Assembly: GCF_000212735.1 (NCBI RefSeq)
Contig: NC_015510.1
Span: 2,232,001-2,296,000 of the forward strand
Length of the DNA: 64,000 nucleotides
Reading direction: 5' to 3'
DNA from: Haliscomenobacter hydrossis DSM 1100
GTDB lineage: Bacteria > Bacteroidota > Bacteroidia > Chitinophagales > Saprospiraceae
Each line of letters starts with the position of its first letter. The stretch's first letter is position 1. The notes below the pieces were generated by a model. It saw only the letters and a program-made list of their open reading frames with translations, searched no databases and was not told the DNA's origin. Made by a program: the position numbers and the translations under genes. Below, one piece after another: positions 1 to 64,000 of the stretch.

Positions 1-16
1 GGGTGTTTGGGTAGAA

Positions 17-841
17 TTAACGGTTTTGGACTTGATGGCGGCCAACATATAACTTTCCTAAAATTACCGATACGATCAGTTCAAGGAAAAAAACGACCAT
101 GACTTTCCAATTTAGATTGAGCTGCAACAACCCATCATTCCCCATGTACAATGCCAAATTGATACATCCATTGAACCAAGCATGGCTGAGTACGCACAGA
201 AATAAGTTGTTGGTGTATTTGTAGAGCGTTGTAAAACTGAAAGTCAAAACCATCCCTGACACAAGGTATAAGCCAAATGGAAATGAACGTTGGATGGTTC
301 CGTGGATCAGCCACAAAGGCAAGTGCCAGATACCCCAGATGATTCCTACAAGCAGAACAGAAGGTATGTAGTGGATGATTTTTTCTAATCGGGGTTGCAG
401 AATCCCCCGCCAACCCAATTCTTCTGCTCCTCCCCACAGGATCAGGAAGGGTAGATTGATCAGGATGGAGAGCATGGAGAGCATGGATATGGGCCGGCTG
501 ATGCCGAAGGAAATCCAGATCATAAAAAAGCGCCATACCAGAAACAAAGCAAAGATGAGCCACACTTGCCTGTTTGCTACCTTAACGAATATATAGCTTA
601 CAAAAGACTTTGCAATAAATGCTTCCTTGAACTGCCTGTAAACAAGATAGGAACTGATGGCTGGCCCCAGACTGCCAATGGTGTACAGTATCCAAAATAA
701 AGGCGTGCCATACCCAAGTATACCCAGATAGGTATTCCCAATGATAATCGTAAACCAACACAACCACGTTATGGAAAACGTGTAACCTAAATAAAACCCG
801 ATCAGCTTGATTGATTGCTCTTTTAGCTTGATGTTTTTCAT
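17..841 (-). CDS. CPBP family intramembrane metalloprotease (CAAX protease-like)
   Basis: A 274-residue polytopic membrane protein. It carries the three signatures of the CPBP/Abi (Rce1-like) protease family: a glutamate pair followed by arginine (GGAEELGWRG, about residues 138-147), a histidine motif (GIWHLPLW, about 171-178) and a second histidine motif (LSHAWFNG, about 219-226). These supply the acidic and His ligands of a metal-dependent intramembrane protease. Members act on prenylated or bacteriocin-type substrates; the substrate here cannot be told. It is the last gene of a minus-strand group with the Acg-like oxidoreductase (27 bp upstream) and the DUF1772-like protein, which suggests co-transcription. 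The ATG at 841 precedes a lysine-rich N-terminus and the first membrane segment. Confidence 0.88.
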   Translation of the reverse strand: MKNIKLKEQSIKLIGFYLGYTFSITWLCWFTIIIGNTYLGILGYGTPLFWILYTIGSLGPAISSYLVYRQFKEAFIAKSFVSYIFVKVANRQVWLIFALFLVWRFFMIWISFGISRPISMLSMLSILINLPFLILWGGAEELGWRGILQPRLEKIIHYIPSVLLVGIIWGIWHLPLWLIHGTIQRSFPFGLYLVSGMVLTFSFTTLYKYTNNLFLCVLSHAWFNGCINLALYMGNDGLLQLNLNWKVMVVFFLELIVSVILGKLYVGRHQVQNR

Positions 842-868
842 TTTGTTTTATTCGAATCCATGACATTC

Positions 869-1984
869 TTACCTCCGCACAAACTCATCCACCGCCCGCC
901 GCAGGGAAACGGGTTGCGGATACGTTTTTACATATCCGGTTCGCAAAATAAACTGTATGGGATCCTTGATGCCGATAGCTGAATTGAGTTCCGCGTTCGT
1001 AGTTGTTTCTTCTAATATCTGCGTCATCGGATGAATGGCGATTCCTTTTTCTCGAATGTTTAGCCAGAGTTTTTGCAGGCGACGGCCCGTATCAAGCAGG
1101 GTGGCTACGGCATTGTCTTTGCTCGTAATCAGCAGCCAACCAGCAGATTGCGCCACTTGTTTCCGCACAGTATCGATGTTTTGCTCCCTGAAGTTTTTTT
1201 TCATTACGCTCGATTTTCCATAAAAATTTCGCAAAACCCAGGCTGACACTCCTTCAATTTCCATACTTGCGGTAGTCAGCCCGTCGCCATGTTTTTCGGC
1301 ATCCTTACTTGAAAACCGGATCCAATTGGCCAATTCCTTTTGTGCAACATCCCGGTAGGATTGAATCCGGTTGGCTTCAATCGTTTGTTCATTGATGTAT
1401 TGGTATGGTTTAGTCGTATTGGGCATCCAATGAAAAGAATCACGCTCACCTTCCACCAGCGCATCAATGTCTGCTTTTTTGAGCGCCTCACTGAGGTAAT
1501 TTGACCGGATGGTTCTACGCTGTTTTATTTTTTCAATGTTGTATTTGGGCGCATTGCTTGCTTTCGTCAATTTGACAGATAGGATCTGTTCATCCTGGTT
1601 GTTATTGGCTAAAATGGTGAACGCACAAAGGTAACCCAGGTTGCTGGCGGCATATTCCAGATTTTGGGTGAATGCGCCGATCGACAGGACGGTTTCTCTT
1701 TGCGTAGGATCAACCCCAGGAAGCCATTTGCTTTTGTCATTGCCGATGATCCAATGGTAAGGTTCAATGTATTGTACAAACCAGGGTTGGGTATTGTGTC
1801 CACTGGGGGCCAATGATGCCAGAAACAGGATTTTTTTTTCGTCAGCTGTGAGGGGAATTTTTTCAGGAAAATTCCCCTTAAAATCTTCCCTGACAAAGTT
1901 GCTTTTGTCACTTTGCAGGTAATAGCCGCCGGCGACCACCAAAATAGCCCCGCCAGCAACACCTAAGAATTTTTTCCTGTTCAT
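869..1984 (-). CDS. Acg-like FMN-binding nitroreductase family protein
   Basis: A 371-residue protein with an N-terminal hydrophobic anchor or signal (NRKKFLGVAGG... about residues 2-25) followed by a nitroreductase-like fold. The segment LAPSGHNTQPWFVQ (about 58-71) matches the FMN-binding entry of the Acg family, a degenerate group of nitroreductases known from the mycobacterial acg gene. The family is thought to bind or sequester FMN; a reductase activity is not shown for most members. The second half keeps the arginine motif RRTIRSNYL, typical for the family. The N-terminal segment implies membrane attachment facing the periplasm. It lies 27 bp upstream of the CPBP protease and 43 bp downstream of the DUF1772-like gene, so the three probably form an operon. 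Confidence 0.8.
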   Translation of the reverse strand: MNRKKFLGVAGGAILVVAGGYYLQSDKSNFVREDFKGNFPEKIPLTADEKKILFLASLAPSGHNTQPWFVQYIEPYHWIIGNDKSKWLPGVDPTQRETVLSIGAFTQNLEYAASNLGYLCAFTILANNNQDEQILSVKLTKASNAPKYNIEKIKQRRTIRSNYLSEALKKADIDALVEGERDSFHWMPNTTKPYQYINEQTIEANRIQSYRDVAQKELANWIRFSSKDAEKHGDGLTTASMEIEGVSAWVLRNFYGKSSVMKKNFREQNIDTVRKQVAQSAGWLLITSKDNAVATLLDTGRRLQKLWLNIREKGIAIHPMTQILEETTTNAELNSAIGIKDPIQFILRTGYVKTYPQPVSLRRAVDEFVRR

Positions 1985-2027
1985 AATGGTTTTTTTAAGG
2001 GCTTGTTTTAAAAAAAACTAAAATTTT

Positions 2028-2486
2028 TCAGGCTGGTCGTACGCTATCTTTATTTAAGAGCGCTATTACTAAAATACTAAAACCTACCAGAGAAAGTATC
2101 GCTCTAATTGCATGAGAGTACTCCCATGTTTTTCTGAGTTCGTCCCAGTTACCCGGTAGATTGGTCCAGTTATCAGTAGCTTGATTCGCTGGAAATGTGT
2201 AAGTAAAAAAAATGACCAGGCTGACAATGAAACAAACCAATGCTGACAATAAAAGCGGATAAATAGCTGGTGCTTTACGTTCTATCATAACCCAGATTAA
2301 GGTCAACAAAATTGCTCCGATTTCAAAAATCCCCAACCATTGCCAACCGCTGTAAATCGCTTGAACTGTCTGGTAATTATCTTTGGATAAATTAATTTTT
2401 ACCCGCAGTTCTAACAGGTGAGTCATTAAAGCGGATAGGGTAATGGCCGTAAAAAGCATTGCAGTGAACCTGATAAAATTTTTCAT
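2028..2486 (-). CDS. DUF1772-like (anthrone oxygenase family) membrane protein
   Basis: A 152-residue integral membrane protein with four predicted helices (about residues 5-25, 50-67, 74-97 and 125-145). The C-terminal stretch with W..L...WEYSHAIRAILS matches the DUF1772/anthrone-oxygenase-like family, where the sequence W-x(2)-LR-x(2)-WE..H is the hallmark. Biochemical roles in bacteria are not established. It is the first gene of the short minus-strand group with the Acg-like and CPBP genes. Eleven bases separate its start from the broken P-type ATPase gene that reads in the same direction. Confidence 0.68.
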   Translation of the reverse strand: MKNFIRFTAMLFTAITLSALMTHLLELRVKINLSKDNYQTVQAIYSGWQWLGIFEIGAILLTLIWVMIERKAPAIYPLLLSALVCFIVSLVIFFTYTFPANQATDNWTNLPGNWDELRKTWEYSHAIRAILSLVGFSILVIALLNKDSVRPA

Positions 2487-3761
2487 TTTGAGAAGATTTA
2501 GGCAAGATGAAAAAACTTCAAATTTCTAACCAGCCGAATAACCACCATCGCCAGCAATCCCGCCCCGATACTCAGCGCCCAATCAGCGACCGACATGGGC
2601 ACCATGGAAAGTGCCTTTCGCACCGGCGCAATTTGGTACAACCCGGCTACGATAAGGCCACAGCCACCTACTGCAAACCAGACGTAGCGATTGCGCACCA
2701 CCTCGGTGCGCCAAAACGGTAGATCCATCGAACCCATGTTGAACACATGGAACAACTGGGCGGAAATCAGGGTAAAAAACAGGATATTGTTGGAAAGCGC
2801 AGCATCCCACTCCCCCCAGTCATGAAGGATGTAATGGCTGAAATACACTGCTCCGATGCTTGTCGCTGTGATGATCCCGGCGTAGAAAAAAATACGCCAC
2901 CAACGTGATTTGTCAATGATGGGTTCGTTTACAGCGCGTGGTTTCTGCTTCATCACCTCCGGGCCGCCAGGCGTAAGGCCCAAGGCCAGAGCTGGCAACA
3001 CATCCGTGACCAGGTTGATGAACAAAATTTGCAGGGGTTTCAACTGAAAATCCAGAAACGACACGGCCACGATGGCAATTATCGCCAGTTCGCTCAGGTT
3101 GCAAGACAAGAGGTAAATGACAAACTTGCGGATGTTGTCAAAAATGACCCGCCCTTGGCGAATTGCCGCAACAATGCTGGCAAAACTGTCGTCGCGCAGC
3201 ACCATGTCGGCTACATCCTGCGCCACCTGGGTGCCACGTTTGCCCATAGCGATGCCAATGTCGGCTTTTTTGAGCGCGGGGGCATCGTTCACGCCATCGC
3301 CAGTCATGCCCACGATGGCCTTGCGCTCCTGAAAAACCCGGATCAAATCGAGTTTCTGCTTGGGGCTAACCCGGGCAAATATTTTGGCGGCGACCCAGCG
3401 CGACTTATCCGCCTTATTGAGTTTTTCGAAGTCCGGCATTTCTTTTCCCAGCACCACGTCAGTTTCATCAGCATCGATGATGCCCAACTGTCTGGCGATG
3501 GCTTTTGCGGTGGCAGGGTGGTCGCCAGTGACCATCACCACCTCGATTCCGGCGTCCCGGCAGTGGCGGATGGCGGCGGGGATTTCTTTTCTGGGCGGGT
3601 CGATCAAACCAAAAAGCCCCACAAAAACCAGGTCTTTAGCCAGTTCCTGCGCAGCGTTTGCATCTGATTTAAAAGCACCCGCGAGGACTTTTAGCCCCGA
3701 TGAAGCCATTTTATCCGCTTCGCCGAGCCAAGTCTTCTTCGCCTTGGGGCTCAGGGGAGTA

Positions 3762-4951
3762 GTGGTGAATAAATTTTAAATAGTCGGATACAACTTCTTG
3801 AGTTTGATTCGGGCTTTCTCAGTGGTGAATTGCCAATTTGCTCCTTTCCGGAGCTGATTTTGCGCAATCTCCCAAATTTTAACTGCTCCTTCCACCTCCT
3901 TTTTGCTTTTGAAAGGTTTGTCCAAAGCATCACGTCCCACCAAAGCAAATTGTATTTCTGCCATGTTTAACCATGACCCGTGTTTGGGGGTATACACAAA
4001 ATCCATCCGATCCACGTAAGCTTTGGCCTGAGCAGGTGGAAATACTTTGTAAAAATTTTCTGGCTTGTGGGTGACAAAATTATCCATCACCCAGGTTACC
4101 TTTTTAGCTTCTTGGTATTGGGTATCCATTTGAGCGGCCATGAAATTTACCCAAGTCGTGGTCGTATGATCATCCTCAATGGTCATTTCCCGATGGCCAG
4201 CGAGAGGTTCGAATGCCACGAATAATTCCGCAACGCCCAAACGCACATATTCTGAATCTTGTAACCTACTTCCATCTGAGATCGTAATTTGCTTGTAGTC
4301 AATTATTTGCTTTGGAGACTCATCCATGCAAACTACTGGAAAGTCAGCGTCGTATGGTCTTTCGTAAACATCCAATACCTTTTCCATTTGGTACACAAAA
4401 GCAGCACTTGATTCTGCTGGTATCACGTATTGCGCTTTTTTGAAGGGCTTAAGTTCATTTTTTTTAACAATTTGCTGATCGACATTTTAGAGATCGATTC
4501 TACTATCTCTAATTCCACTAAGCAATCTGCCAACATTTGCAATTTCCACCGAGGCGCATCATTGGGTGGCGATTGACAAAGCAGCGCAATGAGATGCGCT
4601 TCCGCTCGCGCATCTATCTTTTATCACTCCGCGTTTTTCTTTCTTTGGCTTCAAACAAAGACATCCCTTCATCACAGAATGCTTTTTTTACTCGCTCCAC
4701 TGTTCTTGCCGTGCTCTGGTACCTGTCTGCTACGTCCGTCATTCGTGGTGGTTTTCTACCTTCACTTTCATCACTATTGAGTAAAATATGGCAATATTGG
4801 ATGTGTTGGGCTTTGCGCTTGCCTGTCTTTATCCAATCCAGCAGCGTTTCCCGCTCTTTTTTACTCAGGTGTATTCTGTATCTTGCCTTCATTTTTTATA
4901 GCAAAAATACACAATTTCTAAAACTGCGACAACTTAGAATTTATCCACCAG
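3762..4951 (-). mobile_element. IS630-family insertion sequence (about 1190 bp) with TA target duplication
   Basis: The element lies inside the P-type ATPase gene. Its ends are imperfect inverted repeats: the right end read on the minus strand starts CTGGTGGATAAATTCTAA and the left end, read inward, GTGGTGAATAAATTTTAA (15 of 18 positions agree). Both ends are flanked by the dinucleotide TA (3760-3761 and 4952-4953), the known target duplication of IS630/Tc1-type elements. Removing the element and one TA restores the ATPase frame, which proves the insertion point. The element carries one transposase gene in two or three frames. Confidence 0.9.
3776..4892 (-). pseudogene. IS630-family transposase, read in three frames
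   Basis: The N-terminal helix-turn-helix part (4892-4614, 92 codons, ends in TAG) is followed by a segment in another frame (about 4620-4460: KIDARAEAHLIALLCQSPP...) and then by the DDE catalytic part (about 4460-3776). The catalytic part shows the IS630 triad: D in VVCMDESP, D in WVMDNFVTHK and E in SWLNMAEIQF. Both changes are -1 shifts at A-runs: AAAA at about 4619-4622 and A8 at 4458-4465 (minus strand). Read through both, the protein would be about 370 residues, the normal size. It could be expressed by programmed frameshifting, as happens in some IS630 members, or it may be decayed. The GTG at 4426 is just inside the third segment and need not be a real start. Confidence 0.8.
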
Positions 4952-6446
4952 TAGTTTTATCCCCATCGAGGATAAAGGAACAACAGTTCAGCAAGTCTTC
5001 GACTGCACCTTTGGCAAAAACCAGCTTACCTTCCGGGGTCTCGTGCAAGGTGGCCATAATTTTGGTTTCCGAGCTGAAGGGCATTTCCGACACTTTGGGG
5101 GATTTTAATCGGATCTCAGTGATGTCTTCATCTAGTCGACGCGCGAATTTGAGCAAGCCCGTTTCAAGTGGGTCGCCAATTTCTTTAATGTTCCTTTTCT
5201 GGGCGACAATCTCTGAGTTGTTGCACAAAATGGCAATTTGGATGAGGCGACGGTATTGCAACTCTGGCAAATGCCCGACGGGCATATCGGCAGCATCGTC
5301 ACTTTTTGCCCAGGTACCACCCGGAGCAGCCAAGGCTTCCACTTCCAATTTGTTTTGCGTGAGCGTTCCGGTTTTGTCGGTGCAAATGACGGTGGTTCCA
5401 CCCAGGGTTTCGACCGCCGCAAGTTTGCGGACGATCACTTTGTGGCGGGCTAATTTGAGCATTCCCTGCGCCAGCGCGAGGGTGGCGACGATAGACAAAC
5501 CTTCCGGAACGGCGGCGACGGCCAGCGCGACAGTGGTTTGCAACATTTCCAGGATTGGCTTCCCCGCAATCAAACCTACCCCAAAAATGATCACCACAAG
5601 AACTCCGGTAATTTTGATGAGGCGCCCGCTGAATGCTTCCAATTTCTTTTCTAAAGGTGTGGCAGCCTGTTCCGAACTGCCAACCAGATGAGCAATTTTT
5701 CCCAACTCGGTGTTCATGCCCGTTCCGAAGACTACAGCTTTACCATTACCTTTGCTGACGAATGTGCCTTTAAAAAGCAGGTTGGATTGTTCTGCCAGCG
5801 GTGTGTCAGTCGGTAGCACAGCGGGCTCTTTTTCCACTGGAATACTTTCGCCGGTGAGGGAAGCCTCGTCCACTTGCAGTTGAGAACTGTTGTAGAGTCG
5901 CGCATCAGCAGGGGTCATGTCCCCAGCCTCCAGGTAGATCACGTCGCCGGGCACCAACATTTCGATATTGAGTTCCTTCAAACTGCCTCCACGGAGCGCT
6001 TTGGCGGTAACAGCAACCATTTTTTTCAGAGCGGCCATGCTACGCCCTGCTTGAAATTCCATGTAAAAACCGATGCCAGCATTGAGGAGAACCACCACCA
6101 AAATGGCACTTCCATCTAACCATTCCTGAAAGGCAAACGACGCGCCGGCTGCCACGACAAGGAGTACAACAAGTGGGCTTTTAAATTGCCGAAGGAAAAT
6201 CTTCCACGCTGGTGTTTGTTTGTCCTGGACAATGGCGTTGGGGCCAAAAGATTCCAGCCGGGTGGCTGCTTCTGCCACCGACAAGCCTTGCTCGATGTCT
6301 ACACCCAAACGGGTAAATAATTCCTTGTCCTGGGAAGCCCAGTTGGGGGTGTCGGATTTATTGGTTGCTGGTTTTTTGTTCACTTTGACCATGTCAGAAT
6401 ACTTTTTGGGGTTTATCAGGACCGTAAATCCAAATTCCATTTCCAA

Positions 6447-6767
6447 TCAATAATTTCTGGCATGTCTTTGTTTCATGCCGTATACGATTCGATGTCCTAT
6501 CGCTTTGACAGCACCAAAGTCGTCCTGTTTTTCTAGCCAGTCAATGAGGAAATTTGCAGCAGCAGCATGCCCCAGCACGGTTACATCTACACTGTTTTTT
6601 TGATTGGCTCCCGTCTTACTAAAGCTGAGTTTTGTGTTTTTGATCCCAATGCTTTCCATTTTTCCGTAAAATAACTGGGTCAGTGGTTCTTCAATTTTAT
6701 ACAAAGCGAACTTGATGCTGGATGAACCACTGTTGATGGTCAGGACACATTTTTTGTCTAATTCCAT
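6447..6767 (-). pseudogene. ackA: acetate kinase, N-terminal remnant
   Basis: About 106 residues from the ATG at 6767 (MELDKKCVLTINSGSSSIKF). NSGSSSIKF is the acetate kinase ATP-binding signature of the ASKHA fold, and GHRIVYGM near the end matches the second family motif (GHRVVHG). After that point the frame runs for only a few unrelated residues (KQRHARNY) and stops, whereas a full enzyme has about 400 residues. All catalytic residues that come later are missing. The stop sits six bases from the ATPase start, so a deletion probably joined the ackA 5' end directly to the ATPase gene. Acetate kinase and P-type ATPase genes may once have shared an operon. No further ackA sequence is in the window. 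Confidence 0.85.
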
Positions 6768-6853
6768 GATTTTTAGCAATTACTGAAGGTCCTGCCTGTT
6801 TATTCGTAAAAAAATTTTGTGTGATAAAAATAAGGTCTTTGCTGGCCTGATGT

Positions 6854-6893
6854 GTTACACAATTTCATTGGCGAGTTACATTATTCACACATT
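6854..6893 (-). promoter_or_regulatory. 40-bp element shared with the copB upstream region (copy 1)
   Basis: The stretch begins GTTACACAAtTTCA and, with a spacing of exactly 21 bp between the two GTT starts, continues GTTaCATTATTCACACATT. The same layout is found at 9296-9335. About 32 of 40 positions agree, with all but two of the differences in the 7-bp middle. This copy ends about 87 bp upstream of the ackA remnant's start and has the same orientation relative to the minus-strand genes as the other copy. A shared operator or promoter is an inference; no known binding site fits. Confidence 0.4.
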
Positions 6894-6985
6894 TCTTTAG
6901 GATGGACTTGATCACAACACTTTTAATAGGCTATCCGTCTTATCAAGCAATAGTCCTAATTCGACAGTTTACTCATTCAAGTACT

Positions 6986-9037
6986 TCATTTTACTTTCAG
7001 CAAGCTGGCATTGATGGCCACCACCACGGTGCTCACCGTCATTAGAACCGCACCAGCGGCAGGGCTGAGCAAGATCCCCCAAGGGGACAATACGCCAGCC
7101 GCCAAGGGCAAGGCGATCACGTTGTACCCGGTGGCCCAGATGAGGTTTTGAATCATCTTGCGGTACGTTGCTTTTCCAAATAAAATCAGGCTCACCACAT
7201 CTTTTGGGTTGCTGTTCACCAAAATAATCCCTGCCGTTTCTGCGGCGATGTCGCTGCCGGAACCTACTGCTATGCCAATGTCTGCTTGTGCCAGGGCCGG
7301 AGCATCATTTACGCCGTCTCCCGTCATGGCCACAAATTCTCCTTTGCTTTGCAATTCTTTGATTTTTTCTAGTTTTTGATGCGGCAATACTTCCGCTATA
7401 AAACTGTCCATACCCAAAGTTTCACTTACACTTTTGGCAACCTTGGCATTGTCACCGGTGAGCAAAATTGATTTGATCTTGTTTTCGCTCAAGGTTTTGA
7501 TTGCGACTGCTGATTCAGGGCGGATTTCATCTGACAAGGCGATGTATCCAGCCAGTTCATTGTTGATGATGACAAAAACCACCGTTTCGGTAGGGTTGGC
7601 ACTGAAACCCGAAGGAAGAGGAATGTTGTTTTCGGTGAGATAACCTGGACTGACCACCAATATCTTTTTGCCCTCCACGGTAGCCTCTACGCCCTTGCCC
7701 GTGATGGCGTTAAAATAGTTTGTGTCGGGAATAGCAATAGCTGCATCTTTCGCCTTTTTCAGGATACCGGTAGCGATGGGGTGTTCTGATTTTTGCTCCA
7801 ATGCTGCGGCCAAACGGATGATTTCATTTTCAGTTAGACCACTTTGCAGCGCAATAATTTTTGACACCTCAAATTTGCCTACGGTAAGGGTTCCCGTTTT
7901 ATCAAATACGATGGTGCTGATCTTTCTGGCATTTTCAAAAGCTGTCCGATTTTTGATGAGCAGCCCTTGTTTTGCAGACAAGGCAGTTGACTTTGCCACG
8001 ACCAAAGGTACAGCCAAGCCCAGCGCATGCGGGCAACAAATGACAATGACGGTAACCATTCTTTCCATGGCAAAAGCCAAAGATTGACCCGTTAAATACC
8101 AGTAAAAAAAAGTGGCAAGCCCCGCAACGATAGCGATGAGGGTAAGCCACCTGGCAGCCTGGTCGGCCAACAATTGGGTTTTGGATTTTGATTTCTGGGC
8201 GTCGTCCACCAACTTGATGACCTGCGAGAGGTACGAATCTTTGGCGGCATGAGACACGGTAACTTTGATGGCACCGTTGCCATTGATGGCACCAGCAATG
8301 ACTTTATCGCCAGTGGATTTTTTTACGGGTTTTGATTCCCCCGTCAACATCGATTCATTGAGGTAACTTTCTCCTTCCGCAACAATGCCATCCGCAGCAA
8401 CTTTTTCGCCAGGTTTTACCAAAATGACATCTTTTGCTTTGAGTGTATCGGTTTTTACATCATGGATCATATCTGACATCACCAGGTGAGCTTCCGCTGG
8501 CATCAACTGCACCAACAGTTCCAATTCTTTGGAGGCTCCGGCCACCGATTTCATTTCTATCCAGTGGCCTAAAAGCATGATGAGGATTAAGGTGGCCAGT
8601 TCCCAGAAAAAATCCATCCCTTGCAAACCAAATACAATGGCTACACTGTAGATGTAGGCAACGGTAATGGCAAAACCGATCAAAAACATCATCCCGGGGT
8701 TCTTTGCTTTTATCTCTTCCATCCAGCCTGTCAAAAATGGCCAGCCGCCATAAAAAAATACGACTGACGACAAAGTCAACAGAAGGTATGAAGATCCGGG
8801 AAATTGCCAATTCACCCCCATAAATTGCTGAATCATGGGCGATAGTAGCATGATGGGGATGGTCAACATCAGAACGATGTAAAACCTTTTTCGAAAATCA
8901 GCAATCATCATGGCATGGTGGTCATGGCCAGCATGATTCATGGGGGGATTGGCGGCAGCGTGATGGTGTTCAGGCTCAATGGGTTTTTGCACTTTTTGAG
9001 TTTGGGGTTTATCTTGATGGTGATGGTGATTTTCCAT
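6986..9037 (-). CDS. copB: CopB-type copper-exporting P1B-ATPase (CPH motif)
   Basis: A 683-residue heavy-metal ATPase that uses ATP to pump copper out of the cytoplasm across the inner membrane. Seen in order: a His-rich N-terminus (MENHHHHQ..., PEHHHAAA, NHAGHDHHAM), membrane helices, the actuator motif LTGES, the transport motif CPH (VICCPHALGLAVPL) instead of CPC, the phosphorylation site DKTGTLT, the P1B motif SEHPIA and the hinge GDGVNDAPALAQADIG. CPH and the His-rich tail place it in the CopB (P1B-3) group rather than CopA. The ATG at 9037 is chosen because the His-rich tail begins there. It lies at the 3' end of the RND efflux gene series, 321 bp after the membrane-fusion gene. Confidence 0.92.
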   Translation of the reverse strand: MENHHHHQDKPQTQKVQKPIEPEHHHAAANPPMNHAGHDHHAMMIADFRKRFYIVLMLTIPIMLLSPMIQQFMGVNWQFPGSSYLLLTLSSVVFFYGGWPFLTGWMEEIKAKNPGMMFLIGFAITVAYIYSVAIVFGLQGMDFFWELATLILIMLLGHWIEMKSVAGASKELELLVQLMPAEAHLVMSDMIHDVKTDTLKAKDVILVKPGEKVAADGIVAEGESYLNESMLTGESKPVKKSTGDKVIAGAINGNGAIKVTVSHAAKDSYLSQVIKLVDDAQKSKSKTQLLADQAARWLTLIAIVAGLATFFYWYLTGQSLAFAMERMVTVIVICCPHALGLAVPLVVAKSTALSAKQGLLIKNRTAFENARKISTIVFDKTGTLTVGKFEVSKIIALQSGLTENEIIRLAAALEQKSEHPIATGILKKAKDAAIAIPDTNYFNAITGKGVEATVEGKKILVVSPGYLTENNIPLPSGFSANPTETVVFVIINNELAGYIALSDEIRPESAVAIKTLSENKIKSILLTGDNAKVAKSVSETLGMDSFIAEVLPHQKLEKIKELQSKGEFVAMTGDGVNDAPALAQADIGIAVGSGSDIAAETAGIILVNSNPKDVVSLILFGKATYRKMIQNLIWATGYNVIALPLAAGVLSPWGILLSPAAGAVLMTVSTVVVAINASLLKVK

Positions 9038-9358
9038 TTCAGTGGTGTTTTTCAATAAAGTATAGGTATTTAGGCTTAAATGCATTGATTCGTAATGCTA
9101 AAAAACTCCGTTCAGCGACATTCTCTTTTATCAATCAACGGGGAACAGGCTCGTGTACCATTTCGTTGGTCATAGGCGGAAGGTTGGAAAACCCCTATGT
9201 CCCTGATGCCGTTTAGCCAACCTGACAAATAGATAAAAGTGCGCCAAACGGAATTTTTTCATACAATAAAAATAGGCTACTCACTACTAAGAAGCGTTAC
9301 ACAACTTCAACTCAAAGTTGCATTATTCACACATTCGTCAAATGCTATCGGCAGCAAT
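9038..9358. other. intergenic region upstream of copB
   Basis: This 321-bp stretch separates the membrane-fusion gene from copB. It holds the second copy of the 40-bp shared element (9296-9335), about 260 bp upstream of the copB start. I see no convincing gene, and no clear -7/-33 pair of the Bacteroidota type. The long leader suggests that copB has its own control rather than simple read-through from the RND genes. Confidence 0.4.
9296..9335 (-). promoter_or_regulatory. 40-bp element shared with the ackA-remnant upstream region (copy 2)
   Basis: It reads GTTACACAAcTTCA, then GTTgCATTATTCACACATT, with the same 21-bp spacing as the copy at 6854-6893. On the minus strand, in which copB is read, the core is AATGTGTGAATAATG followed by TTGTGTAAC. 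Conservation of two blocks with a free 7-bp middle looks like a two-part protein binding site. It might be controlled by the AraC-HMA regulator encoded at 18255-18815, which is inference only. Confidence 0.4.
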
Positions 9359-11065
9359 TCACTGATTCAAATACATCATTTTCACTTCATACACCCCATT
9401 GATCACCACCTTGGTACTTTCCTCCAGGCCCTTGAGGATGAGCGTTCTAGCGCCATCGTCTTCGCCCGTTTGCACATAGGCCAATTCGAATTCTTCGGGG
9501 CCATGTTTGATAAAAACGGCGGTTTTTCCATTGATTTCCGTAAGGGCTGAATTGGGCACAGTCACCCGGCGGCTGTGCTGTTGATTGAGTGCTTTCAGCG
9601 TGACAAACTCGCCAATCTTGAACTCGCCTTGGGGGTTGTCCAATTCAAAAATTACCCGTTGACTTTGGTTGCCCGGATTCATGGTCTGGGCCGGCGAGAG
9701 CAGCCGTACTTGAGCGGTTTTGTGGTCGTCCGTTGCACAAAAAACCTGGAAGGTATTGCTCGACTGGATCAGTGGAACATCGCGGTCATACACCTGTGCT
9801 TCAACATATACTTTGTTCAGGTTGGTGACGGAGAACAACGTTTGCCCAGCCACTACCTCGGCACCCGGTGCAAGGGTGAAAGCACCCACTACCCCCGAAA
9901 TCGGTGCAACCAAGGCGATGGTGCGGGAATTGGCAGTAGTATTGGCCCCCACGGCCCGGCCCTCCAAGGTTTGCAGTTCGGCCAAAGCAGCGTTGTAAGC
10001 CGATTCTGCGGCTTGTACATCCCGCCCGGCAGCAATGTCTTCAATTTTTTTCAGTCGCTCGTATTCTCGTTTGGTCGCAGTGAGCCGGGTTTTGGCCGTT
10101 TCGATTTGTACCGCCAAACCTGCATTGTTGGCCGCAATGCCCACTTGCTCGGCGGTGCCGATGGTTTGCTGCAAAAGCGCCAAAGTTTGCCCGGCCCGTA
10201 CCGTTTGTCCTACCGCTGCATTGAGGCGGGTGATGCGGCCCGATTGGGGGGCCACTATGGTACCCAAACCTCCCGATGCCGGAATAACAGTGCCGTACAT
10301 GGTGGTAGCCGACTGGTAATCGCCGATGGCAATGGACTGGGTCATGATTTCAAATAAAAACTGCGTTTCTTTTGGAGTGTACACCGCTTTGCCGTAGGCT
10401 GCGCCGCCTGTCTGCGGGCCGTGTTCTTCATCGCCGTGGGCAAAAACCGGATTTACACTGGGTGCTGAAAACCAGGCACTGCCCAAAAGCAAGACCGTCG
10501 TCAGTACCCGTTTGCGGCGACTCAGCAACCATACCACCAGGCCACCCAGGAGAATACCGCCTCCAAACCACAATAAGGTCTCGCCCCATTTGGTGGAAGC
10601 AACAGCAGCAGGCTCGTCAGCAGCGTGCAATTTTTTTCCCACCTGAATCCCCTGTATCCCGATGAGGTCAGCGCCATTGGGGTGGCTGATTTGAAAATTG
10701 AGGGTATAGGTTTTGTATTCCGGAAAGCTCACATGCAGCTCGTATACGCCTGGAGAAAGCTGCTCAACTTCAAAAACCAGCTGTGGATCTTCTGCCGTGC
10801 TGATTTTTAATTTGGCCTGATCAATCGGGCGATTGCTCTGGTAGTCGGCGATATACAGCGTCAAATGCGCTTCCTCTTTCGCCTTGAGTTCGGGGAAATA
10901 AAGCGTCAATTCGTAACGTTCCGACTTGCCGTAGACCGTAAAGTGATCCTTGGCGATGCCAGGGTCGTTGGGGATCTCGTCGCCGTGCGCAGTAGCCATT
11001 TGAGGCAATAGGGCAAGGCCGAGGAAAAGACAGAAATTTCGAATTATATACATGGGCAGATTCAT
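9359..11065 (-). CDS. efflux RND periplasmic adaptor (CusB/CzcB-like) with an extra N-terminal domain
   Basis: The membrane-fusion protein of the tripartite heavy-metal pump. From the ATG at 11065 it has 568 residues, longer than the usual 350-450. A signal peptide ending in ...ATAHGDE is followed by a domain of about 120 residues (KSERYELTLYFPELKAKEEA...), a membrane helix (ETLLWFGGGILLGGLVVWLL) and RRKR. Then comes a second signal-like stretch ending in PVFAHGDEEHG and the adaptor proper, with lipoyl halves (IVAPQSGRITRLN; IALVAPISGVVGAF) around a coiled-coil hairpin, and a barrel. The two HGDE(E) segments and the second signal-like stretch suggest that two secreted proteins were fused. It follows the TolC gene and precedes copB. 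His-containing linkers could bind metal. Confidence 0.86.
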   Translation of the reverse strand: MNLPMYIIRNFCLFLGLALLPQMATAHGDEIPNDPGIAKDHFTVYGKSERYELTLYFPELKAKEEAHLTLYIADYQSNRPIDQAKLKISTAEDPQLVFEVEQLSPGVYELHVSFPEYKTYTLNFQISHPNGADLIGIQGIQVGKKLHAADEPAAVASTKWGETLLWFGGGILLGGLVVWLLSRRKRVLTTVLLLGSAWFSAPSVNPVFAHGDEEHGPQTGGAAYGKAVYTPKETQFLFEIMTQSIAIGDYQSATTMYGTVIPASGGLGTIVAPQSGRITRLNAAVGQTVRAGQTLALLQQTIGTAEQVGIAANNAGLAVQIETAKTRLTATKREYERLKKIEDIAAGRDVQAAESAYNAALAELQTLEGRAVGANTTANSRTIALVAPISGVVGAFTLAPGAEVVAGQTLFSVTNLNKVYVEAQVYDRDVPLIQSSNTFQVFCATDDHKTAQVRLLSPAQTMNPGNQSQRVIFELDNPQGEFKIGEFVTLKALNQQHSRRVTVPNSALTEINGKTAVFIKHGPEEFELAYVQTGEDDGARTLILKGLEESTKVVINGVYEVKMMYLNQ

Positions 11066-11146
11066 GGCCACTGTTTTTTTAAAATGAAGAATATCGTATA
11101 CTTTTAGCACCCCGCTTACGGTGGAGTTCAATTACTCACATTACAC

Positions 11147-11404
11147 TTTTTTCACCGCAGAGTAGATGAGTACACGCGGAGTTTCGCGGAGTTTTTTTAG
11201 GGGCACCTGCGGTGCGGAGAGGCCACAGAGGTCGCCTTTACTGAAGCTTGGGTACTTGCCTTTTATCAAGTCCCATTATCATTGGTTTGATCTTGTGCAA
11301 GATCTTCCTGGAGCCCGAACTCCAGCCACTGCAGGTGGCAAACTCCTTAAAACTAAAACTCTGCGGAACTCCGCGTGCACTCATCTACTCTGCGGTAAAA
11401 AAAA
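11147..11404. repeat. long palindromic intergenic element (about 258 bp)
   Basis: The left arm begins TTTTTTCACCGCAGAGTAGA (11147) and runs to about 11200. The right arm (about 11356-11404) is its reverse complement with a few changes and ends CTACTCTGCGGTAAAAAAAA. A second, inner pair (CACCTGCGGTG near 11204 and CACTGCAGGTGG near 11328) extends the palindrome. It lies between the TolC gene and the adaptor gene of one efflux operon. The ends TTTTTTCACC/GGT-AAAAAA resemble those of the element at 21974-22096. It codes for nothing visible. Confidence 0.85.
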
Positions 11405-11429
11405 TATAATGTGCGTTACAAAATATCAA

Positions 11430-12593
11430 TTATTGCCCTACTAAGTAAAGCAGTTTAATCCGAGCCGTTTCAAAGCTTTGCACCTGGGCAGCATGTTCGC
11501 GCTGAATGGCAAAAGCCTGGTCGAGGGTACGCAGGAAAGTAACGTAATCCACCTGCCCCGCCTCGCGCATGCGCAGCGCAGCAGCAATGAGTGAACGACT
11601 GCGGGGCAAAGCCTGCAATTCGTGATAACGCACTTTTTGGAGCGCCGTAGCCGCTTCCGTTTGGGTACGTCCCATTTGCAGTTCTACCGCTTGCAACTGT
11701 CCTTCGGCCCTGCTTTGAGCAGCCTGGGCCTGGCTCTCGGCATTTTGTCGACCAGCGCGGTACTGCCCGACCCACAAGGGAATGCCGACGGTAACCCTAA
11801 AGCGGTAGTCCAGGGGGGTAGTGCGTGCGCCCTGATTGAGGTAACCGAGTGAAAAACTGGGCAAATCCAGACTTTTTGCCAAACCCACCTGTTTTTCTGC
11901 TACCCGCAACGATTGTTGTTCAAAAGCTACACTGGGGTTGTTGGCAATATTGGCCGCAAGGGCAGCCCCCAGCGAATCCAGGCCAAGCGGGAGTAAGGTA
12001 CCTACATCGCTCAGTCCGGTCAGGGTGGCAAGTTGCTTGCGCAATGTGAGCGCCGTTTGTTCGGCAGCGAGTCGTTCTTGATGCACATCTCCGGCTTCGT
12101 TTTCAGCGAATATTTTTTGCAAGACATCAATTTCCCCTCCCTCAAATTGTCGAACCGCAGTCGCTGCGATTGCCTGATAGAGGCTATCCCGGGTTACCCA
12201 TTGCCGCAACAGATGTTCCGCAACTTGCAGTTCAAGGTACAGTGAGCGCACGGTATAGCGCAGCTCGTTTTCGCTCACCCGTTGCCCCGTCTGGGCCAGG
12301 GCAGTTTCCGCCTGCGCTACCTGCTTTTGACGGGCATAGACGGTGGGAAACTCGAATGATTGCAAGACTCCTACCGCATAAAATTCTCCGGTAGGGCTTT
12401 CGGCATTCACTTCGGGATTTGGCAGTTTAAGGGCAGTCTTTTCCGCGTATTTTTTGGCTTGCACCTCAAAGGTGGCGGCTTTCACCAGGGGGTGATTCCG
12501 CAAGGCAGCGCTGACCGCCGCCTCAGGAGTGGTTTGTGCAACCACTCCTGAGGTGATCAGGCCAAATAACAAGATGTTCATCCAGGATTTCAT
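11430..12593 (-). CDS. TolC family outer membrane efflux protein
   Basis: The outer-membrane channel of the tripartite metal pump, 387 residues, somewhat shorter than the usual 420-470. It has a signal peptide (MKSWMNILLFGLITSGVVAQ), the OEP-family start TPEAAVSAALRNHPLVKAA and long amphipathic helices rich in Ala, Gln and Glu (LAVQ/AQAAQSRAEGQLQ...), the pattern of the periplasmic helical barrel. In this family three protomers form a conduit that docks to the adaptor and the RND pump. It lies between the pump gene (12773-15922) and the adaptor gene, so the order on the minus strand is RND, OMF, MFP. Confidence 0.88.
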   Translation of the reverse strand: MKSWMNILLFGLITSGVVAQTTPEAAVSAALRNHPLVKAATFEVQAKKYAEKTALKLPNPEVNAESPTGEFYAVGVLQSFEFPTVYARQKQVAQAETALAQTGQRVSENELRYTVRSLYLELQVAEHLLRQWVTRDSLYQAIAATAVRQFEGGEIDVLQKIFAENEAGDVHQERLAAEQTALTLRKQLATLTGLSDVGTLLPLGLDSLGAALAANIANNPSVAFEQQSLRVAEKQVGLAKSLDLPSFSLGYLNQGARTTPLDYRFRVTVGIPLWVGQYRAGRQNAESQAQAAQSRAEGQLQAVELQMGRTQTEAATALQKVRYHELQALPRSRSLIAAALRMREAGQVDYVTFLRTLDQAFAIQREHAAQVQSFETARIKLLYLVGQ

Positions 12594-12656
12594 AGCGAAT
12601 TATTGTCAATTGGACTATTCAGCACCCCGACTTCGTCGGGGTTATGTTTTATGTTT

Positions 12657-12741
12657 TCCGCCCGCAGATCACGCAGATTTCCGCAGATTTTTTTCAAAAG
12701 AGAGAAATTATCTGCGAAAATCTGCGCGATCTGCGGGAAAA
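12657..12741. repeat. palindromic intergenic element (about 85 bp)
   Basis: The arms CCCGCAGATCACGCAGATTT (from 12661) and its near reverse complement AATCTGCGCGATCTGCGGG (12719-12737) enclose a short A/G-rich loop. The element fills most of the gap between the RND pump gene and the TolC gene. Such direct CGCAGAT units inside a palindrome are seen in several other gaps of the window. A strong hairpin here could lower read-through from pump to channel gene. Confidence 0.8.
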
Positions 12742-12772
12742 TAAGTCAACATGCATCCGCCGCAGGCGGGTG

Positions 12773-15700
12773 TTAATCAGGCACGTCGATGGTAAGATCC
12801 GAGGATTGTTTTTTACCCTGAAAGTATTCCTCTACGGCCTTTTTTCCCCAGGCCCAAAATACCGTAGGTGTCACGATCATGTCCAAAAGCGTGGAGGACA
12901 ACAAGCCTCCCAGAATGACCGTTGCCACGGGATAGAGGATTTCCTTGCCCGCCGCCTGCGCATCCAGGGTCAGTGGAATCAAAGCCAGGGCCGCCACCAG
13001 GGCAGTCATCAATACGGGTACCAGGCGTTCAAGTGAACCGCGCACAATCATGTTTTGATCAAATTGTTCCCCCTCGTGCTCCATCAAGTGCAGGTAATGC
13101 GAGATCATCATGATCCCGTTGCGCGAAGCAATCCCGGTCAGGGTAATGAAGCCCACCAGGGTAGCTACGGAAAAAGTACCGCCCGTAAGCCATACCGCAG
13201 TGACGCTGCCCACCAGGGCCAAAGGGACGTTGAGCATCACTTGCAGCACAATGCGCCAGGAGCGAAAGTGGGCGTACAATACAAGGAAAATGCCCAGGAA
13301 TACAAACAAGCTCAAGAGTCCAATTAAGCGCGAGGCTTCCTTTTGGGCTTCAAATTGGCCACCGTATTCCAGGAAATACCCTTGAGGTGGAGTGATTTTT
13401 GCTGTTACTGCTTTTTGAATTTCGGCTGCTGTACCGCCCAGGTCGCGCCCCTGCACATTGCAAGACACAATGATGCGGCGTTGACTGTTTTCATGGCTCA
13501 CGGTGTTGATGCCTTTTTCATACTCGATGTGGGCAATACTTTCCAGCGGAATCAACACGCCTTCCGGCGTATGAATCTGGGTGTTGCGGATGTTTTCCAG
13601 GTTTTCGCGGTCCGCGGCAACGGCACGCAGCACGAGGTCGAAGGTTTTTTGACCATCCAGAATTTGTGAAATGACTTTACCGCCGTACAACACCTCCAAA
13701 TCGCGGGCCACTTCGCCGGTCTGCATCCCGTAACGTTGCAGGGCCGCACGGTTGAGGCGAATGGTCAGTTGGGGCACCAATACCTGGCGTTCTACCTGCA
13801 CGTCTACCGCACCTGGTATGGTTTCGACAACTTCCTGTACTTGAGCGGCCAATGCTCGTAGTTCGGTCAGGTCTTCCCCAAATATTTTGATGGCAATTTG
13901 TGCCCTTACGCCGCTCAAGAGGTGATCAAGCCGGTGCGAAATGGGCTGCCCAATACTCAATGAAACCCCGGCCAGGTTGGCAAGTTGCTGGCGAATATCG
14001 GCGATTACCTCCGTACGCGAGCGGGCATCCTCGTGCAACTCTACCTCGATTTCTGAGTTGCTCACGGGTTCTACGTGTTCATCCAGTTCAGCACGCCCCG
14101 TACGCCGGGCGGTGTATTGTACATCCGGCACACGGAGGATGAGTTGTTCCGCCACTGCCCCGATTTTGTTGCTTTCTTCCAGGGAGGTTCCTGCGGGAGT
14201 ATAGAGGTTGACGGTGAAACTACCTTCGTTAAACGGGGGCAAAAACTCGGTGCCAAAGCGCGTGGCCACCACCAAAGCCCCAATGACGAGTGCAGTAGCG
14301 ACGCTAATGACCATGCGGGGATTTGACAGGCCAAAATGCAACACTTTTTGGTCTTGTTTTTTCAACCACCTCACCAAACCCGATTCTTTGCCTTCGCTCA
14401 GTTTTGACTGGGGCAACAAGTAGGCACAGAGCGCGGGTGTAACCGTTAAGGAAACCAACAATGAAGCCAGAATAGACGTGATGTAGGCAATGCCCAGGGG
14501 CGCAAAAATTCGCCCTTCGATGCCTTGTAGCTGAAACAATGGCAAAAAAACCAGCACGACAATAATCGTGGCATAAACGATGGAGTTGCGCACCTCGCTA
14601 CTTGCGTCGTAAATGACCTTTAGCGGGCTTTTAGGGTCGCCTTGCTCGCGGTTTTCGCGCAGCCGACGGAATACATTTTCAACATCCACGATGGCATCGT
14701 CCACCAGTTCTCCAATGGCAATGGCGAGGCCACCCAGGGTGAGTGTATTGATGGAAACATCGAACCACTTGAATATCAAAGCGGTGATGACCAGTGACAA
14801 GGGTATGGCTGTCAAAGTGATGATGGTCGTGCGGAAATTCAATAAAAATAAAAACAGAATGATGACCACCAAAATAAAGCCATCGCGCAAGGCCTCTTCC
14901 ACATTGGTCAAGGCATTGACAATGAAGTTTTTTTGCTGAAAAACCTTGGCATTGAGCCGCACATCCGACGGTAGTGAAACCTTCAATTCTTCCAAGGCCT
15001 TTTCAATGTCGTCAGTCAGGGTTACGGTATTGGCGCCCGGTTGTTTTTCAACCGTAAGGATGACGGCAGGACGAGCATTGATGGAAGCGTCACCGCGTTT
15101 GATGGCCGCACCAAATTGTACCTCGGCGACCTGGTTCAACAAAACGGGGCTACCCTCCCGGTTGACCACTACGGTGCGTTGTAAGTCTTCCAAACTTTTG
15201 GCACGACCCAATACGGAAATGAGCACCTCTGAGCCATACCGGTTGAAAAAACTGCCCGTTGAGTTCAAGTTGGCGTTTTCCAGGGCATTGTCAAGGTCTT
15301 CAAGGGTGAGGTTGTATTGTTTTAGCTTGGCCGAGGAAACCAACACCTGGTATTGCAAGCGGTCACCACCAATGGGAATCACCTGAGCTACCCCCTTAAT
15401 GGCCAGCAGTCGGCGTCGAATCGTAAAATCAGCCAGGGTGCGCAGATCGGCTGCGGTACTGAGGGTTTTGCCCGTCGCGCTATCTGGTTCGGCGGTAACT
15501 CCCACGAGCATGATTTGCCCCATCACCGAAGAAATCGGTCCCATTACCGGGACAAGCCCGGTGGGTAAAGGTACGGTCGTCAATTTTTCGGCGACCAGTT
15601 GGCGGGCGCGATACAGGTCTACGTCCCAATCAAACTCTACAAACACCAAACCAATGCCTCTGGACGAACTGCTGCGCACCACTTCCACGCCAGGTGAGCC

Positions 15701-15922
15701 GTTGAGTGCCGTTTCGATGGGCAATACGGCTTGTACTTCAATCTCTTCAGGCGACATGCCCCCCGCTTCCAGGAATATCGTTACCCGTGGGCGATTCAGG
15801 TCGGGCAGCACGTCGACAGGTAAGTTGACGGCTGTCCAGGTGCCCCAAACGAGCAGCAAGGCGGCTGAAGCGACGACAAAGAGTCGGTTTTGTAACGAGA
15901 ATAGGATGATCCGATTGAGCAT
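12773..15922 (-). CDS. HME-family RND heavy-metal efflux pump (CusA/CzcA-like)
   Basis: A 1049-residue proton-driven inner-membrane pump for heavy-metal ions, full length for the family. It has the two-fold RND layout: a first helix at residues 10-30, a large periplasmic domain, a helix bundle, then a repeat of the pattern. The transmembrane relay GELVDDAIVDVENVFRRLRE keeps the acidic residues expected in the HME group. FGTEFLPPFNEGSFTV and the start LNRIILFSLQNRLFVV are also family-typical. Whether it moves Cu+/Ag+ or Zn2+/Co2+/Cd2+ cannot be read from the sequence; the CopB, HMA and metal-binding neighbours favour copper or silver. It heads the pump genes, after the small HMA protein. Confidence 0.92.
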   Translation of the reverse strand: MLNRIILFSLQNRLFVVASAALLLVWGTWTAVNLPVDVLPDLNRPRVTIFLEAGGMSPEEIEVQAVLPIETALNGSPGVEVVRSSSSRGIGLVFVEFDWDVDLYRARQLVAEKLTTVPLPTGLVPVMGPISSVMGQIMLVGVTAEPDSATGKTLSTAADLRTLADFTIRRRLLAIKGVAQVIPIGGDRLQYQVLVSSAKLKQYNLTLEDLDNALENANLNSTGSFFNRYGSEVLISVLGRAKSLEDLQRTVVVNREGSPVLLNQVAEVQFGAAIKRGDASINARPAVILTVEKQPGANTVTLTDDIEKALEELKVSLPSDVRLNAKVFQQKNFIVNALTNVEEALRDGFILVVIILFLFLLNFRTTIITLTAIPLSLVITALIFKWFDVSINTLTLGGLAIAIGELVDDAIVDVENVFRRLRENREQGDPKSPLKVIYDASSEVRNSIVYATIIVVLVFLPLFQLQGIEGRIFAPLGIAYITSILASLLVSLTVTPALCAYLLPQSKLSEGKESGLVRWLKKQDQKVLHFGLSNPRMVISVATALVIGALVVATRFGTEFLPPFNEGSFTVNLYTPAGTSLEESNKIGAVAEQLILRVPDVQYTARRTGRAELDEHVEPVSNSEIEVELHEDARSRTEVIADIRQQLANLAGVSLSIGQPISHRLDHLLSGVRAQIAIKIFGEDLTELRALAAQVQEVVETIPGAVDVQVERQVLVPQLTIRLNRAALQRYGMQTGEVARDLEVLYGGKVISQILDGQKTFDLVLRAVAADRENLENIRNTQIHTPEGVLIPLESIAHIEYEKGINTVSHENSQRRIIVSCNVQGRDLGGTAAEIQKAVTAKITPPQGYFLEYGGQFEAQKEASRLIGLLSLFVFLGIFLVLYAHFRSWRIVLQVMLNVPLALVGSVTAVWLTGGTFSVATLVGFITLTGIASRNGIMMISHYLHLMEHEGEQFDQNMIVRGSLERLVPVLMTALVAALALIPLTLDAQAAGKEILYPVATVILGGLLSSTLLDMIVTPTVFWAWGKKAVEEYFQGKKQSSDLTIDVPD

Positions 15923-15939
15923 TGGAAAACGATAAAGCT

Positions 15940-15972
15940 GCTCCGGGTTTTAGGAGTTGTAAAACCCGGAGC
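15940..15972. terminator. hairpin between the HMA protein and the RND pump gene
   Basis: The arms GCTCCGGGTTTT (15940-15951) and AAAACCCGGAGC (15961-15972) form a perfect 12-bp stem with a 9-base loop. A run of A on the plus strand follows, but on the coding (minus) strand the stem is followed by AGCTTTATCG, without a clean U-tract. It may act as a partial terminator or a stabiliser of mRNA ends inside the operon. Confidence 0.55.
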
Positions 15973-15984
15973 CAATTAAAAAAA

Positions 15985-16377
15985 CTATTGTTTTTCAGGA
16001 TCGTCTGCGGTGCAGGATTTTGTTCCACCCGCTTCTCCTGTTCGATCGTACTTGCAGCAACCATGTAGCTTGTTGTAAGCTTCATCGTCGGCTTTGTAGC
16101 CAGCATTGTCGTAACCAGCCAGGGCAACGGCCTTCTGGATGGCGTCCTTTGACACTTTTTTAGCGTCGAAAGAAACGGCCAGAAGATCGGTTTTTACGTC
16201 CCAATTGGCGGTAGTAGCGCCAGCGCTTACGGCCGCTTTTTCGATCGTTTTTTTGCACATCCCGCAATTGCCCAATACTTTGAATTCTGTATCTTTCAGT
16301 TTGTCATTGGCCGCCGTTTGAGCAAAAGCAGCCTGGGCGAACAAAGCTGAAAACAAAAAAAACGCAATCTTTTTCAT
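15985..16377 (-). CDS. secreted heavy-metal-associated (HMA) domain protein
   Basis: A 130-residue protein with a signal peptide ending in AAFAQ, then one HMA-like ferredoxin fold (about residues 30-95) with the metal site GNCGMCKKTIEKAA. HMA domains bind Cu+ through the two cysteines of a CxxC motif, and here the motif is CGMC. The tail adds a further CC (HGCCKYDR) and one more Cys (KSCTADD), which may give a second metal site. Its export and its place in front of the RND pump gene suggest a periplasmic copper carrier that hands metal to the pump. That role is inferred. Confidence 0.85.
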   Translation of the reverse strand: MKKIAFFLFSALFAQAAFAQTAANDKLKDTEFKVLGNCGMCKKTIEKAAVSAGATTANWDVKTDLLAVSFDAKKVSKDAIQKAVALAGYDNAGYKADDEAYNKLHGCCKYDRTGEAGGTKSCTADDPEKQ

Positions 16378-16398
16378 GGTTTTAAATTTTATAAAAAA

Positions 16399-17403
16399 TT
16401 AGTGATTGTGGCCCGTGTGGTCGTCATGCTGCGATCCTTCTTTTACTTTCAGCACCAAATCAGCGGTATGTACTTTGCCATCGGTTTGGAATTGCAACCA
16501 ACCCCGGTAAGTGCCTGGCTTGGCAAAAGTAGTATGGATGTCCAACTTGCCATTTTCTACCGAAGGGTGGGTATGTACAAATTCCTTAGAGGCAACTTCA
16601 ACCATCACCAGGTGCGCTTTTTCACCGAGGTAATTTTCAAAAGTTGCCGGATCTATGGCTTTTCCTCCTTGCTTGATCGATACAGGAATGTGTTGCTGAG
16701 TACCCGAGCTGAACCCGGTTCCGTCGTGTCCAGCTTCCAGGGTGACGGTAAATCCATCGATGGTGGTGGTCAGTTTTGGCTGCGTATAAGCAACCGCTTT
16801 GGCGGGTGTGCCAGCTACCGTGATTTCCGTTTTGTTGACCTGGTTCAATCCACCAGTGGGTTTGAAGTCTGCAAAAGCCCAGTACTTGCCCCCGGCATCA
16901 AAACGGGTTTCGTTGTGTCCACGGCCATTGCTGAAATTCTCCCCTTTGCCCAGCACCTTGATGTCGTAACTACCTGCATCGGAAAATTCAGGGTGGATGT
17001 GGTCGAACCAGGACAGGTCGTCGCTCACCAGGATAAGGTGCATTTTTTTCTCATGCACGAGGTCGAGTGGAACGGCGGCAGCCTCGTTCCCTTTGATTTG
17101 GGGGGTAAACGACATCGCGCCCGGCTTGCCCGCTTCGAGTTGAGCGGGATTGCTGACATAGGCGGTAATATATTCCGACTTATTGGCTTCTACCTCTGCC
17201 GTCATTGCCTCCAGATCCATATGGCATACGGGGCATGAGCCAGGCTCGTCGTAGGTTTTGCCGTCTTCGCAATTCATCGGGCAGATGTATTGTACACCAG
17301 CGGCGGCGGTTTTGACTTCAGATTTTGGCGCATTGTTTTGGCAAGCTGAAAACAAGCCAAACGAAAGTGCAAGCACGAGACTTGCGGTGAATAAATTTTT
17401 CAT
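16399..17403 (-). CDS. lipoprotein with a heavy-metal-binding (HMBD-type) domain
   Basis: A 334-residue lipoprotein: the lipobox LFSAC at about residues 17-21 gives a lipid-anchored cysteine. A short zinc-ribbon-like metal-binding domain follows (YICPMNCEDGKTYDEPGSC then PVCHMDLE, about 39-65), of the type found at the ends of CusB and CopA proteins. The rest (about 90-320) shows two beta-rich parts with His-rich motifs (WFDHIHPEF and EFVHTHPSV) in a YtkA/FixH-like style, and a His-rich end (HDDHTGHNH). It starts 24 bp after the HMA-MauE gene and ends 22 bp before the HMA protein gene. It probably captures copper in the periplasm. Confidence 0.8.
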   Translation of the reverse strand: MKNLFTASLVLALSFGLFSACQNNAPKSEVKTAAAGVQYICPMNCEDGKTYDEPGSCPVCHMDLEAMTAEVEANKSEYITAYVSNPAQLEAGKPGAMSFTPQIKGNEAAAVPLDLVHEKKMHLILVSDDLSWFDHIHPEFSDAGSYDIKVLGKGENFSNGRGHNETRFDAGGKYWAFADFKPTGGLNQVNKTEITVAGTPAKAVAYTQPKLTTTIDGFTVTLEAGHDGTGFSSGTQQHIPVSIKQGGKAIDPATFENYLGEKAHLVMVEVASKEFVHTHPSVENGKLDIHTTFAKPGTYRGWLQFQTDGKVHTADLVLKVKEGSQHDDHTGHNH

Positions 17404-17426
17404 ACAACTGAATTTAAAAAATTGAT

Positions 17427-18161
17427 TTACAAGGACATTAAAATCATCCCGGCAGACATTGCGATCATCAAAGCATCTTCAATAATGGTCACTGTACTCA
17501 TGGGTAAATTGAAAATAGCACCCAAACACGCACATTGAATCCTGCGCTTGTTCAGGACACTTTGCAAAACACCAATAATACTCAGTGACATGACCACAAA
17601 AGTTAGCACATTGGTAACCTGGGGTTGAAAATTGGTCAAATAGGCCAGTCCAAGCCCCAATTCTGTAAAAGCGTAAATGTAGCCCCACGCGGGAACACGC
17701 CTGGCTATCACATCGTACATGCGGTAACTTTCCGCAAAGCCAGTCAAATTGAGCAGCTTGAAAAAGGAAAACACCAGAAAAAACCCCGCCATAAAATGCT
17801 GCATCCATTGCATCACATCGAACCGATTGTTCCCCAGCTGAATAAGCGTAGTAACTAAAGTGATGTAACCAAAAATCAGCAAAATAGGCTTGTAGGTTTC
17901 GAACCAGGTCTTTTCACTTTCTGCCTCCACTGATGGCGATTGAATGGTGTTGATTTTATCCACAATCGTATACTGTGGATGTTCTTTCAAAGCCGACTGC
18001 AAAGTTTCTGTCGACACGTGTCGTGTCATGCTTATCGTTGCTTCATTGCGTTGTGCATTTATTTCAACCGATTCGATCCCCGCAATTTTGGACAATAATG
18101 ACTTAACTTTGGCTACGCAGCCATCGCAGGTCAAACCTTCCAGCTGATATTGATGTGTCAT
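17427..18161 (-). CDS. HMA domain fused to a MauE/DoxX-like membrane protein
   Basis: From the ATG at 18161 (a second ATG lies at 18173) the protein has about 244 residues. Residues 1-65 are an HMA domain with the metal motif GLTCDGCVAKVKSLL. From about 90 on there are four membrane helices with the MauE-like layout (HFMAGFFLVFSFFKLLNLTGFAESYRMYD) and a cysteine motif CACLGAIFNLP in the last third. MauE-like proteins carry electrons or thiols across membranes. Coupled to an HMA domain, this one may reduce or pass copper on the membrane. It stands just after the AraC regulator and before the lipoprotein gene. Confidence 0.82.
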   Translation of the reverse strand: MTHQYQLEGLTCDGCVAKVKSLLSKIAGIESVEINAQRNEATISMTRHVSTETLQSALKEHPQYTIVDKINTIQSPSVEAESEKTWFETYKPILLIFGYITLVTTLIQLGNNRFDVMQWMQHFMAGFFLVFSFFKLLNLTGFAESYRMYDVIARRVPAWGYIYAFTELGLGLAYLTNFQPQVTNVLTFVVMSLSIIGVLQSVLNKRRIQCACLGAIFNLPMSTVTIIEDALMIAMSAGMILMSL

Positions 18162-18254
18162 TGCATTAAACATTAAGTGGATTAATTAATGACACAAAGT
18201 TCGAGTGATTGTCCTTCACTGGCATTGCACAATTTTGGGAAAGGTTTGCATCCT

Positions 18255-18815
18255 TTACAGTTCGTCAATGGACAAGCGCTTCGTTTGTTTCATCATTTTG
18301 AAATGCGAAGGCGTAAGTCCCGTCACTTGTTTGAATTGACGGCTTAGATGCCCCAGACTGCTGTAATTGAGTTGAAAAGCGATTTCACTCAAGGTCAGTT
18401 CGTCGTACATCAATAACTCTTTCACCCGCTCAATTTTTTGGGCAATGTAGAAATGCTCAATGCTGATCCCTTCCACTTCGCTGAACAGGTTGCTGAGGTA
18501 GTTGTAATCCATGAGGAGGAGTTCCGCCAAAAAGACCGAAAGATTCGTCTGGATTTGATTGTCCTGGTAATGCACAAGGTCGATGATCGCGTTTTTCATC
18601 CGCTCGATTATTCGACTTTTTTTACTGTCAATCAGCTCGAAACCAAGTGCTGACAAGCGTTGGCTCACCTGTATCTTCAGGTCCTCAGCCAGGTCACCTT
18701 CCATTTCTACCTCTCCCAACTCCACACTAGTAAGTTGAAGACCTAATTTTTCGAGTTCGGACTTCACAACCATTTTACAGCGGTTGCAGACCATGTTTTT
18801 GATGTACAGCTTCAT
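18255..18815 (-). CDS. AraC-family regulator with an N-terminal HMA-like metal domain
   Basis: A 186-residue protein. Residues 1-60 resemble an HMA domain with the cysteine pair in MVCNRCKMVVKSELEKLG. A linker follows, then a complete AraC-type double helix-turn-helix (about 88-180) with LSEIAFQLNYSSLGHLSRQF and TGLTPSHFK. AraC regulators usually sense sugars or stress through the N-terminal domain; here the sensor is a likely Cu+-binding fold, which fits a copper-responsive activator. It is the first gene of the long minus-strand metal series and would be the natural regulator of all of it. An alternative is that the domain only holds metal for passing on. Confidence 0.88.
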   Translation of the reverse strand: MKLYIKNMVCNRCKMVVKSELEKLGLQLTSVELGEVEMEGDLAEDLKIQVSQRLSALGFELIDSKKSRIIERMKNAIIDLVHYQDNQIQTNLSVFLAELLLMDYNYLSNLFSEVEGISIEHFYIAQKIERVKELLMYDELTLSEIAFQLNYSSLGHLSRQFKQVTGLTPSHFKMMKQTKRLSIDEL

Positions 18816-18972
18816 ACGTTGATTGTACTGGTGATTTTAGATTCCAGTAATTTTCGCAGCAGCTATAGTGCCGCTGGTGACAGATCGATACGAATGAAAT
18901 GAACAATGAAGCAAAACTGTCTTCATCATTTTGTCAGAACGACAAAAGCCAAAAGGGAAAGTGTGGAAACGA

Positions 18973-19410
18973 CTAACAAAGGAAAGACTGTATAAACACC
19001 CGAATATCGGTCACCTTGGGCGGTGGTTTATACAGGTAAAAACGCAGGGCTTTTTGACTACTTGGAATAACATCGAAGGTCATTGACTGGAAAGGCAATA
19101 CCTGAATAATTAACGCTTGGAAATTAAAATCGTGCAGGGCAATTTTTTGTACGGCCCCATCAATATTGGATTTGAGCAATTGCGATTTGTCCTGACAGCA
19201 AGGTTTACGGGAGAGCGATTCGTCTTGCGGCTCCTCTTCATGTAAACAACAACTGGGTTTATCCGATTTTTTTAGCTTGCAGCAGCCTTTGGGTTGGGTA
19301 AAAATACTCACCGTACGGCCTTTCATTTGGCACAAATGTTCAAATACCGTTAGCCCGGTGGAGGACAACAGCACATTGAGCGCCAAAATGAGATGCAGCG
19401 TTTTGAGCAT
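18973..19410 (-). CDS. Cys-rich small exported protein (HYC_CC_PP-like)
   Basis: A 145-residue protein with a signal peptide (MLKTLHLILALNVLLSSTGL), a C..MKG motif (EHLCQMKGRTVS) and cysteine pairs (GCCKLKK, SCCLHEE, PCCQDK), then a C-terminal PPP motif (YKPPPKV). This matches the HYC_CC_PP family named from such pairs in Bacteroidota. Its function is unknown, but members sit beside metal receptors and pumps. Cysteine pairs suggest Cu+ or other soft-metal binding in the periplasm. It lies about 145 bp upstream of the TonB receptor on the same strand. Confidence 0.78.
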   Translation of the reverse strand: MLKTLHLILALNVLLSSTGLTVFEHLCQMKGRTVSIFTQPKGCCKLKKSDKPSCCLHEEEPQDESLSRKPCCQDKSQLLKSNIDGAVQKIALHDFNFQALIIQVLPFQSMTFDVIPSSQKALRFYLYKPPPKVTDIRVFIQSFLC

Positions 19411-19430
19411 TTCTATTCGTTATTAAAACA

Positions 19431-19438
19431 CAAAAGTA
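19431..19438 (-). promoter_or_regulatory. Bacteroidota -7 box TACTTTTG
   Basis: On the minus strand TACTTTTG fits the -7 consensus TAnnTTTG. Transcription would start a few bases downstream, about 15 bases before the ATG of the Cys-rich protein (19410). No clear -33 TTTG is present at the right spacing, so it is only a candidate promoter. Confidence 0.4.
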
Positions 19439-19503
19439 AAACGTTTTTCATATTAGACTTGTTGTAGCCGAACTTTTAACAGAAATTTATAATGGCCAAA
19501 TAG

Positions 19504-19534
19504 GCCCGGCGAACGTTCAAGTCATCCGCCGGGC
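19504..19534. terminator. GC-rich hairpin after the TonB receptor gene
   Basis: The arms GCCCGGCG (19504-19511) and CGCCGGGC (19527-19534) form an 8-bp stem about 20 bp beyond the receptor stop. The minus strand lacks a clear U-run after it; the plus strand has AATGCTAAAAAAA. It may be a weak terminator. Confidence 0.4.
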
Positions 19535-19554
19535 AATGCTAAAAAAATGAATTC

Positions 19555-21816
19555 CTAGAAAAAGAACGTCGCACTCAGCTTTGCAAAAAATGGTGTTCCT
19601 GGCGTATAGTGCAATTCCGATACCGAATTCGGCTCGTTGAACAAACGACTTTCGGTATCAAACTGCGCCTCGTTCCAGTCCACGTTCAGGATGTTTTCGA
19701 AAGACAAACCAAACTCCGCTTTACGGGCAGTGTAGGTGAGGCCTCCATCGAGCAGGGTGTAGCCCAATGCGGTTACGGTATTGTTTTCATTGGCCGGACG
19801 ATCTGAAACATGGCGGTAGCGGATACTCCCGTTCAAGCCCTTGGCAAATTTGGTAGTGAGGCCGCCAATGCTGGTGAAAGTGGGAGCCAAGGGAATGTAA
19901 TTCTCCCCTTCAAGTCCCTCCCGGCTACGCGGACGGGTATAGTTCAGGTCCAGGTCGACAAACAACCACTTGGTCGCCTGATAACGTGCAGAAAGATCAA
20001 GGCCATAGCGGCGCGTTTTGCCCGAAGGTTCTACCACTGCCGCGTCGCCCACGTAAACGAACTCCTGATCCAGGTCAAGAAACCAAGCGGCTACGTTCAA
20101 AAACAGGTTGGGAAATGGCTTCACAAAAGCGCCAAAGTCTACCCCGTAAGCCTTGGGTAAAATTTCGGTTCCATTCTGCGGAATCACCACCCGCGCATCA
20201 TTGGAGTGAAAGCCAATGCCTGACTTAAGGTATATCTGCACACTTGGACTCGCATTGTAATAAAAATTCAACTTGGGGCTAACCGTATTGGCAGATACGA
20301 CGGGGTGATCGTACAGGCTATCCAAGAGGTTGACATAGCCGAAGCTGAACTGATCGAAACGCAATCCGGCATTGATGGTAAAACGTTCACTCACTTTTAG
20401 TATTTCATCCACGTAGAGCGCAGCATTCAGCTCATCAATGTCTCCCAGAGCTAAGAAACTGAGGAGGGTATTGCGCTTGAGCGTACGCGACAATTCCGTG
20501 CCTTTGGTCTTGTCGTAGCGGATGTTTAAGCCCGCTTCCGAGCGCAGGGACATGGAGCCCAATTTACGTTCTGCGGTGTAAGAAAGGTTGTAGCCAAAAA
20601 TATCCCGATCCTCGTATTGGCGAATTTCGTCACCATTGACTGGATCTTCGAGGAAAAAAGTAAAATTGGAGAACAGTTGGAATTTATTTTTGACATAATA
20701 AAACTGGTTGCGCAACAGGTCGCCATTCTCAAGGGTCTTCAGCAGTTGAATGTTGGCGTTGGTGCGACTCGTGTTGCCTCCCTCATTGTCATCAATGGCT
20801 CCAAAGCGGTTAATGAGGCCACTCCGCACCGCGCGGTCAGGAATTTGGCCAGAAGCTTCCCAACGGCTGGTAAAAGTGGACAAAGACACCGTAAGCACCT
20901 GATCCGACCCAATCAACCCGTGGTATTTGCCCATGAGGTTGATGCGGTTGAAATTCTGGGGGCTATCAAAAGGCCCATTCGTAAAGGTCAGGTCTGAGCC
21001 GAAGTAGGCATTCTGACGGCTATCGGCATTTTTACCCAATAAATCAATCAATCCTACTGCCCGATACGTGTCGAACCGCCCGGTTTCCAATTTGATGGAA
21101 CTGCGCGCCAGGGCATTGCGGGTATTGAAGTTGGCATACCCGGCAGTGGTAAAATCCCCTTGTTGCGTATAGTACGGCCCCTTGTTGAAGTCAACATTGT
21201 CGATGAGTTCCGGGATCAAAAAGTGCAAGTCGGCGTAACCCTGTCCGTGGGCATGGCTAACCATATTGACGGGCATGCCATCAACGGTGACCCGAATGTC
21301 GGTACCATGATCAATGTCAAAGCCGCGCAAAAAGATTTGTTCGGCCTTGCCCCCGCCGGCGTGCTGCGCCGTGAAAAGCCCGGGGATCATCCGCAACACA
21401 TCTTGCGAGGAACGGGTAGGCCGCAGTTCCAGGTCAATTTTATTGATTAGCGTCATGGTTTTTGAGAGATCGCGCTGGTTGTTCACCACAAATTCGCTGA
21501 GGTTGAGCACAGTGGGTTCCAGGCGAATGTCAAGTGGTACACTGGTATTGGCCTGCACGTTCTGTGTGACAAACCCAACAAAGGAGATGGTCAAAGCGAA
21601 CATTTCGCCGTCCAGGTCCTTTATTTTGAATGCCCCCAACTCATTGGTGGTTGTACCAATTTGTAGCGACGGAATAAAAATAGTGGCGCCGGTAATGACT
21701 TCTCCAGTCTGGGCATTGGTCACCCGTCCGATGATGTCGTGCGCGAAAAGTAAGCCAGTATTGAATAGAAAAACCAAGCCTAAAAGGGCTATTTTCGAGC
21801 CATAAAGCTTTTTCAT
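19555..21816 (-). CDS. TonB-dependent receptor of the metal locus
   Basis: From the ATG at 21816 the protein has 753 residues: a signal peptide (KIALLGLVFLFNTGLLFAHD), a carboxypeptidase-regulatory-like domain (about 25-105), a plug with LRMIPGLFTAQHAGGGKAEQ and a C-terminal barrel ending in LSATFFF, with the terminal phenylalanine needed for outer-membrane insertion. The plug holds a His-rich motif (SHAHGQGYADLHF) that could bind metal. TonB receptors use proton-motive force to import scarce ligands. Lying next to copper efflux genes, it could be a copper or metallophore receptor or a metal-controlled unrelated uptake system. The first ATG (21849) would add 11 residues before the signal peptide and is less likely. 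Confidence 0.88.
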   Translation of the reverse strand: MKKLYGSKIALLGLVFLFNTGLLFAHDIIGRVTNAQTGEVITGATIFIPSLQIGTTTNELGAFKIKDLDGEMFALTISFVGFVTQNVQANTSVPLDIRLEPTVLNLSEFVVNNQRDLSKTMTLINKIDLELRPTRSSQDVLRMIPGLFTAQHAGGGKAEQIFLRGFDIDHGTDIRVTVDGMPVNMVSHAHGQGYADLHFLIPELIDNVDFNKGPYYTQQGDFTTAGYANFNTRNALARSSIKLETGRFDTYRAVGLIDLLGKNADSRQNAYFGSDLTFTNGPFDSPQNFNRINLMGKYHGLIGSDQVLTVSLSTFTSRWEASGQIPDRAVRSGLINRFGAIDDNEGGNTSRTNANIQLLKTLENGDLLRNQFYYVKNKFQLFSNFTFFLEDPVNGDEIRQYEDRDIFGYNLSYTAERKLGSMSLRSEAGLNIRYDKTKGTELSRTLKRNTLLSFLALGDIDELNAALYVDEILKVSERFTINAGLRFDQFSFGYVNLLDSLYDHPVVSANTVSPKLNFYYNASPSVQIYLKSGIGFHSNDARVVIPQNGTEILPKAYGVDFGAFVKPFPNLFLNVAAWFLDLDQEFVYVGDAAVVEPSGKTRRYGLDLSARYQATKWLFVDLDLNYTRPRSREGLEGENYIPLAPTFTSIGGLTTKFAKGLNGSIRYRHVSDRPANENNTVTALGYTLLDGGLTYTARKAEFGLSFENILNVDWNEAQFDTESRLFNEPNSVSELHYTPGTPFFAKLSATFFF

Positions 21817-21973
21817 TTTGCGATATTTTGACAAAGCCAGGTATACCATGCCTTGGGTATTCCTGCACTAAAGTGTTTGGCAAAAAACATCCATCCTTGC
21901 CCCCTTGCTGGGCAGGGTCGATTGGTTCTCTTTTTTTGCAACACAAACGATGTATTTTGGCTACGCCAAAATG

Positions 21974-22096
21974 TTTTTTCACCACGACGACACGACGACA
22001 CGACGTTTTTCGCGCTTCGCGCTTCAAAAAACACGACGCTTGCGTCGTGTGGAGCGGAGCATAACGTCGTGTCGTCGTGCCGTCGTGGTGAAAAAA
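21974..22096. repeat. palindromic intergenic element (about 123 bp)
   Basis: The left arm begins TTTTTTCACCACGACGACAC and the right arm ends GTCGTGGTGAAAAAA. Short direct CGACGACA units are inside each arm, with a second hairpin (ACACGACGCTTGCGTCGTGT) in the loop. Its ends resemble those of the element at 11147-11404. It sits in a 378-bp gap between the TonB receptor gene and the His-rich protein gene. No coding signal was seen. Confidence 0.82.
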
Positions 22097-22194
22097 TAAG
22101 CAGCGCAGCTGCGCGAAAGTGTTAAACTTAGAACCAATCGACCCTGCTTGCTGGGGGAAGGCAGATTATTGATGAACAGAGAATGGGATAAAAA

Positions 22195-22575
22195 TTAGGC
22201 TTGCTCCGGAGGAAGGAAAACCGCTAACCCCACGCCACCAGGCAGATTAAAGCGGAAGGTAGGGAGTGAAACAAGCTGTCCGTAAATGGATGGATGGCTT
22301 GTCAAAATCAGGATTGCTGAACCTATATGCGTCGATAAACTAAATTTACTATCGGGAATTGCCGAGAAGGCATCCGTATCTCCATAATCTGACCTTAACT
22401 GCTGTACAATTTCCTCCGCTACGTGCGTGTGACCTTCGTCGCCATGATGAACGTGCTCAATGTGGTGATGGTGCCAAAAGACGTGCGCAATCGCGTCCTT
22501 CAATACGGGTAATAGCCCTGTGCAAGATGCAGTAAGGTAAATTACCAGTAGGATCCAAATCGATGCGTTCTTCAT
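22195..22575 (-). CDS. small His-rich exported protein, unknown function
   Basis: A 126-residue protein with a signal peptide (about residues 1-20) and a dense histidine cluster (HVFWHHHHIEHVHHGDEGHTH, about residues 31-51). I do not recognise the family. His clusters like this bind Zn2+, Ni2+ or Cu2+. Its stop is 378 bp from the start of the upstream TonB receptor, and it starts 45 bp downstream of the next TonB receptor gene on the minus strand (22621-25032), so it may be co-transcribed with that receptor as a periplasmic metal chaperone. This is inference; the C-terminal half has no clear feature. Confidence 0.7.
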   Translation of the reverse strand: MKNASIWILLVIYLTASCTGLLPVLKDAIAHVFWHHHHIEHVHHGDEGHTHVAEEIVQQLRSDYGDTDAFSAIPDSKFSLSTHIGSAILILTSHPSIYGQLVSLPTFRFNLPGGVGLAVFLPPEQA

Positions 22576-22620
22576 ATTGTACGTGCTAATTTAATATACG
22601 AAGCACGTCATGATTTGGAT

Positions 22621-25032
22621 TTAAAACTTACGACTGTACCCCATCCGAAACGCCTGGGTTTCGTAATAATCCGTGGTTACATAGGAGAAGCCATTGCCCG
22701 TGATGGTCTTGTGGATGCGGAGCGTATTCAGTACATCTGTTCCATTCAAAAACAACTCTCCTTTGCCTTTCTGGATGTTTTTTTTCAAGCCCAGGTTAAT
22801 CGAAAACCTGGATCCAATTTCGCCTTGCGGGATGATGTCCGGGGCCAGATAGATGCTGGTGATTTGCAGGTCAATTTGTTTGGGGAACTTGAAAGAGACG
22901 TTCAACTTTACGTTGCCGGAGGTATAGGTCGCTTTTTCAGCAGAAAATACGGAAGGTACCGGGTATTTATTTTCCACAGTAAAGGCGTCGATGACATTGC
23001 GGTACACGTTCAGGTTGGCATTGAAGGAAACCCATTTGGCAACGGTCTGCTGTACAACCCATTCAATACCCGTATTGTAACTCAAATCCGCATTTTGGTA
23101 GATGTTGTAGATGATCGTACTGTTGGGTACGATGGTGCCAATGCGAATTTTGGTGCCATCAATGATGCGGTGGTACAAGGCAGAATACCAGTAGCCTTTG
23201 TCCCAGGAACTGCGGTAACCCAACTCAAAAGTATTGGTAAACTGTGGACGTAAGGCGGGGTTACCCACTTTCAAAATTTCCGGTTCATCGTATTTGGGGA
23301 AAATACGAATATCGCCTTCGTCTGGGCGGTCGACGCGTCGGTTGTAGAACAGGGACAGTTTATGGTTGTCTTTCAAATTGTAGCTCAAGCGCAAGCTGGG
23401 AAAGGGCTGCGTATAGTTGTAGCCATCACTTTTGTAGGTGTTGTGATCGGGGTTGACGGTATAGTTGAGTTTGACGTATTCCACCCGCAGTCCGGCTTCC
23501 AGTTCAAAGTTGTTGCGTTCAAAAATGTAGTTGCCATACAGCGCCGGAATGGTTTCGCCATAATTGGCCCAGCCGGCCGCATTGGTATCCAGTGGAGAAT
23601 TGATGCCCGGGAAAAACCGCATATCCGTCGGGATGTAGCGCCGACGAAACTTCAACCCGGCTTCGAAGCGACCGTGCCTCAGTGGTTTGACATAATCCAG
23701 GTTAAAATCGCTGACGTTTTCATCGGCAATCAATTTGAACGTGTCTCTACCTGTGTAGGTGGGCAGGATATTGGTCAGAAAGTATTTTTCATCCTCGCGA
23801 TGAAAGGTGTAATTGAAACTCACATTCAGGGTATGTCCCGCTTGTTTGAACTTGTGCTGATAGGCTACCGACCCGGTAAACGCGGTATTGTACTCATCTT
23901 CATGAAACTGCCAAAGGCGACGGCGAACGGATAAATCGTCGTTGAAATAAGGGATGTCGCCATCGTCCAACACGTGTTCATTGCTGAATAAACCCGAAAT
24001 CGTTAGTGCATCATTGGCACTGATGGCATAGTCTATTCCGGCCTTGGCCGCAATATTGGTGGTGATGCGGTTGCGCTGCACTTGTTGTTTGACGATATCG
24101 CCATCTTCGTATATACGGGTGGTGAATTCGTTGCGGTTCAGGGTTTTGTCCAGCAACCAGTCGCTTTGCAAAAAGGCATTTATTTTTTTGTGGCGGTAGT
24201 TGAGCGCCAAAGAGGGATTTAGTTTGGGTGTAGCCTGGTATTGCTTGCGCACCTCGGGCAGGCTTTCCGCCTTGGGCCACAAGGCACCCAAGCCTGCCAT
24301 GACTCCGATTTTTCCATTCCAGCCCTCTTCCTTGTTTTTTTTGTAAATGATGTTGATGATGCCCGCGTTGCCGTTGGCGTCGTATTTTGAAGAGGGGTTG
24401 TTGATGATTTCAATTTTTTCAATGGCGGAGGCGGGGATGTTGTCCAGTCCTTTTTGGTTGCCAAAACCCGTGAGGGCGGTTTGTTTGCCGTCGATCAATA
24501 CGGTAACCTTGTCGCTGCCCCGGAGTTGAACTTTGCCGTCATTGTCGGAGGCAATACCAGGTAGGTTTTTCATCGCTTGCAGGACCGAGCCACCGCTTTG
24601 GCTGAGGTTGTCGTCCAGGGAAAACGTTTTTTTATCCATGCGGCTATTCACTTCATCTTGTTTGCCGCTGACGACTATTTCGCTAAGTTCCAGGGCATCT
24701 TCTTGCATTTCGATCACTCCCAGGTCTAAAAAAGAACTCAATTTACCTACCTCCATGGCTTGAATGCTGCGGCGATAGCCTACGAGGGATAACTCCAAAA
24801 GATAACTGCCACTGCTGAGATCGGCTACGCTGAAACGCCCTTCTTCATTGCTGATGGTGCCCGCGACTAAGCTGCTATCCTGGGGCGATTTGAATACGAC
24901 GTTAACAAAGGAGAGAGGAGCTTTGGTCGTTGCATCTTTCAGGATGCCCGAAATGGTGATTTTGGGGCTTTGAGCAACAAGTAGGCTTGGTAGAAAGAAA
25001 ATCAAGAAAAAATACAGGTGATAAAACTTCAT
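22621..25032 (-). CDS. TonB-dependent receptor / outer membrane beta-barrel protein
   Basis: An 803-residue outer membrane protein. A signal peptide (FFLIFFLPSLLVAQSP) is followed by a carboxypeptidase-regulatory-like domain (about 27-110), a plug (LSQSGGSVLQAMKNLPGIAS; RGSDKVTVLIDGKQTALTGF) and a barrel of the kind called outer membrane beta-barrel family (OMP_b-brl_3). The last residues (MGYSRKF) end in Phe, as barrel proteins do. The ligand is unknown. On the minus strand a TA-N2-TTTG box (TAATTTTG) lies upstream of its ATG. It lies between the two-component system and the His-rich gene, which may mark it as their target. Confidence 0.85.
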   Translation of the reverse strand: MKFYHLYFFLIFFLPSLLVAQSPKITISGILKDATTKAPLSFVNVVFKSPQDSSLVAGTISNEEGRFSVADLSSGSYLLELSLVGYRRSIQAMEVGKLSSFLDLGVIEMQEDALELSEIVVSGKQDEVNSRMDKKTFSLDDNLSQSGGSVLQAMKNLPGIASDNDGKVQLRGSDKVTVLIDGKQTALTGFGNQKGLDNIPASAIEKIEIINNPSSKYDANGNAGIINIIYKKNKEEGWNGKIGVMAGLGALWPKAESLPEVRKQYQATPKLNPSLALNYRHKKINAFLQSDWLLDKTLNRNEFTTRIYEDGDIVKQQVQRNRITTNIAAKAGIDYAISANDALTISGLFSNEHVLDDGDIPYFNDDLSVRRRLWQFHEDEYNTAFTGSVAYQHKFKQAGHTLNVSFNYTFHREDEKYFLTNILPTYTGRDTFKLIADENVSDFNLDYVKPLRHGRFEAGLKFRRRYIPTDMRFFPGINSPLDTNAAGWANYGETIPALYGNYIFERNNFELEAGLRVEYVKLNYTVNPDHNTYKSDGYNYTQPFPSLRLSYNLKDNHKLSLFYNRRVDRPDEGDIRIFPKYDEPEILKVGNPALRPQFTNTFELGYRSSWDKGYWYSALYHRIIDGTKIRIGTIVPNSTIIYNIYQNADLSYNTGIEWVVQQTVAKWVSFNANLNVYRNVIDAFTVENKYPVPSVFSAEKATYTSGNVKLNVSFKFPKQIDLQITSIYLAPDIIPQGEIGSRFSINLGLKKNIQKGKGELFLNGTDVLNTLRIHKTITGNGFSYVTTDYYETQAFRMGYSRKF

Positions 25033-25113
25033 GGCTTGCCTAAGATTAACGTGAATTTTGAATCAACTACGGCAAAATTATGTAAGGATTTGGTAGAAAT
25101 TTTGAATGCCTGC

Positions 25114-26397
25114 TCAAAAAAAGCTTACCGAAAAACAATGCATCCTGGCTTCGAATGTATAGGTAACCCGCCAATTGTGTTGGATGCAGATTTCCTTTAC
25201 AATGGCTAAACCTAAACCAGTACCCGGGACATGAGGTGAGGTTCGGCTGAATCGTTTGAACAATTCATCCAATTGCAGGGATTCCTGGCCAGCATTACAA
25301 ACCCTCAGTTGATTGGAATTTAACGCAACACTGACCTCGCCACCTTCCACATTGTGCTTAATGGCGTTCAACAACAGGTTGGACAACAATATTTCTACCA
25401 AAGCGAGGTTGCCCAAAATCTCTACACCCGCTTTAATCTGCGTCTGGATTTGAATTTTTTTACCCTCTGCATAATCTTTCAACAAATCAATATTTTCAAC
25501 AATAAGCCCATCCAAATTGATTAGTTCTCGTTGGGTATACTGGTGGTTCTCTATTTTAGCTAGCAACAATAAGTTCTTGTTGATACGCGAAGCTCTGGCC
25601 AATGCCTTGCTGGCTTCATCAATGTGCTGGGATTGTTCTCGGTCGAGCGATTTGTTTTGCCGCATTAAATCCAACTTCGACTGGATAATGGCCAGCGGCG
25701 TTTGCAATTCATGTGAGGCGTTTTCAGTAAACTCCTTTTGTTGTTTGAAAGAGGCAATATTTGAATGGATCAATTTAGCCAACGCAGTATTCAGTTCTTC
25801 AAACTCAGCAATATCGGTTGGTTCAAAACGGATTTTACTTTGTTTATCCAGATCAAAAGATTTCAATTTTTGCAAGGTAACATAAAATGGTTGCCACAAA
25901 CGATTGGATATTTTTTTATTGATGAATACAAAACCTAACAGCAACAAGCCAAAGAACAACATAGTTACCATACCAATACTCAAAATGGTTTCATAACTTT
26001 CTTCCACATTGGTTTCCACAATGAATTTGTATGGCTTGCCGTGAATGTTGAAGTAGGTCACCAAGCCTTGGTATCGATCAATGTCCTTTTTTGAGGCAAA
26101 TGGTTTGGGTTTGTATAGGTTGTAAATGCTATCTGCCCTGATCACATCGGCAGGCTGTAAATCGGTATTGGGTTGTAGCTTGTTCCAAAATTCCACACTT
26201 TGCGCAGTGGCCTCTTTGTTTCCCGCTAGCGCATTCAGATTGTGTTTAGTTTTTTCGGCAATGATTTTGTTGTGTTCATTGAGCTCTGACACCCAAATGT
26301 AATCCATGATGGTATAGTAAGCTGGAATGCTACAGGCTAGGATCAAAAAAGCGTACCAGGCAAAAGCTCGCAGAGGCTTGTGGAGCAGTTGATTCAT
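25114..26397 (-). CDS. sensor histidine kinase
   Basis: A two-helix membrane sensor kinase of about 427 residues. The first helix is near residues 10-30 and the second near 137-160, with a periplasmic loop of about 105 residues in between. HisKA follows with the phospho-accepting His in ASHELQTPLAIIQSK, then the ATPase with the N-box NLLLNAIKHNVEGG and G-box GTGLGLAIVKEI. The ATG at 26397 overlaps the regulator's stop by four bases (ATGA), a sign of translational coupling; another ATG lies at 26406. The kinase phosphorylates the partner encoded just upstream. The signal is unknown; the TonB receptor downstream suggests a nutrient or metal signal. Confidence 0.93.
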   Translation of the reverse strand: MNQLLHKPLRAFAWYAFLILACSIPAYYTIMDYIWVSELNEHNKIIAEKTKHNLNALAGNKEATAQSVEFWNKLQPNTDLQPADVIRADSIYNLYKPKPFASKKDIDRYQGLVTYFNIHGKPYKFIVETNVEESYETILSIGMVTMLFFGLLLLGFVFINKKISNRLWQPFYVTLQKLKSFDLDKQSKIRFEPTDIAEFEELNTALAKLIHSNIASFKQQKEFTENASHELQTPLAIIQSKLDLMRQNKSLDREQSQHIDEASKALARASRINKNLLLLAKIENHQYTQRELINLDGLIVENIDLLKDYAEGKKIQIQTQIKAGVEILGNLALVEILLSNLLLNAIKHNVEGGEVSVALNSNQLRVCNAGQESLQLDELFKRFSRTSPHVPGTGLGLAIVKEICIQHNWRVTYTFEARMHCFSVSFF

Positions 26398-27068
26398 ATT
26401 TCCCATTTATAACCAGTGCCGTAAACTGTTTTGATGTAGAGGCTACAACCTGCATCCGTCAGTTTTTTCTTCAAATTTTTGATGTGGGCGTACACAAAAT
26501 CGTGGTTATCCAGCATGTCCGCAAAATCGCCGGAAAGGTGTTCGGCAAGCGCGCCTTTGGCAATGACCCGGTTTTTATTTCCAACGAAGTAAAGCAACAA
26601 ATCAAACTCTTTTTTAGTCAGAGAAACCAGGTTTTCATTGACCCAAATGGATTTTGCCAGCAGGTCAATTTTCAATTCGTTTTGTTCAATGAGGTTCGAA
26701 TTGGCAAATTGTTTGCGACGGATGACGGCATAAATTCGGGCGGCTAATTCTGACAAATGGAAGGGTTTGGAGAGGTAATCGTCTGCGCCAAGTTGTAAGC
26801 CGAGGACCTTGTCTTCCAGTGCATTTTTGGCAGAGATAATGATTACTCCTTCTTCTTTCTGTTGTTTTTTGAGCTCTTCCAAAATTTTGATTCCATCTCC
26901 ACCCGGCAACATCAAATCCAATAAGATACAGTCATAGCTGTACAAAGCGATTTTCTCCAAAGCTTGTTGAAAGGTATCTGCAAACTCGCACAAATAGCTC
27001 TCGCTGGATAAATACTCCTTGATGCTTTTCGACAGTTCTGGTTCGTCTTCAATGATAAGCAGTTTCAT
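26394..27068 (-). CDS. OmpR/PhoB-family response regulator
   Basis: A 224-residue regulator. The N-terminal receiver (about 1-115) has the acidic pocket LLIIEDEPE and the phospho-acceptor Asp in CILLDLMLPGGDG, plus the conserved K in LSKPFHLSELAAR. The C-terminal winged helix (about 130-224) ends with the typical VYGTGYKWEI. It is the first gene of the two-gene unit, with a 4-bp overlap to the kinase. It lies divergent to the Rpn-like gene at 27239. Its targets may be the receptor and His-rich genes downstream. Confidence 0.94.
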   Translation of the reverse strand: MKLLIIEDEPELSKSIKEYLSSESYLCEFADTFQQALEKIALYSYDCILLDLMLPGGDGIKILEELKKQQKEEGVIIISAKNALEDKVLGLQLGADDYLSKPFHLSELAARIYAVIRRKQFANSNLIEQNELKIDLLAKSIWVNENLVSLTKKEFDLLLYFVGNKNRVIAKGALAEHLSGDFADMLDNHDFVYAHIKNLKKKLTDAGCSLYIKTVYGTGYKWEI

Positions 27069-27190
27069 GCTGCAAGTTTACAATAGCAATTTTGAATTTT
27101 TTTAGAAGGATATGCATTTAACCTATTTAGCTCTTAACTGAATGAGTTTAGGTGCTTACAAATTTTATATTTAAAATAATTTAGTTATTT

Positions 27191-27221
27191 TTTGTTTAAA
27201 TAAAACATTTAGTTATTTTTG
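27191..27221 (+). promoter_or_regulatory. Bacteroidota-type promoter of the Rpn-like gene
   Basis: A -33 box TTTG (27191-27194) and a -7 box TATTTTTG (27214-27221) are spaced by 19 bp, an exact match to the Bacteroidota consensus TTTG-N19-21-TAnnTTTG. The transcript would start about 27228 and give a leader of about 11 bases to the ATG at 27239. Confidence 0.75.
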
Positions 27222-27238
27222 AACACTAACTTATCCTT

Positions 27239-27922
27239 ATGCAAATATCAAAAGACGCCCTCTGGAAAGGCATTATCGAAAGCCTGATTGATGACTTCAT
27301 CCGGTTCTTTTTCGAGCCCTATGTCGAGTTGATTGACTTTGAGCGAGGCTTCGAATTTCTGGATACGGAGTTACAGAAATTAATGGCTGATAACCCAAGC
27401 CCAAATCGCCATGCTGATAAATTGATCAAGGCTTGGCAATATTTGGATATACCAAGTGACGAACAAAGCCTACGAGCACTCAAACTAAATTTAATCGAAC
27501 GACTAAAATATCGTAACATCGATAAGGACAAAATTGCGATTATGATCGATTTTATAAAGTACTTTGTCCCCTTTACAAATTCAGAAATTCAGCGTATTTT
27601 TGAACAAGATTTGATCATCCTTACAAAAGCCAACATTCCTATGGGACTTCGGGAAGCCATTTTAGATGACGTAAAAAAGCAAGGCATTGAGATTGGTTTA
27701 GCTCAAGGACTTGAACAAGGTATCGAACAAGGACTTGAACAAGGTATCGAATTAGGCGAAGCCAAACGTGAAGAAGCCCTCCTGCACCAAGCAGTGCCTG
27801 CATTGATTAATGAAGGATTTAGTGCAGAAAAAATTGCTATCATCCTTAATGTCACACAGGAAAAAGTAATGGAAGTTATAGCGCAGCAAATTTCTGATCA
27901 GATTACTGATACTGAAGAGTAA
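27239..27922 (+). CDS. Rpn family (recombination-promoting nuclease/transposase-like) protein without nuclease core
   Basis: A 227-residue protein. The N-terminus (EPYVELIDFERGFEFLDTEL, then PNRHADKLIKA) matches the start of Rpn/PD-(D/E)XK transposase-like proteins. After ADKLIKA the sequence jumps at once to the family's C-terminal helical part (LKLNLIERLKYRNIDKDKI... FIKYFVPF). The family's central segment with the catalytic core, usually about VEIQG and beyond, is not present. A heptad-like GLEQGIEQ repeat and a helical tail follow. Full members have about 280-320 residues. The frame is open, so a deletion left an expressed but probably inactive protein. The promoter at 27191-27221 is intact. 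Confidence 0.78.
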   Translation: MQISKDALWKGIIESLIDDFIRFFFEPYVELIDFERGFEFLDTELQKLMADNPSPNRHADKLIKAWQYLDIPSDEQSLRALKLNLIERLKYRNIDKDKIAIMIDFIKYFVPFTNSEIQRIFEQDLIILTKANIPMGLREAILDDVKKQGIEIGLAQGLEQGIEQGLEQGIELGEAKREEALLHQAVPALINEGFSAEKIAIILNVTQEKVMEVIAQQISDQITDTEE

Positions 27923-27997
27923 ACTTTCCTTGCACTGCCTATTTCAATTCAATTAATGGTCTTATGTTTTCAGAATAGTTCAACTGTTCTTAAAAAA

Positions 27998-28027
27998 GAA
28001 GCGCCCCATTTCACAACGGAGCGCTTC
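27998..28027 (-). terminator. intrinsic terminator of the peroxiredoxin gene
   Basis: On the minus strand GAAGCGCTCC and GGGGCGCTTC pair around a 10-base loop and are followed by TTTTTT. It is 29 bp beyond the peroxiredoxin stop (28056) and is a good match to a Rho-independent terminator. Confidence 0.75.
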
Positions 28028-28055
28028 GAAAAATATACTCGATTATTAAACTTGC

Positions 28056-28697
28056 TTAATCTTCCAAATCTGGCTGTGGGGTATAGCGCAGATAAGGTTT
28101 TACGATGGTTACTCCTTTCGGGAACTTCTCGATTGCGGCTTCTGTAGACACGGCTGGCACTACAATGACGTCCTCACCGTGTTTCCAATCCGCTGGTGTA
28201 GCCACGCTGTAGTTGGCGGTCAGTTGGAGCGAATCCAATACGCGCAATACTTCGTTGAAGTTACGGCCAGTAGATGCCGGATAAGTGATCATCAACTTCA
28301 CTTTTTTGTCTGGCCCGATGATGAACAAAGAGCGCACCGTGAAGGTCTCGGAGGCATTGGGGTGAATCATGTCGTACAAATCGGCCACCACGCGGTTCTC
28401 ATCTGCAATGATGGGGAATTGCACGTCCACGTGTTGGGTTTCATTGATGTCGTTGACCCAGCCTTTGTGTTTGTCCAGGGGATCAACACTGACGGCCAGC
28501 ACTTTGGTGTTGCGCTTGGCAAATTCGTCTTGCAAGTGTGCAGTACGGCCAAGTTCAGTGGTACATACGGGGGTATAATCAGCAGGGTGTGAAAAAAGGA
28601 TTCCCCAGCCATTGCCCAGGTACTCGTAAAAATCAATATCGCCCGCTGTTGTTTGGGCTTGGAAGTTGGGCGCAATGTCGCCGAGACGCAGACTCAT
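28056..28697 (-). CDS. 1-Cys peroxiredoxin (Prx6 type)
   Basis: From the ATG at 28697 (MSLRLGDIAPNF) the enzyme has 213 residues, the usual Prx6 length. The active site is FSHPADYTPVCTTELGR, with the peroxidatic cysteine in PVCTTE, and a conserved Arg is present later (FTVRSLFIIGPDKKV). Prx6 enzymes reduce hydrogen and organic peroxides with a single cysteine in the cytoplasm. The long C-terminal domain (ATPADWKHGEDVIV) is typical of this class. It stands alone, with a terminator downstream. Confidence 0.95.
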   Translation of the reverse strand: MSLRLGDIAPNFQAQTTAGDIDFYEYLGNGWGILFSHPADYTPVCTTELGRTAHLQDEFAKRNTKVLAVSVDPLDKHKGWVNDINETQHVDVQFPIIADENRVVADLYDMIHPNASETFTVRSLFIIGPDKKVKLMITYPASTGRNFNEVLRVLDSLQLTANYSVATPADWKHGEDVIVVPAVSTEAAIEKFPKGVTIVKPYLRYTPQPDLED

Positions 28698-28766
28698 ATT
28701 TTCAGTTTTATAGGTATATGAATAGAATAAGAACATGTTTCCAGGAAGGACGGTTGAACAAATCAG

Positions 28767-29534
28767 CTAATGTTTCTCCTCCGATTTCCTGAAATCAAAG
28801 TTATGAAAATAAAATAAACGAATCACGTGTTGCTCCCGATAACGATTCCCTGCGGCAAGCTGCTGAAATACATTCATGTAGCCCAATTGAACGTGGGCAT
28901 GGCTATTGGTTTGATAGACCAAACCCACAAACAATCGATTCTGATCAAAGTAGTTGTACACAATATTCTTCCCCAAGTTCACCATCAATTCATCGTTGAT
29001 CAACAATTGAAGTCCTCCGGGGGCCAATCCTTTTTTACTCAATGGAACAAAAAGGCCAAAATTGTACCGCATGCGCCAGTTGAAGCTAAAACCCTCCCCC
29101 AACTCATCGTCGTTTAGGATCTTTTGTCGCCATCTTTCTTCCAGCCGTACCCACTGCATCAACCTGGCCTGTTTGATTTTGGTAAACCATTGTACCTGCT
29201 GCATCAGGCGGTGTTCGGGCTGAGAGATGTTTTTGTGGGCCTCATCCGGAAAATGGTTGATGAAGTTGTATGCTGTGGTCAACCTTACATCATCGGTCAA
29301 ATAGTAAGTAGGGCCAACACGCACAATGAACTGGGAAGGCTTTTGTATAAAATCGTTTTTTAAGCGAAAATGCACATCCGACCACATTCCCCAACGATCA
29401 GAGAAACGATATTGGTTGAACACCCCCAACCAGGCCTGTTGGTCTTCCGTAACACTCTTCTGTGCATAGAGGGCATTGAATTGCCCCAACATATACATCA
29501 ACATCAAAAGTTGCCAACGAAATTTCATAGCCAT
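28767..29534 (-). CDS. DUF2490 outer membrane protein
   Basis: From the ATG at 29534 (MAMKFRWQ) the protein has 255 residues with a signal peptide ending in NALYAQ. It matches the DUF2490 family: DQQAWLGVFNQYRFSDRWGM, then alternating hydrophobic beta-strands with aromatic girdles and a C-terminal YFHNFDFRKSEEKH. Members are predicted to be beta-barrels of unknown role. A later start is chosen because the first ATG (29561) overlaps the preceding TonB gene and lies before the signal peptide. It lies 10 bp after the TonB receptor gene, so the two form a unit. Confidence 0.82.
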   Translation of the reverse strand: MAMKFRWQLLMLMYMLGQFNALYAQKSVTEDQQAWLGVFNQYRFSDRWGMWSDVHFRLKNDFIQKPSQFIVRVGPTYYLTDDVRLTTAYNFINHFPDEAHKNISQPEHRLMQQVQWFTKIKQARLMQWVRLEERWRQKILNDDELGEGFSFNWRMRYNFGLFVPLSKKGLAPGGLQLLINDELMVNLGKNIVYNYFDQNRLFVGLVYQTNSHAHVQLGYMNVFQQLAAGNRYREQHVIRLFYFHNFDFRKSEEKH

Positions 29535-29544
29535 CACGTTTGAA

Positions 29545-32412
29545 TTATTTTTTCCACACATCCCAGGTCATGCTCAAGTAATACAATGCACCGATGGTAG
29601 GCCCAGCAGCATACTGAATATAGCGATTATTCGTCAGGTTGGTTCCTCCCAATTTGAAGGCAGCATTCCACTGCGGAACTTGTAGCGATACTTGTGCATC
29701 CAGCGTCGAAAAAGAAGAAACCACGCCTTCCGCCAATGGCGTTTGCCACAAGAAAGTGTCCTGCCATTTCCAGACCATGTTGAAACCAAAATTGGGCAGT
29801 ACTTCGCGGTTGCCAAACTGGATATTGCCCGACCACTTCGGGGTATTGAAACCCGTGATGAAGATGTCGTTGTCGTTTTTGGTGCTCAGATCGTTGTAGT
29901 TCAGGTTACCGGAGAGCGAGTATTTTTTGTAAAAATTGTAACTCAAACGCAAGGCCGAACCATAGTTGAAATAGGTATTGGTCGCATTGGTAAACACGCG
30001 GTAGCGGATTTGTTTGTTGCGGTCCAACATGTTCAACACCGAAGCGTCGGTGCCTACTTTGCCATCCACGGGTACTGCCACTTCTACCTGTCCCAAAAAG
30101 CCTTCGTATACGTTGTAATAAAAGTCCCAATCCAATACCACCTTGTTTTCGAAGAAAATACTTTTCACCCCGGCATCCCAGGCCTGAACTTCTTCCGGTG
30201 CCAATTGTGGTAAGTTGGAAATGACCAGGAGCCCACGGTTTTTGAGTCCGGCGTCGTTGCGGGTAAGGCCCCCTGCTACATCCTTGTTTACGGCGGCAGT
30301 GAACAAATCCAGAGCGTTTAAGGTATAAGAGTTTTCCAAAAAGCCCAAGCCTTCATTCACTTTGGCCAAACCTCCTACCCTACGCACGTTGCCGTTGTTG
30401 ACATAAGAAAGCGCCTCAAACAAAGCCGGAAAACGCACTCCGGATTGATACGATACGCGGTAGTTCCACTGCTCGTTGGGCGAATACACTGCAGCTAGGC
30501 GGGGGTTCCAACGCCCGGGAAAGTCGTAGTTGTGGTCGTAACGGATCGATGCAACCAGCTTTAACTTTTCTTCAAACAACAATTTGGTGGCCTGGGCAAA
30601 AGCACCCAGCTTGGAATACTTTACGTTTTCACCTCCGGGTAAAGTACGATCTTCAATCGGACGGCTAAAATCAACAAAGTTGTTGCCATCGGGAATCACC
30701 TCATTGACCCGCAAATCGGTTCCCAGCAGCAAGCTTACTTTTTCCTTAAACCAATGCGAAGCATCGTATTGCAGTTCGCCGTGGTACAAGTGGCTGCGTT
30801 GCCAGAGCGCGGCTCCACCCGTGGCAGGGGCACCAGCGATCAAAGAAGCATGATCCCAATTGTTGATGCCGATGATCTTGTTTTTTAGGTCTTGGAATGC
30901 CTGAGTGCCTGGTTCAGGACGGCCTTGGTCGGCGCTAGCACGGGCTGCCAGGTGCGCTTCAGTCAGAGACTTGCCTTGGTCGATGCCAGTTTGTAGGGTA
31001 GTTTGATACAGGGCACTCCAGTCCTTATTGGTTTTGGTCGTCAATTCAAAATTATCCACCAGTGGTTTGAGGTTGTAAGAATCTCCGGTGTTTTCGTCGG
31101 TGAAATACACTCGAGCCGTCAGTCGCTTGTTCTTCAATTCCAACGAATGGTTTTGCACCACGGCATTGTTGAGCCTGATTTTGTTGCCGCGCTGGAAGGT
31201 GCCGTCCATGCTGCCGTAGCGGTAGTTGTAGCTTATCTCCCAATCTTTAAATGGCCGGTAAAACAGCCCTCCCGAAAATTTCAGGTTGCTTACCTGGGGC
31301 TCAGTCAGGTCTTTTTCCCAATACCCCGTGCGGCGCACGTTGAAGGTTTGGCGTTTGCCCAGGTAGTTTACGGCTACGGCTACGTTGTTGTTGCGCTCAT
31401 CGCCGTAGCGGTTCCAGGCGTCGTATGCGGGGTTGGTTTCGCCGCTGCCCAGTTCCGGAAAGGCGGGATTGGCGGAGGCTCTGTTGCTGGCATTTTGATC
31501 CACGGCAGCTGAAGATACCCAGTCAATGCCTTGGAAGTAACTCAGGTTGAGTTTTATGGCGACTTTTTCGGTTTTGTCTAACACTTTGGCAAAACGCAGC
31601 GCAGTTTCGCTCATCAAGGCAGTGGGATGGTCAATGGCATCCACATGATTCACACCGACACGTTGGTAAAAACTCAAACCTTGGGTTAAAAACGGATTTT
31701 TGCTGCGCAAATGGGCCAAACCATTAATGGAGTTGATCCCGTAGAGCGCGGAAGCCGATCCAGGGGTAATTTCTACCGAAGCAATATCCAATTCAGATGG
31801 ACCGATGGTATTGCCCAGTGGTACTCCCAGCGTAGCGGCTTGTACATCCACCCCATCTACCAATTGCATGAAGCGGAAGTTGTTGGGGTTGTTGAAACCC
31901 CGGGTATTTGGCACTTTAAAAGTCAAGCTGGAGGTGGTCAGCTGCACCCCCTTTACGTTTTCCAAAGCATCGTAATAGGAGGCGGCTGGTGTTTCCCGAA
32001 TGGCGCGGATGTCCAATTTTTCAATGGCAACGGGCGATTTGAACAAACGCTCCTCTACCCGTGAGGCGGTGACCACCATTTCGTCCGACATGACCACCAG
32101 CGGCTGCAATTGAAACTGCAACTTGGCACGTTCGTTTTCTACCGTAAATACCTGTTTTTCGTAGCCTATAAAACTAATCTCTAGCGTAAATGGAAAACGC
32201 AAATAACTTTTGATCACAAATCGTCCGGCACTGTCGGTCACTGCACCTGCATCGTGTTCACGAATGTATACCGTGGCATTGGACAAGGGGGTTCTACTGG
32301 CCCCATCTTTGACCTGACCACTGATTTCTACTAAGTTGTTCTGGGCGTTAGCCTGGTGGGTGATACCCAAAGCCCCCATCAGGAGGACAAAGAGGAGATA
32401 AATCTGTTTCAT
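29545..32412 (-). CDS. TonB-dependent receptor, paralogue of the receptor at 55667
   Basis: A 955-residue receptor with a signal peptide (LLMGALGITHQANAQN), a carboxypeptidase-regulatory-like domain (about 27-105), a plug with FKVPNTRGFNNPNNF and GPSELDIASVEITPGS, and a barrel ending in SMTWDVWKK. Plug segments closely match the receptor near the ModE/ModA-like genes (FKVPNSRGF, GPNELDIEQAELIPG, SALYGMNALNG), so the two are paralogues that may bind similar ligands. It lies upstream of a DUF2490 gene on the same strand and downstream of a TauE/SafE permease gene. The ligand is not identified. Confidence 0.9.
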   Translation of the reverse strand: MKQIYLLFVLLMGALGITHQANAQNNLVEISGQVKDGASRTPLSNATVYIREHDAGAVTDSAGRFVIKSYLRFPFTLEISFIGYEKQVFTVENERAKLQFQLQPLVVMSDEMVVTASRVEERLFKSPVAIEKLDIRAIRETPAASYYDALENVKGVQLTTSSLTFKVPNTRGFNNPNNFRFMQLVDGVDVQAATLGVPLGNTIGPSELDIASVEITPGSASALYGINSINGLAHLRSKNPFLTQGLSFYQRVGVNHVDAIDHPTALMSETALRFAKVLDKTEKVAIKLNLSYFQGIDWVSSAAVDQNASNRASANPAFPELGSGETNPAYDAWNRYGDERNNNVAVAVNYLGKRQTFNVRRTGYWEKDLTEPQVSNLKFSGGLFYRPFKDWEISYNYRYGSMDGTFQRGNKIRLNNAVVQNHSLELKNKRLTARVYFTDENTGDSYNLKPLVDNFELTTKTNKDWSALYQTTLQTGIDQGKSLTEAHLAARASADQGRPEPGTQAFQDLKNKIIGINNWDHASLIAGAPATGGAALWQRSHLYHGELQYDASHWFKEKVSLLLGTDLRVNEVIPDGNNFVDFSRPIEDRTLPGGENVKYSKLGAFAQATKLLFEEKLKLVASIRYDHNYDFPGRWNPRLAAVYSPNEQWNYRVSYQSGVRFPALFEALSYVNNGNVRRVGGLAKVNEGLGFLENSYTLNALDLFTAAVNKDVAGGLTRNDAGLKNRGLLVISNLPQLAPEEVQAWDAGVKSIFFENKVVLDWDFYYNVYEGFLGQVEVAVPVDGKVGTDASVLNMLDRNKQIRYRVFTNATNTYFNYGSALRLSYNFYKKYSLSGNLNYNDLSTKNDNDIFITGFNTPKWSGNIQFGNREVLPNFGFNMVWKWQDTFLWQTPLAEGVVSSFSTLDAQVSLQVPQWNAAFKLGGTNLTNNRYIQYAAGPTIGALYYLSMTWDVWKK

Positions 32413-32503
32413 AAATCGAGCATTGTTTAGATATAGGCAAAAACCTAATCGAGCATGAAAAACTAAATCAATAATATATATCTACTTAATAGAGTTTTAG
32501 AGC

Positions 32504-32537
32504 AAAAAATTTCGCTTTTCCCAAAGCAAAATTTTTT
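32504..32537 (-). terminator. A/T-rich hairpin after the TauE/SafE gene
   Basis: The arms AAAAAATTTCGCTTT and AAAGCAAAATTTTTT form a stem of about 14 bp with one mismatch, about 14 bp beyond the TauE/SafE stop (32551). On the minus strand a T-run lies in the descending arm. It would separate that gene from the TonB receptor. Confidence 0.6.
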
Positions 32538-32550
32538 CTACCACCAAAAC

Positions 32551-33417
32551 TTACTTGATCCACCAATTAACCAGCGTGTAAGACTGGGTCAATATAATGA
32601 TCAAACCAACCAAAAACATCAAAGCTTTAGCACTGATTTTGTGCACCAGCCAAGCACCAAAGGGCGCAGCAAGTATACCACCTGCAATTAATCCGGCTAC
32701 TACCTGCCAACTCTCCACTCCGACAAAAAAGAGAAAAACCCCAGTGCTAAAAAAAGCAACGAAAAACTCAGCAGTATTTACCGTCCCTACGGTTTTGCGC
32801 GGATCATTGCCCTGGTTCACGATGTTTGAGGTCACAATTGGGCCCCAACCCCCTCCTCCAACAGCATCCAAAAATCCACCAGTAACGCCTAAAAGTGATA
32901 CATAACGTACTTTCTCTGTCGGTACTCTGGTCTGAAAACTTTTTAGCAAAATGATTATTCCCAAAAAAAGCAAATAAGCTGCGATATAGGGCTTGATTAC
33001 TTTGCCATCAAAAACTTCTGAAATCAGATAAGCCCCCACCACTGCACCTATTACTCCGGGTACAATTAAGCGCAAAAAGAGCTTTTTGTCTACATTGCCC
33101 AGGTACAAGTGAGAAAGCCCAGAAGCACCTGTGGTAAATACTTCAGCAGTATGTACGCTAGCCGTCGCGAGCGCCGGAGGAATTCCCAAATGGAGCAATA
33201 GGGTAGTACAACTCACGCCGTAGGCCATACCTAAGGCACCATCAACAAGCTGGGCCACAAAGCCCGCCAATAAATACCCGAAAAAAGAAACATCCAATTT
33301 TGGTGACGCGTGCCCTATAGTATGTTGCCAAATCCCCCAGGCCAACCAAGCTGCCATAGCTATTTTGAGCGATAGAATGACCACCGAAATGTGTCTAAGC
33401 GTAATTTTTTCGAGCAT
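32551..33417 (-). CDS. TauE/SafE family sulfite/sulfonate exporter
   Basis: A 288-residue membrane protein with eight or so helices. The family hallmark is two similar halves, each starting with a glycine-rich helix: AGFVAQLVDGALGMAYGV (near residue 52) and GVTGGFLDAVGGGGWGPI (near 174). Members export sulfite, sulfonates or related organic anions, often next to sulfur metabolism genes. In this window sulfatases and sulfur-related genes lie downstream, so a role in disposing of sulfate-derived anions is possible. It has its own likely terminator. Confidence 0.86.
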   Translation of the reverse strand: MLEKITLRHISVVILSLKIAMAAWLAWGIWQHTIGHASPKLDVSFFGYLLAGFVAQLVDGALGMAYGVSCTTLLLHLGIPPALATASVHTAEVFTTGASGLSHLYLGNVDKKLFLRLIVPGVIGAVVGAYLISEVFDGKVIKPYIAAYLLFLGIIILLKSFQTRVPTEKVRYVSLLGVTGGFLDAVGGGGWGPIVTSNIVNQGNDPRKTVGTVNTAEFFVAFFSTGVFLFFVGVESWQVVAGLIAGGILAAPFGAWLVHKISAKALMFLVGLIIILTQSYTLVNWWIK

Positions 33418-33647
33418 ATTTTGTGTTTATCAGTGCTGGTGACGCAAATTTATTAAAACTTCATCAATTTAGTAGGGTTTAGTGGAGAAAATTATTCCTC
33501 GCTGTACTGATGCAGCGTCTATCTTCAATAAAAACAAGTAGTTAGGGTGGTATTTTTTTTCAAAGATAGTAAATTTTGTAAGTTGTACAAGTTAGGGAAA
33601 AGCTAAAAAAAATTGAAAATATCAACATAGACAATGTAAAATGAAAA

Positions 33648-33683
33648 GAAGCTGTCTTTCCATAAAATTGAAAAGACAGCTTC
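33648..33683 (-). terminator. intrinsic terminator of the broken TonB receptor gene
   Basis: On the minus strand GAAGCTGTCTTTTC and GAAAGACAGCTTC pair around a 9-base loop and are followed by TTTTCATTTTA. It lies 22 bp beyond the receptor stop (33706). Confidence 0.75.
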
Positions 33684-33705
33684 CATTTACATGCTAAATC
33701 AATGA

Positions 33706-36255
33706 TTAAAGCGTATACCGCAAAGTCACGCCATAGGTTCTTGGATCACCCAATACCCCGGCATAGTGCCCAGCGTTACCCGCAGCAGGCAACAATTGCT
33801 CGAAGTAATCCTTATTCAACAGGTTGCGTCCCCATATGAAAAGGGACAAGCCGTCATTGGCCCGGAAACCTATCCGGCCATTCACCAGCGTATACCCCTC
33901 AATGTTCAGGAACTGGGAAGGTGAAGGACTGGAGGAAAACTCGGAGCGATAGTAGGAATCAAGCGCCAGGAAGAATTTGCCTTCTTCGCTGATCAATTTA
34001 CCCTCGAAGCTCAGCTCGCCACCCAGTGAACCTGCCCATTTGGAAATACCGGGCAGGCGGCCCCCTGAGATGTCCTTAAAGGCACTGGCTGCACCCGTTT
34101 CTTCGAGCGGAACAGGAGCGTTTTTGAAAGAAACGTACTTGCCGTCGGTATAGGCTACAGCAGCATATGCGTAAAATGCTTTGCTGACCCGGATGTTGCC
34201 ATCAATCTCCAAACCTTGTACCCGTACGTTTTCAGCGTTGGCCAGATAACCACGGTTTACACCCACTTCGGCAGTTTGTACGTTCGTTTGGTAATCCTCG
34301 ATATCGGTGTTGTGGAATACAATGTTCAAGGTAGAGTTTTCAGTTGGCGAAGTTTTGATGCCAATCTCCCAGTGGGTCACGTACTCAGGCTTGACGCGCG
34401 CCAGATCCAGCAATACGGCACCGTTCGCAGTGGGCAAACCACCCAGGTTTACCCCCACGGGTTTGTAGCTGGTAGAATAGGTAGCGAAAGAGTTGAAGCG
34501 CTTTGAAGCTTTATAGGCAATGGTCAATTGACCCGATAAGTTATTCTCATCTACACTTGTTTTGAACGCTTGGTCGGTATATACGCCACGCTTGATGGCG
34601 AGCAGTGCTGGGTCGGTTGTTTGCAAGCCCCCATACGTTTTGCGGTCGTAGTCCACATCTTTTGTGTCGTAGTTGTAGCGCAAACCGGGCAGTACGTGTA
34701 GTTTTTCGGTAATGGCCCAGTCCAATTGACCAAATACTGCCGCTCCTACGGTTTGCAAACGGGAAGTGGTTTTGATGCCATAACCATCCAACAGCCCAGG
34801 AGTTTTCCAGAGTGCGCTGGTCGAGCTTTGTGAAAAACGCCACTGGGCAGCGCCAGATTCTTCGGTATGTACAGGGTCGGTATTCAGGTCTTGGCTAATG
34901 TAGAACGCCCCAATTACACCGCTCAGTTTGGAAAAAATGTCACCTGCATAACGAATCTCCTGCGTCAACTGCGTATGCCGGGAAGTTGCGGCAGATTTTG
35001 ACAATACAGGTAAGCCGGTAAAGTCACGGTCGTTGGAAGGATCCCAGTTCCAGTAGCGCCAAGCTGAAGTAGAGGTCAGGGTACCGTTGCCAATTTTGGC
35101 GTCCAAATTAACCGAAAAACCGCCCAGTTCATTTCCTGAACGCCAGGGTGAATCATGGTCAACAACGCGGTCAAAAGGATTTTCAGAAGGCAAGGCATAT
35201 TCCAGGTCAGCAATGATCTGTCTGAACTGGCGGTAAGGTGCGCGCTGAGTGGTCACCACACCTGCTACAACCTGAGCAAATCCATCCGGATTTTGGCTGG
35301 ACACATCCCCCGTAAAATTGATTTTTACGTTGTCGCTTACGTTGTAGAGCAGTTGCCCGCGCAAACCCAGGTTGTTCATGTCATTGATGTACTTTTCGGT
35401 ACGCGTATTGTAAATCAACCCATCGCGCTGGGTACCCGAGAAAGAAAGGCGTCCCGCGAATTTTTTGCCAATTGGCCCGGTAATTGAAGTTTTGGCCTGG
35501 ATGTAACCGTAGTTGCCATAACTGACTTCAAAAATGGCTCCAGGTTTGAAACTGGGCCCGTTGGTGACGATGTTGAAGGCACCGGCGGTGGTGTTTTTAC
35601 CAAACAGGGTACCTTGTGGGCCACGCAGTACTTCAATACGTTCGATATCGATAAAGTCAAGGGTCGTAGCAGCTGGGCGAGCGTAATAAACGCCGTCTAC
35701 ATAAAATCCTACCCCAGGGTCAATTCCGTCGTTGGTGAGGCCAAAGGTAGAACCCAAACCGCGTATATTCAACGTGGTGTTACGTGGATTGGAAGTATAG
35801 AGTTGTACTGTAGGCACCAGCTCTTTAAGGCGGTTCACATTAAATGCGCCTGCATCGGCCACCAGTTTACCACCGATAACTGAAATTGGAATCGGCACAT
35901 CCTGCGCAGTTTCATCCCGGCGGCGGGATGAGATCACCACCTCCGACAGGTTGTTGTCGTCCACCAGTTTGATTTCCAAATTGGTAGCCAAACTCGTCAC
36001 TTCAAGTTCTTGGGGAATAAAACCTACCGAACTGATGCGTACTCAGAAAGGCAGTTCTTTTTTGACCTCCAGCTTAAACTCGCCGTTGATGTCAGCTACC
36101 GTATATAGGTTGGTGCCTTTGATCACCACCGTAGCACCGATCAGGGGCGTACCGTCTTTGGCCTTAATGTTGCCCGTCAGTTGATCTTGAGCCAGGATAA
36201 AATTAGCCCAAAGCAAGAGGGGAATCAATAATCGTAAAGTTTTTGTCGTGCTCAT
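33706..36255 (-). pseudogene. TonB-dependent receptor with one in-frame TGA near the N-terminus
   Basis: The first part (36255-36043) encodes a signal peptide (LLIPLLLWANFILAQ) and most of a carboxypeptidase-regulatory-like domain, and ends at TGA. The same frame continues without a gap: VRISSVGFIPQELEV, then the plug (DVPIPISVIGGKL; IRGLGSTFGLTNDG; RIEVLRGPQGTLFGKNTTAG) and a full barrel to the stop at 33706, about 849 residues in all. LPF-stop-VRISSVGF fits the usual start of the domain's third strand, so only one codon changed. The GTG at 36000 is internal and would lack the signal. It may be a recent point mutation, a sequencing error or a silenced gene. Confidence 0.85.
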
Positions 36256-36482
36256 GCTCTTTGTGTTTAAAGTGGAAATGTGTTAATCACGGGTGTTTTG
36301 CTTTCGAATTGTAAAGGAAATTAATAAAATTCTAAAATCCTATAAAATTAATAGAATTTATGTAATTTTTCAAAAGAGCCTCTGACTTATACATCGCGAA
36401 TGCAGTGTTAAATTTTGTAAATCAAAATAGTATCAGGAGTGATTTCATTCAAACGGAGCAACGATAACTAGAACATTATGCG

Positions 36483-37145
36483 TCAGGGCACAATTTTTTT
36501 GCTAATGACCAAATTGGCAAAGTCACCACCCGAACCATCGCCGACGAACAAACCTATTTGGCCTTTGCTGAAAACGCTGAGCTTTTCAACTTTTAGCACT
36601 GCTTCTTTACGGTCGTTGACGAAAACCTGCACGGACTTGCCTTTGACCACTACTTTGGCATGAAACCATTCATTGGGATTGGGCGCATTTGGAATGGCTT
36701 TTTCAAACTGGGCATTGCGCTCGTCCCGCAATTTTTTCCAGGGATACTGTGGGTGGGCGACGTACTGTACAGCGTGGATGTAGCGCACCGAATCCTTCGC
36801 GTAAAAGTTGAAGGGACGGAAATAAACGGCATCGTAGGTAGAGTCGTTTTGGGCGTGGAAGGCTACGCCAACAAAACTTTGCTGGAAAACGTCCTGACCT
36901 TTTACATCGAATTCAATGGTGCCTTCCGAGAATTTGACTCCTTTTAACCAAGCCAGACCTTCTTCTCGCTCCTTAGATAGACGCACGCCCTTTTTATCGC
37001 CATCTTCCAGCACTTGGATTTGACGATAGACCACGTTGATTTTGTTTTTTTGTAGAGCGTCGGACAGGTTAAATGCCAGTTTTTTTTGAGCAAAACCAAA
37101 GCTTGCCAATAAAAAAAAGAACATACTTACAATTGTATTTTTCAT
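36483..37145 (-). CDS. exported LamG/concanavalin-like (DUF1080-type) protein
   Basis: From the ATG at 37145 the protein has 220 residues: a signal peptide (VSMFFFLLASFGFAQ), then a beta-sandwich domain (LAWLKGVKFSEGTIEFDVKG, then FVGVAFHAQNDSTYDAVYFR, then KSVQVFVNDRKEAVLKVEKL, then GQIGLFVGDGSGGDFANL). This is the pattern of concanavalin-A-like/DUF1080 domains that bind or cleave glycans. No catalytic residues are evident. It is the last gene before the sulfatases on the minus strand and probably binds the glycan handled by this locus. The start is placed after a palindromic element (37180-37297). Confidence 0.72.
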   Translation of the reverse strand: MKNTIVSMFFFLLASFGFAQKKLAFNLSDALQKNKINVVYRQIQVLEDGDKKGVRLSKEREEGLAWLKGVKFSEGTIEFDVKGQDVFQQSFVGVAFHAQNDSTYDAVYFRPFNFYAKDSVRYIHAVQYVAHPQYPWKKLRDERNAQFEKAIPNAPNPNEWFHAKVVVKGKSVQVFVNDRKEAVLKVEKLSVFSKGQIGLFVGDGSGGDFANLVISKKIVP

Positions 37146-37179
37146 GATTTGGGTATTTTGAGTACTTCTACAGCGCCAA

Positions 37180-37297
37180 AACCCCTCCTCGAAAGTTTTA
37201 GACTTTCGAGGAGTTGAAGCAACGATAATATTTACACAATGCAAAATATCGTGCATGCTTGAACTTTCCAAAAGTCTGAAACTTTTGGAAAGGGGTT
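37180..37297. repeat. palindromic intergenic element (about 118 bp)
   Basis: Each arm is itself a hairpin: CTCGAAAGTTTTAGACTTTCGAG in the left part (37187-37211) and CTTTCCAAAAGTCTGAAACTTTTGGAAAG on the right, and the two arms are also near reverse complements of each other (AACCCCT...AGTT and AACT...AGGGGTT). It sits between the LamG-like gene and the first sulfatase gene. Confidence 0.8.
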
Positions 37298-37320
37298 CTA
37301 GATTTGATGGTAAATCACGG

Positions 37321-38973
37321 CTAATTGGTCCCTGCCGTACTGCGGGCGGGCGGCAACAAGGGCTGCGCAGGTTTAATTTTATCGTAATCCACTACACCAT
37401 TTTGTTGGGCCCACTGAAAGTAGAGCTTCGACAAAGCATCCACCACCAGCAGATTTTGACTGGCTACGTTTTGGGCTTCAGCTCGATCTTTTTCCAGATC
37501 GTAGAGTTCCCAACGGTAGCTGGGGTAGATGGACACCAGCTTCCACTTGCCTTGCCTCACGGCGCGGTTGCCCGCTCGCTCCCAAAAAATGGGCTCGCCA
37601 CGTTCCCAGGCTTCGGTTTTGAACAACAGGTTGCTCAGGCTTTTTCCTTGCAGGGCGTTTGTGCTTACTCCATTGTAAGTACTTGGGTATTTCAGGCCCG
37701 CCAACTCATAAAAAGTAGGTGCCAAATCAATCAAGTGCGCCGTGCCCTTGGCAATACTACCCGCCTTGATCTTTCCGGGAAACCAGGCGATGAAAGGTGA
37801 ACTAATGCCTCCTTCATAGGCAAAGGACTTGAAAGAACGGAAGGGCGTATTGGAGACGTAAGACCAGGGTTTACCTTGGGACTCAAAAGAACCTGCGGTG
37901 CCGACTGGGCCAGTGTTGCGTCCGGCGTGGTTTTTATCGCGGTGCGCCATGTCCTCAGCGGGTGCGCCATTGTCAGAGATGAAAATGATCAGGGTATTGT
38001 CGTCTTTTTTCAACTCTTTCAGTTTGGCCAATACTTTTCCCACGCCTTGATCGGCACGATCCAACATGGCGGCGTACACTTCCATTTTGGCTTTCCACAA
38101 TTGTTTTTCCTCAAAAGTCAGGTTGTCCCAATCGGGCACTTCCACATCACGGGCAGCGGCAGCATCGGCCTGTGCCTGGGTGATGATGCCCAACTTGACC
38201 TGCCGAGCCAGGCGTTCTTTGCGCAGGGCATCCCAGCCTGTGTCGTATTTGCCGCGGTATTTGGCAATGTCTTCAGGCAAAGCCTGGAGTGGCCAGTGGG
38301 GCGCAGTGTAGGCCAGATAAAGGAAAAACGGTTTATCCATTTTGTTTTGCTCATCGAGGAATTGTACCGCGTGGTTGGTGATTTCATCGGTGAAATAGTA
38401 GCTGTTGGCCTTGGGCTTTTGGCGTTGATTGTCCTCCAAAATCACCACGGGGTATTGGCGACCCAGCGGCATAGGTTCGGCATCGAAATAATTGGAACCA
38501 CCGCCGATGACACCAAAGAAGCGGTCAAAACCGCGCTGTTTTGGCCAGTGCAAACTGTCATTGCCCACGTGCCATTTGCCCGAAAGCAAGGTGCTATACC
38601 CAGCCTGGCGCAGCACTTCACCAAAGGTCAGGGATTCTTTGTTCAGGTAACCTTGATAAGGCGGAATACCCAAATTGACATCAAAATAACCAACACCCGC
38701 CTTATGTGGATATTGCCCGGTGATGAGCGATGCCCGGGTAGGTGCACAAATGGAGTTGTTGTAAAACTCCCGCAAGCGCAGCCCTTCGTAGGCCAGTTTG
38801 TCGATATTGGGCGTTTGAATCTCTGAGCCGTAAGCGCCCAGATCGGAATAGCCCATGTCGTCCACCATAATGAGGATGATGTTGGGCTTTTTGGTTTGGG
38901 CCTGGACTAGCGGAGCAATGATGCTCGAAAACAGTGCCAGCAGGGCAATTATGAAGGATGTTTTGTGTTGCAT
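37321..38973 (-). CDS. sulfatase (Cys-type, arylsulfatase family)
   Basis: A 550-residue exported sulfatase with a signal peptide (IIALLALFSSIIAPLVQAQ). Near the N-terminus, PNIILIMVDDMGYSDLG gives the metal-binding aspartates, and NNSICAPTRASLITGQYP holds the CxPxR signature whose cysteine is turned into formylglycine. GKWHVGND supplies the K and H that stabilise the sulfate. A later DNGAPAEDM gives further metal ligands. The length fits the family. Such enzymes remove sulfate esters from glycans in the periplasm. The downstream sulfatase is clearly related and 12 bp away, so the pair is a tandem duplication. Confidence 0.93.
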   Translation of the reverse strand: MQHKTSFIIALLALFSSIIAPLVQAQTKKPNIILIMVDDMGYSDLGAYGSEIQTPNIDKLAYEGLRLREFYNNSICAPTRASLITGQYPHKAGVGYFDVNLGIPPYQGYLNKESLTFGEVLRQAGYSTLLSGKWHVGNDSLHWPKQRGFDRFFGVIGGGSNYFDAEPMPLGRQYPVVILEDNQRQKPKANSYYFTDEITNHAVQFLDEQNKMDKPFFLYLAYTAPHWPLQALPEDIAKYRGKYDTGWDALRKERLARQVKLGIITQAQADAAAARDVEVPDWDNLTFEEKQLWKAKMEVYAAMLDRADQGVGKVLAKLKELKKDDNTLIIFISDNGAPAEDMAHRDKNHAGRNTGPVGTAGSFESQGKPWSYVSNTPFRSFKSFAYEGGISSPFIAWFPGKIKAGSIAKGTAHLIDLAPTFYELAGLKYPSTYNGVSTNALQGKSLSNLLFKTEAWERGEPIFWERAGNRAVRQGKWKLVSIYPSYRWELYDLEKDRAEAQNVASQNLLVVDALSKLYFQWAQQNGVVDYDKIKPAQPLLPPARSTAGTN

Positions 38974-38985
38974 GTTTGTCTGATT

Positions 38986-40728
38986 TTAATTGCTGCCCGC
39001 GCGAGGGTTACCTTGTCCTTCACGCCCTTGATTTGCAGCATTGTTCCGATTGTTGTTAGGATTGTTGTTGCCTGGATTGGGTGTCCCCGGAAAATTTGGA
39101 ACCACGCGCAGTTTGTCATAATTTTCTACACCGTTGCGCTTGGCCCAGGCTTCGTAGTCTGCAATCAGCCCTTTGACTACGTCGGGATAAACCGCGGCCA
39201 AATCGGTCGTTTCGCCTCGGTCTGCTTCGATGTCATACAACTGCCAAGGGTTATTTGATTTTGTGCCTGGAACAGGAGATGCCGGAGGATTGTACAGAGA
39301 AACCAGTTTCCACTTGCCTTTGCGCACCGCGCGATTGCCGGCCCGTTCCCAAAAGATGGGTTCGTTGCGCACAAGGTCATTGCCTTCAAACAAGAGGTTT
39401 TTTAGGCTCACCCCAGGTAAGGTGTTGGTCTGAACTCCACGATAATTCGTTGGATAGTTCACGCCTGCCACATCGTAAAAAGTGGGTGCGAGGTCAATCA
39501 AGTGGCCAGTTCCTTTGGTAATCGTTCCCGCTTTGATCTTTTTAGGGAACCAAGCGATGAAGGGTGAACTGATGCCCCCTTCGTGCGAAGTGGCCTTGTA
39601 ATTGCGGAAAGGTGTATTGGACACATAAGCCCAGTTTTGCTCCTGGTAGTCATAAGATCCTGCTGAACCGATCGGCCCAGAGTTGCGCTGCCGCCGCCGC
39701 TGACCGAGCTGATTTAATCCACCCTGTGCACCGTTATCAGAAATCAAAACGATCAAGGTATTGTCGTCTTTTTTGAGCTTTTTTAACTCTTCCACTACCC
39801 GGCCCACGCTTTGATCCACGTGGTCGACCATGGCTGCATACACCTCCATTTTGCGCTGCCACAACTCCTTTTCGTCAAAAGTGAGGCTTTCCCAAGCCAC
39901 TACTTCCGGGTCGCGCTCGGCAACTTTTTGCCGGGGATCGGCAATGCCTAAGGCCAGTTGACGGCGGTAACGCTGGGCGCGTAAGGAATCCCAGCCGATT
40001 TTATATTTGCCCTTGTACTTGGCAATGTCTTCCGCGGGTGCCTGCAGCGGCCAGTGCGGCGCATTGAAAGCTAGGTAAAGAAAAAAAGGTTTGTCTTTGG
40101 ATTCGTTGATGTACGAGAGGGCGTGGTTGGTGATCTCGTCGGTCAGGTACTTGCCAGGTGCGAGGTTGATGCGCTGGTTGTTTTCGACCAATTCTACTGG
40201 TGGTGCTTTTTCGGGATAAGGACTGATGTCGTAATAATTGCTGGCTCCGCCGATGAAGCCGTAGAATTTGTTGAATCCCCGTTGGTTCGGCCAGTACAGA
40301 CTGTCGTTGCCGACGTGCCATTTGCCGGTCAGGTAGGTGTTGTAGCCACCTTGTTGCAGCACCTCGCCAAAGGTGAGGGATTCCTGGTTCAACCAGCCTT
40401 GGTAGGCGGGCAAACCCAGGTTGGTGTTGAAATACCCCAGTCCTGCCTTGTGTGGGTATTGCCCGGTGATCAGTGAAGCGCGGGTAGGCGCGCAGATGGA
40501 GTTGTTGTAAAACTCCTTGAGTCGTAGCCCGCCGTAAGCCAATTTGTCGATGTTGGGGGTTTGGATTTCGGAGCCATAAGCGCCAAAATCGGAGTAGCCT
40601 AAGTCGTCGACCATGATGAGGATGATGTTGGGTTTGCTGGGGGTAGGGGCTGGTGTTGTCTTGCCCTTTTTTTGTGCAGAGGCACTAAATGCCAGAAATA
40701 AGGCAAAGACAAAAAGTATAGGTCTCAT
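38986..40728 (-). CDS. sulfatase (Cys-type), with an Asn-rich C-terminal tail
   Basis: A 580-residue sulfatase related to its neighbour. A signal peptide (FVFALFLAFSASAQ) precedes PNIILIMVDDLGYSDFG and the formylglycine motif NNSICAPTRASLITGQYP. GKWHVGND and DNGAQGGLNQL are also present. The last 35 residues are rich in Asn, Gly and Pro (PGNNNPNNNRNNAAN), a low-complexity tail that the other copy lacks. It is the upstream gene of the pair and lies 290 bp from the SusD gene. Sulfated host or algal polysaccharides are likely substrates; which ones is unknown. Confidence 0.92.
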   Translation of the reverse strand: MRPILFVFALFLAFSASAQKKGKTTPAPTPSKPNIILIMVDDLGYSDFGAYGSEIQTPNIDKLAYGGLRLKEFYNNSICAPTRASLITGQYPHKAGLGYFNTNLGLPAYQGWLNQESLTFGEVLQQGGYNTYLTGKWHVGNDSLYWPNQRGFNKFYGFIGGASNYYDISPYPEKAPPVELVENNQRINLAPGKYLTDEITNHALSYINESKDKPFFLYLAFNAPHWPLQAPAEDIAKYKGKYKIGWDSLRAQRYRRQLALGIADPRQKVAERDPEVVAWESLTFDEKELWQRKMEVYAAMVDHVDQSVGRVVEELKKLKKDDNTLIVLISDNGAQGGLNQLGQRRRQRNSGPIGSAGSYDYQEQNWAYVSNTPFRNYKATSHEGGISSPFIAWFPKKIKAGTITKGTGHLIDLAPTFYDVAGVNYPTNYRGVQTNTLPGVSLKNLLFEGNDLVRNEPIFWERAGNRAVRKGKWKLVSLYNPPASPVPGTKSNNPWQLYDIEADRGETTDLAAVYPDVVKGLIADYEAWAKRNGVENYDKLRVVPNFPGTPNPGNNNPNNNRNNAANQGREGQGNPRAGSN

Positions 40729-40816
40729 GTCTATGTTTTTTAAGATGAAAAAAGGAGGCTGATCAGGGCAAATGCATTAATATTGGTTCTGTTTATAAGC
40801 ATCTTACCTTTCAGCA

Positions 40817-40944
40817 CCCGAACCCCCGACCCCTAAAGGGGAGTACATTTCCGGTAAGAAAAAACACTACCTTTTGCTCGAAAAAAAAGGTAGAATATTG
40901 ACCTAACCTACAATGTACTCCCCTTTAGGGGTCGGGGGTTCGGG
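40817..40944. repeat. palindromic element of the CCCTAAAGGGGAG family (copy 1)
   Basis: The arms GAACCCCCGACCCCTAAAGG (from 40820) and its reverse complement (to 40941) start with a 33-bp near-perfect match and enclose an A/T-rich loop with a further hairpin. A second copy lies at 55347-55469. It sits between the sulfatase and SusD genes. Confidence 0.88.
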
Positions 40945-41018
40945 ATCAACAGTACGGTTTTGCGCTCAATACACAGGTCAAAATCTGCACCAGTTGGTAC
41001 AAGTCTCCAGCCTTACGT

Positions 41019-42446
41019 CTACCAACCCGGATTTTGCTCCAAATTTGGATTCAAATCAATCTCCCTTTGAGGAATTGGATAGAGGTAGTGCTTCTCCTGC
41101 ACATTGGTTTTGCCCACGGCTTTCAGATTCTGGACAAGCCGCCCGGTACGCACCAGGTCAAACCAGCGTTGGTGCTCGTACACAAATTCCAGGCGACGCT
41201 CATGATAGACCGCTTCCCTGAATTCACTTTGTGACAAGTTGCTCAAAGGCTGTAACCCTGCACGGGTGCGTACCCGGTTCAACGCAGTATACGCCTCGGC
41301 AGTAGGCCCCGATTTTTCATTGAGCGCTTCGGCATACTCCAGCAGCACGTCCGCAAAACGAATGATCGGGAAATTGATGCCTGAGTCACCCGTATTGGGA
41401 TTCACCGCTGGATCGTAATACTTGCGGAAATGGGGCGTGAAAGTGTAGGTTTTGCCATTGGAGCCCACCAGGGAAGTGAAAAAGGTCACATCGCGGCGTT
41501 TGTCTTCGGTGCTGTAAAGTGGATACAATTGGGTCGTTGGAATATCCGCATCCCCACCATCAATGCCGGGAATCCCGGTGGGGGTGCCCCGGCTGCCCAG
41601 GGAGTTGCCCCGTCCATTGGTATTGCTCTTGAATTGAGCCGAAAAAATATGCTCTTTCCCATTGTTGTTGGCTTTGTTGAACACGTCGGCGAAATTGGCA
41701 AAAAGGTCGTAGCCATAAGGCCCGTCGATGACCTCGGCGGCTTTGGTAATGGCGTTGTCCCAATCCTTACGGGTCAGGTAAACGCGTACCAGTAGCGACT
41801 TGGCTGCACCACCTGTGGCGCGGCCAAGGTCACTTTTGGGATAGCTGGCAGGCAAGGCTTCGGCGTCTTTCAAATCGGCGATGATTTGGCGGTACACCTC
41901 ATCCGCGGTGGCCCGAGCAACCTGAACCTTGTCTTTACTCAAATTAGTCGGCTCTTGCAAGATGAGGGGTACGCCCCCGTAGAGGCGCACCAAGTTGAAA
42001 TAATACAGAGCACGTAAAAACTTAGCTTCATTCACCAATCTTGTCCTGAGGGTAGCATCAAAGTCGATGGCAGGAATTTTTTCAATCGCAATGTTGGCGC
42101 GGTTGATCGCCGCGTAGTGCTGCCGCCAAATCTCGTCAACGCGGTCGTTGGTCGTAGCGTGCGAGAGCACCGCAAAGGCGCGTACGTTGGCATTGCGGGC
42201 GCGAGGGCCGGGCAGTGCTTCATCGGAAGCGATGTCCATCCCAATTTGGAAAAGGCTGTTGTAAATTGTCTGGCCGCTGGCGTTGAGCGGCTGATAAACC
42301 GCATTGACGGCGGCAATGGCGTCCGACTGGGTTTGGTAAAACTGGTCACTGGTCAAAAATGCCTCGGGATTTTCTTCCAGACTGGTGCAGGTTTGTAGCC
42401 CCAGGAGTATGATGGATGCGAAAGTGAAACGCAATAACTTATTCAT
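41019..42446 (-). CDS. SusD/RagB-like glycan-binding lipoprotein
   Basis: A 475-residue outer-membrane lipoprotein: the lipobox LGLQTC (about residues 15-20) follows a hydrophobic signal. SusD features are the helical repeat start (SDQFYQTQSDAIAAVNAVYQ), the later VYHERRLEFVYEHQRWFDLVR and the terminal PIPQREIDLNPNLEQNPGW. These proteins cap the partner SusC barrel and bind the sugar. It directly follows the SusC gene (45 bp), which is the normal order for a polysaccharide utilization locus. The preferred glycan is unknown, but the sulfatases suggest a sulfated one. Confidence 0.93.
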   Translation of the reverse strand: MNKLLRFTFASIILLGLQTCTSLEENPEAFLTSDQFYQTQSDAIAAVNAVYQPLNASGQTIYNSLFQIGMDIASDEALPGPRARNANVRAFAVLSHATTNDRVDEIWRQHYAAINRANIAIEKIPAIDFDATLRTRLVNEAKFLRALYYFNLVRLYGGVPLILQEPTNLSKDKVQVARATADEVYRQIIADLKDAEALPASYPKSDLGRATGGAAKSLLVRVYLTRKDWDNAITKAAEVIDGPYGYDLFANFADVFNKANNNGKEHIFSAQFKSNTNGRGNSLGSRGTPTGIPGIDGGDADIPTTQLYPLYSTEDKRRDVTFFTSLVGSNGKTYTFTPHFRKYYDPAVNPNTGDSGINFPIIRFADVLLEYAEALNEKSGPTAEAYTALNRVRTRAGLQPLSNLSQSEFREAVYHERRLEFVYEHQRWFDLVRTGRLVQNLKAVGKTNVQEKHYLYPIPQREIDLNPNLEQNPGW

Positions 42447-42490
42447 TGATGGATATTTTTTTGCTAAAAAAATGAGGACAAAGCCGGGGC

Positions 42491-45400
42491 TTAAAAACCA
42501 ATGTTCAAACCAAACTGGTACGACTTGGCAATCGGATACGAACCATAATCAATCCCCTGCTGGAGGGTAGATTGTTCGTTGCGGCTCACATCGGGATCGT
42601 AACCCGTGTACTTGGTGATGGTCAATGGGTTGTTGGCCAGTACGTAGAGACGCAGATTTTTGATTGCCTTCAACTTACCTTTGGGGAAAGTGTAGCCAAA
42701 AGTGAGCGTTCGCAAGCGCAGGTAAGAAGCATCTTCCACGTAACGGCTGGTGGTCACGGGCGCGGGGTCTTCTTTGGCTCTTTGTACGGTATTGGCAGGA
42801 TTCGTTGGCGTCCAACGATCCAGGGCTGAGGAAGCTGCGTTTTGTTGCCCGGAAAGCAATTCCAGCTGTTGGCGGTTTTGGTTGAAAATTTGGTTGCCAT
42901 ACGAGGCGTAGAAGAAAACCGAAAGGTCAAAACCCTGGTACGCGAAGTTGTTGGTGAAGCCCGCCAAAAACTTGGGTTGGGCGTACCCGATGATGGTGCG
43001 GTCGTCGGCTTGGGTGATTTTGCCGTCGCCGTTAATGTCGGTATAAAGGCGGTCGCCGGGTTTGGTCGACGCTGGATCAATCACCGGAATTTTGTCCACA
43101 TCGTCGCCTGTTTGCAACAAGCCTGCGGATTGGAAGCCAAAAAACGCGCCCAGAGGCTGTCCAACCTGCGCAATATTGGGATCGGAAATCAGGTAGCTGA
43201 CCCCATCGCCCAAGCTCAGAATTTTGTTGCGGTTGATGGAAAATAAGATGTTGCTGGTCCACTGGAATTTGCCCCGGGTGTTCTGGGTATTCAGGGCCAG
43301 TTCAAATCCTTTGTTTTCTACCGTGCCATAATTTTGCAGGGAGGTCGTGTAACCCGTCGTATAAGGCACTGGCACGGTCAACAAAAGTGCACTCGTCTCC
43401 TTGCGGTAAGCATCAAAAGTGAGGCTGATGCGGTCGTTGAACAAACCCAGGTCAAAACCAAAATCGATTTGGGTGGTTTTTTCCCAACTCAAATTGGGAT
43501 TGGCAATGCGGCTTGGGGCAAAACCTACCGCCAATTGGTCGCCAAAAATATAGGCATTGTTGGACAGGGTAGCCAGGGATTGGAATTGCCCAATTTCCTG
43601 ATTGCCCGTGATGCCTGCGGAGAGGCGCAATTTGAGGTTGTTGACAACCTCCCATTTTTCCAAAAACGACTCATTGCTCAGGTTCCAGGCCAAAGCCGCC
43701 GAGGGGAAATAACCCCACTTGTTGTTTTTGCCAAAACGAGAAGAGCCATCTGCGCGAGCAGTGAGGGTCAGGTAGTATTTGCGGTCAAAATTGTAATTGA
43801 TGCGCCCCAGGAAGGACTGCAAGGTCCAGGCCGAAGCCGAAGAAGCAGGCAAGACATTGAGCGAACCACTGGAAATGTTGTTGTAGGTCAACAGGTCGGA
43901 CACAAAGCCGCGGGCGTTGGCGATCACACTTTCGTTTTGATAGCTTTGTTGAGTGTACCCCGCCAACACATTGAGGCTATGCTCTTTTATAGCTTTGGTG
44001 TACGACAAGGTATTCTCATTCAGCCAGGTGTTGACGAATTTTGACCCTACCGAAGCGGAACCACTGGTCGTATACCCTTCAAATAAACTGGAAGGAATGT
44101 AGCGATTTTGTTTGTTGTTGATGATGTCGCCGCCCACCAGAACCTTGGCTACCAGGTTTTCCAAAATGGTGTATTCTGCTGAAAAACTCCCTAAGAGGCG
44201 GAAGGTCGTAGTTTTGTTGATTTCCTGTTCCAGGGTCGCAATCGGATTACCCAAGGCCACTTCAAATGGACTTTGTAGGGTGTAATTCCCGTTGGCGTCA
44301 TAAATGGACACAGTGGGAGGCAATAACAACAGCGTACTGACCACCGAGGAATTGGCCTCGTTGGCCGAAGTACGGCTTGCCGTCAAATTGGTACCCACTT
44401 TGAACTTTTCGGAAATGCTGCGATCCAAATTCAAACGCAAGGAATAGCGGTCAAAATCCGAACCCCGCAAGATGCCATCCTGCTTGAAATAATTGGCGGA
44501 AATGGCGTAGCGCGTTTTGTCGTCACCACCCGAAAAAGTCAACTGGTGGTTTTGAATGGGGGCTTTTTTGAAGGCTGCGGCTTGCCAGTCGGTGCCACCT
44601 TGCAGGGCATCAATTTGGGCCTGGGTGTAAAAGGCCGGTTTGCCCGCAGCAATCAAGGCATCGTTTTTGAGTAGTGCCCAATCGCGGGAACTGGTCAACA
44701 CATCGATCCGTTTGATGAGTTCCTGTTGGCCGTAGTAAGTTTCATACGATACGTTGTTTTGCCCTTTTTTGCCCCGTTTGGTCGTAATGATCACCACACC
44801 GTTGGCTCCACGCGAGCCATAAATGGCGGTGGCCGAAGCGTCTTTCAACACGTCGATGGATTCAATATCGGAGGGGTTGAGGCTGGCCAGGGCATTGATG
44901 CTGGGGCCACTGGTTACGCCCGCGTTGACATCGTTGTTGTCGTTGTACACCGGGAAACCGTCGATGACGTACAAGGGCTCGTTACCCCCGGTGATGGAGT
45001 TACCACCACGGATGCGGATACTCACCGCCGCGCCAGGCTGGCCCGAGGCTTGTACGACTTGTACCCCGGACACGGAACCTTGCAACAAGCGGTCAAAAGA
45101 ACTGACTGGCGTTTGTTCAATGATTTGTTTGGACACCGAAGCTACCGAACCAGTCAGGTCGGACTTCTTCTGGGTGCCATAACCCACCACTACAAACTCG
45201 TTCAGTTGTTTGGCGTCTTCAGCAATGGTGATGCGAATGTTGCTGGTTTCAGCAATGACCTCCCTGGTTTTGTAGCTCAGGTTGCTAATGATCAAGGTGT
45301 AAGGTAGGACCTGGCCAGTTTGGAAGTAAAATTTTCCCTCTACGTCGGTCACTACCCCGTGGGTCGTCCCTTTGATTTGCACCGTGGCACCAATCACGGG

Positions 45401-45526
45401 TTCTTTGGTCTTTTCATCCAGGACCTCTCCGTGGAGGGTCGAATTGATGATGGCCGGGTTGCTTTGGGCGTTGAGTGCCCAGGCGAAAAGCACAAAGCTC
45501 AGCCATGCAAGTAATTGTTTTTTCAT
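42491..45526 (-). CDS. SusC/RagA-family TonB-linked outer membrane protein
   Basis: A 1011-residue SusC-type receptor. Signal peptide (WLSFVLFAWALNAQ), carboxypeptidase-regulatory-like domain (about 30-110), the SusC hallmark VVGYGTQKKSDLTGSV, plug motif LYVIDGFPVYN and IYGSRGANGVVIITTKRGKKG, and a C-terminal barrel ending in QFGLNIGF. With SusD it imports oligosaccharides. It is the first gene on the minus strand of the PUL with SusD, two sulfatases and the LamG-like gene. No glycoside hydrolase or anti-sigma factor is seen near it. Confidence 0.95.
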   Translation of the reverse strand: MKKQLLAWLSFVLFAWALNAQSNPAIINSTLHGEVLDEKTKEPVIGATVQIKGTTHGVVTDVEGKFYFQTGQVLPYTLIISNLSYKTREVIAETSNIRITIAEDAKQLNEFVVVGYGTQKKSDLTGSVASVSKQIIEQTPVSSFDRLLQGSVSGVQVVQASGQPGAAVSIRIRGGNSITGGNEPLYVIDGFPVYNDNNDVNAGVTSGPSINALASLNPSDIESIDVLKDASATAIYGSRGANGVVIITTKRGKKGQNNVSYETYYGQQELIKRIDVLTSSRDWALLKNDALIAAGKPAFYTQAQIDALQGGTDWQAAAFKKAPIQNHQLTFSGGDDKTRYAISANYFKQDGILRGSDFDRYSLRLNLDRSISEKFKVGTNLTASRTSANEANSSVVSTLLLLPPTVSIYDANGNYTLQSPFEVALGNPIATLEQEINKTTTFRLLGSFSAEYTILENLVAKVLVGGDIINNKQNRYIPSSLFEGYTTSGSASVGSKFVNTWLNENTLSYTKAIKEHSLNVLAGYTQQSYQNESVIANARGFVSDLLTYNNISSGSLNVLPASSASAWTLQSFLGRINYNFDRKYYLTLTARADGSSRFGKNNKWGYFPSAALAWNLSNESFLEKWEVVNNLKLRLSAGITGNQEIGQFQSLATLSNNAYIFGDQLAVGFAPSRIANPNLSWEKTTQIDFGFDLGLFNDRISLTFDAYRKETSALLLTVPVPYTTGYTTSLQNYGTVENKGFELALNTQNTRGKFQWTSNILFSINRNKILSLGDGVSYLISDPNIAQVGQPLGAFFGFQSAGLLQTGDDVDKIPVIDPASTKPGDRLYTDINGDGKITQADDRTIIGYAQPKFLAGFTNNFAYQGFDLSVFFYASYGNQIFNQNRQQLELLSGQQNAASSALDRWTPTNPANTVQRAKEDPAPVTTSRYVEDASYLRLRTLTFGYTFPKGKLKAIKNLRLYVLANNPLTITKYTGYDPDVSRNEQSTLQQGIDYGSYPIAKSYQFGLNIGF

Positions 45527-45623
45527 TACTTTTGCGCAGTTATCGTTAGAAAATGTGGTCAGGAGGATGGCTCGACGTCCAATCTTTGCTTGTCCAAATG
45601 ACCGATGGTTCTGATGAAAAACT

Positions 45624-45657
45624 TCAGCCTTGTTCGCGCAAGGCTGATTTTATTTTA
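45624..45657 (+). terminator. hairpin with T-rich tail (plus-strand direction)
   Basis: TCAGCCTTG (45624-45632) and CAAGGCTGA (45639-45647) form a perfect 9-bp stem with a 6-base loop, followed by TTTTATTTTA. It looks like a terminator for a plus-strand transcript. No plus-strand gene is known here (see the sRNA finding). Confidence 0.6.
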
Positions 45658-45696
45658 AGCCCTAATGGGAGTTGCTCTTTCCAAAAGGGTTTAGTT

Positions 45697-45733
45697 AAAA
45701 AAACGGCTAGATGGAGTCCGTCAAGCCGTTTTT
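45697..45733 (-). terminator. intrinsic terminator of the CysH-like gene
   Basis: On the minus strand AAAAACGGCT and AGCCGTTTTTTT pair around a 15-base loop. It lies 39 bp beyond the CysH-like stop (45772) and is a good Rho-independent terminator. Confidence 0.75.
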
Positions 45734-45771
45734 GATTGTTAGCTATTTTTCTACAAGGAAAAATTATATAC

Positions 45772-46476
45772 CTACACCGCATGCTTGCGCACGCCAGGAG
45801 TGTGAGGATGGATAAAAATCCGTTGGGCATGCTCCCACCACCAGCGGCCATCCCAAAACTCGGAGCTATGCGCCGTTTCGATGTCTTGCGCATGGCCTAC
45901 CCGCAGGTAGCCTTGGTTGTGCAGGGGATTGAAAGGAACCCCTTCGCGCAATACTTCCATAAACACCTTGTGGAAGGAGCGGTGGAAAAGCGGATGGAAT
46001 TCGAAGATTTTCAGGGATTTGTTCCAGGAAAAATCAGCGGTGAGTTGACGGCCTTGCCAGCTTTGACCAGCGCGAGTGCCCGTAATCAGCAGCATTTCAC
46101 CTTGCAGAATGGGTTGTAGATTTTCTTCAAATGAAGATGTCGTCGATGCTGGATGCTGGGGCTGGTTTTCCAGTACACTGCCATCAGTCGCATAAACGGT
46201 AATTGGCACCTGGTAACGTTCCTGGGTTTTTGCCCAGGTCGTGTAAGTTTCTTTGAAGGGGTAGTTGGGGTTGCTCACGACGACCTTGATGGGCAAGTTG
46301 TGGGTAGCAATCCAATGGGTAATGAGTTGGTCTTCGAGGGTGAAATTGGTCAAAAAAACTGCCTTGCCTGCAAATTGCTCGGCGATGAGGCGGAGGTTTT
46401 GCAGTGGGTTAGCTTCTCCTTGGGCGTCCAGTTGGTTGGCGATTTGTGTGACTAATCCATGGGATAACGTATTCAT
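45772..46476 (-). CDS. PAPS/APS reductase (CysH)-like protein without any cysteine
   Basis: From the ATG at 46476 (MNTLSHGLVTQ) it has 234 residues, the CysH length; the longer frame upstream is not protein-like. It aligns by eye with CysH: FLTNFTLEDQLITHWIA (loop of the ATP-PPase fold), NPNYPFKETYTTWAKTQERY, LITGTRAGQSW and the C-terminal VPFNPLHNQGYLRVGHAQDI then DGRWWWE. In CysH the corresponding VG-C-x-x-C and CC-x-x-R segments hold the iron-sulfur cysteines, and a C-terminal KECG holds the catalytic Cys. Here all are lost (GHAQDI instead), and the protein contains no cysteine at all. It follows hypC by 103 bp on the same strand, probably in the hyp operon. A sulfate-reducing activity is unlikely. 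Confidence 0.8.
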   Translation of the reverse strand: MNTLSHGLVTQIANQLDAQGEANPLQNLRLIAEQFAGKAVFLTNFTLEDQLITHWIATHNLPIKVVVSNPNYPFKETYTTWAKTQERYQVPITVYATDGSVLENQPQHPASTTSSFEENLQPILQGEMLLITGTRAGQSWQGRQLTADFSWNKSLKIFEFHPLFHRSFHKVFMEVLREGVPFNPLHNQGYLRVGHAQDIETAHSSEFWDGRWWWEHAQRIFIHPHTPGVRKHAV

Positions 46477-46579
46477 CTCCTTGTAGTTTTTGATGATTTG
46501 TTGGTTGAACACTACAAAGATAGGAGAAAAATTTAAAAGTCTATTATTTCTATAGAGTTTTTGAAAAAAATAACCTAAC

Positions 46580-46834
46580 TCATTCCAACTGTAAATCCTC
46601 CAATTCGCCAATTTCTTGCAGATAAGAAAAAGTCCGTTTGGCTTCTTCTTCATCCACGACGCTGATGGCTACGCCGACGTGAACCAATACATAGTCCCCC
46701 ATTTTGGCGTCGGGTGTCATGGACAGGTCTACATCTTTGGAAATGCCTCCAAAGGAAACCTTGGCTTGGCGGACATTTTTATGCAACACTGAAGGCGTAA
46801 TGGCCGTGATTTTTCCGGGAATTGCTAGGCACAT
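46580..46834 (-). CDS. hypC: HypC/HupF family hydrogenase maturation chaperone
   Basis: An 84-residue protein that starts MCLAIPGKI, the family signature in which the N-terminal Cys2 binds HypD and the hydrogenase precursor. In the family, the carboxylate-rich end (ELEDLQLE here) is variable. HypC guards the Fe(CN)2CO centre in assembly of the large subunit. It lies 12 bp after hypB on the minus strand, so the two are co-transcribed. Length and motif leave little doubt. Confidence 0.96.
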   Translation of the reverse strand: MCLAIPGKITAITPSVLHKNVRQAKVSFGGISKDVDLSMTPDAKMGDYVLVHVGVAISVVDEEEAKRTFSYLQEIGELEDLQLE

Positions 46835-46846
46835 GGTAACAGGATT

Positions 46847-47725
46847 TTAATGAATGACTGCATAAGTAATTTCTTCTTGCCCGTCAGAGACAGAATTTAA
46901 CTTCACCCTAGGGCGAGCCAATAACCATTGGTACCAGGCTTCCATCCCTGCACCTGTCGTTGCCGAAACCTCGATAAATTCCAAATTGGGATTGACGCGC
47001 CGAGCAAAATCTTTGGCGCGTTCCAGGTCAAACTTTACATAGGGCAATAAATCAATTTTGTTGATGAGACAGAGTTGGGCGGAATGGAACATATCCGGGT
47101 ACTTGATTGGTTTGTCGTCGCCCTCGGTAACGCTGATGATGACAACCCGAGCGGTTTCGCCCAAATCAAACATCGCCGGGCAAACCAGATTGCCTACGTT
47201 TTCAATCATCACCACTGCATCTTCAGCGGGGCGCAACTCGTGCAAAGCGCGATACACCATCTCGGCATCCAGGTGGCAGCCTTGGCCGGTGTTGATTTGC
47301 ACTACGGGTGCACCCGTGGCTGCGATACGATCAGCATCCTGGGTGGTTTGTTGGTCGCCTTCAATGACCGCAAAATTCATTTTTTCGCGCAGGTCGTGCA
47401 GGGTGCGCTCCAACAAAGCTGTTTTACCTGAACCTGGCGAACTGACCAGATTGAGCGCCAGAATATTTTTGGCTTCAAAGTAACCTCGATTGCGTTGAGC
47501 AGACTGGTTGTTTTTGGCCAAAATATCTTGTTCCAAATGGATGGTTTTTTTTTCTCCCGAACTTGTTGTGGGTACGGCAGCTGGAGCACTGTGTTGATGC
47601 GGACCATACCATAAAAAGTGCCAAAAACGTCCCCAGCCACTCAAGTGTTGGTGTTGGGCGTCATCCCCTACCCGGGTGATGCTGACCCCATCTTCGTGTG
47701 AACTACAACCACAGGTGGTGCACAT
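46847..47725 (-). CDS. hypB: HypB nickel-inserting GTPase
   Basis: A 292-residue GTPase. The N-terminus MCTTCGCSS contains the high-affinity nickel motif CxxCGC. A His-containing linker (HQHLSG, PHQHSAPA) follows, then the GTPase with the P-loop SSPGSGKTALLE, a later switch/DxxG-type region (VIEGDQQT, VGNLVCP) and the base-recognition NKIDLLPY. HypB delivers nickel to hydrogenase with HypA. Its start is 18 bp from a palindromic element (47743-47904) that separates it from hypA. Confidence 0.96.
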   Translation of the reverse strand: MCTTCGCSSHEDGVSITRVGDDAQHQHLSGWGRFWHFLWYGPHQHSAPAAVPTTSSGEKKTIHLEQDILAKNNQSAQRNRGYFEAKNILALNLVSSPGSGKTALLERTLHDLREKMNFAVIEGDQQTTQDADRIAATGAPVVQINTGQGCHLDAEMVYRALHELRPAEDAVVMIENVGNLVCPAMFDLGETARVVIISVTEGDDKPIKYPDMFHSAQLCLINKIDLLPYVKFDLERAKDFARRVNPNLEFIEVSATTGAGMEAWYQWLLARPRVKLNSVSDGQEEITYAVIH

Positions 47726-47742
47726 AATTCAAACAGTTTCTA

Positions 47743-47904
47743 AGAAGCTGTTTGAAAGTATATCGCGAAAGCGAAAAGGAGGCTAATTGAAGCCAAATGA
47801 GGCACGAAAAGCGGAGTTTAGCAGCGCTAAATGAGCATTTTCGGAACGAAATTTGGCTTCAATTAGGCCCTTTGGAGCTCGCGATATACTTTCAAACAGC
47901 TTCT
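47743..47904. repeat. palindromic element that supplies the stop codon of hypA
   Basis: The arms AGAAGCTGTTTGAAAGTATA (47743 on) and its reverse complement ending at 47904 match over 25 bp. A second inner pair (GGCTAATTGAAGCC and GGCTTCAATTAGGCC) extends the stem. The right arm overlaps the end of hypA: the last codons GAA GCT GTT and the TGA lie within it. It fills the gap between hypA and hypB, which could lower expression of hypB and hypC relative to hypA. Confidence 0.85.
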
Positions 47905-48239
47905 AAAGTGATGGATTTTATTTTCAACTCCCTGCCTTCCGTCACTTGTACAAAATAACTGTTGCAAATCGGGCAAGGATCATACAAGGTCGTTACGGGG
48001 AAACTCAGTCCACAATCGCTGCACTCCGCTTTACCCGGGATGAGGGTAAATTTTTTCTCTGCTTGCGCCAGAATCGAGCGTTTGATGCCTTCACTCCAGG
48101 CAAACTCCAGGGCATCCAATTCCACGCCAGACAAGGCACCGATTTCCAACTCAATGGCATCGATGCGCTCGGCCTGGTTTTCATGCGCAACTTGCGCGGC
48201 CGCATCCACTACACTCAAGACGATGGATAACTCGTGCAC
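47892..48239 (-). CDS. hypA: HypA hydrogenase/nickel maturation factor, GTG start
   Basis: From the GTG at 48239 it has 115 residues and begins with the conserved (M)HELSIV, in which His2 is the nickel ligand. An upstream ATG at 48305 would add 22 residues, partly translated from a repeat, and would put His2 inside the chain, so it is rejected. The two zinc CxxC pairs are visible: AECSDCGL and DPCPICNS. HypA gives nickel to the large subunit with HypB. It begins the minus-strand hyp series. Its last codons lie in a palindrome. Confidence 0.94.
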   Translation of the reverse strand: MHELSIVLSVVDAAAQVAHENQAERIDAIELEIGALSGVELDALEFAWSEGIKRSILAQAEKKFTLIPGKAECSDCGLSFPVTTLYDPCPICNSYFVQVTEGRELKIKSITLEAV

Positions 48240-48277
48240 AGCTTTGTAAATCTGGTTTTTATAAAAAAAATTCCACA

Positions 48278-48400
48278 AAGTAGTGGGGCAAAAATAAGTG
48301 CTCATTTTTCCTAAGCCAGAGGATTAGATAAGGCACTTAAAATGAAACGTTTACTTATCTAATCCTCTGGCAAAATGATCACTTATTTTTTTATTGCCCC
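48278..48400. repeat. inverted repeat copy A, upstream of the hydrogenase small subunit
   Basis: A palindromic element of about 123 bp. It has a core AAGTAAACGTTTCATTTTAA (on the minus strand) in the middle and outer arms GGGGCAAAAATAAGTG and CACTTATTTTTTTATTGCCC. A near copy in opposite orientation lies at 51586-51709, after the large subunit gene; by eye about 88% of positions match. The pair brackets hupS-hupL. Confidence 0.9.
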
Positions 48401-48630
48401 TATGCAATATTAGCTGTGCATCGAAAAAAGCCGAATGACAAAAATCATTGACAGCAATGATCTGTATCACTCGAATCGCCAGTTGCTTTTACAAATTTTG
48501 TAACATCCTATAAAATCTAATATTTCTCTCTCTTTCTCCCTAAAGCCTACCCGGCCACCATAATTTTCTAAAGCATCCTTTCTACCGAGGTTCGTACAGA
48601 GCCAGCGGCAGATCGCAAAAACGCAAGAAA

Positions 48631-49740
48631 ATGGCCGCACAAACCGACCAAAAGCGCCCTACCTACTTCGAAGAAGTGATGCGCAAGGGCTATGAGCGCA
48701 GGGATTTTTTAAAATTCTGTGCCACGATGGCTGCCTACATGGGTCTGGAAACCTCCGGCGTAGCCCAGATTACGGACGCCTTGATGAACAAACCTCGCCT
48801 CCCGGTGATTTGGTTGCACTTCCAGGAATGTACCTGTTGTAGCGAGTCTTTCATCCGCTCTTCCCACCCTATGGTGGCCGATATCTTACTGGATCAAATC
48901 TCGCTGGACTATACCGAAACCTTGATGGCTGCTTCCGGCTTCCAGGCTGAGGCCGCTATGCAGGATACTATGAAAAAATACAAGGGTGAGTTGGAAGGCT
49001 CCATTCCTACTGCTGCCGACGGCGTTTATTGCTGCATCGGTGGGAAATCGGCCCTGCAAATTCTGGAAGAAACCGCTGCCAACGCCAAGGCGATCATTGC
49101 CTGGGGCAGTTGTGCTACCCACGGTTGTGTGCAGGCGGCCAAGCCCAACCCTACCAAGGCTACTCCCGTGCGCAAACTCATCAGTGGCAAACCGATCATC
49201 AATGTGCCGGGCTGCCCACCGATTGGGGAGGTAATGGCGGGAGTGATTGTCCATGTAGTCACTTTTGGTACCATTCCTGAACTGGATAGCCTGGGACGCC
49301 CCAAAGCGTTCTACTCCAAGCGCGTACATGATTCCTGCCAACGCCGTCCGTACTACGACGCCGGGATGTTTGTGGAAAGCTTCGATGATGAAGCCGCCAA
49401 AAAAGGTTATTGTTTGTACAAAGTAGGCTGTAAAGGTCCTTCTACTTACAATGCCTGCGGGGTTATGAAGTGGAACAACGGGGTCAGCAACCCAATCATT
49501 TCGGGCCACGGCTGTATTGGCTGTAGCGAAGAAAACTACTGGGACAATGGTCGCTTGTACGAGCGGGCTTCAGTTTTCCCTGGTTTTGGCATCGAAAGCA
49601 ATGCGGATACCGTCGGTAAAGTTGCACTGGGTGTTACAGCAGCCGGTATCGCAGCACACGCCATCATGACCAATGTGCGCAAAAAAGAACTCATTTCAGA
49701 CTTGATTGGAGAAGGAAAGGAAACGGAGAAGGAAATCTGA
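48631..49740 (+). CDS. hyaA: [NiFe] hydrogenase small subunit, oxygen-tolerant group 1d type
   Basis: A 369-residue precursor with a twin-arginine signal (YERRDFLKFC, about residues 21-30) and a C-terminal membrane anchor (KVALGVTAAGIAAHAIMTN). Iron-sulfur ligands are clear: ECTCCSES (proximal cluster) and WGSCATHGCVQAAKPN. In standard enzymes these read CTGCSE and GGVQAA; the extra cysteines correspond to Cys19 and Cys120 of E. coli Hyd-1, which make the oxygen-tolerant [4Fe-3S] cluster. The distal and medial cluster motifs (GCKGPSTYNACG, GHGCIGCSEENYWD) are also present. It passes electrons from the large subunit to cytochrome b. The symbol is the Hyd-1 name; hupS is a synonym. Confidence 0.95.
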   Translation: MAAQTDQKRPTYFEEVMRKGYERRDFLKFCATMAAYMGLETSGVAQITDALMNKPRLPVIWLHFQECTCCSESFIRSSHPMVADILLDQISLDYTETLMAASGFQAEAAMQDTMKKYKGELEGSIPTAADGVYCCIGGKSALQILEETAANAKAIIAWGSCATHGCVQAAKPNPTKATPVRKLISGKPIINVPGCPPIGEVMAGVIVHVVTFGTIPELDSLGRPKAFYSKRVHDSCQRRPYYDAGMFVESFDDEAAKKGYCLYKVGCKGPSTYNACGVMKWNNGVSNPIISGHGCIGCSEENYWDNGRLYERASVFPGFGIESNADTVGKVALGVTAAGIAAHAIMTNVRKKELISDLIGEGKETEKEI

Positions 49741-49745
49741 AAAAC

Positions 49746-49853
49746 GGTTCAAAGGTTCGAAGGTTCGTGAGTTCGAGGGTTCTATCCGGTCACTGAGCGC
49801 AGTCGAAGTGCCGGACGGAATCCTCGAACCATCGAACCCTCGAACCTCGGAAC
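49746..49853. repeat. palindromic element between hydrogenase small and large subunits
   Basis: The arms GGTTCAAAGGTTCGAAGGTT (49746 on) and TCGAACCCTCGAACCTCGGAACC (to 49853) form a long stem with short direct repeats of GGTTCGA. The loop holds CACTGAGCGCAGTCGAAGTG, a repeat unit that I know is common in Bacteroidota genomes. It fills the 127-bp gap between the two subunit genes. A strong hairpin here could tune the ratio of the two proteins. Confidence 0.85.
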
Positions 49854-49867
49854 CCTAAACCAAAAAC

Positions 49868-51586
49868 ATGAGCCAAAGAATTGTCATAGATCCAATTACC
49901 CGTATCGAGGGTCACCTGCGCATTGAAGCAGACATCCAAAACGGGAAAGTATCCGATGTATACAGCGCGGGCACCATGGTTCGTTTGCTGGAAGAAATAT
50001 TGCGGGGTCGCGATCCACGCGACGCCTGGGCTTACGTTGGTCGGGTATGTGGAGTATGTACCTCAACGCACTCACTGGCTTCGGTACGAACGGTTGAAGA
50101 TGCACTCGACATCGTTGTCCCCCCCAATGCCGAGATTGTGCGCAACCTGATGTTTGCTACACTTTATATGCACGACCACGTAGTCCATTTTTATCACTTG
50201 CACGCCCTGGATTGGGTGGATGTGGTCAATGCACTCAAAGCAGATCCAAAAAAGACTTCCGAACTGGCCCAGAGCATTTCCAACTGGCCCAAAAGTTCGA
50301 CAGGTTATTTTTCTGACCTACAAAAACGCATCGGCAAGTTTGTAGAAAGTGGCCAGCTGGGCATTTTCACCAATGGTTACTGGGGGCATTCTGCATACAA
50401 ACTGCCGCCTGAAGTCAACCTGATTGGCCTGGCGCATTACCTGGAAGCCTTGGAATGGCAAAAAGAAATTGTCAAAGTTCAAACCATTTTTGGTGGCAAA
50501 AACCCCCACCCCAACTACCTGGTGGGTGGGATGGCCTGTGCCATTGGACTAGACGATGTGAGTGCCATCAATGCAGAACGGCTGGCATACATCAAACAGT
50601 TGCTGGACGATGGCAAACGCTTCATCGAGCAGGTATACATACCTGACCTCCTGGCGGTGGCTTCTTTTTACAAAGATTGGGGGGCAATCGGTGGTGGCCT
50701 GGGCAACTACCTGGTGTACGGCGATTTGCCTACCAATGGGTTCCGCGATCCTAGTTCCTTCAAGTTCCCAGCGGGGGCTATTTTGAACAAAGACTTGTCC
50801 AAAGTACACGAAGTGAACATGCGGGAAGACAGCGAGATTCAGGAATTCATCAACAAATCCTGGTACTCGTATGAAGGTGGGGACAATGTAGGTTTGCACC
50901 CCTGGAAAGGGGAAACCAAGCTCAACTATACGGGGCCAAAACCACCCTACGAACACCTGAATACGGAAGAAAAATACAGCTTCCTCAAAACACCCCGCTG
51001 GAAAGGGCACGCGATGGAAGTAGGTCCATTGGCCCGGGTACTGGTGGGGTATGCCAAGGGCATTCCCGAATTCAAAGAAGTGGTCGATTCAGCATTGAAG
51101 CACCTGGATGTGCCAGCAACCGCCCTCTTTTCAACATTAGGCCGTACCGCCGCACGAGGCCTGGAAGCACAACTGGTGGCCAATTGGGCGCAGGAGTTTT
51201 ATGACCAATTGATCCAAAACATCAAGTTGGGCGATACCCGCATGGCCAACACCGAAAAGTTCCAACCCGAAACCTGGCCAGCCCAGGCCAAGGGCGTGGG
51301 TCACGCTGAAGCACCTCGCGGGGCACTGGGGCACTGGATTGTCATCGAAGATCAAAAAATTGCGAACTATCAACTGGTGGTTCCAACGACCTGGAATGCT
51401 TCGCCACGCGATCCACAGGGGCAAATGTCGGCTTACGAAGCTGCCTTGATGGATACGCCGATTGCCGATCCGGAGAGGCCAGTAGAAATCCTGCGCACCG
51501 TGCATTCGTTTGACCCTTGCATGGCTTGTGCGGTACACTTGTACGATGAAGAAGGTAAGCACCTCAGTCGGGTGAAAGTTCTTTAG
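49868..51586 (+). CDS. hyaB: [NiFe] hydrogenase large subunit
   Basis: A 572-residue catalytic subunit. RIEGHLRIE is at the N-terminus. The L1 motif GRVCGVCTSTHS (RxCGxC) and the C-terminal L2 motif DPCMACAVH provide the four cysteines that hold the Ni-Fe centre. After the His, a 15-residue tail (LYDEEGKHLSRVKVL) should be cut off by the maturation protease encoded at 52530. The length is normal. The gene's stop overlaps the first base of the inverted repeat copy B. It oxidises H2 with the small subunit at the periplasmic face. Confidence 0.96.
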   Translation: MSQRIVIDPITRIEGHLRIEADIQNGKVSDVYSAGTMVRLLEEILRGRDPRDAWAYVGRVCGVCTSTHSLASVRTVEDALDIVVPPNAEIVRNLMFATLYMHDHVVHFYHLHALDWVDVVNALKADPKKTSELAQSISNWPKSSTGYFSDLQKRIGKFVESGQLGIFTNGYWGHSAYKLPPEVNLIGLAHYLEALEWQKEIVKVQTIFGGKNPHPNYLVGGMACAIGLDDVSAINAERLAYIKQLLDDGKRFIEQVYIPDLLAVASFYKDWGAIGGGLGNYLVYGDLPTNGFRDPSSFKFPAGAILNKDLSKVHEVNMREDSEIQEFINKSWYSYEGGDNVGLHPWKGETKLNYTGPKPPYEHLNTEEKYSFLKTPRWKGHAMEVGPLARVLVGYAKGIPEFKEVVDSALKHLDVPATALFSTLGRTAARGLEAQLVANWAQEFYDQLIQNIKLGDTRMANTEKFQPETWPAQAKGVGHAEAPRGALGHWIVIEDQKIANYQLVVPTTWNASPRDPQGQMSAYEAALMDTPIADPERPVEILRTVHSFDPCMACAVHLYDEEGKHLSRVKVL

Positions 51587-51709
51587 GGGCGATAAAAAAA
51601 TAAATTGTCCATTTTGACAAAGGATTAGATAAGTAAACGTTTCATTTTAAGTGTCTTATTTAATCCTTTGGCTCAGAAAAAATGAACATTTATTTTTGCC
51701 CCACTACTT
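51586..51709. repeat. inverted repeat copy B, downstream of the hydrogenase large subunit
   Basis: A near reverse complement of copy A (48278-48400), with about 88% of positions matching by eye and one indel. Its ends GGGGCGATAAAAAA and TTTTTGCCCCACTACTT are the same as those of copy A. It begins with the last base of the large subunit stop codon and ends 19 bp before the cytochrome b start (51729). Confidence 0.9.
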
Positions 51710-51728
51710 AATGCAAAAAGCTAAGGTT

Positions 51729-52442
51729 ATGAGCGAGCATCAGATTGTTCACCACAAACTCCTGCGGGTTTTTGTATGGGAATTGCCCGTGAGGGTTTAC
51801 CATTGGCTCAACGCAGCCAGTATAACGGCTTTGGTGGTGACCGGTTTTTTCATTTCCAACCCTCCGGCCTTGCAGGTGAGCGACGAAGCGGTTTTCCGCT
51901 TCTGGTTTGGCAAAATCCGGTTCATCCATTTTGTAGCGGCGTACCTCTTTTTGTTCAACTTTATCATTCGGATTTACTGGGGCTTCGTGGGTAACAAATA
52001 CGCCTCCTGGAAGAATTTCGTCCCTACAAATCGACGCTTTTTCCAGGAGATGTGGCAGGTCATCAAAATGGATATCCTGCAACTGAAAGGGAAAGAACAC
52101 ATTGCCGTGGGGCACAATGCACTGGCAGGATTCATCTACTTTCTAACCTTTATCGCTTTTGTGGTACAGGTGATTACTGGATTCGGGTTGTACGCCGCCA
52201 CAAGTGAATGGTGGTTCCCACAATTATTTGCCTGGGTACCTGGTGTATTTGGAGGTGACGCACCGCTGCGGCATTTCCACCACGCCGCGATGTGGTTCTT
52301 CATCCTGTTTGCAGTCGTCCACGTCTACCTGGTTTTTTACCATGATTATGTAGAAGGTCGGGGTGAAATTTCTTCCATGGGGGGAGGCTGGAAGTTCATT
52401 GAAGAAGATGCGGTAGAGGAACTAAAAACACACCATAAATAA
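51729..52442 (+). CDS. hyaC: Ni/Fe-hydrogenase b-type cytochrome
   Basis: From the ATG at 51729 it has 237 residues with four membrane helices (about 21-42, 60-82, 130-155 and 185-210). The haem-ligating histidines occur in RVYHWLNAAS, HFVAAYLFLFNF, GHNALAGF and HHAAMWFFILFAVVHVY. It anchors the hydrogenase and takes its electrons to the quinone pool. The frame reads back into the inverted repeat (to 51651); that part is not protein-like, and the ATG at 51729 gives the usual N-terminus MSEHQIVHHKLLRVFVWE. Confidence 0.94.
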   Translation: MSEHQIVHHKLLRVFVWELPVRVYHWLNAASITALVVTGFFISNPPALQVSDEAVFRFWFGKIRFIHFVAAYLFLFNFIIRIYWGFVGNKYASWKNFVPTNRRFFQEMWQVIKMDILQLKGKEHIAVGHNALAGFIYFLTFIAFVVQVITGFGLYAATSEWWFPQLFAWVPGVFGGDAPLRHFHHAAMWFFILFAVVHVYLVFYHDYVEGRGEISSMGGGWKFIEEDAVEELKTHHK

Positions 52443-52529
52443 GCCTAAAAACAGCAATACACTTTTCATTGCATCATTGTCGGCCGGGTGAGTGCGATTC
52501 ACCCGGTCGCTTTTTTAAATAGTAACCTT

Positions 52530-53009
52530 ATGGCAGTTCTAATCATGGGCATTGGTAATTATTTGATGGGCGACGAAGGGGTTGGTGTACATGTAGCCCA
52601 ACGCCTAGCCATGGAGGCACTACCCGAAGGGATTGACCTACTGGATGGAGGCACCGGGGGATTTTTCCTGATGGAATATTTTGAAAATTATCCCGTAGTC
52701 ATCCTCATCGATGCTACGCTGGATGAGCGGCCTACGGGTACAATTCGGATAATTGAGCCTCGTTTTGCAGCCGATTTCCCTCGGGCAATGAGTACCCATG
52801 ACATTGGCCTACGCGATTTGGTGGAAGGTTTGACCATCCTGGGCAAACTCCCCAAAATTTACTTGTTTGCAGTTTCCATTGCCATGGTACAACCACAACA
52901 AATTGAATTGTCGCCTGAATTAGAGCAAGGAATGCCTGGGTTGTTGGAACACGTAAAAACCATGGCGATGAACATATTAAAGGAGACCGCGGGTCAAATT
53001 TTGGCATAA
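52530..53009 (+). CDS. hyaD: hydrogenase maturation endopeptidase (HyaD family)
   Basis: From the ATG at 52530 it has 159 residues: MGIGNYLMGDEGVGVHVAQR starts with the Rossmann-like fold and the nickel-binding Glu (DEG). Further nickel ligands lie in VILIDAT (Asp) and STHDIGLRDL (His). The enzyme cuts the C-terminal tail from the large subunit after nickel is inserted. It is the last gene of the plus-strand hydrogenase series, 87 bp after cytochrome b. The longer frame from 52488 is not conserved. Confidence 0.93.
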   Translation: MAVLIMGIGNYLMGDEGVGVHVAQRLAMEALPEGIDLLDGGTGGFFLMEYFENYPVVILIDATLDERPTGTIRIIEPRFAADFPRAMSTHDIGLRDLVEGLTILGKLPKIYLFAVSIAMVQPQQIELSPELEQGMPGLLEHVKTMAMNILKETAGQILA

Positions 53010-53209
53010 AAACGAGTAAACTGCTTGTACCAGGAGACCGCTTGGCTCAAAAATGGTATTTTCACCAAGATTTTAAACGCACCAACACTTACTCCAGGCA
53101 ATAGCATTATTGGAAGAAAGTGATTTAGTTGAAATTGCAGGATAAAACCCATCAAATCTTGGACATTAAAAAACACCTTAAAAAAAGCCACTCTTATCGC
53201 ATCACTGGC

Positions 53210-53530
53210 ATGCTCCGCATCACCGGCCCCGATGAGCCTTTTCTGGGGCCAGGCCGCATTGAGCTGATGGAACACATTGCCGCCACGGGTTCGATCAACA
53301 AAGCCGCGAAGGAAATGGGCATGTCCTATAAAAAAGCCTGGATGATGGTACAATCCCTCAACCGCCAGGCCACTACCCCACTCGTCATCACCCAAACGGG
53401 CGGTGAACAAGGCGGCGGTGCACAGCTGAGTACCGCTGCTCTGGAACTCATGCAAGCTTATCAGGCACTCCGCCAGCGCTTTGAAGCATTTTTGCGGCAA
53501 GAAACCCAAAACCTGCTCCGCGAGGAATAA
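53210..53530 (+). CDS. ModE-like winged-helix regulator (DNA-binding domain only)
   Basis: From the ATG at 53210 (MLRITGPDEPFLGPGRIE) it has 106 residues. The sequence shows the N-terminal winged helix of the molybdate regulator ModE (GRIELMEHIAATGSINKAA, then MGMSYKKAWMMVQSL and the wing TGGEQGGGAQLS). It has no TOBE (molybdate-binding) domain. Proteins of this type in Bacteroidota regulate molybdenum uptake or other genes; the ligand-binding part may be missing. A TTG start at 53129 gives 27 more residues with no family match. It is 200 bp after the maturation protease gene and 2.1 kb before a TonB receptor, with a mobile element in between. Confidence 0.86.
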   Translation: MLRITGPDEPFLGPGRIELMEHIAATGSINKAAKEMGMSYKKAWMMVQSLNRQATTPLVITQTGGEQGGGAQLSTAALELMQAYQALRQRFEAFLRQETQNLLREE

Positions 53531-53672
53531 TTTTTGCCAAAGGAAAATGCCGCATGGCCGAACTTTTTTTGCCTTTCGTTATTTCTTTAAAAATATAACG
53601 CTATTTTAGCTGCGGCTTCCTCATAAGCGCCAACGGCGCATCATTACTAAGGTGCTCTTAGGTGCCTAAGGT

Positions 53673-55221
53673 CTGTCAATTACCCACAAAACCGACAAAT
53701 CTGGATTTGAGCGTAAACGACCAAGAAGTTCATTGAGGTTATGTAATGTAAGCAAAACAAAAATGTATTTTTTTGCTGAATGAAAGGGGCAAAAAAATAT
53801 AGTACATCTTGCTTGGGAGATAAGCGATTGGAAAGTCGTTATCGGAGCGTTTTACGTCATTTGAGTGCACAAATGAATGCGACGGTACCCCAAGCGAACC
53901 TGGAATGGAAAGCTATCAAAGGGACATATCGGCTGTGGGATAACGAAAAAGTGACCCCACAAGGACAGTTGGCGCTTCATTTTCAGGATATTATCAGTAG
54001 CTTACCACCAAGTAAAGAGCGTCCACTTAGGGTTTTGCAAATTAGTGATACAGTTGAGTTGAACTACACCCGCCACCGCTGCGCTAAACATCTTGGCCCT
54101 CTGAAATACATCAAACATCGGGGTCTGCATTTGCATAATAGCCTTTTGGTGAGCGAACAAGGCCAGCCTCTTGGGTTATTGAAGCAAACTTTTCATATCC
54201 GTAAGGACGAGAAACTGGGCAAAAGCGCAGAGCGTCTCCACGAACCAATTCAAGATAAGGAAAGCGCTCGCTGGCTTGATCACTTTGATTGCGGACAAAC
54301 TTTTAGCCAAACCCAAGGACTTGAGGTGGTTTATGTTGCAGATCGAGAAGCTGATATTCTAGAATTGTTTGCTGAGCGATCAGCTCCTGGGATGCATTTT
54401 TTGATCCGCTCCAACCATGATCGCAAACTGTGCGATGGTCAGAGCAATTTAGGCCCGACCGTTGATAGTTGGACCGCTCAAGGAACCTACCAAACTCAGG
54501 TATTTTGTTCGACAAGCAAAAGGTGGCGTACGGCTAATCTGGAAATAAGATTTGGTGCCGTAGTAGTAAAATTGAAAAACCCCTTGCCCCATAAGCAACA
54601 CCTCCCTCCAATTGCCTTGAATGTGGTAGATATCCGGGAAGTCCCAGCCAAGCAAGATCAGGAACATACTATCCATTGGCGATTGTTGACTTCTTTAGAT
54701 GTGCAATCCTTCCAGGATGCCGTCCAGATTTGTCGCTACTACGTGTTAAGATGGATCATCGAACGCTTCCATTTTATTTTAAAGAGTGGTGGCGCTTCGG
54801 TTGAAAAACTTCAATTAGCTTTACCTCATCGACTCAAAAATGCCATCACTACCTACAGTATTGCCGCTATGGATGCTCTACAACTCCGATACTACTGCGA
54901 TACCGATCCAGATCAAACCATCGATCAAATCGGCATCGATGACCTCAGCTACAAGGTCCTTTATACCTATGCGGAAAAAAGGCTAAACCTTGACGTCCAC
55001 TATGACCCCAAAAGCCCCCCAACCGTCAAGCAGTTTTGCATCACCTTGGGCCGAATTGGTGGCTTTTTGCCTTCTAAACGACAGCCCGTACCTGGTATCA
55101 TCATCTTGACCAGAGCCCTAGAAAGACTCAAAACTCTTGTTGATGCTTACATTACATTCTCTCAATGAACTTCTTTCCGAGTACCCCAAATCTATTTTGA
55201 GGTTTTGTGGGTAATTGACAG
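53673..55221 (+). mobile_element. IS4-family (IS50-like) insertion sequence, 1549 bp
   Basis: The ends are 21-bp perfect inverted repeats that start CTGTCAATTACCCACAAA. Nine-base flanks match with one change: GCCTAAGGT (53664-53672) and GTCTAAGGT (55222-55230). A 9-bp target duplication is the known rule for the IS50 group. The transposase reads on the plus strand. Confidence 0.88.
53780..55168 (+). CDS. IS4-family (Tn5-like) transposase
   Basis: A 462-residue transposase. The N-terminal DNA-binding part (about 1-65) has SLGDKRLESRY-like LGDKRLESRYRSVL and EWKAIKGTYRLWDNEKVT, as in Tn5/IS50. The first acidic residue of the triad lies in LQISDTVELNY and the second in YVADREADILELF; the glutamate lies in the YREK motif WIIERFHFILKSG. 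The intact frame and length suggest an active or recently active element. The C-terminal part (FCITLGRIGGFLPSKRQPVPG) is typical of this group. Confidence 0.92.
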   Translation: MKGAKKYSTSCLGDKRLESRYRSVLRHLSAQMNATVPQANLEWKAIKGTYRLWDNEKVTPQGQLALHFQDIISSLPPSKERPLRVLQISDTVELNYTRHRCAKHLGPLKYIKHRGLHLHNSLLVSEQGQPLGLLKQTFHIRKDEKLGKSAERLHEPIQDKESARWLDHFDCGQTFSQTQGLEVVYVADREADILELFAERSAPGMHFLIRSNHDRKLCDGQSNLGPTVDSWTAQGTYQTQVFCSTSKRWRTANLEIRFGAVVVKLKNPLPHKQHLPPIALNVVDIREVPAKQDQEHTIHWRLLTSLDVQSFQDAVQICRYYVLRWIIERFHFILKSGGASVEKLQLALPHRLKNAITTYSIAAMDALQLRYYCDTDPDQTIDQIGIDDLSYKVLYTYAEKRLNLDVHYDPKSPPTVKQFCITLGRIGGFLPSKRQPVPGIIILTRALERLKTLVDAYITFSQ

Positions 55222-55294
55222 GTCTAAGGTGGTTCAAAATGAGCCTAATTGGTTCTGACAACTTTAGCAATTTTTAATTTGAACCACCTTAGGC
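55222..55294. repeat. hairpin between the IS and its miniature relative
   Basis: GTCTAAGGTGGTTCAAA (55222-55238) and TTTGAACCACCTTAGGC (55278-55294) form a 17-bp stem with two mismatches around a 39-base loop. Together with the flanks at about 53649-53672 and 55534-55554 it reconstructs a longer palindromic element that was broken by both insertions. Confidence 0.8.
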
Positions 55295-55533
55295 CTGTCG
55301 ATTACCCACAAATCCGCACATTGAATGCGAGATTGTGCTTTAGCTTCAGAACCCCCAACCCCTAAAGGGGAGTATATTTTCGATAATCGTAATATTTCCC
55401 CCTTTTTAGAAAAAGTAAGGCCTTTTAGTTACCTAAAATGTGCTCCCCTTTAGGGGTCGGGGGTTCTGAGGCCGCAGTAAAATGCTCAATATCAACCACA
55501 AACCTAATTAGGGGATTTGTGGGTAATCGACAG
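55295..55533. mobile_element. miniature inverted-repeat element (239 bp) with IS-like ends
   Basis: The ends are 21-bp perfect inverted repeats that start CTGTCGATTACCCACAAAT and match the IS ends at 19 of 21 positions. It codes for no protein. Flanks ACCTTAGGC and ACCTTAGAG agree at seven of nine positions. It may be moved by the IS4-family transposase next door. It contains the palindrome at 55347-55469. Confidence 0.82.
55347..55469. repeat. palindromic element of the CCCTAAAGGGGAG family (copy 2)
   Basis: The arms AGAACCCCCAACCCCTAAAGG (start 55348) and the reverse complement ending near 55467 match the element at 40817-40944. It lies inside the 239-bp miniature element, so it inserted there later, or was part of it. 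Confidence 0.85.
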
Positions 55534-55666
55534 ACCTTAGAGCACCTTAGGGAAGCTGTAAGCCGAACCCAAATTTGTCTATTGATATTAGGTTATATAC
55601 AGCAACCGGGGCTTCTTTTCGCAATTGGAAAGGAGCCTACGGTTCTTTTAAAATACAATGCGGTAT

Positions 55667-58417
55667 ATGAAATACGTTTCCCCCCTTCTACTATTGTTTT
55701 GCCTGTTGGGTATTCCCCTACGGGCACAAGTTCTCTTAAAAGGTCAGGTACAAGAAGCCCAAAGCGGAAAAGCGCTGGCAGGGGCATCTGTACTAGAAAT
55801 AGGCAGTATCAATGGTACTGCCACCGACTCAAGTGGGTATTTTGCACTGGTCGTTACAGGCAACACAGACTCTTGGACACTCGAAATGTCCATGGTGGGT
55901 TTTCGTACCCAGGTCATCGAGGTAACGCAGCCAAATAAACTGATTTCGGTACGCCTGGAAGAAGACATCACATTTTTGAATACCATTACCGTAGCCGGGT
56001 CTCGGCTGCGCGAACGCATCATCGATGTGCCGGTGTCGGTAGAATTTTTAGACCGTCAATCGATAGCTAATGCCGCTTCACCGACCTTCTACGATGCCTT
56101 GGAAAGCATCAAAGGCTTGCAGATGGCTACGGTAAGTTTGGGGTTTAAAGTGCCCAATAGCCGGGGTTTTATGAATACCACCAATGTACGTTTTATTCAA
56201 TTGGTGGATGGAGCGGACAATCAGGCCCCCCACATTGGCTCCCCGATTGCCAATGCCTTAGGGCCTAACGAACTGGACATTGAGCAAGCTGAATTGATTC
56301 CAGGGGTTTCCTCTGCGTTATATGGCATGAATGCACTCAATGGCTTGTTGCAACTCAGTACCAAAAGCCCTTTTGAACACACCGGACTCAGTTTGTACCA
56401 GCGCGTGGGTCTCACCCATGTCAACAACTCCTTATCCGCGCCCCAAATCAATACCGAAACCAATCTGCGTTGGGCTCAAAAAATCCGCAAGCGTTGGGCG
56501 TACAAACTCAATTTGGGTTTCATGCGCGGCCAGGATTGGATTGCCGATGACCTGAGCGATCTTGCCATTGGCGCAAATGCCTCAACCAGCCTTCCCGACG
56601 GACCATCCAATCCAGCCTATGATCCGGTAAATGGCTACGGCAATGAACGTTCCAACCGCAGAACCCTCAGTTTAGCGGGCAAAAACTACCAGGTGGCCCG
56701 CACGGGTTATTACGAACGAGAAGTGACCAATTACAATGTACAAAATTTGAAAGGGGACTTTACCCTGGCCTTTCGCCCGATTGAGGGCAGCGAACTGAGC
56801 TACACCTATCGCATTGGCGAAGTAAACAACGTTTACCAACGTTCGAACCGCTTTCGGCTCCAGGACTATCTCTTGCAACAGCACCAATTGCGGTACCGCA
56901 GTGGTCAATTGACGGCAAGTGCTTATGTCACGTTAGAAAACACCGGGCGCTCCTACAATTTGCGTTCGATGGGCGAAAACCTCGATCGTCAGGTTAAAAC
57001 CGATGACCAATGGTTTGCGGATTACCGTACCCGATTTCCCCAAGCCACAGCCCAGGACGACAATGTGCTCAAAGCCCATCAATTGGCCCGTGCTTATGCC
57101 GACTCCGGTCGCCTCGTGCCAGGCACTTCCGCTTTTACTACCCGTTTGAATCAATTGGCCGACATCAACAATTGGGATATTGGCGCGGCATTGAGGGTAG
57201 TTTCACGTTTGTACCACGCCGAAGCGCAGTACAATTTCAGCCCGCTGGTCAAGCAGTTTGAGCTGTTGGCCGGAGCAGAACTTCGGCAGTATGAAGTCAT
57301 CCCCGATGGCAATTATTTCGTCAAGCCCGGGGATGTAGAAGGGAATTTGTTGTACGGGAAATTCGGCGGTTTTGTACAAATCGCCGACCGTTTCTTCCGC
57401 AACAAGCTCAAACTATCGGCTACACTACGCCTGGATAAAAACCAATATTTCAAGCCCGTATTTAACCCGCGTCTGGCGCTGCTGTACCATGTCAATGAAA
57501 ACAGTTCCTTGCGGGTATCCTGGCAGGAGGGCTATCGTTTCCCGTCGCTTTTTGAAGGCTTCTCCAACATCAATAGCGGGGGGGTAAAAAGAGTGGGTGG
57601 CCTGCCGATTATGTCGAAAGGTTTGGGCGTTTTTGAAAATTCCTATTTGCGCAGCACTGCGGATGCTTTTGTAACTGCGGTCAACAACGATGTCAACCGC
57701 AATGGGCTGAAACAAAGTGAAGCCATTGTCAAAAACCAAAACTTGCTAAAGCGCAACCCTTACACCTACCTCAAACCTGAATATGTCTCCTCCTATGAAA
57801 TTGGCTACAAAGGCATTTTTGCCGAAGGAAAGATACTGCTTGATGCAGATATTTACTTCAATGCTTACCGCAACTTCATGGCCCAGGTAGAAGTTAACCT
57901 CCCCCTGGGCAAAAACGTCGACTCCATTGGTTACTATTTATTCAACCGCAACAGCAATGAACGTTACCGGCTCTGGACCAACTCCTCTTCACGGGTGTTC
58001 AATTATGGAGGCTCACTGGGGTTGAAATACCTCAATTGGTTCAAATCCTTCAACCTCAATGCCAACCTCAGCTACGCAAAACTCAATCGAAAAGAAACCC
58101 AGGATGGGCTGGAAGAGTCTTTCAATACGCCAGAATTTATGGTCAATGCCTCACTGGGTAATCCAAGTATCTTTAATCAAATTGGATTCAATTTGACCTG
58201 GCGTTGGCAATCGGCGTTTTTGTGGCAATCATTTATTGCCAATGGCAATGCACCTGCTTATTCAACCCTCGATGGCCAGCTCACTTTTCATGTTCCAGAT
58301 TGGAAAATGAGCGTCAAAATGGGCGGGGCTAATCTATTGAATCGCTATTACCTACCCTTCATCGCGGGACCAAACATCGGTGGGCACTACTACCTAAGCA
58401 TTAAGTACGGGCTATAA
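55667..58417 (+). CDS. TonB-dependent receptor of the ModE/ModA region
   Basis: From the ATG at 55667 it has 916 residues (a second ATG lies at 55658). Signal peptide (YVSPLLLLFCLLGIPLRAQ), carboxypeptidase-regulatory-like domain (about 23-105), plug (LESIKGLQMATVSLGF, FKVPNSRGF, ELDIEQAELIPGVSSALYG) and a barrel ending in LSIKYGL. It is a paralogue of the receptor at 29545-32412. It lies between the ModE-like regulator gene and the ModA-like gene, so it may import molybdate or tungstate, perhaps as a complex; nickel is also possible because of the hydrogenase genes upstream. The upstream region is filled with mobile elements, and its original promoter may have been lost or replaced. Confidence 0.88.
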   Translation: MKYVSPLLLLFCLLGIPLRAQVLLKGQVQEAQSGKALAGASVLEIGSINGTATDSSGYFALVVTGNTDSWTLEMSMVGFRTQVIEVTQPNKLISVRLEEDITFLNTITVAGSRLRERIIDVPVSVEFLDRQSIANAASPTFYDALESIKGLQMATVSLGFKVPNSRGFMNTTNVRFIQLVDGADNQAPHIGSPIANALGPNELDIEQAELIPGVSSALYGMNALNGLLQLSTKSPFEHTGLSLYQRVGLTHVNNSLSAPQINTETNLRWAQKIRKRWAYKLNLGFMRGQDWIADDLSDLAIGANASTSLPDGPSNPAYDPVNGYGNERSNRRTLSLAGKNYQVARTGYYEREVTNYNVQNLKGDFTLAFRPIEGSELSYTYRIGEVNNVYQRSNRFRLQDYLLQQHQLRYRSGQLTASAYVTLENTGRSYNLRSMGENLDRQVKTDDQWFADYRTRFPQATAQDDNVLKAHQLARAYADSGRLVPGTSAFTTRLNQLADINNWDIGAALRVVSRLYHAEAQYNFSPLVKQFELLAGAELRQYEVIPDGNYFVKPGDVEGNLLYGKFGGFVQIADRFFRNKLKLSATLRLDKNQYFKPVFNPRLALLYHVNENSSLRVSWQEGYRFPSLFEGFSNINSGGVKRVGGLPIMSKGLGVFENSYLRSTADAFVTAVNNDVNRNGLKQSEAIVKNQNLLKRNPYTYLKPEYVSSYEIGYKGIFAEGKILLDADIYFNAYRNFMAQVEVNLPLGKNVDSIGYYLFNRNSNERYRLWTNSSSRVFNYGGSLGLKYLNWFKSFNLNANLSYAKLNRKETQDGLEESFNTPEFMVNASLGNPSIFNQIGFNLTWRWQSAFLWQSFIANGNAPAYSTLDGQLTFHVPDWKMSVKMGGANLLNRYYLPFIAGPNIGGHYYLSIKYGL

Positions 58418-58465
58418 GTCAGCTGGATTTGAAGGATTATTTTACACTTTACACACAATTTGACG

Positions 58466-59233
58466 ATGTACCAGATCAGGTTTCTTTTAAAAACATTTTT
58501 TTTGTCGGGTTTGCTCTTCGGGCTCTCCCACCCAATTTCTGCCCAAGACCTCTCCGTAGCCGCAGCAGCCAATGTCCGTTTTGCCCTTGAAGAGCTTGAA
58601 AAAGCATTTGAAAAAAAGACCAAGCTCAGCATCAACATCAATTATAGCTCATCTGGAAAATTGAGCACCCAAATTATACAGGGTGCCCCTTTTGATGTAT
58701 TCGTTTCTGCGGATGAAGAATACCCCCAAAGTCTGCAAAAGGCGGGAGTTACGGCCAATATACCAAAAGTCTATGCTCAAGGTACACTGGTGCTATGGAC
58801 GACCAAATCAGGCCTTAGTGTCAAAGCCGACGGCAAAATTTTGTTGAGCAATAAGGTACAAAAAATTGCGATAGCCAATCCCAAAACTGCACCCTACGGC
58901 AGAGCCGCTATCGAATGGCTCAAAAAAAAGACCCTTTATACCCTCGTAGAAAACAAACTCGTTTACGGCGAAAGCATTGCTCAAACCACCCAATACATTC
59001 TAGCTGGCGCGTGTGAAATTGGCCTTACCGCCAAATCGATGGTGATGGCCGGGGAAATGCGCGGCAAAGGTACCTGGGTAGAAATCGATGCCAGGTACTA
59101 CGAACCCATCCGGCAAGCCGCTGTCATCACCACTTTTGGGCAAAAGAAACACCCGCAAGCCAGCCGCGTGTTTTTTGATTTTCTTTTTTCGGCTGAAGCA
59201 CAAAAGATATGGAAAAAACACGGGTATAAATAG
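58466..59233 (+). CDS. modA: ModA-like molybdate/tungstate-binding protein
   Basis: From the ATG at 58466 it has 255 residues with a signal peptide (TFFLSGLLFGLSHPISAQ). The mature N-terminus shows the ModA pattern LSVAAAANVRFALEELEKAF, then NYSSSGKLSTQIIQGAPFDVFVSAD (oxyanion-binding serines) and KTAPYGRAAIEWLKKKT. Such proteins bind molybdate or tungstate in the periplasm for an ABC transporter. No modB or modC follows: the next gene encodes an unrelated helical protein, so the permease must be elsewhere. It starts 49 bp after the TonB receptor stop, a close link. A TTG at 58460 is less likely as start. Confidence 0.93.
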   Translation: MYQIRFLLKTFFLSGLLFGLSHPISAQDLSVAAAANVRFALEELEKAFEKKTKLSININYSSSGKLSTQIIQGAPFDVFVSADEEYPQSLQKAGVTANIPKVYAQGTLVLWTTKSGLSVKADGKILLSNKVQKIAIANPKTAPYGRAAIEWLKKKTLYTLVENKLVYGESIAQTTQYILAGACEIGLTAKSMVMAGEMRGKGTWVEIDARYYEPIRQAAVITTFGQKKHPQASRVFFDFLFSAEAQKIWKKHGYK

Positions 59234-59347
59234 CTTCTCCACAGATCAATAGTCATTGGTTTTATTTCGTATCTTTACCCCCTGACTGTAAGCTTCGGCT
59301 TAAGAGTCTTTTCGAACATGTAATACTTGATATTAAATGGTACCAAT

Positions 59348-60871
59348 ATGAATTTGGTAAAAGGATTGGTTGAGCTGATTCACAGCAACAAACTATACAT
59401 CCCTGAATTGCGGGAAAATATCGTGCAACATCCTAAACTATCCACACTCTACGAGGGGTTCATCAGCGGTAAATTCAAAGATGATGAGGATGCAGCACAG
59501 CAAATTTACAATTCTACCAAACGCCACTCGGCTTACCTGAAACTCAAAAACAACTTACGCCGCCGGCTGATCGATGCCGTATTTTTTATCGATACCATCA
59601 AAGAAAATTATTCAGACCGCCAAAAGGCTTACTTTGAATGTTACAAAGAATGGGCCGCGGCCAAAATCATCCTCAGCCGCAACACCCAACCAGCGGCAAT
59701 GATGATCCTTGAACAAACCCTGAAAAAAGCCGAAACCTTTGAATTCACTGAGCTGGTCACAGATATTGCGAGGGCTTTACGCATCCATTATGGCACCCGT
59801 GAGGGCGTTTTAGAAAAATACCACTATTACAACGACCTTTACCACAAGTACTGGAAAATTGTAAGCTGGGAAGACCGCGCTGAAGAACTTTACGCCTTTT
59901 TAACGGTCAATTATGTCCAAAATAAATCTGTAAAAAGTACCACCCAGGAAAATGCACTACAGTTTTTTGAAGAACTGCACCCAGCCGTTGAAGAATACAG
60001 TACCTATCGTTTGTTGCTTTATTCTGGCTTGATCCGTTTGATTATTTATTCCAGTGTAAACGATTATGAGCAAATTTTGAAGGTATGTGATGACATGCTC
60101 ACCCAATTTAGCAAGAAGCCTTACACGCCAGGAGTCCCCATCCAAATTTTCAACTATCAGCAGTTGGTCTGCTTCATCCAGCTCAAAGATTTTAAGCGCG
60201 GCCGCGAGGCCATACCCCGGTTTTTGTCCCTGGTTGAGCAAGGGTCTTTCAATTGGTTCAAATACCATGAACTGTATTTACAACTCGCATTTCATACGGC
60301 CAATTACCAGGACGCCTACGATATCCTGCCTAAAGTATTTAAAGAAAAATCATACCATCTGCTTCCTGCCTCAGCCAAAGAAATTTGGAACCTCAATCTG
60401 GCTTATGCCGTGTTTCTCCAGCGAGAAGAAAAAATCAGCCTACCCCAAGACGACACCCTATTCAAAAATTTTCGCTTGGGCAAATTTTTGAATACCATCC
60501 CGATTCTTTCTAAAGACAAACGGGGGATGAATGTTTCTATTTTGATTTTACATATGCTGTTTTTATTACAAGAGCAAAAATACGATGAAGTCATTGACCG
60601 GATCGAAGCCGTGCAAAAATATTGCAGCCGCTACCTCAAGCACAATGAACTCTTCCGCAGCAACTGCTTCATCAACATGTTGCTGGAAATTCCAATCCAG
60701 AATTTTCACCCGGTAGCCATTAAGCGACACACCGACAAATATTTACAAAAATTAAAGCAGGTTCCCCTTGAAGTTGCTCAACAAACGGTTGAAATCGAGA
60801 TCATCCCTTACGAAGACTTATGGAAGATCATCATCACCCATTTGGAAAGCCGTGAATCAAAAAAAGACTGA
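59348..60871 (+). CDS. helical-repeat protein of unknown function
   Basis: From the ATG at 59348 it has 507 residues with no signal peptide or membrane helix. I do not recognise a named family. The sequence is almost all alpha-helical, with TPR-like alternation of small and bulky residues (EQTLKKAETFEFTELVTDIAR, LKVCDDMLTQFSKK, QYDEVIDRIEAVQKYCSRY). Such proteins bind other proteins. It sits alone between modA and the giant repeat protein. The upstream region contains TATCTTTA, near the -7 consensus. Paralogues of this type are expected in Saprospiria genomes, but I cannot check that here. Confidence 0.72.
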   Translation: MNLVKGLVELIHSNKLYIPELRENIVQHPKLSTLYEGFISGKFKDDEDAAQQIYNSTKRHSAYLKLKNNLRRRLIDAVFFIDTIKENYSDRQKAYFECYKEWAAAKIILSRNTQPAAMMILEQTLKKAETFEFTELVTDIARALRIHYGTREGVLEKYHYYNDLYHKYWKIVSWEDRAEELYAFLTVNYVQNKSVKSTTQENALQFFEELHPAVEEYSTYRLLLYSGLIRLIIYSSVNDYEQILKVCDDMLTQFSKKPYTPGVPIQIFNYQQLVCFIQLKDFKRGREAIPRFLSLVEQGSFNWFKYHELYLQLAFHTANYQDAYDILPKVFKEKSYHLLPASAKEIWNLNLAYAVFLQREEKISLPQDDTLFKNFRLGKFLNTIPILSKDKRGMNVSILILHMLFLLQEQKYDEVIDRIEAVQKYCSRYLKHNELFRSNCFINMLLEIPIQNFHPVAIKRHTDKYLQKLKQVPLEVAQQTVEIEIIPYEDLWKIIITHLESRESKKD

Positions 60872-61508
60872 TCGATTTGATTAAATTTTGCCCCCAACCA
60901 AAAAAGCTACTTTTATTGCATAATACCCAAGCAAGCAAAGCGTTCCGTCGTTCCGCAAAATCGCTTAATTTAAATTCCACAATAATTTAGCAATCAATTG
61001 TTTAAATAAACAATTGGCGATAGTAGTACTATTTTGTTAAGAAGCAAAACTGTTCTTTATGTCCTTCCATCTTAAGGATGACCTCACGATATTTGTAATC
61101 GTAAAGTTTTTTAGAACACTGTAAAAACAATTTCCATGAATGTTCTTGACTCAATCACAATGATTGTTGGGCTTGTCATGCTTAACAAAGTGATTACTAT
61201 CGACACAATTGGTGCGTAACCATGTGTATGAACATGCCATGTGCATGAGCAAACAAACCTAACAATGAGCTAGCCAAAACGAAGCCCCCCAATTGGACCC
61301 AGTTTCAATTGTTTTGGCTGGCTCAAAACCAAGAGCTACTTTGAGAAATCAGTTATTCATCCGATTATTCCACAACATATTTTAGGTCACAATTTTGAAT
61401 GGTTATGTGCAGCATTTGGCTGTTCAATACAGGCTAAATTTTTGTTTATGCTGGCTCTTTAGGCAGCAGATTACCATAAATCTATCTTTTTTATTAAGAC
61501 GACCACAC
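60872..61508. other. AT-rich intergenic region with an inverted repeat
   Basis: About 640 bp without a visible gene. CAATTGTTTA and TAAACAATTG form a 10-bp inverted repeat with a 2-base centre (60995-61016), which could be an operator. No clear promoter or RNA gene is seen. The region leads into the giant repeat protein gene and probably holds its control. Confidence 0.45.
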
Positions 61509-64000
61509 ATGAAGACACTTTACAAATACTTGAATTTTTTCAGGTTTTTGGGTGGGGGAGGTATATCAAGTCATCAGGTATACGCACTTCCAATACAACC
61601 AAAACTTGATTTTCACACTTCACGGTCAGCACACCAGCTGAAATGCCTCAAATTCATTTGGGCGTTCGTATTGTTCACAATGACCAGCATTAGTGGCGTC
61701 AAAGCTTACGATAAAGCACCAGTGGCCAATTTCGGAGCCAGCAACTACCCGTGCAATACCAAAATGCCTTGGGTAGATTCGTCATTTACGGGACTTAGTT
61801 CCTCGGTTATAGACCCCGCTGCTGATGGTCTCGCTTGTTTAGGCAGCAATACCAACCTCGGTAATTTGCTCAATAATAACCTGAGTGATTTTGCTTCCAT
61901 CAATTTCTTCAGTGGATTGGGTGGTTGTAGTTCTACCTTAAGTGTGGTGGATACAGATGTATCTGACACCTACCCTGTAGGGACCTTTGCTGGCTATCGC
62001 GTTGGAACAGCAGGCTTAGTGGGGATAAGTATAGGTCTGAACATTACCATATCTACCTATAATGGTGGCTCTTTTGTTGAGTCTCAAACAGTAGTTAGTT
62101 CTGGATTAGGGTTGAACTCTAGCCTGATCAATGGCGACGGAACGGCTACGCTCGGCTTTGTAACTACTGTTGGTGCCTTTGATGAAATTCGCATCACTTA
62201 TACCGCGGCGGTAGCATTGCTGTTTACCGGAACTGTATATCATGCCGTGGTAGAGCGCTTTTGTGCTGGGCCGAGCTTGGCCTGTAACGTACAAACCCGG
62301 ATGAATAACCCGACCTTCCCAACCCTGATCGGAGCAAGCAACACCGGACTTAGTGGTGGGGTATGTGTAGGTTGTTCGGTCAACAACACTGAAAATACCG
62401 TGAGCAGCAGTACTACTGATTTTGCGACCATTGTATTGACTGCGGCTCTAGGAACTACTGGCTCTATTGCCGTAAAAGATCAACTCACCGACTACCCTGT
62501 GGGAACTTTTGCAGGTTTTGATATTTCAAATCCCAATTTGATCAACGCCAATTTGTTGTCGGGGATAACGATTCGCACGTATAAAGATGGTTCGCCAAGG
62601 GAGGCCTCAAATTCTGGCACCCTGCTCTCCGTAGGCTCTACCTTGCTGACGGGTGCGGGGAAACAAACTGTGGGATTTGTAACGACAATGGATTTTGACG
62701 AAGTAAAAATAGAAGTGACCAATTTGCTGGGGATTGCGAGCACTACCAATGTATATGGCGCGATTTTCCAAACTTTCTGCGCAGGGCCAGCTTTGCCTTG
62801 CAATACGCTCACAGCAATGGCTACGCCCACGTATCCAGTCTTGGTTGCAGGCCCAGGGACGGGCACCTCAGGTATAGCTTGTTTACTATGCAGCGTCGAC
62901 AGTACTCAGAATCTCATTGATAATATTCCGAACAATTCCGCCAGAATCAACCTTACCGCAGCGATTGGAGCGATTGGTAGTATTTCCATTAAAGAACAAC
63001 TTACCGATTATCCCGCAGGAACTTTTGTCGCTTTTGACATCGAAAACACTTCTTTGTTGACTTTGGACTTGCTGAATGGTATCACCATTTCCACCTATTT
63101 AAACGGGAACCCTGTTGCTGTAGAATCTCAAACTGGCCAGGCTGCCTTGCTTTCTGTGGGCACGGGGCTACTGACCAACTCAGGCCGCCGAACAGTGGGT
63201 TTTGTCACTACGATGCCCTTTGATGAAGTGAGGTTGACTATAGCCAATACCGTTTCGGCCAATGTAGGCATTACCAGAGTCTACAATGTATTTTTTGAAA
63301 AATTCTGTCCGGTTGTATTGGAATGCAATACAACCAATTACCTGAATGGCCCGGATTTCCCAGTGATCATTGATGATGCACTTACCGGGGTAGATGGCGT
63401 GGCTTGTGTAGCTTGTTCGGTTGAAGATGCTCCTTATGTCATTACCGACGACCCCACTGATTATGCCGTCATCACCACGGTAGTTGGAGCTTTGTCTCCA
63501 GCTTCTATTGCCGTAAAAGACATACTCAGCACTTTTCCAGCGGGTAGCACAGCGGGATTTGTAATTCGGGACATCAATACCATTTTGCAAGTTGAATTGT
63601 TCAACAGCATTACCATTACGACCTATAATGATGGGATACCGCAAGAAAGCGCTTCTGGAAACGACCTGCTCGATCTGGCGGTCTTGAATTTATTGAACCT
63701 AGGTCTGACCGGACCTGGTGACTTTAACATCGGCTTCCGCACTACTCTACCCTATGATGAAATCCAAATCAGTGTAGGCTCTTTGGCCAGTGTCATCAAC
63801 ATTATCCAGGTTTATGGAGCATTTGTAGATACCCGCGGAGCCAACGATGGCAATTTGAATTGTTGTCCAACAACTGCGCCTCTTTTAAGTGCAAATACCC
63901 TCAGCAATACCTGTCCAGCTGTGACGGTCGACTTGAATAGTCTGGTGACCAATACTCCACCGATGGGTGCAGACTCCATCCTAGTTTGGTTTACCAATAA
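61509..64000 (+). CDS. giant secreted repeat protein, 5' part (runs off the window)
   Basis: An open frame from the ATG at 61509 to the window end (830 codons and no stop). The N-terminus is long and basic before a hydrophobic signal (FIWAFVLFTMTSISGVKA, about residues 50-67). Four tandem modules of about 172-178 residues follow. Each has the motif GF(V/R)TT..(F/Y)DE(I/V) near residues 216, 388, 563 and 741. Modules 2-4 also have KDQLTDYP, KEQLTDYP or KDILSTFP, and most boundaries show paired cysteines (FCAGPALPCN, then ACLLCSV). After module 4 a new domain starts (CCPTTAPLLSA, then NTCPAVTVDLNSLVTN), as in Saprospiria surface proteins. A secreted adhesin, perhaps with a type IX secretion C-terminal domain beyond the window, is inferred. 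It is read only on the plus strand; minus-strand frames here are shadows. Confidence 0.85.
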   Translation, partial: MKTLYKYLNFFRFLGGGGISSHQVYALPIQPKLDFHTSRSAHQLKCLKFIWAFVLFTMTSISGVKAYDKAPVANFGASNYPCNTKMPWVDSSFTGLSSSVIDPAADGLACLGSNTNLGNLLNNNLSDFASINFFSGLGGCSSTLSVVDTDVSDTYPVGTFAGYRVGTAGLVGISIGLNITISTYNGGSFVESQTVVSSGLGLNSSLINGDGTATLGFVTTVGAFDEIRITYTAAVALLFTGTVYHAVVERFCAGPSLACNVQTRMNNPTFPTLIGASNTGLSGGVCVGCSVNNTENTVSSSTTDFATIVLTAALGTTGSIAVKDQLTDYPVGTFAGFDISNPNLINANLLSGITIRTYKDGSPREASNSGTLLSVGSTLLTGAGKQTVGFVTTMDFDEVKIEVTNLLGIASTTNVYGAIFQTFCAGPALPCNTLTAMATPTYPVLVAGPGTGTSGIACLLCSVDSTQNLIDNIPNNSARINLTAAIGAIGSISIKEQLTDYPAGTFVAFDIENTSLLTLDLLNGITISTYLNGNPVAVESQTGQAALLSVGTGLLTNSGRRTVGFVTTMPFDEVRLTIANTVSANVGITRVYNVFFEKFCPVVLECNTTNYLNGPDFPVIIDDALTGVDGVACVACSVEDAPYVITDDPTDYAVITTVVGALSPASIAVKDILSTFPAGSTAGFVIRDINTILQVELFNSITITTYNDGIPQESASGNDLLDLAVLNLLNLGLTGPGDFNIGFRTTLPYDEIQISVGSLASVINIIQVYGAFVDTRGANDGNLNCCPTTAPLLSANTLSNTCPAVTVDLNSLVTNTPPMGADSILVWFTN

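Follow-up and report, generated by a model that had tools for sequence, protein, structure and literature searches.

A cysteine-free CysH paralogue in Haliscomenobacter hydrossis and its relatives, with a possible place in a sulfur-starvation regulon

The locus and its cysteine-free CysH-like protein

The window analysed here is a stretch of 64,000 nucleotides from Haliscomenobacter hydrossis DSM 1100, positions 2232001-2296000 of an 8,371,686-base contig in a genome of 8,771,651 bases. Its minus strand carries a gene, here called cysHx, whose open reading frame runs from an ATG at 46476 to its stop at 45772 (Table 1). The PAPS_reduct model PF01507 matches residues 39-197 of the product with 55.5 bits against a cut-off of 22.5, the NCBIfam CysH models score far under their cut-offs (best 75.1 versus 154 bits), and the closest solved relative by sequence is the adenosine phosphosulfate (APS) reductase 2goy (E 1e-7). 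An earlier note, made from the letters of this DNA, had described a cysteine-free CysH-like frame at this place, and these matches confirm it. The frame stays open for 59 codons above the ATG, to 46653, and this extension holds one cysteine; we discarded it because it overlaps hypC and the operator- and promoter-like signals, and because the frame above the equivalent ATG in the second copy found in the genus (L035) is open for 8 codons only.

Table 1 Features of the cysHx region in the window
Feature	Position	Strand	Remarks
1-Cys peroxiredoxin (Prx)	28056..28736	-	
TBDR1, TonB receptor	29545..32412	-	TSUP-TBDR1-Prx order also in G286 and G299
TauE/SafE (TSUP) transporter	32551..33417	-	PF01925
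TBDR2, TonB receptor	33706..36255	-	open part of 764 aa with 1 Met and no Cys; has homologues near cys operons in g25
Second operator-like site	36339..36358		some 85 bp before the likely start of TBDR2; lacks TAnnTTTG at the usual spacing
Sulfatase 1	37321..38973	-	sulfatase model matches below cut-offs
Sulfatase 2, sulfur-poor	38986..40728	-	4 Met, 1 Cys in 580 residues; matches below cut-offs
SusD-like lipoprotein, sulfur-poor	41019..42446	-	2 Met, 1 Cys in 475 residues; matches below cut-offs
SusC receptor	42491..45526	-	1 Met, 0 Cys in 1011 aa
Terminator-like hairpin and T run after cysHx	45699..45733	-	fold of 45690-45771, z -3.6; placed by hand
cysHx, cysteine-free CysH-like protein	45772..46476	-	234 aa, 0 Cys; PF01507, E 9.1e-15
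Promoter-like element TATCTTTG of cysHx	46515..46522	-	
Operator-like palindrome TCTATAGAAATAATAGACTT upstream of cysHx	46537..46556	-	common to relatives' promoters
hypC-hypB-hypA, hydrogenase small and large subunits, cytochrome b, protease (named by eye)	46580..53009		block inserted between cysHx and modE
hypC	46580-46834	-	upstream of cysHx, 103-bp gap
ModE-like regulator, single-domain	53129..53530	+	Pfam; divergent partner of cysHx in G298

Like the assimilatory APS reductase CysH (PF01507, 2goy), cysHx retains TGxRxxQSxxxR, GRWWWE and EDQ, and the segments VPFNPLHNQGY and GRWWWE that the earlier note had pointed out are both there. It differs from CysH in lacking the cluster cysteines (CC and CxxC), the catalytic ECG, CC-RK and LDTGR, which is replaced by SNPNY. 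The phosphate loop, which the same note had taken to be kept, is altered: the canonical FSTSFGxEDQ reads FLTNFTLEDQ, with both serines (positions 42 and 44) lost and EDQ preserved. Since the serine and glycine residues of this loop are gone, nucleotide binding by cysHx may be gone as well. Altogether, 33 of the 73 columns that are at least 95% conserved across 88 canonical CysH rows are kept in cysHx. Sulfonucleotide reduction as known needs the Cys/DTGR residues that cysHx has lost, and judged by its residues the protein is excluded as a sulfonucleotide reductase by the known mechanism, in agreement with the earlier view that a CysH without cysteine cannot reduce APS or PAPS. An AlphaFold run on the window protein and L035 gave a useless model (mean pLDDT 40.1). 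The H. hydrossis genome holds four PF01507 matches: cysHx, a Cys-bearing CysH of another, distant subfamily (L002), a CysD-like protein named by eye (L001) and one further match (L004).

Relatives and selection

Cysteine-free CysH proteins were found in six of the 398 Saprospiraceae genomes sampled, two in the window's genus (H. hydrossis, G000, and G298) and four in the genus g25 (G584, G565, G571 and G252). The other three of the five genomes in the window's genus do not have the gene, and in g25 it occurs in 4 of the 13 genomes listed with any match. In the family profile search, whose profile was made from the six cysteine-free proteins themselves, only these six genomes scored above 270 bits, the next score being 146. 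Genomes were taken evenly from the larger groups. Searches with a single sequence gave matches in 78 of 298 genomes for the order and in 39 of 398 for the family; with the six-protein profile the numbers were 130 of 396 for the order, 95 of 395 for the class and 34 of 398 for the family. A search for related loci of the window gene found one locus. Cysteine status was read for 99 distinct CysH rows, drawn from the listed matches at no more than 30 loci per search, a classification that covers loci other than L194-L211: CC, CxxC and ECG are all present in 92 of them, a contig end cuts one, and the remaining six have no cysteine. "Cysteine-free" is counted from the chosen start in all six proteins; for L069 this start is an internal methionine at 705, and the dropped N-terminal stretch has one cysteine.

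In a tree of 99 rows (the contig-cut L119 left out, the L002-type CysH included), the six proteins form one clade (95/84) within the Saprospiraceae canonical CysH group (95/92), and cysHx appears to have arisen within Saprospiraceae CysH. Long branches meet in this clade, and the tree program flagged them; when either half of the six was removed, the other half was still placed among the same Saprospiraceae CysH rows. The G298 protein (L035) is identical to cysHx at 214 of 234 residues (91%), with no cysteine and an open frame, which makes the assembly error considered in the earlier note unlikely. The dN/dS ratio is 0.072 for the G000/G298 pair (23 nonsynonymous and 67 synonymous) and 0.090 for the cysteine-free pair of G584/G565, against 0.089 for canonical cysH. 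As judged from these ratios, the cysHx reading frame is under purifying selection. The low dN/dS and the TGxRxxQSxxxR and GRWWWE segments point to a structure that has been kept, and because the protein has no reductase function by the known mechanism and its frame is under selection, the scaffold is likely reused, as had been proposed earlier.

A different view is that cysHx is a relic, a duplicated cysH that lost its function and is decaying with its old promoter still attached. The patchy distribution fits this view and counts against membership in a regulon, and the shortened L122 protein (192 aa) and the very long branch of L069 are as decay would give. The other long branches of the clade, the few conserved positions kept, the short cobA-like frame (145 aa) after the L069 gene and an in-frame stop in TBDR2 of the same island are further points in its favour. 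However, the dN/dS values of the two species pairs (0.07 and 0.09) with their intact frames, the promoter-like and terminator-like signals at cysHx and the absence of all five functional cysteines from each of the six copies argue against it. We consider a relic unlikely, and purely random decay, which the earlier note had named as an alternative, is at odds with the purifying selection on the frame.

Genomic neighbours in the window and in related genomes

The earlier note had set cysHx behind hypC on the same strand, as is indeed the case, and had suggested a role in hydrogenase assembly or control. The gap between the two genes contains the operator-like palindrome and the promoter-like element. 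The Hyp maturation set is adjacent to cysHx in H. hydrossis, and this adjacency is not conserved elsewhere. In the MAG record G298, cysHx is divergent from modE, with modA beyond, and a hydrogenase large subunit 98% identical to that of the window lies on a different contig. There the block is flanked by a GH25 gene on its hyp side (C113) and by genes for MoaD and a lytic transglycosylase on its protease side (C297; these flanking genes were named by eye), and the two contig ends of G286 have the same GH25 and MoaD/transglycosylase flanks. Both G286 and G298 show the order hypB, hypC, GH25, with no CysH relative after hypC. No match to the hydrogenase large subunit was found in G299; one of its contigs carries the GH25 and transglycosylase genes with some 800 bases between them and has no hyp or hydrogenase match. 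In G286 and G298 the block thus occupies another site than in H. hydrossis, and a block-free site exists in G299 (L049, L052, L087, L088, L089).

The two genes cysHx (-) and modE (+), divergent and directly adjacent in G298, are kept apart by the block in H. hydrossis; a local insertion is the simplest reading of this arrangement. The four g25 loci with a cysteine-free gene (9-18 kb each) gave no match at E 1e-8 to the hyp and hydrogenase proteins of the window. Conserved linkage to hydrogenase genes, as seen for Hyp accessory proteins, is therefore missing for cysHx, and its homologues show no link to hydrogenases. A hydrogenase maturation or control factor, for which the position after hypC in H. 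hydrossis speaks, is hardly credible in view of G298, G286 and the g25 loci and of the promoter-like and terminator-like signals that cysHx has of its own. We rejected a hydrogenase accessory role on the non-conserved adjacency; no functional link of the block to cysHx is indicated, and the neighbours are incidental.

The ModE-like regulator is cut down to a DNA-binding domain, HTH_1 being its sole Pfam match, and a transposase-like ORF (named by eye) at 53780-55168 separates modE from TonB receptor and ModA genes. In the L035 locus, a cobalamin riboswitch (L035 4292-4518) lies upstream of a TonB receptor gene near modA-modE-cysHx. The modE and modA neighbours in the genus raise the idea that cysHx is an enzyme of novel activity whose substrate is adenylated or an oxyanion, for instance one related to molybdate. 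PP-loop relatives without cysteine exist, cysHx is divergent from modE in G298, and the orientation of cysHx (-) and modE (+) is kept around the inserted block of H. hydrossis. Nevertheless, G286 and G299 have TauE/SafE beside modE instead, the g25 loci have no modE or modA match, and phosphate-loop residues are lost. Such an activity seems very improbable, and we set aside a molybdate role based on the modE neighbour in G298.

On its other side, cysHx is followed by genes for sulfur acquisition and for sulfur-poor proteins. Among 88 H. hydrossis ORFs of at least 200 aa, taken from the window and six genome stretches, the SusC receptor (0.10%) and TBDR2 (0.13%) have the lowest methionine plus cysteine content, the median being 2.61%; in two further SusC-like proteins of this genome it is 1.0 and 1.8%. 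Read from its likely start at 36255, TBDR2 has an in-frame stop near 36043-36045 (placed by hand), and the H. hydrossis protein may be inactive. Of 431 ORFs (long loci, window excluded), the four poorest in sulfur are TBDR2 homologues near cys operons of g25; all four are cut by the end of the stretch, and the operator is present for two of them. Three elements are hence common to the island of the window and the g25 sulfur loci: the operator, TBDR2 and a CysH without cysteine. Sulfur-poor TonB receptors (no Cys and one or two Met in the part covered) were observed close to sulfate-assimilation genes at L121 15766-18003, L120 1-1590, L055, L057 and L123.

The g25 relatives of cysHx lie in or near sulfate-assimilation genes. 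L120 and L121 have the row rrf2, cysteine-free cysH, bshB-like (PIG-L/BshB), canonical cysH, cysD and cysN, several of them named by eye; L121 also has DUF4395 after the cysteine-free CysH, and cobA and a sulfite-reductase-like flavoprotein at its end (again several by eye). The names cysD, cysN, cobA, MoaD, GH25, transglycosylase and bshB were given by eye, and Pfam was run on nine neighbours; the Rrf2 regulator of the row was identified by PF02082. Rrf2 and a peroxiredoxin are found near the L122 gene, and next to the L069 gene are the cobA-like frame and a BshB-like gene (by eye). An Rrf2 regulator gene is thus near the cysteine-free cysH in three g25 genomes, and among the loci of more than 5 kb, nine have Rrf2 homologues. 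Looked for up to about 9 kb from cysD and 25 kb from the canonical cysH, no Rrf2 gene appeared in H. hydrossis, a point against the regulon reading as far as these stretches go.

The presence of both proteins in one gene row in G584 and G565 could mean that the cysteine-free form is a non-catalytic subunit in mixed oligomers with the true APS reductase, where it would alter activity or stability. H. hydrossis also has a Cys-bearing CysH (L002), but this belongs to a different, distant subfamily, so the same CysH partner is not available there, and we regard mixed oligomers as a rather remote prospect.

Control signals and proposed role

The palindrome and the promoter-like element upstream of cysHx form a composite signal, CTAY-N7-NTAG followed by TAnnTTTG after 16-19 bp, and the element TATCTTTG matches what we take to be the Bacteroidota -7 consensus. 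The composite is common to the cysHx promoters of H. hydrossis and G298, to the TauE/SafE promoters of G286 and G299, where the transporter gene is divergent from modE with the same operator, and to g25 promoters. It occurs at nine distinct sites in 1.25 Mb of redundant loci versus none in 0.68 Mb of shuffled DNA, a control that retains base composition only. Of the nine, five precede cysteine-free genes and two precede TauE/SafE genes; the other two stand before a peroxiredoxin gene that itself lies upstream of cysH (L067) and before a gene that looks unrelated (L069, 4147). In L121, the sixth cysteine-free gene is one base off the composite and outside the nine. Within the 300 bp before the gene, the palindrome alone is present for 15 of the 92 canonical cysH genes and for 20 among 464 other ORFs. 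Judged by eye, these 20 comprise 14 that are cysD, cobA, peroxiredoxin, sulfur-poor receptor or cysteine-free genes and six that are not evidently sulfur genes. The six, and the small share of canonical cysH genes with the operator, count against the regulon reading.

The stricter pattern YCTATN8TAGAMTW, chosen after both window sites were known, has three places in the whole 8.77-Mb genome, two of them in the window, before cysHx and before TBDR2-TSUP. The third is inside a helicase-like frame (by eye) and the reversed-pattern control gave one match, so about one chance match is expected. With its operator and promoter, cysHx carries the signals shared by Saprospiraceae sulfur-assimilation genes, which suggests that it belongs to the same regulon. 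An operon of cysHx with SusC, SusD and the sulfatases is unlikely given the terminator-like hairpin after cysHx in the 245 bp before SusC; a simple hairpin scan did not include this hairpin and listed another at 45647-45624.

Each of the four g25 cysteine-free genes has upstream of it a short ORF in which Cys codons follow one another in runs, together with a strong T-run hairpin (z -4.1 to -6.3). Leaders containing CCC precede 31 of 99 CysH rows versus 11 of 416 other ORFs of the same loci, and among five CCCC controls listed, four look sulfur-related by eye. Leader ORFs with runs of 3-7 Cys codons were noted at L006, L007, L009, L011, L098-L103, L105, L106, L108, L109, L120-L122 and others. 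Such ORFs are possible cysteine attenuators. They resemble the poly-cysteine leader attenuators that Canestrari (2020, among the references of PMC9031893) reportedly described in mycobacteria in having a short Cys-run ORF before sulfur genes, and differ in their Bacteroidota host and, in g25, in the transcription terminator between leader and gene. Neither cysHx nor any other window ORF tested has a poly-Cys leader with a terminator upstream, which for cysHx counts against the regulon reading. Rfam at gathering scores gave nothing in window positions 28000-60000, and in six loci only one cobalamin riboswitch and one tRNA. We found no report in the open-access literature of cysteine leaders in Bacteroidota, of an Rrf2 regulon in Bacteroidetes or of a cysteine-free CysH. 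Leader-peptide attenuation is described for amino-acid operons of Flavobacterium psychrophilum (PMC9723704), and Bacteroides 5' UTRs carry short ORFs (PMC7366714); the relevant passages of the two papers do not name cysteine.

The lost catalytic residues, the selection, the shared control signals and the sulfur gene context are features that can be read from the sequences themselves. From them we propose, with a confidence somewhat better than even, that cysHx is a catalytically dead paralogue of the APS reductase CysH that was duplicated inside the Saprospiraceae and kept by selection in a sulfur-starvation regulon. The protein probably regulates or partners sulfate activation or reduction and does not catalyse it. 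Its methionine content is a point against the sulfur-starvation reading: at 0.5-1.6%, methionine in the cysteine-free CysH proteins is not lower than in canonical CysH (median 0.86%).

We can only outline how such a protein might act. When cysteine drops, an Rrf2-type repressor would free the operator, and in g25, ribosome stalling on the poly-Cys leader would also relieve termination; the CysH-shaped protein would then accumulate. As it is unable to reduce APS, it is most likely a binder, and would bind APS/AMP or a CysH partner such as the ATP sulfurylase CysD/N, thioredoxin, canonical CysH or Rrf2. By doing so, cysHx could tune or report on sulfate activation, on the model of CysK with CymR in Firmicutes, an Rrf2 regulator that passages of PMC2869319 describe in complex with this sulfur enzyme. 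The likeness lies in the genes, with an Rrf2 gene close to that of a sulfur-enzyme-shaped protein in the three g25 genomes, whereas CysK is an active enzyme of another family and cysHx is predicted to be catalytically dead. A bolder and doubtful extension is a Saprospiraceae starvation regulon that spares sulfur, whose receptors, one sulfatase and a CysH paralogue would have been stripped of cysteine and often of methionine. In it, cysHx would be a dedicated APS- or partner-binding sensor of activated sulfate for Rrf2 or the sulfate-activation enzymes, and repressor, poly-Cys attenuator and pseudoenzyme would make up one circuit.

The cysHx protein would thus represent a new form of the CysH family, linked to sulfur starvation. 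The window presents elemental sparing at an extreme, with a SusC receptor of 1011 aa that has one methionine and no cysteine, and it leads on to the poly-cysteine leader ORFs ahead of Bacteroidota cysH genes. If the proposal is true, a pseudoenzyme derived from a central sulfur-assimilation enzyme has been held in the regulon of that enzyme, and the sensing of sulfate activation in Bacteroidota would become testable.
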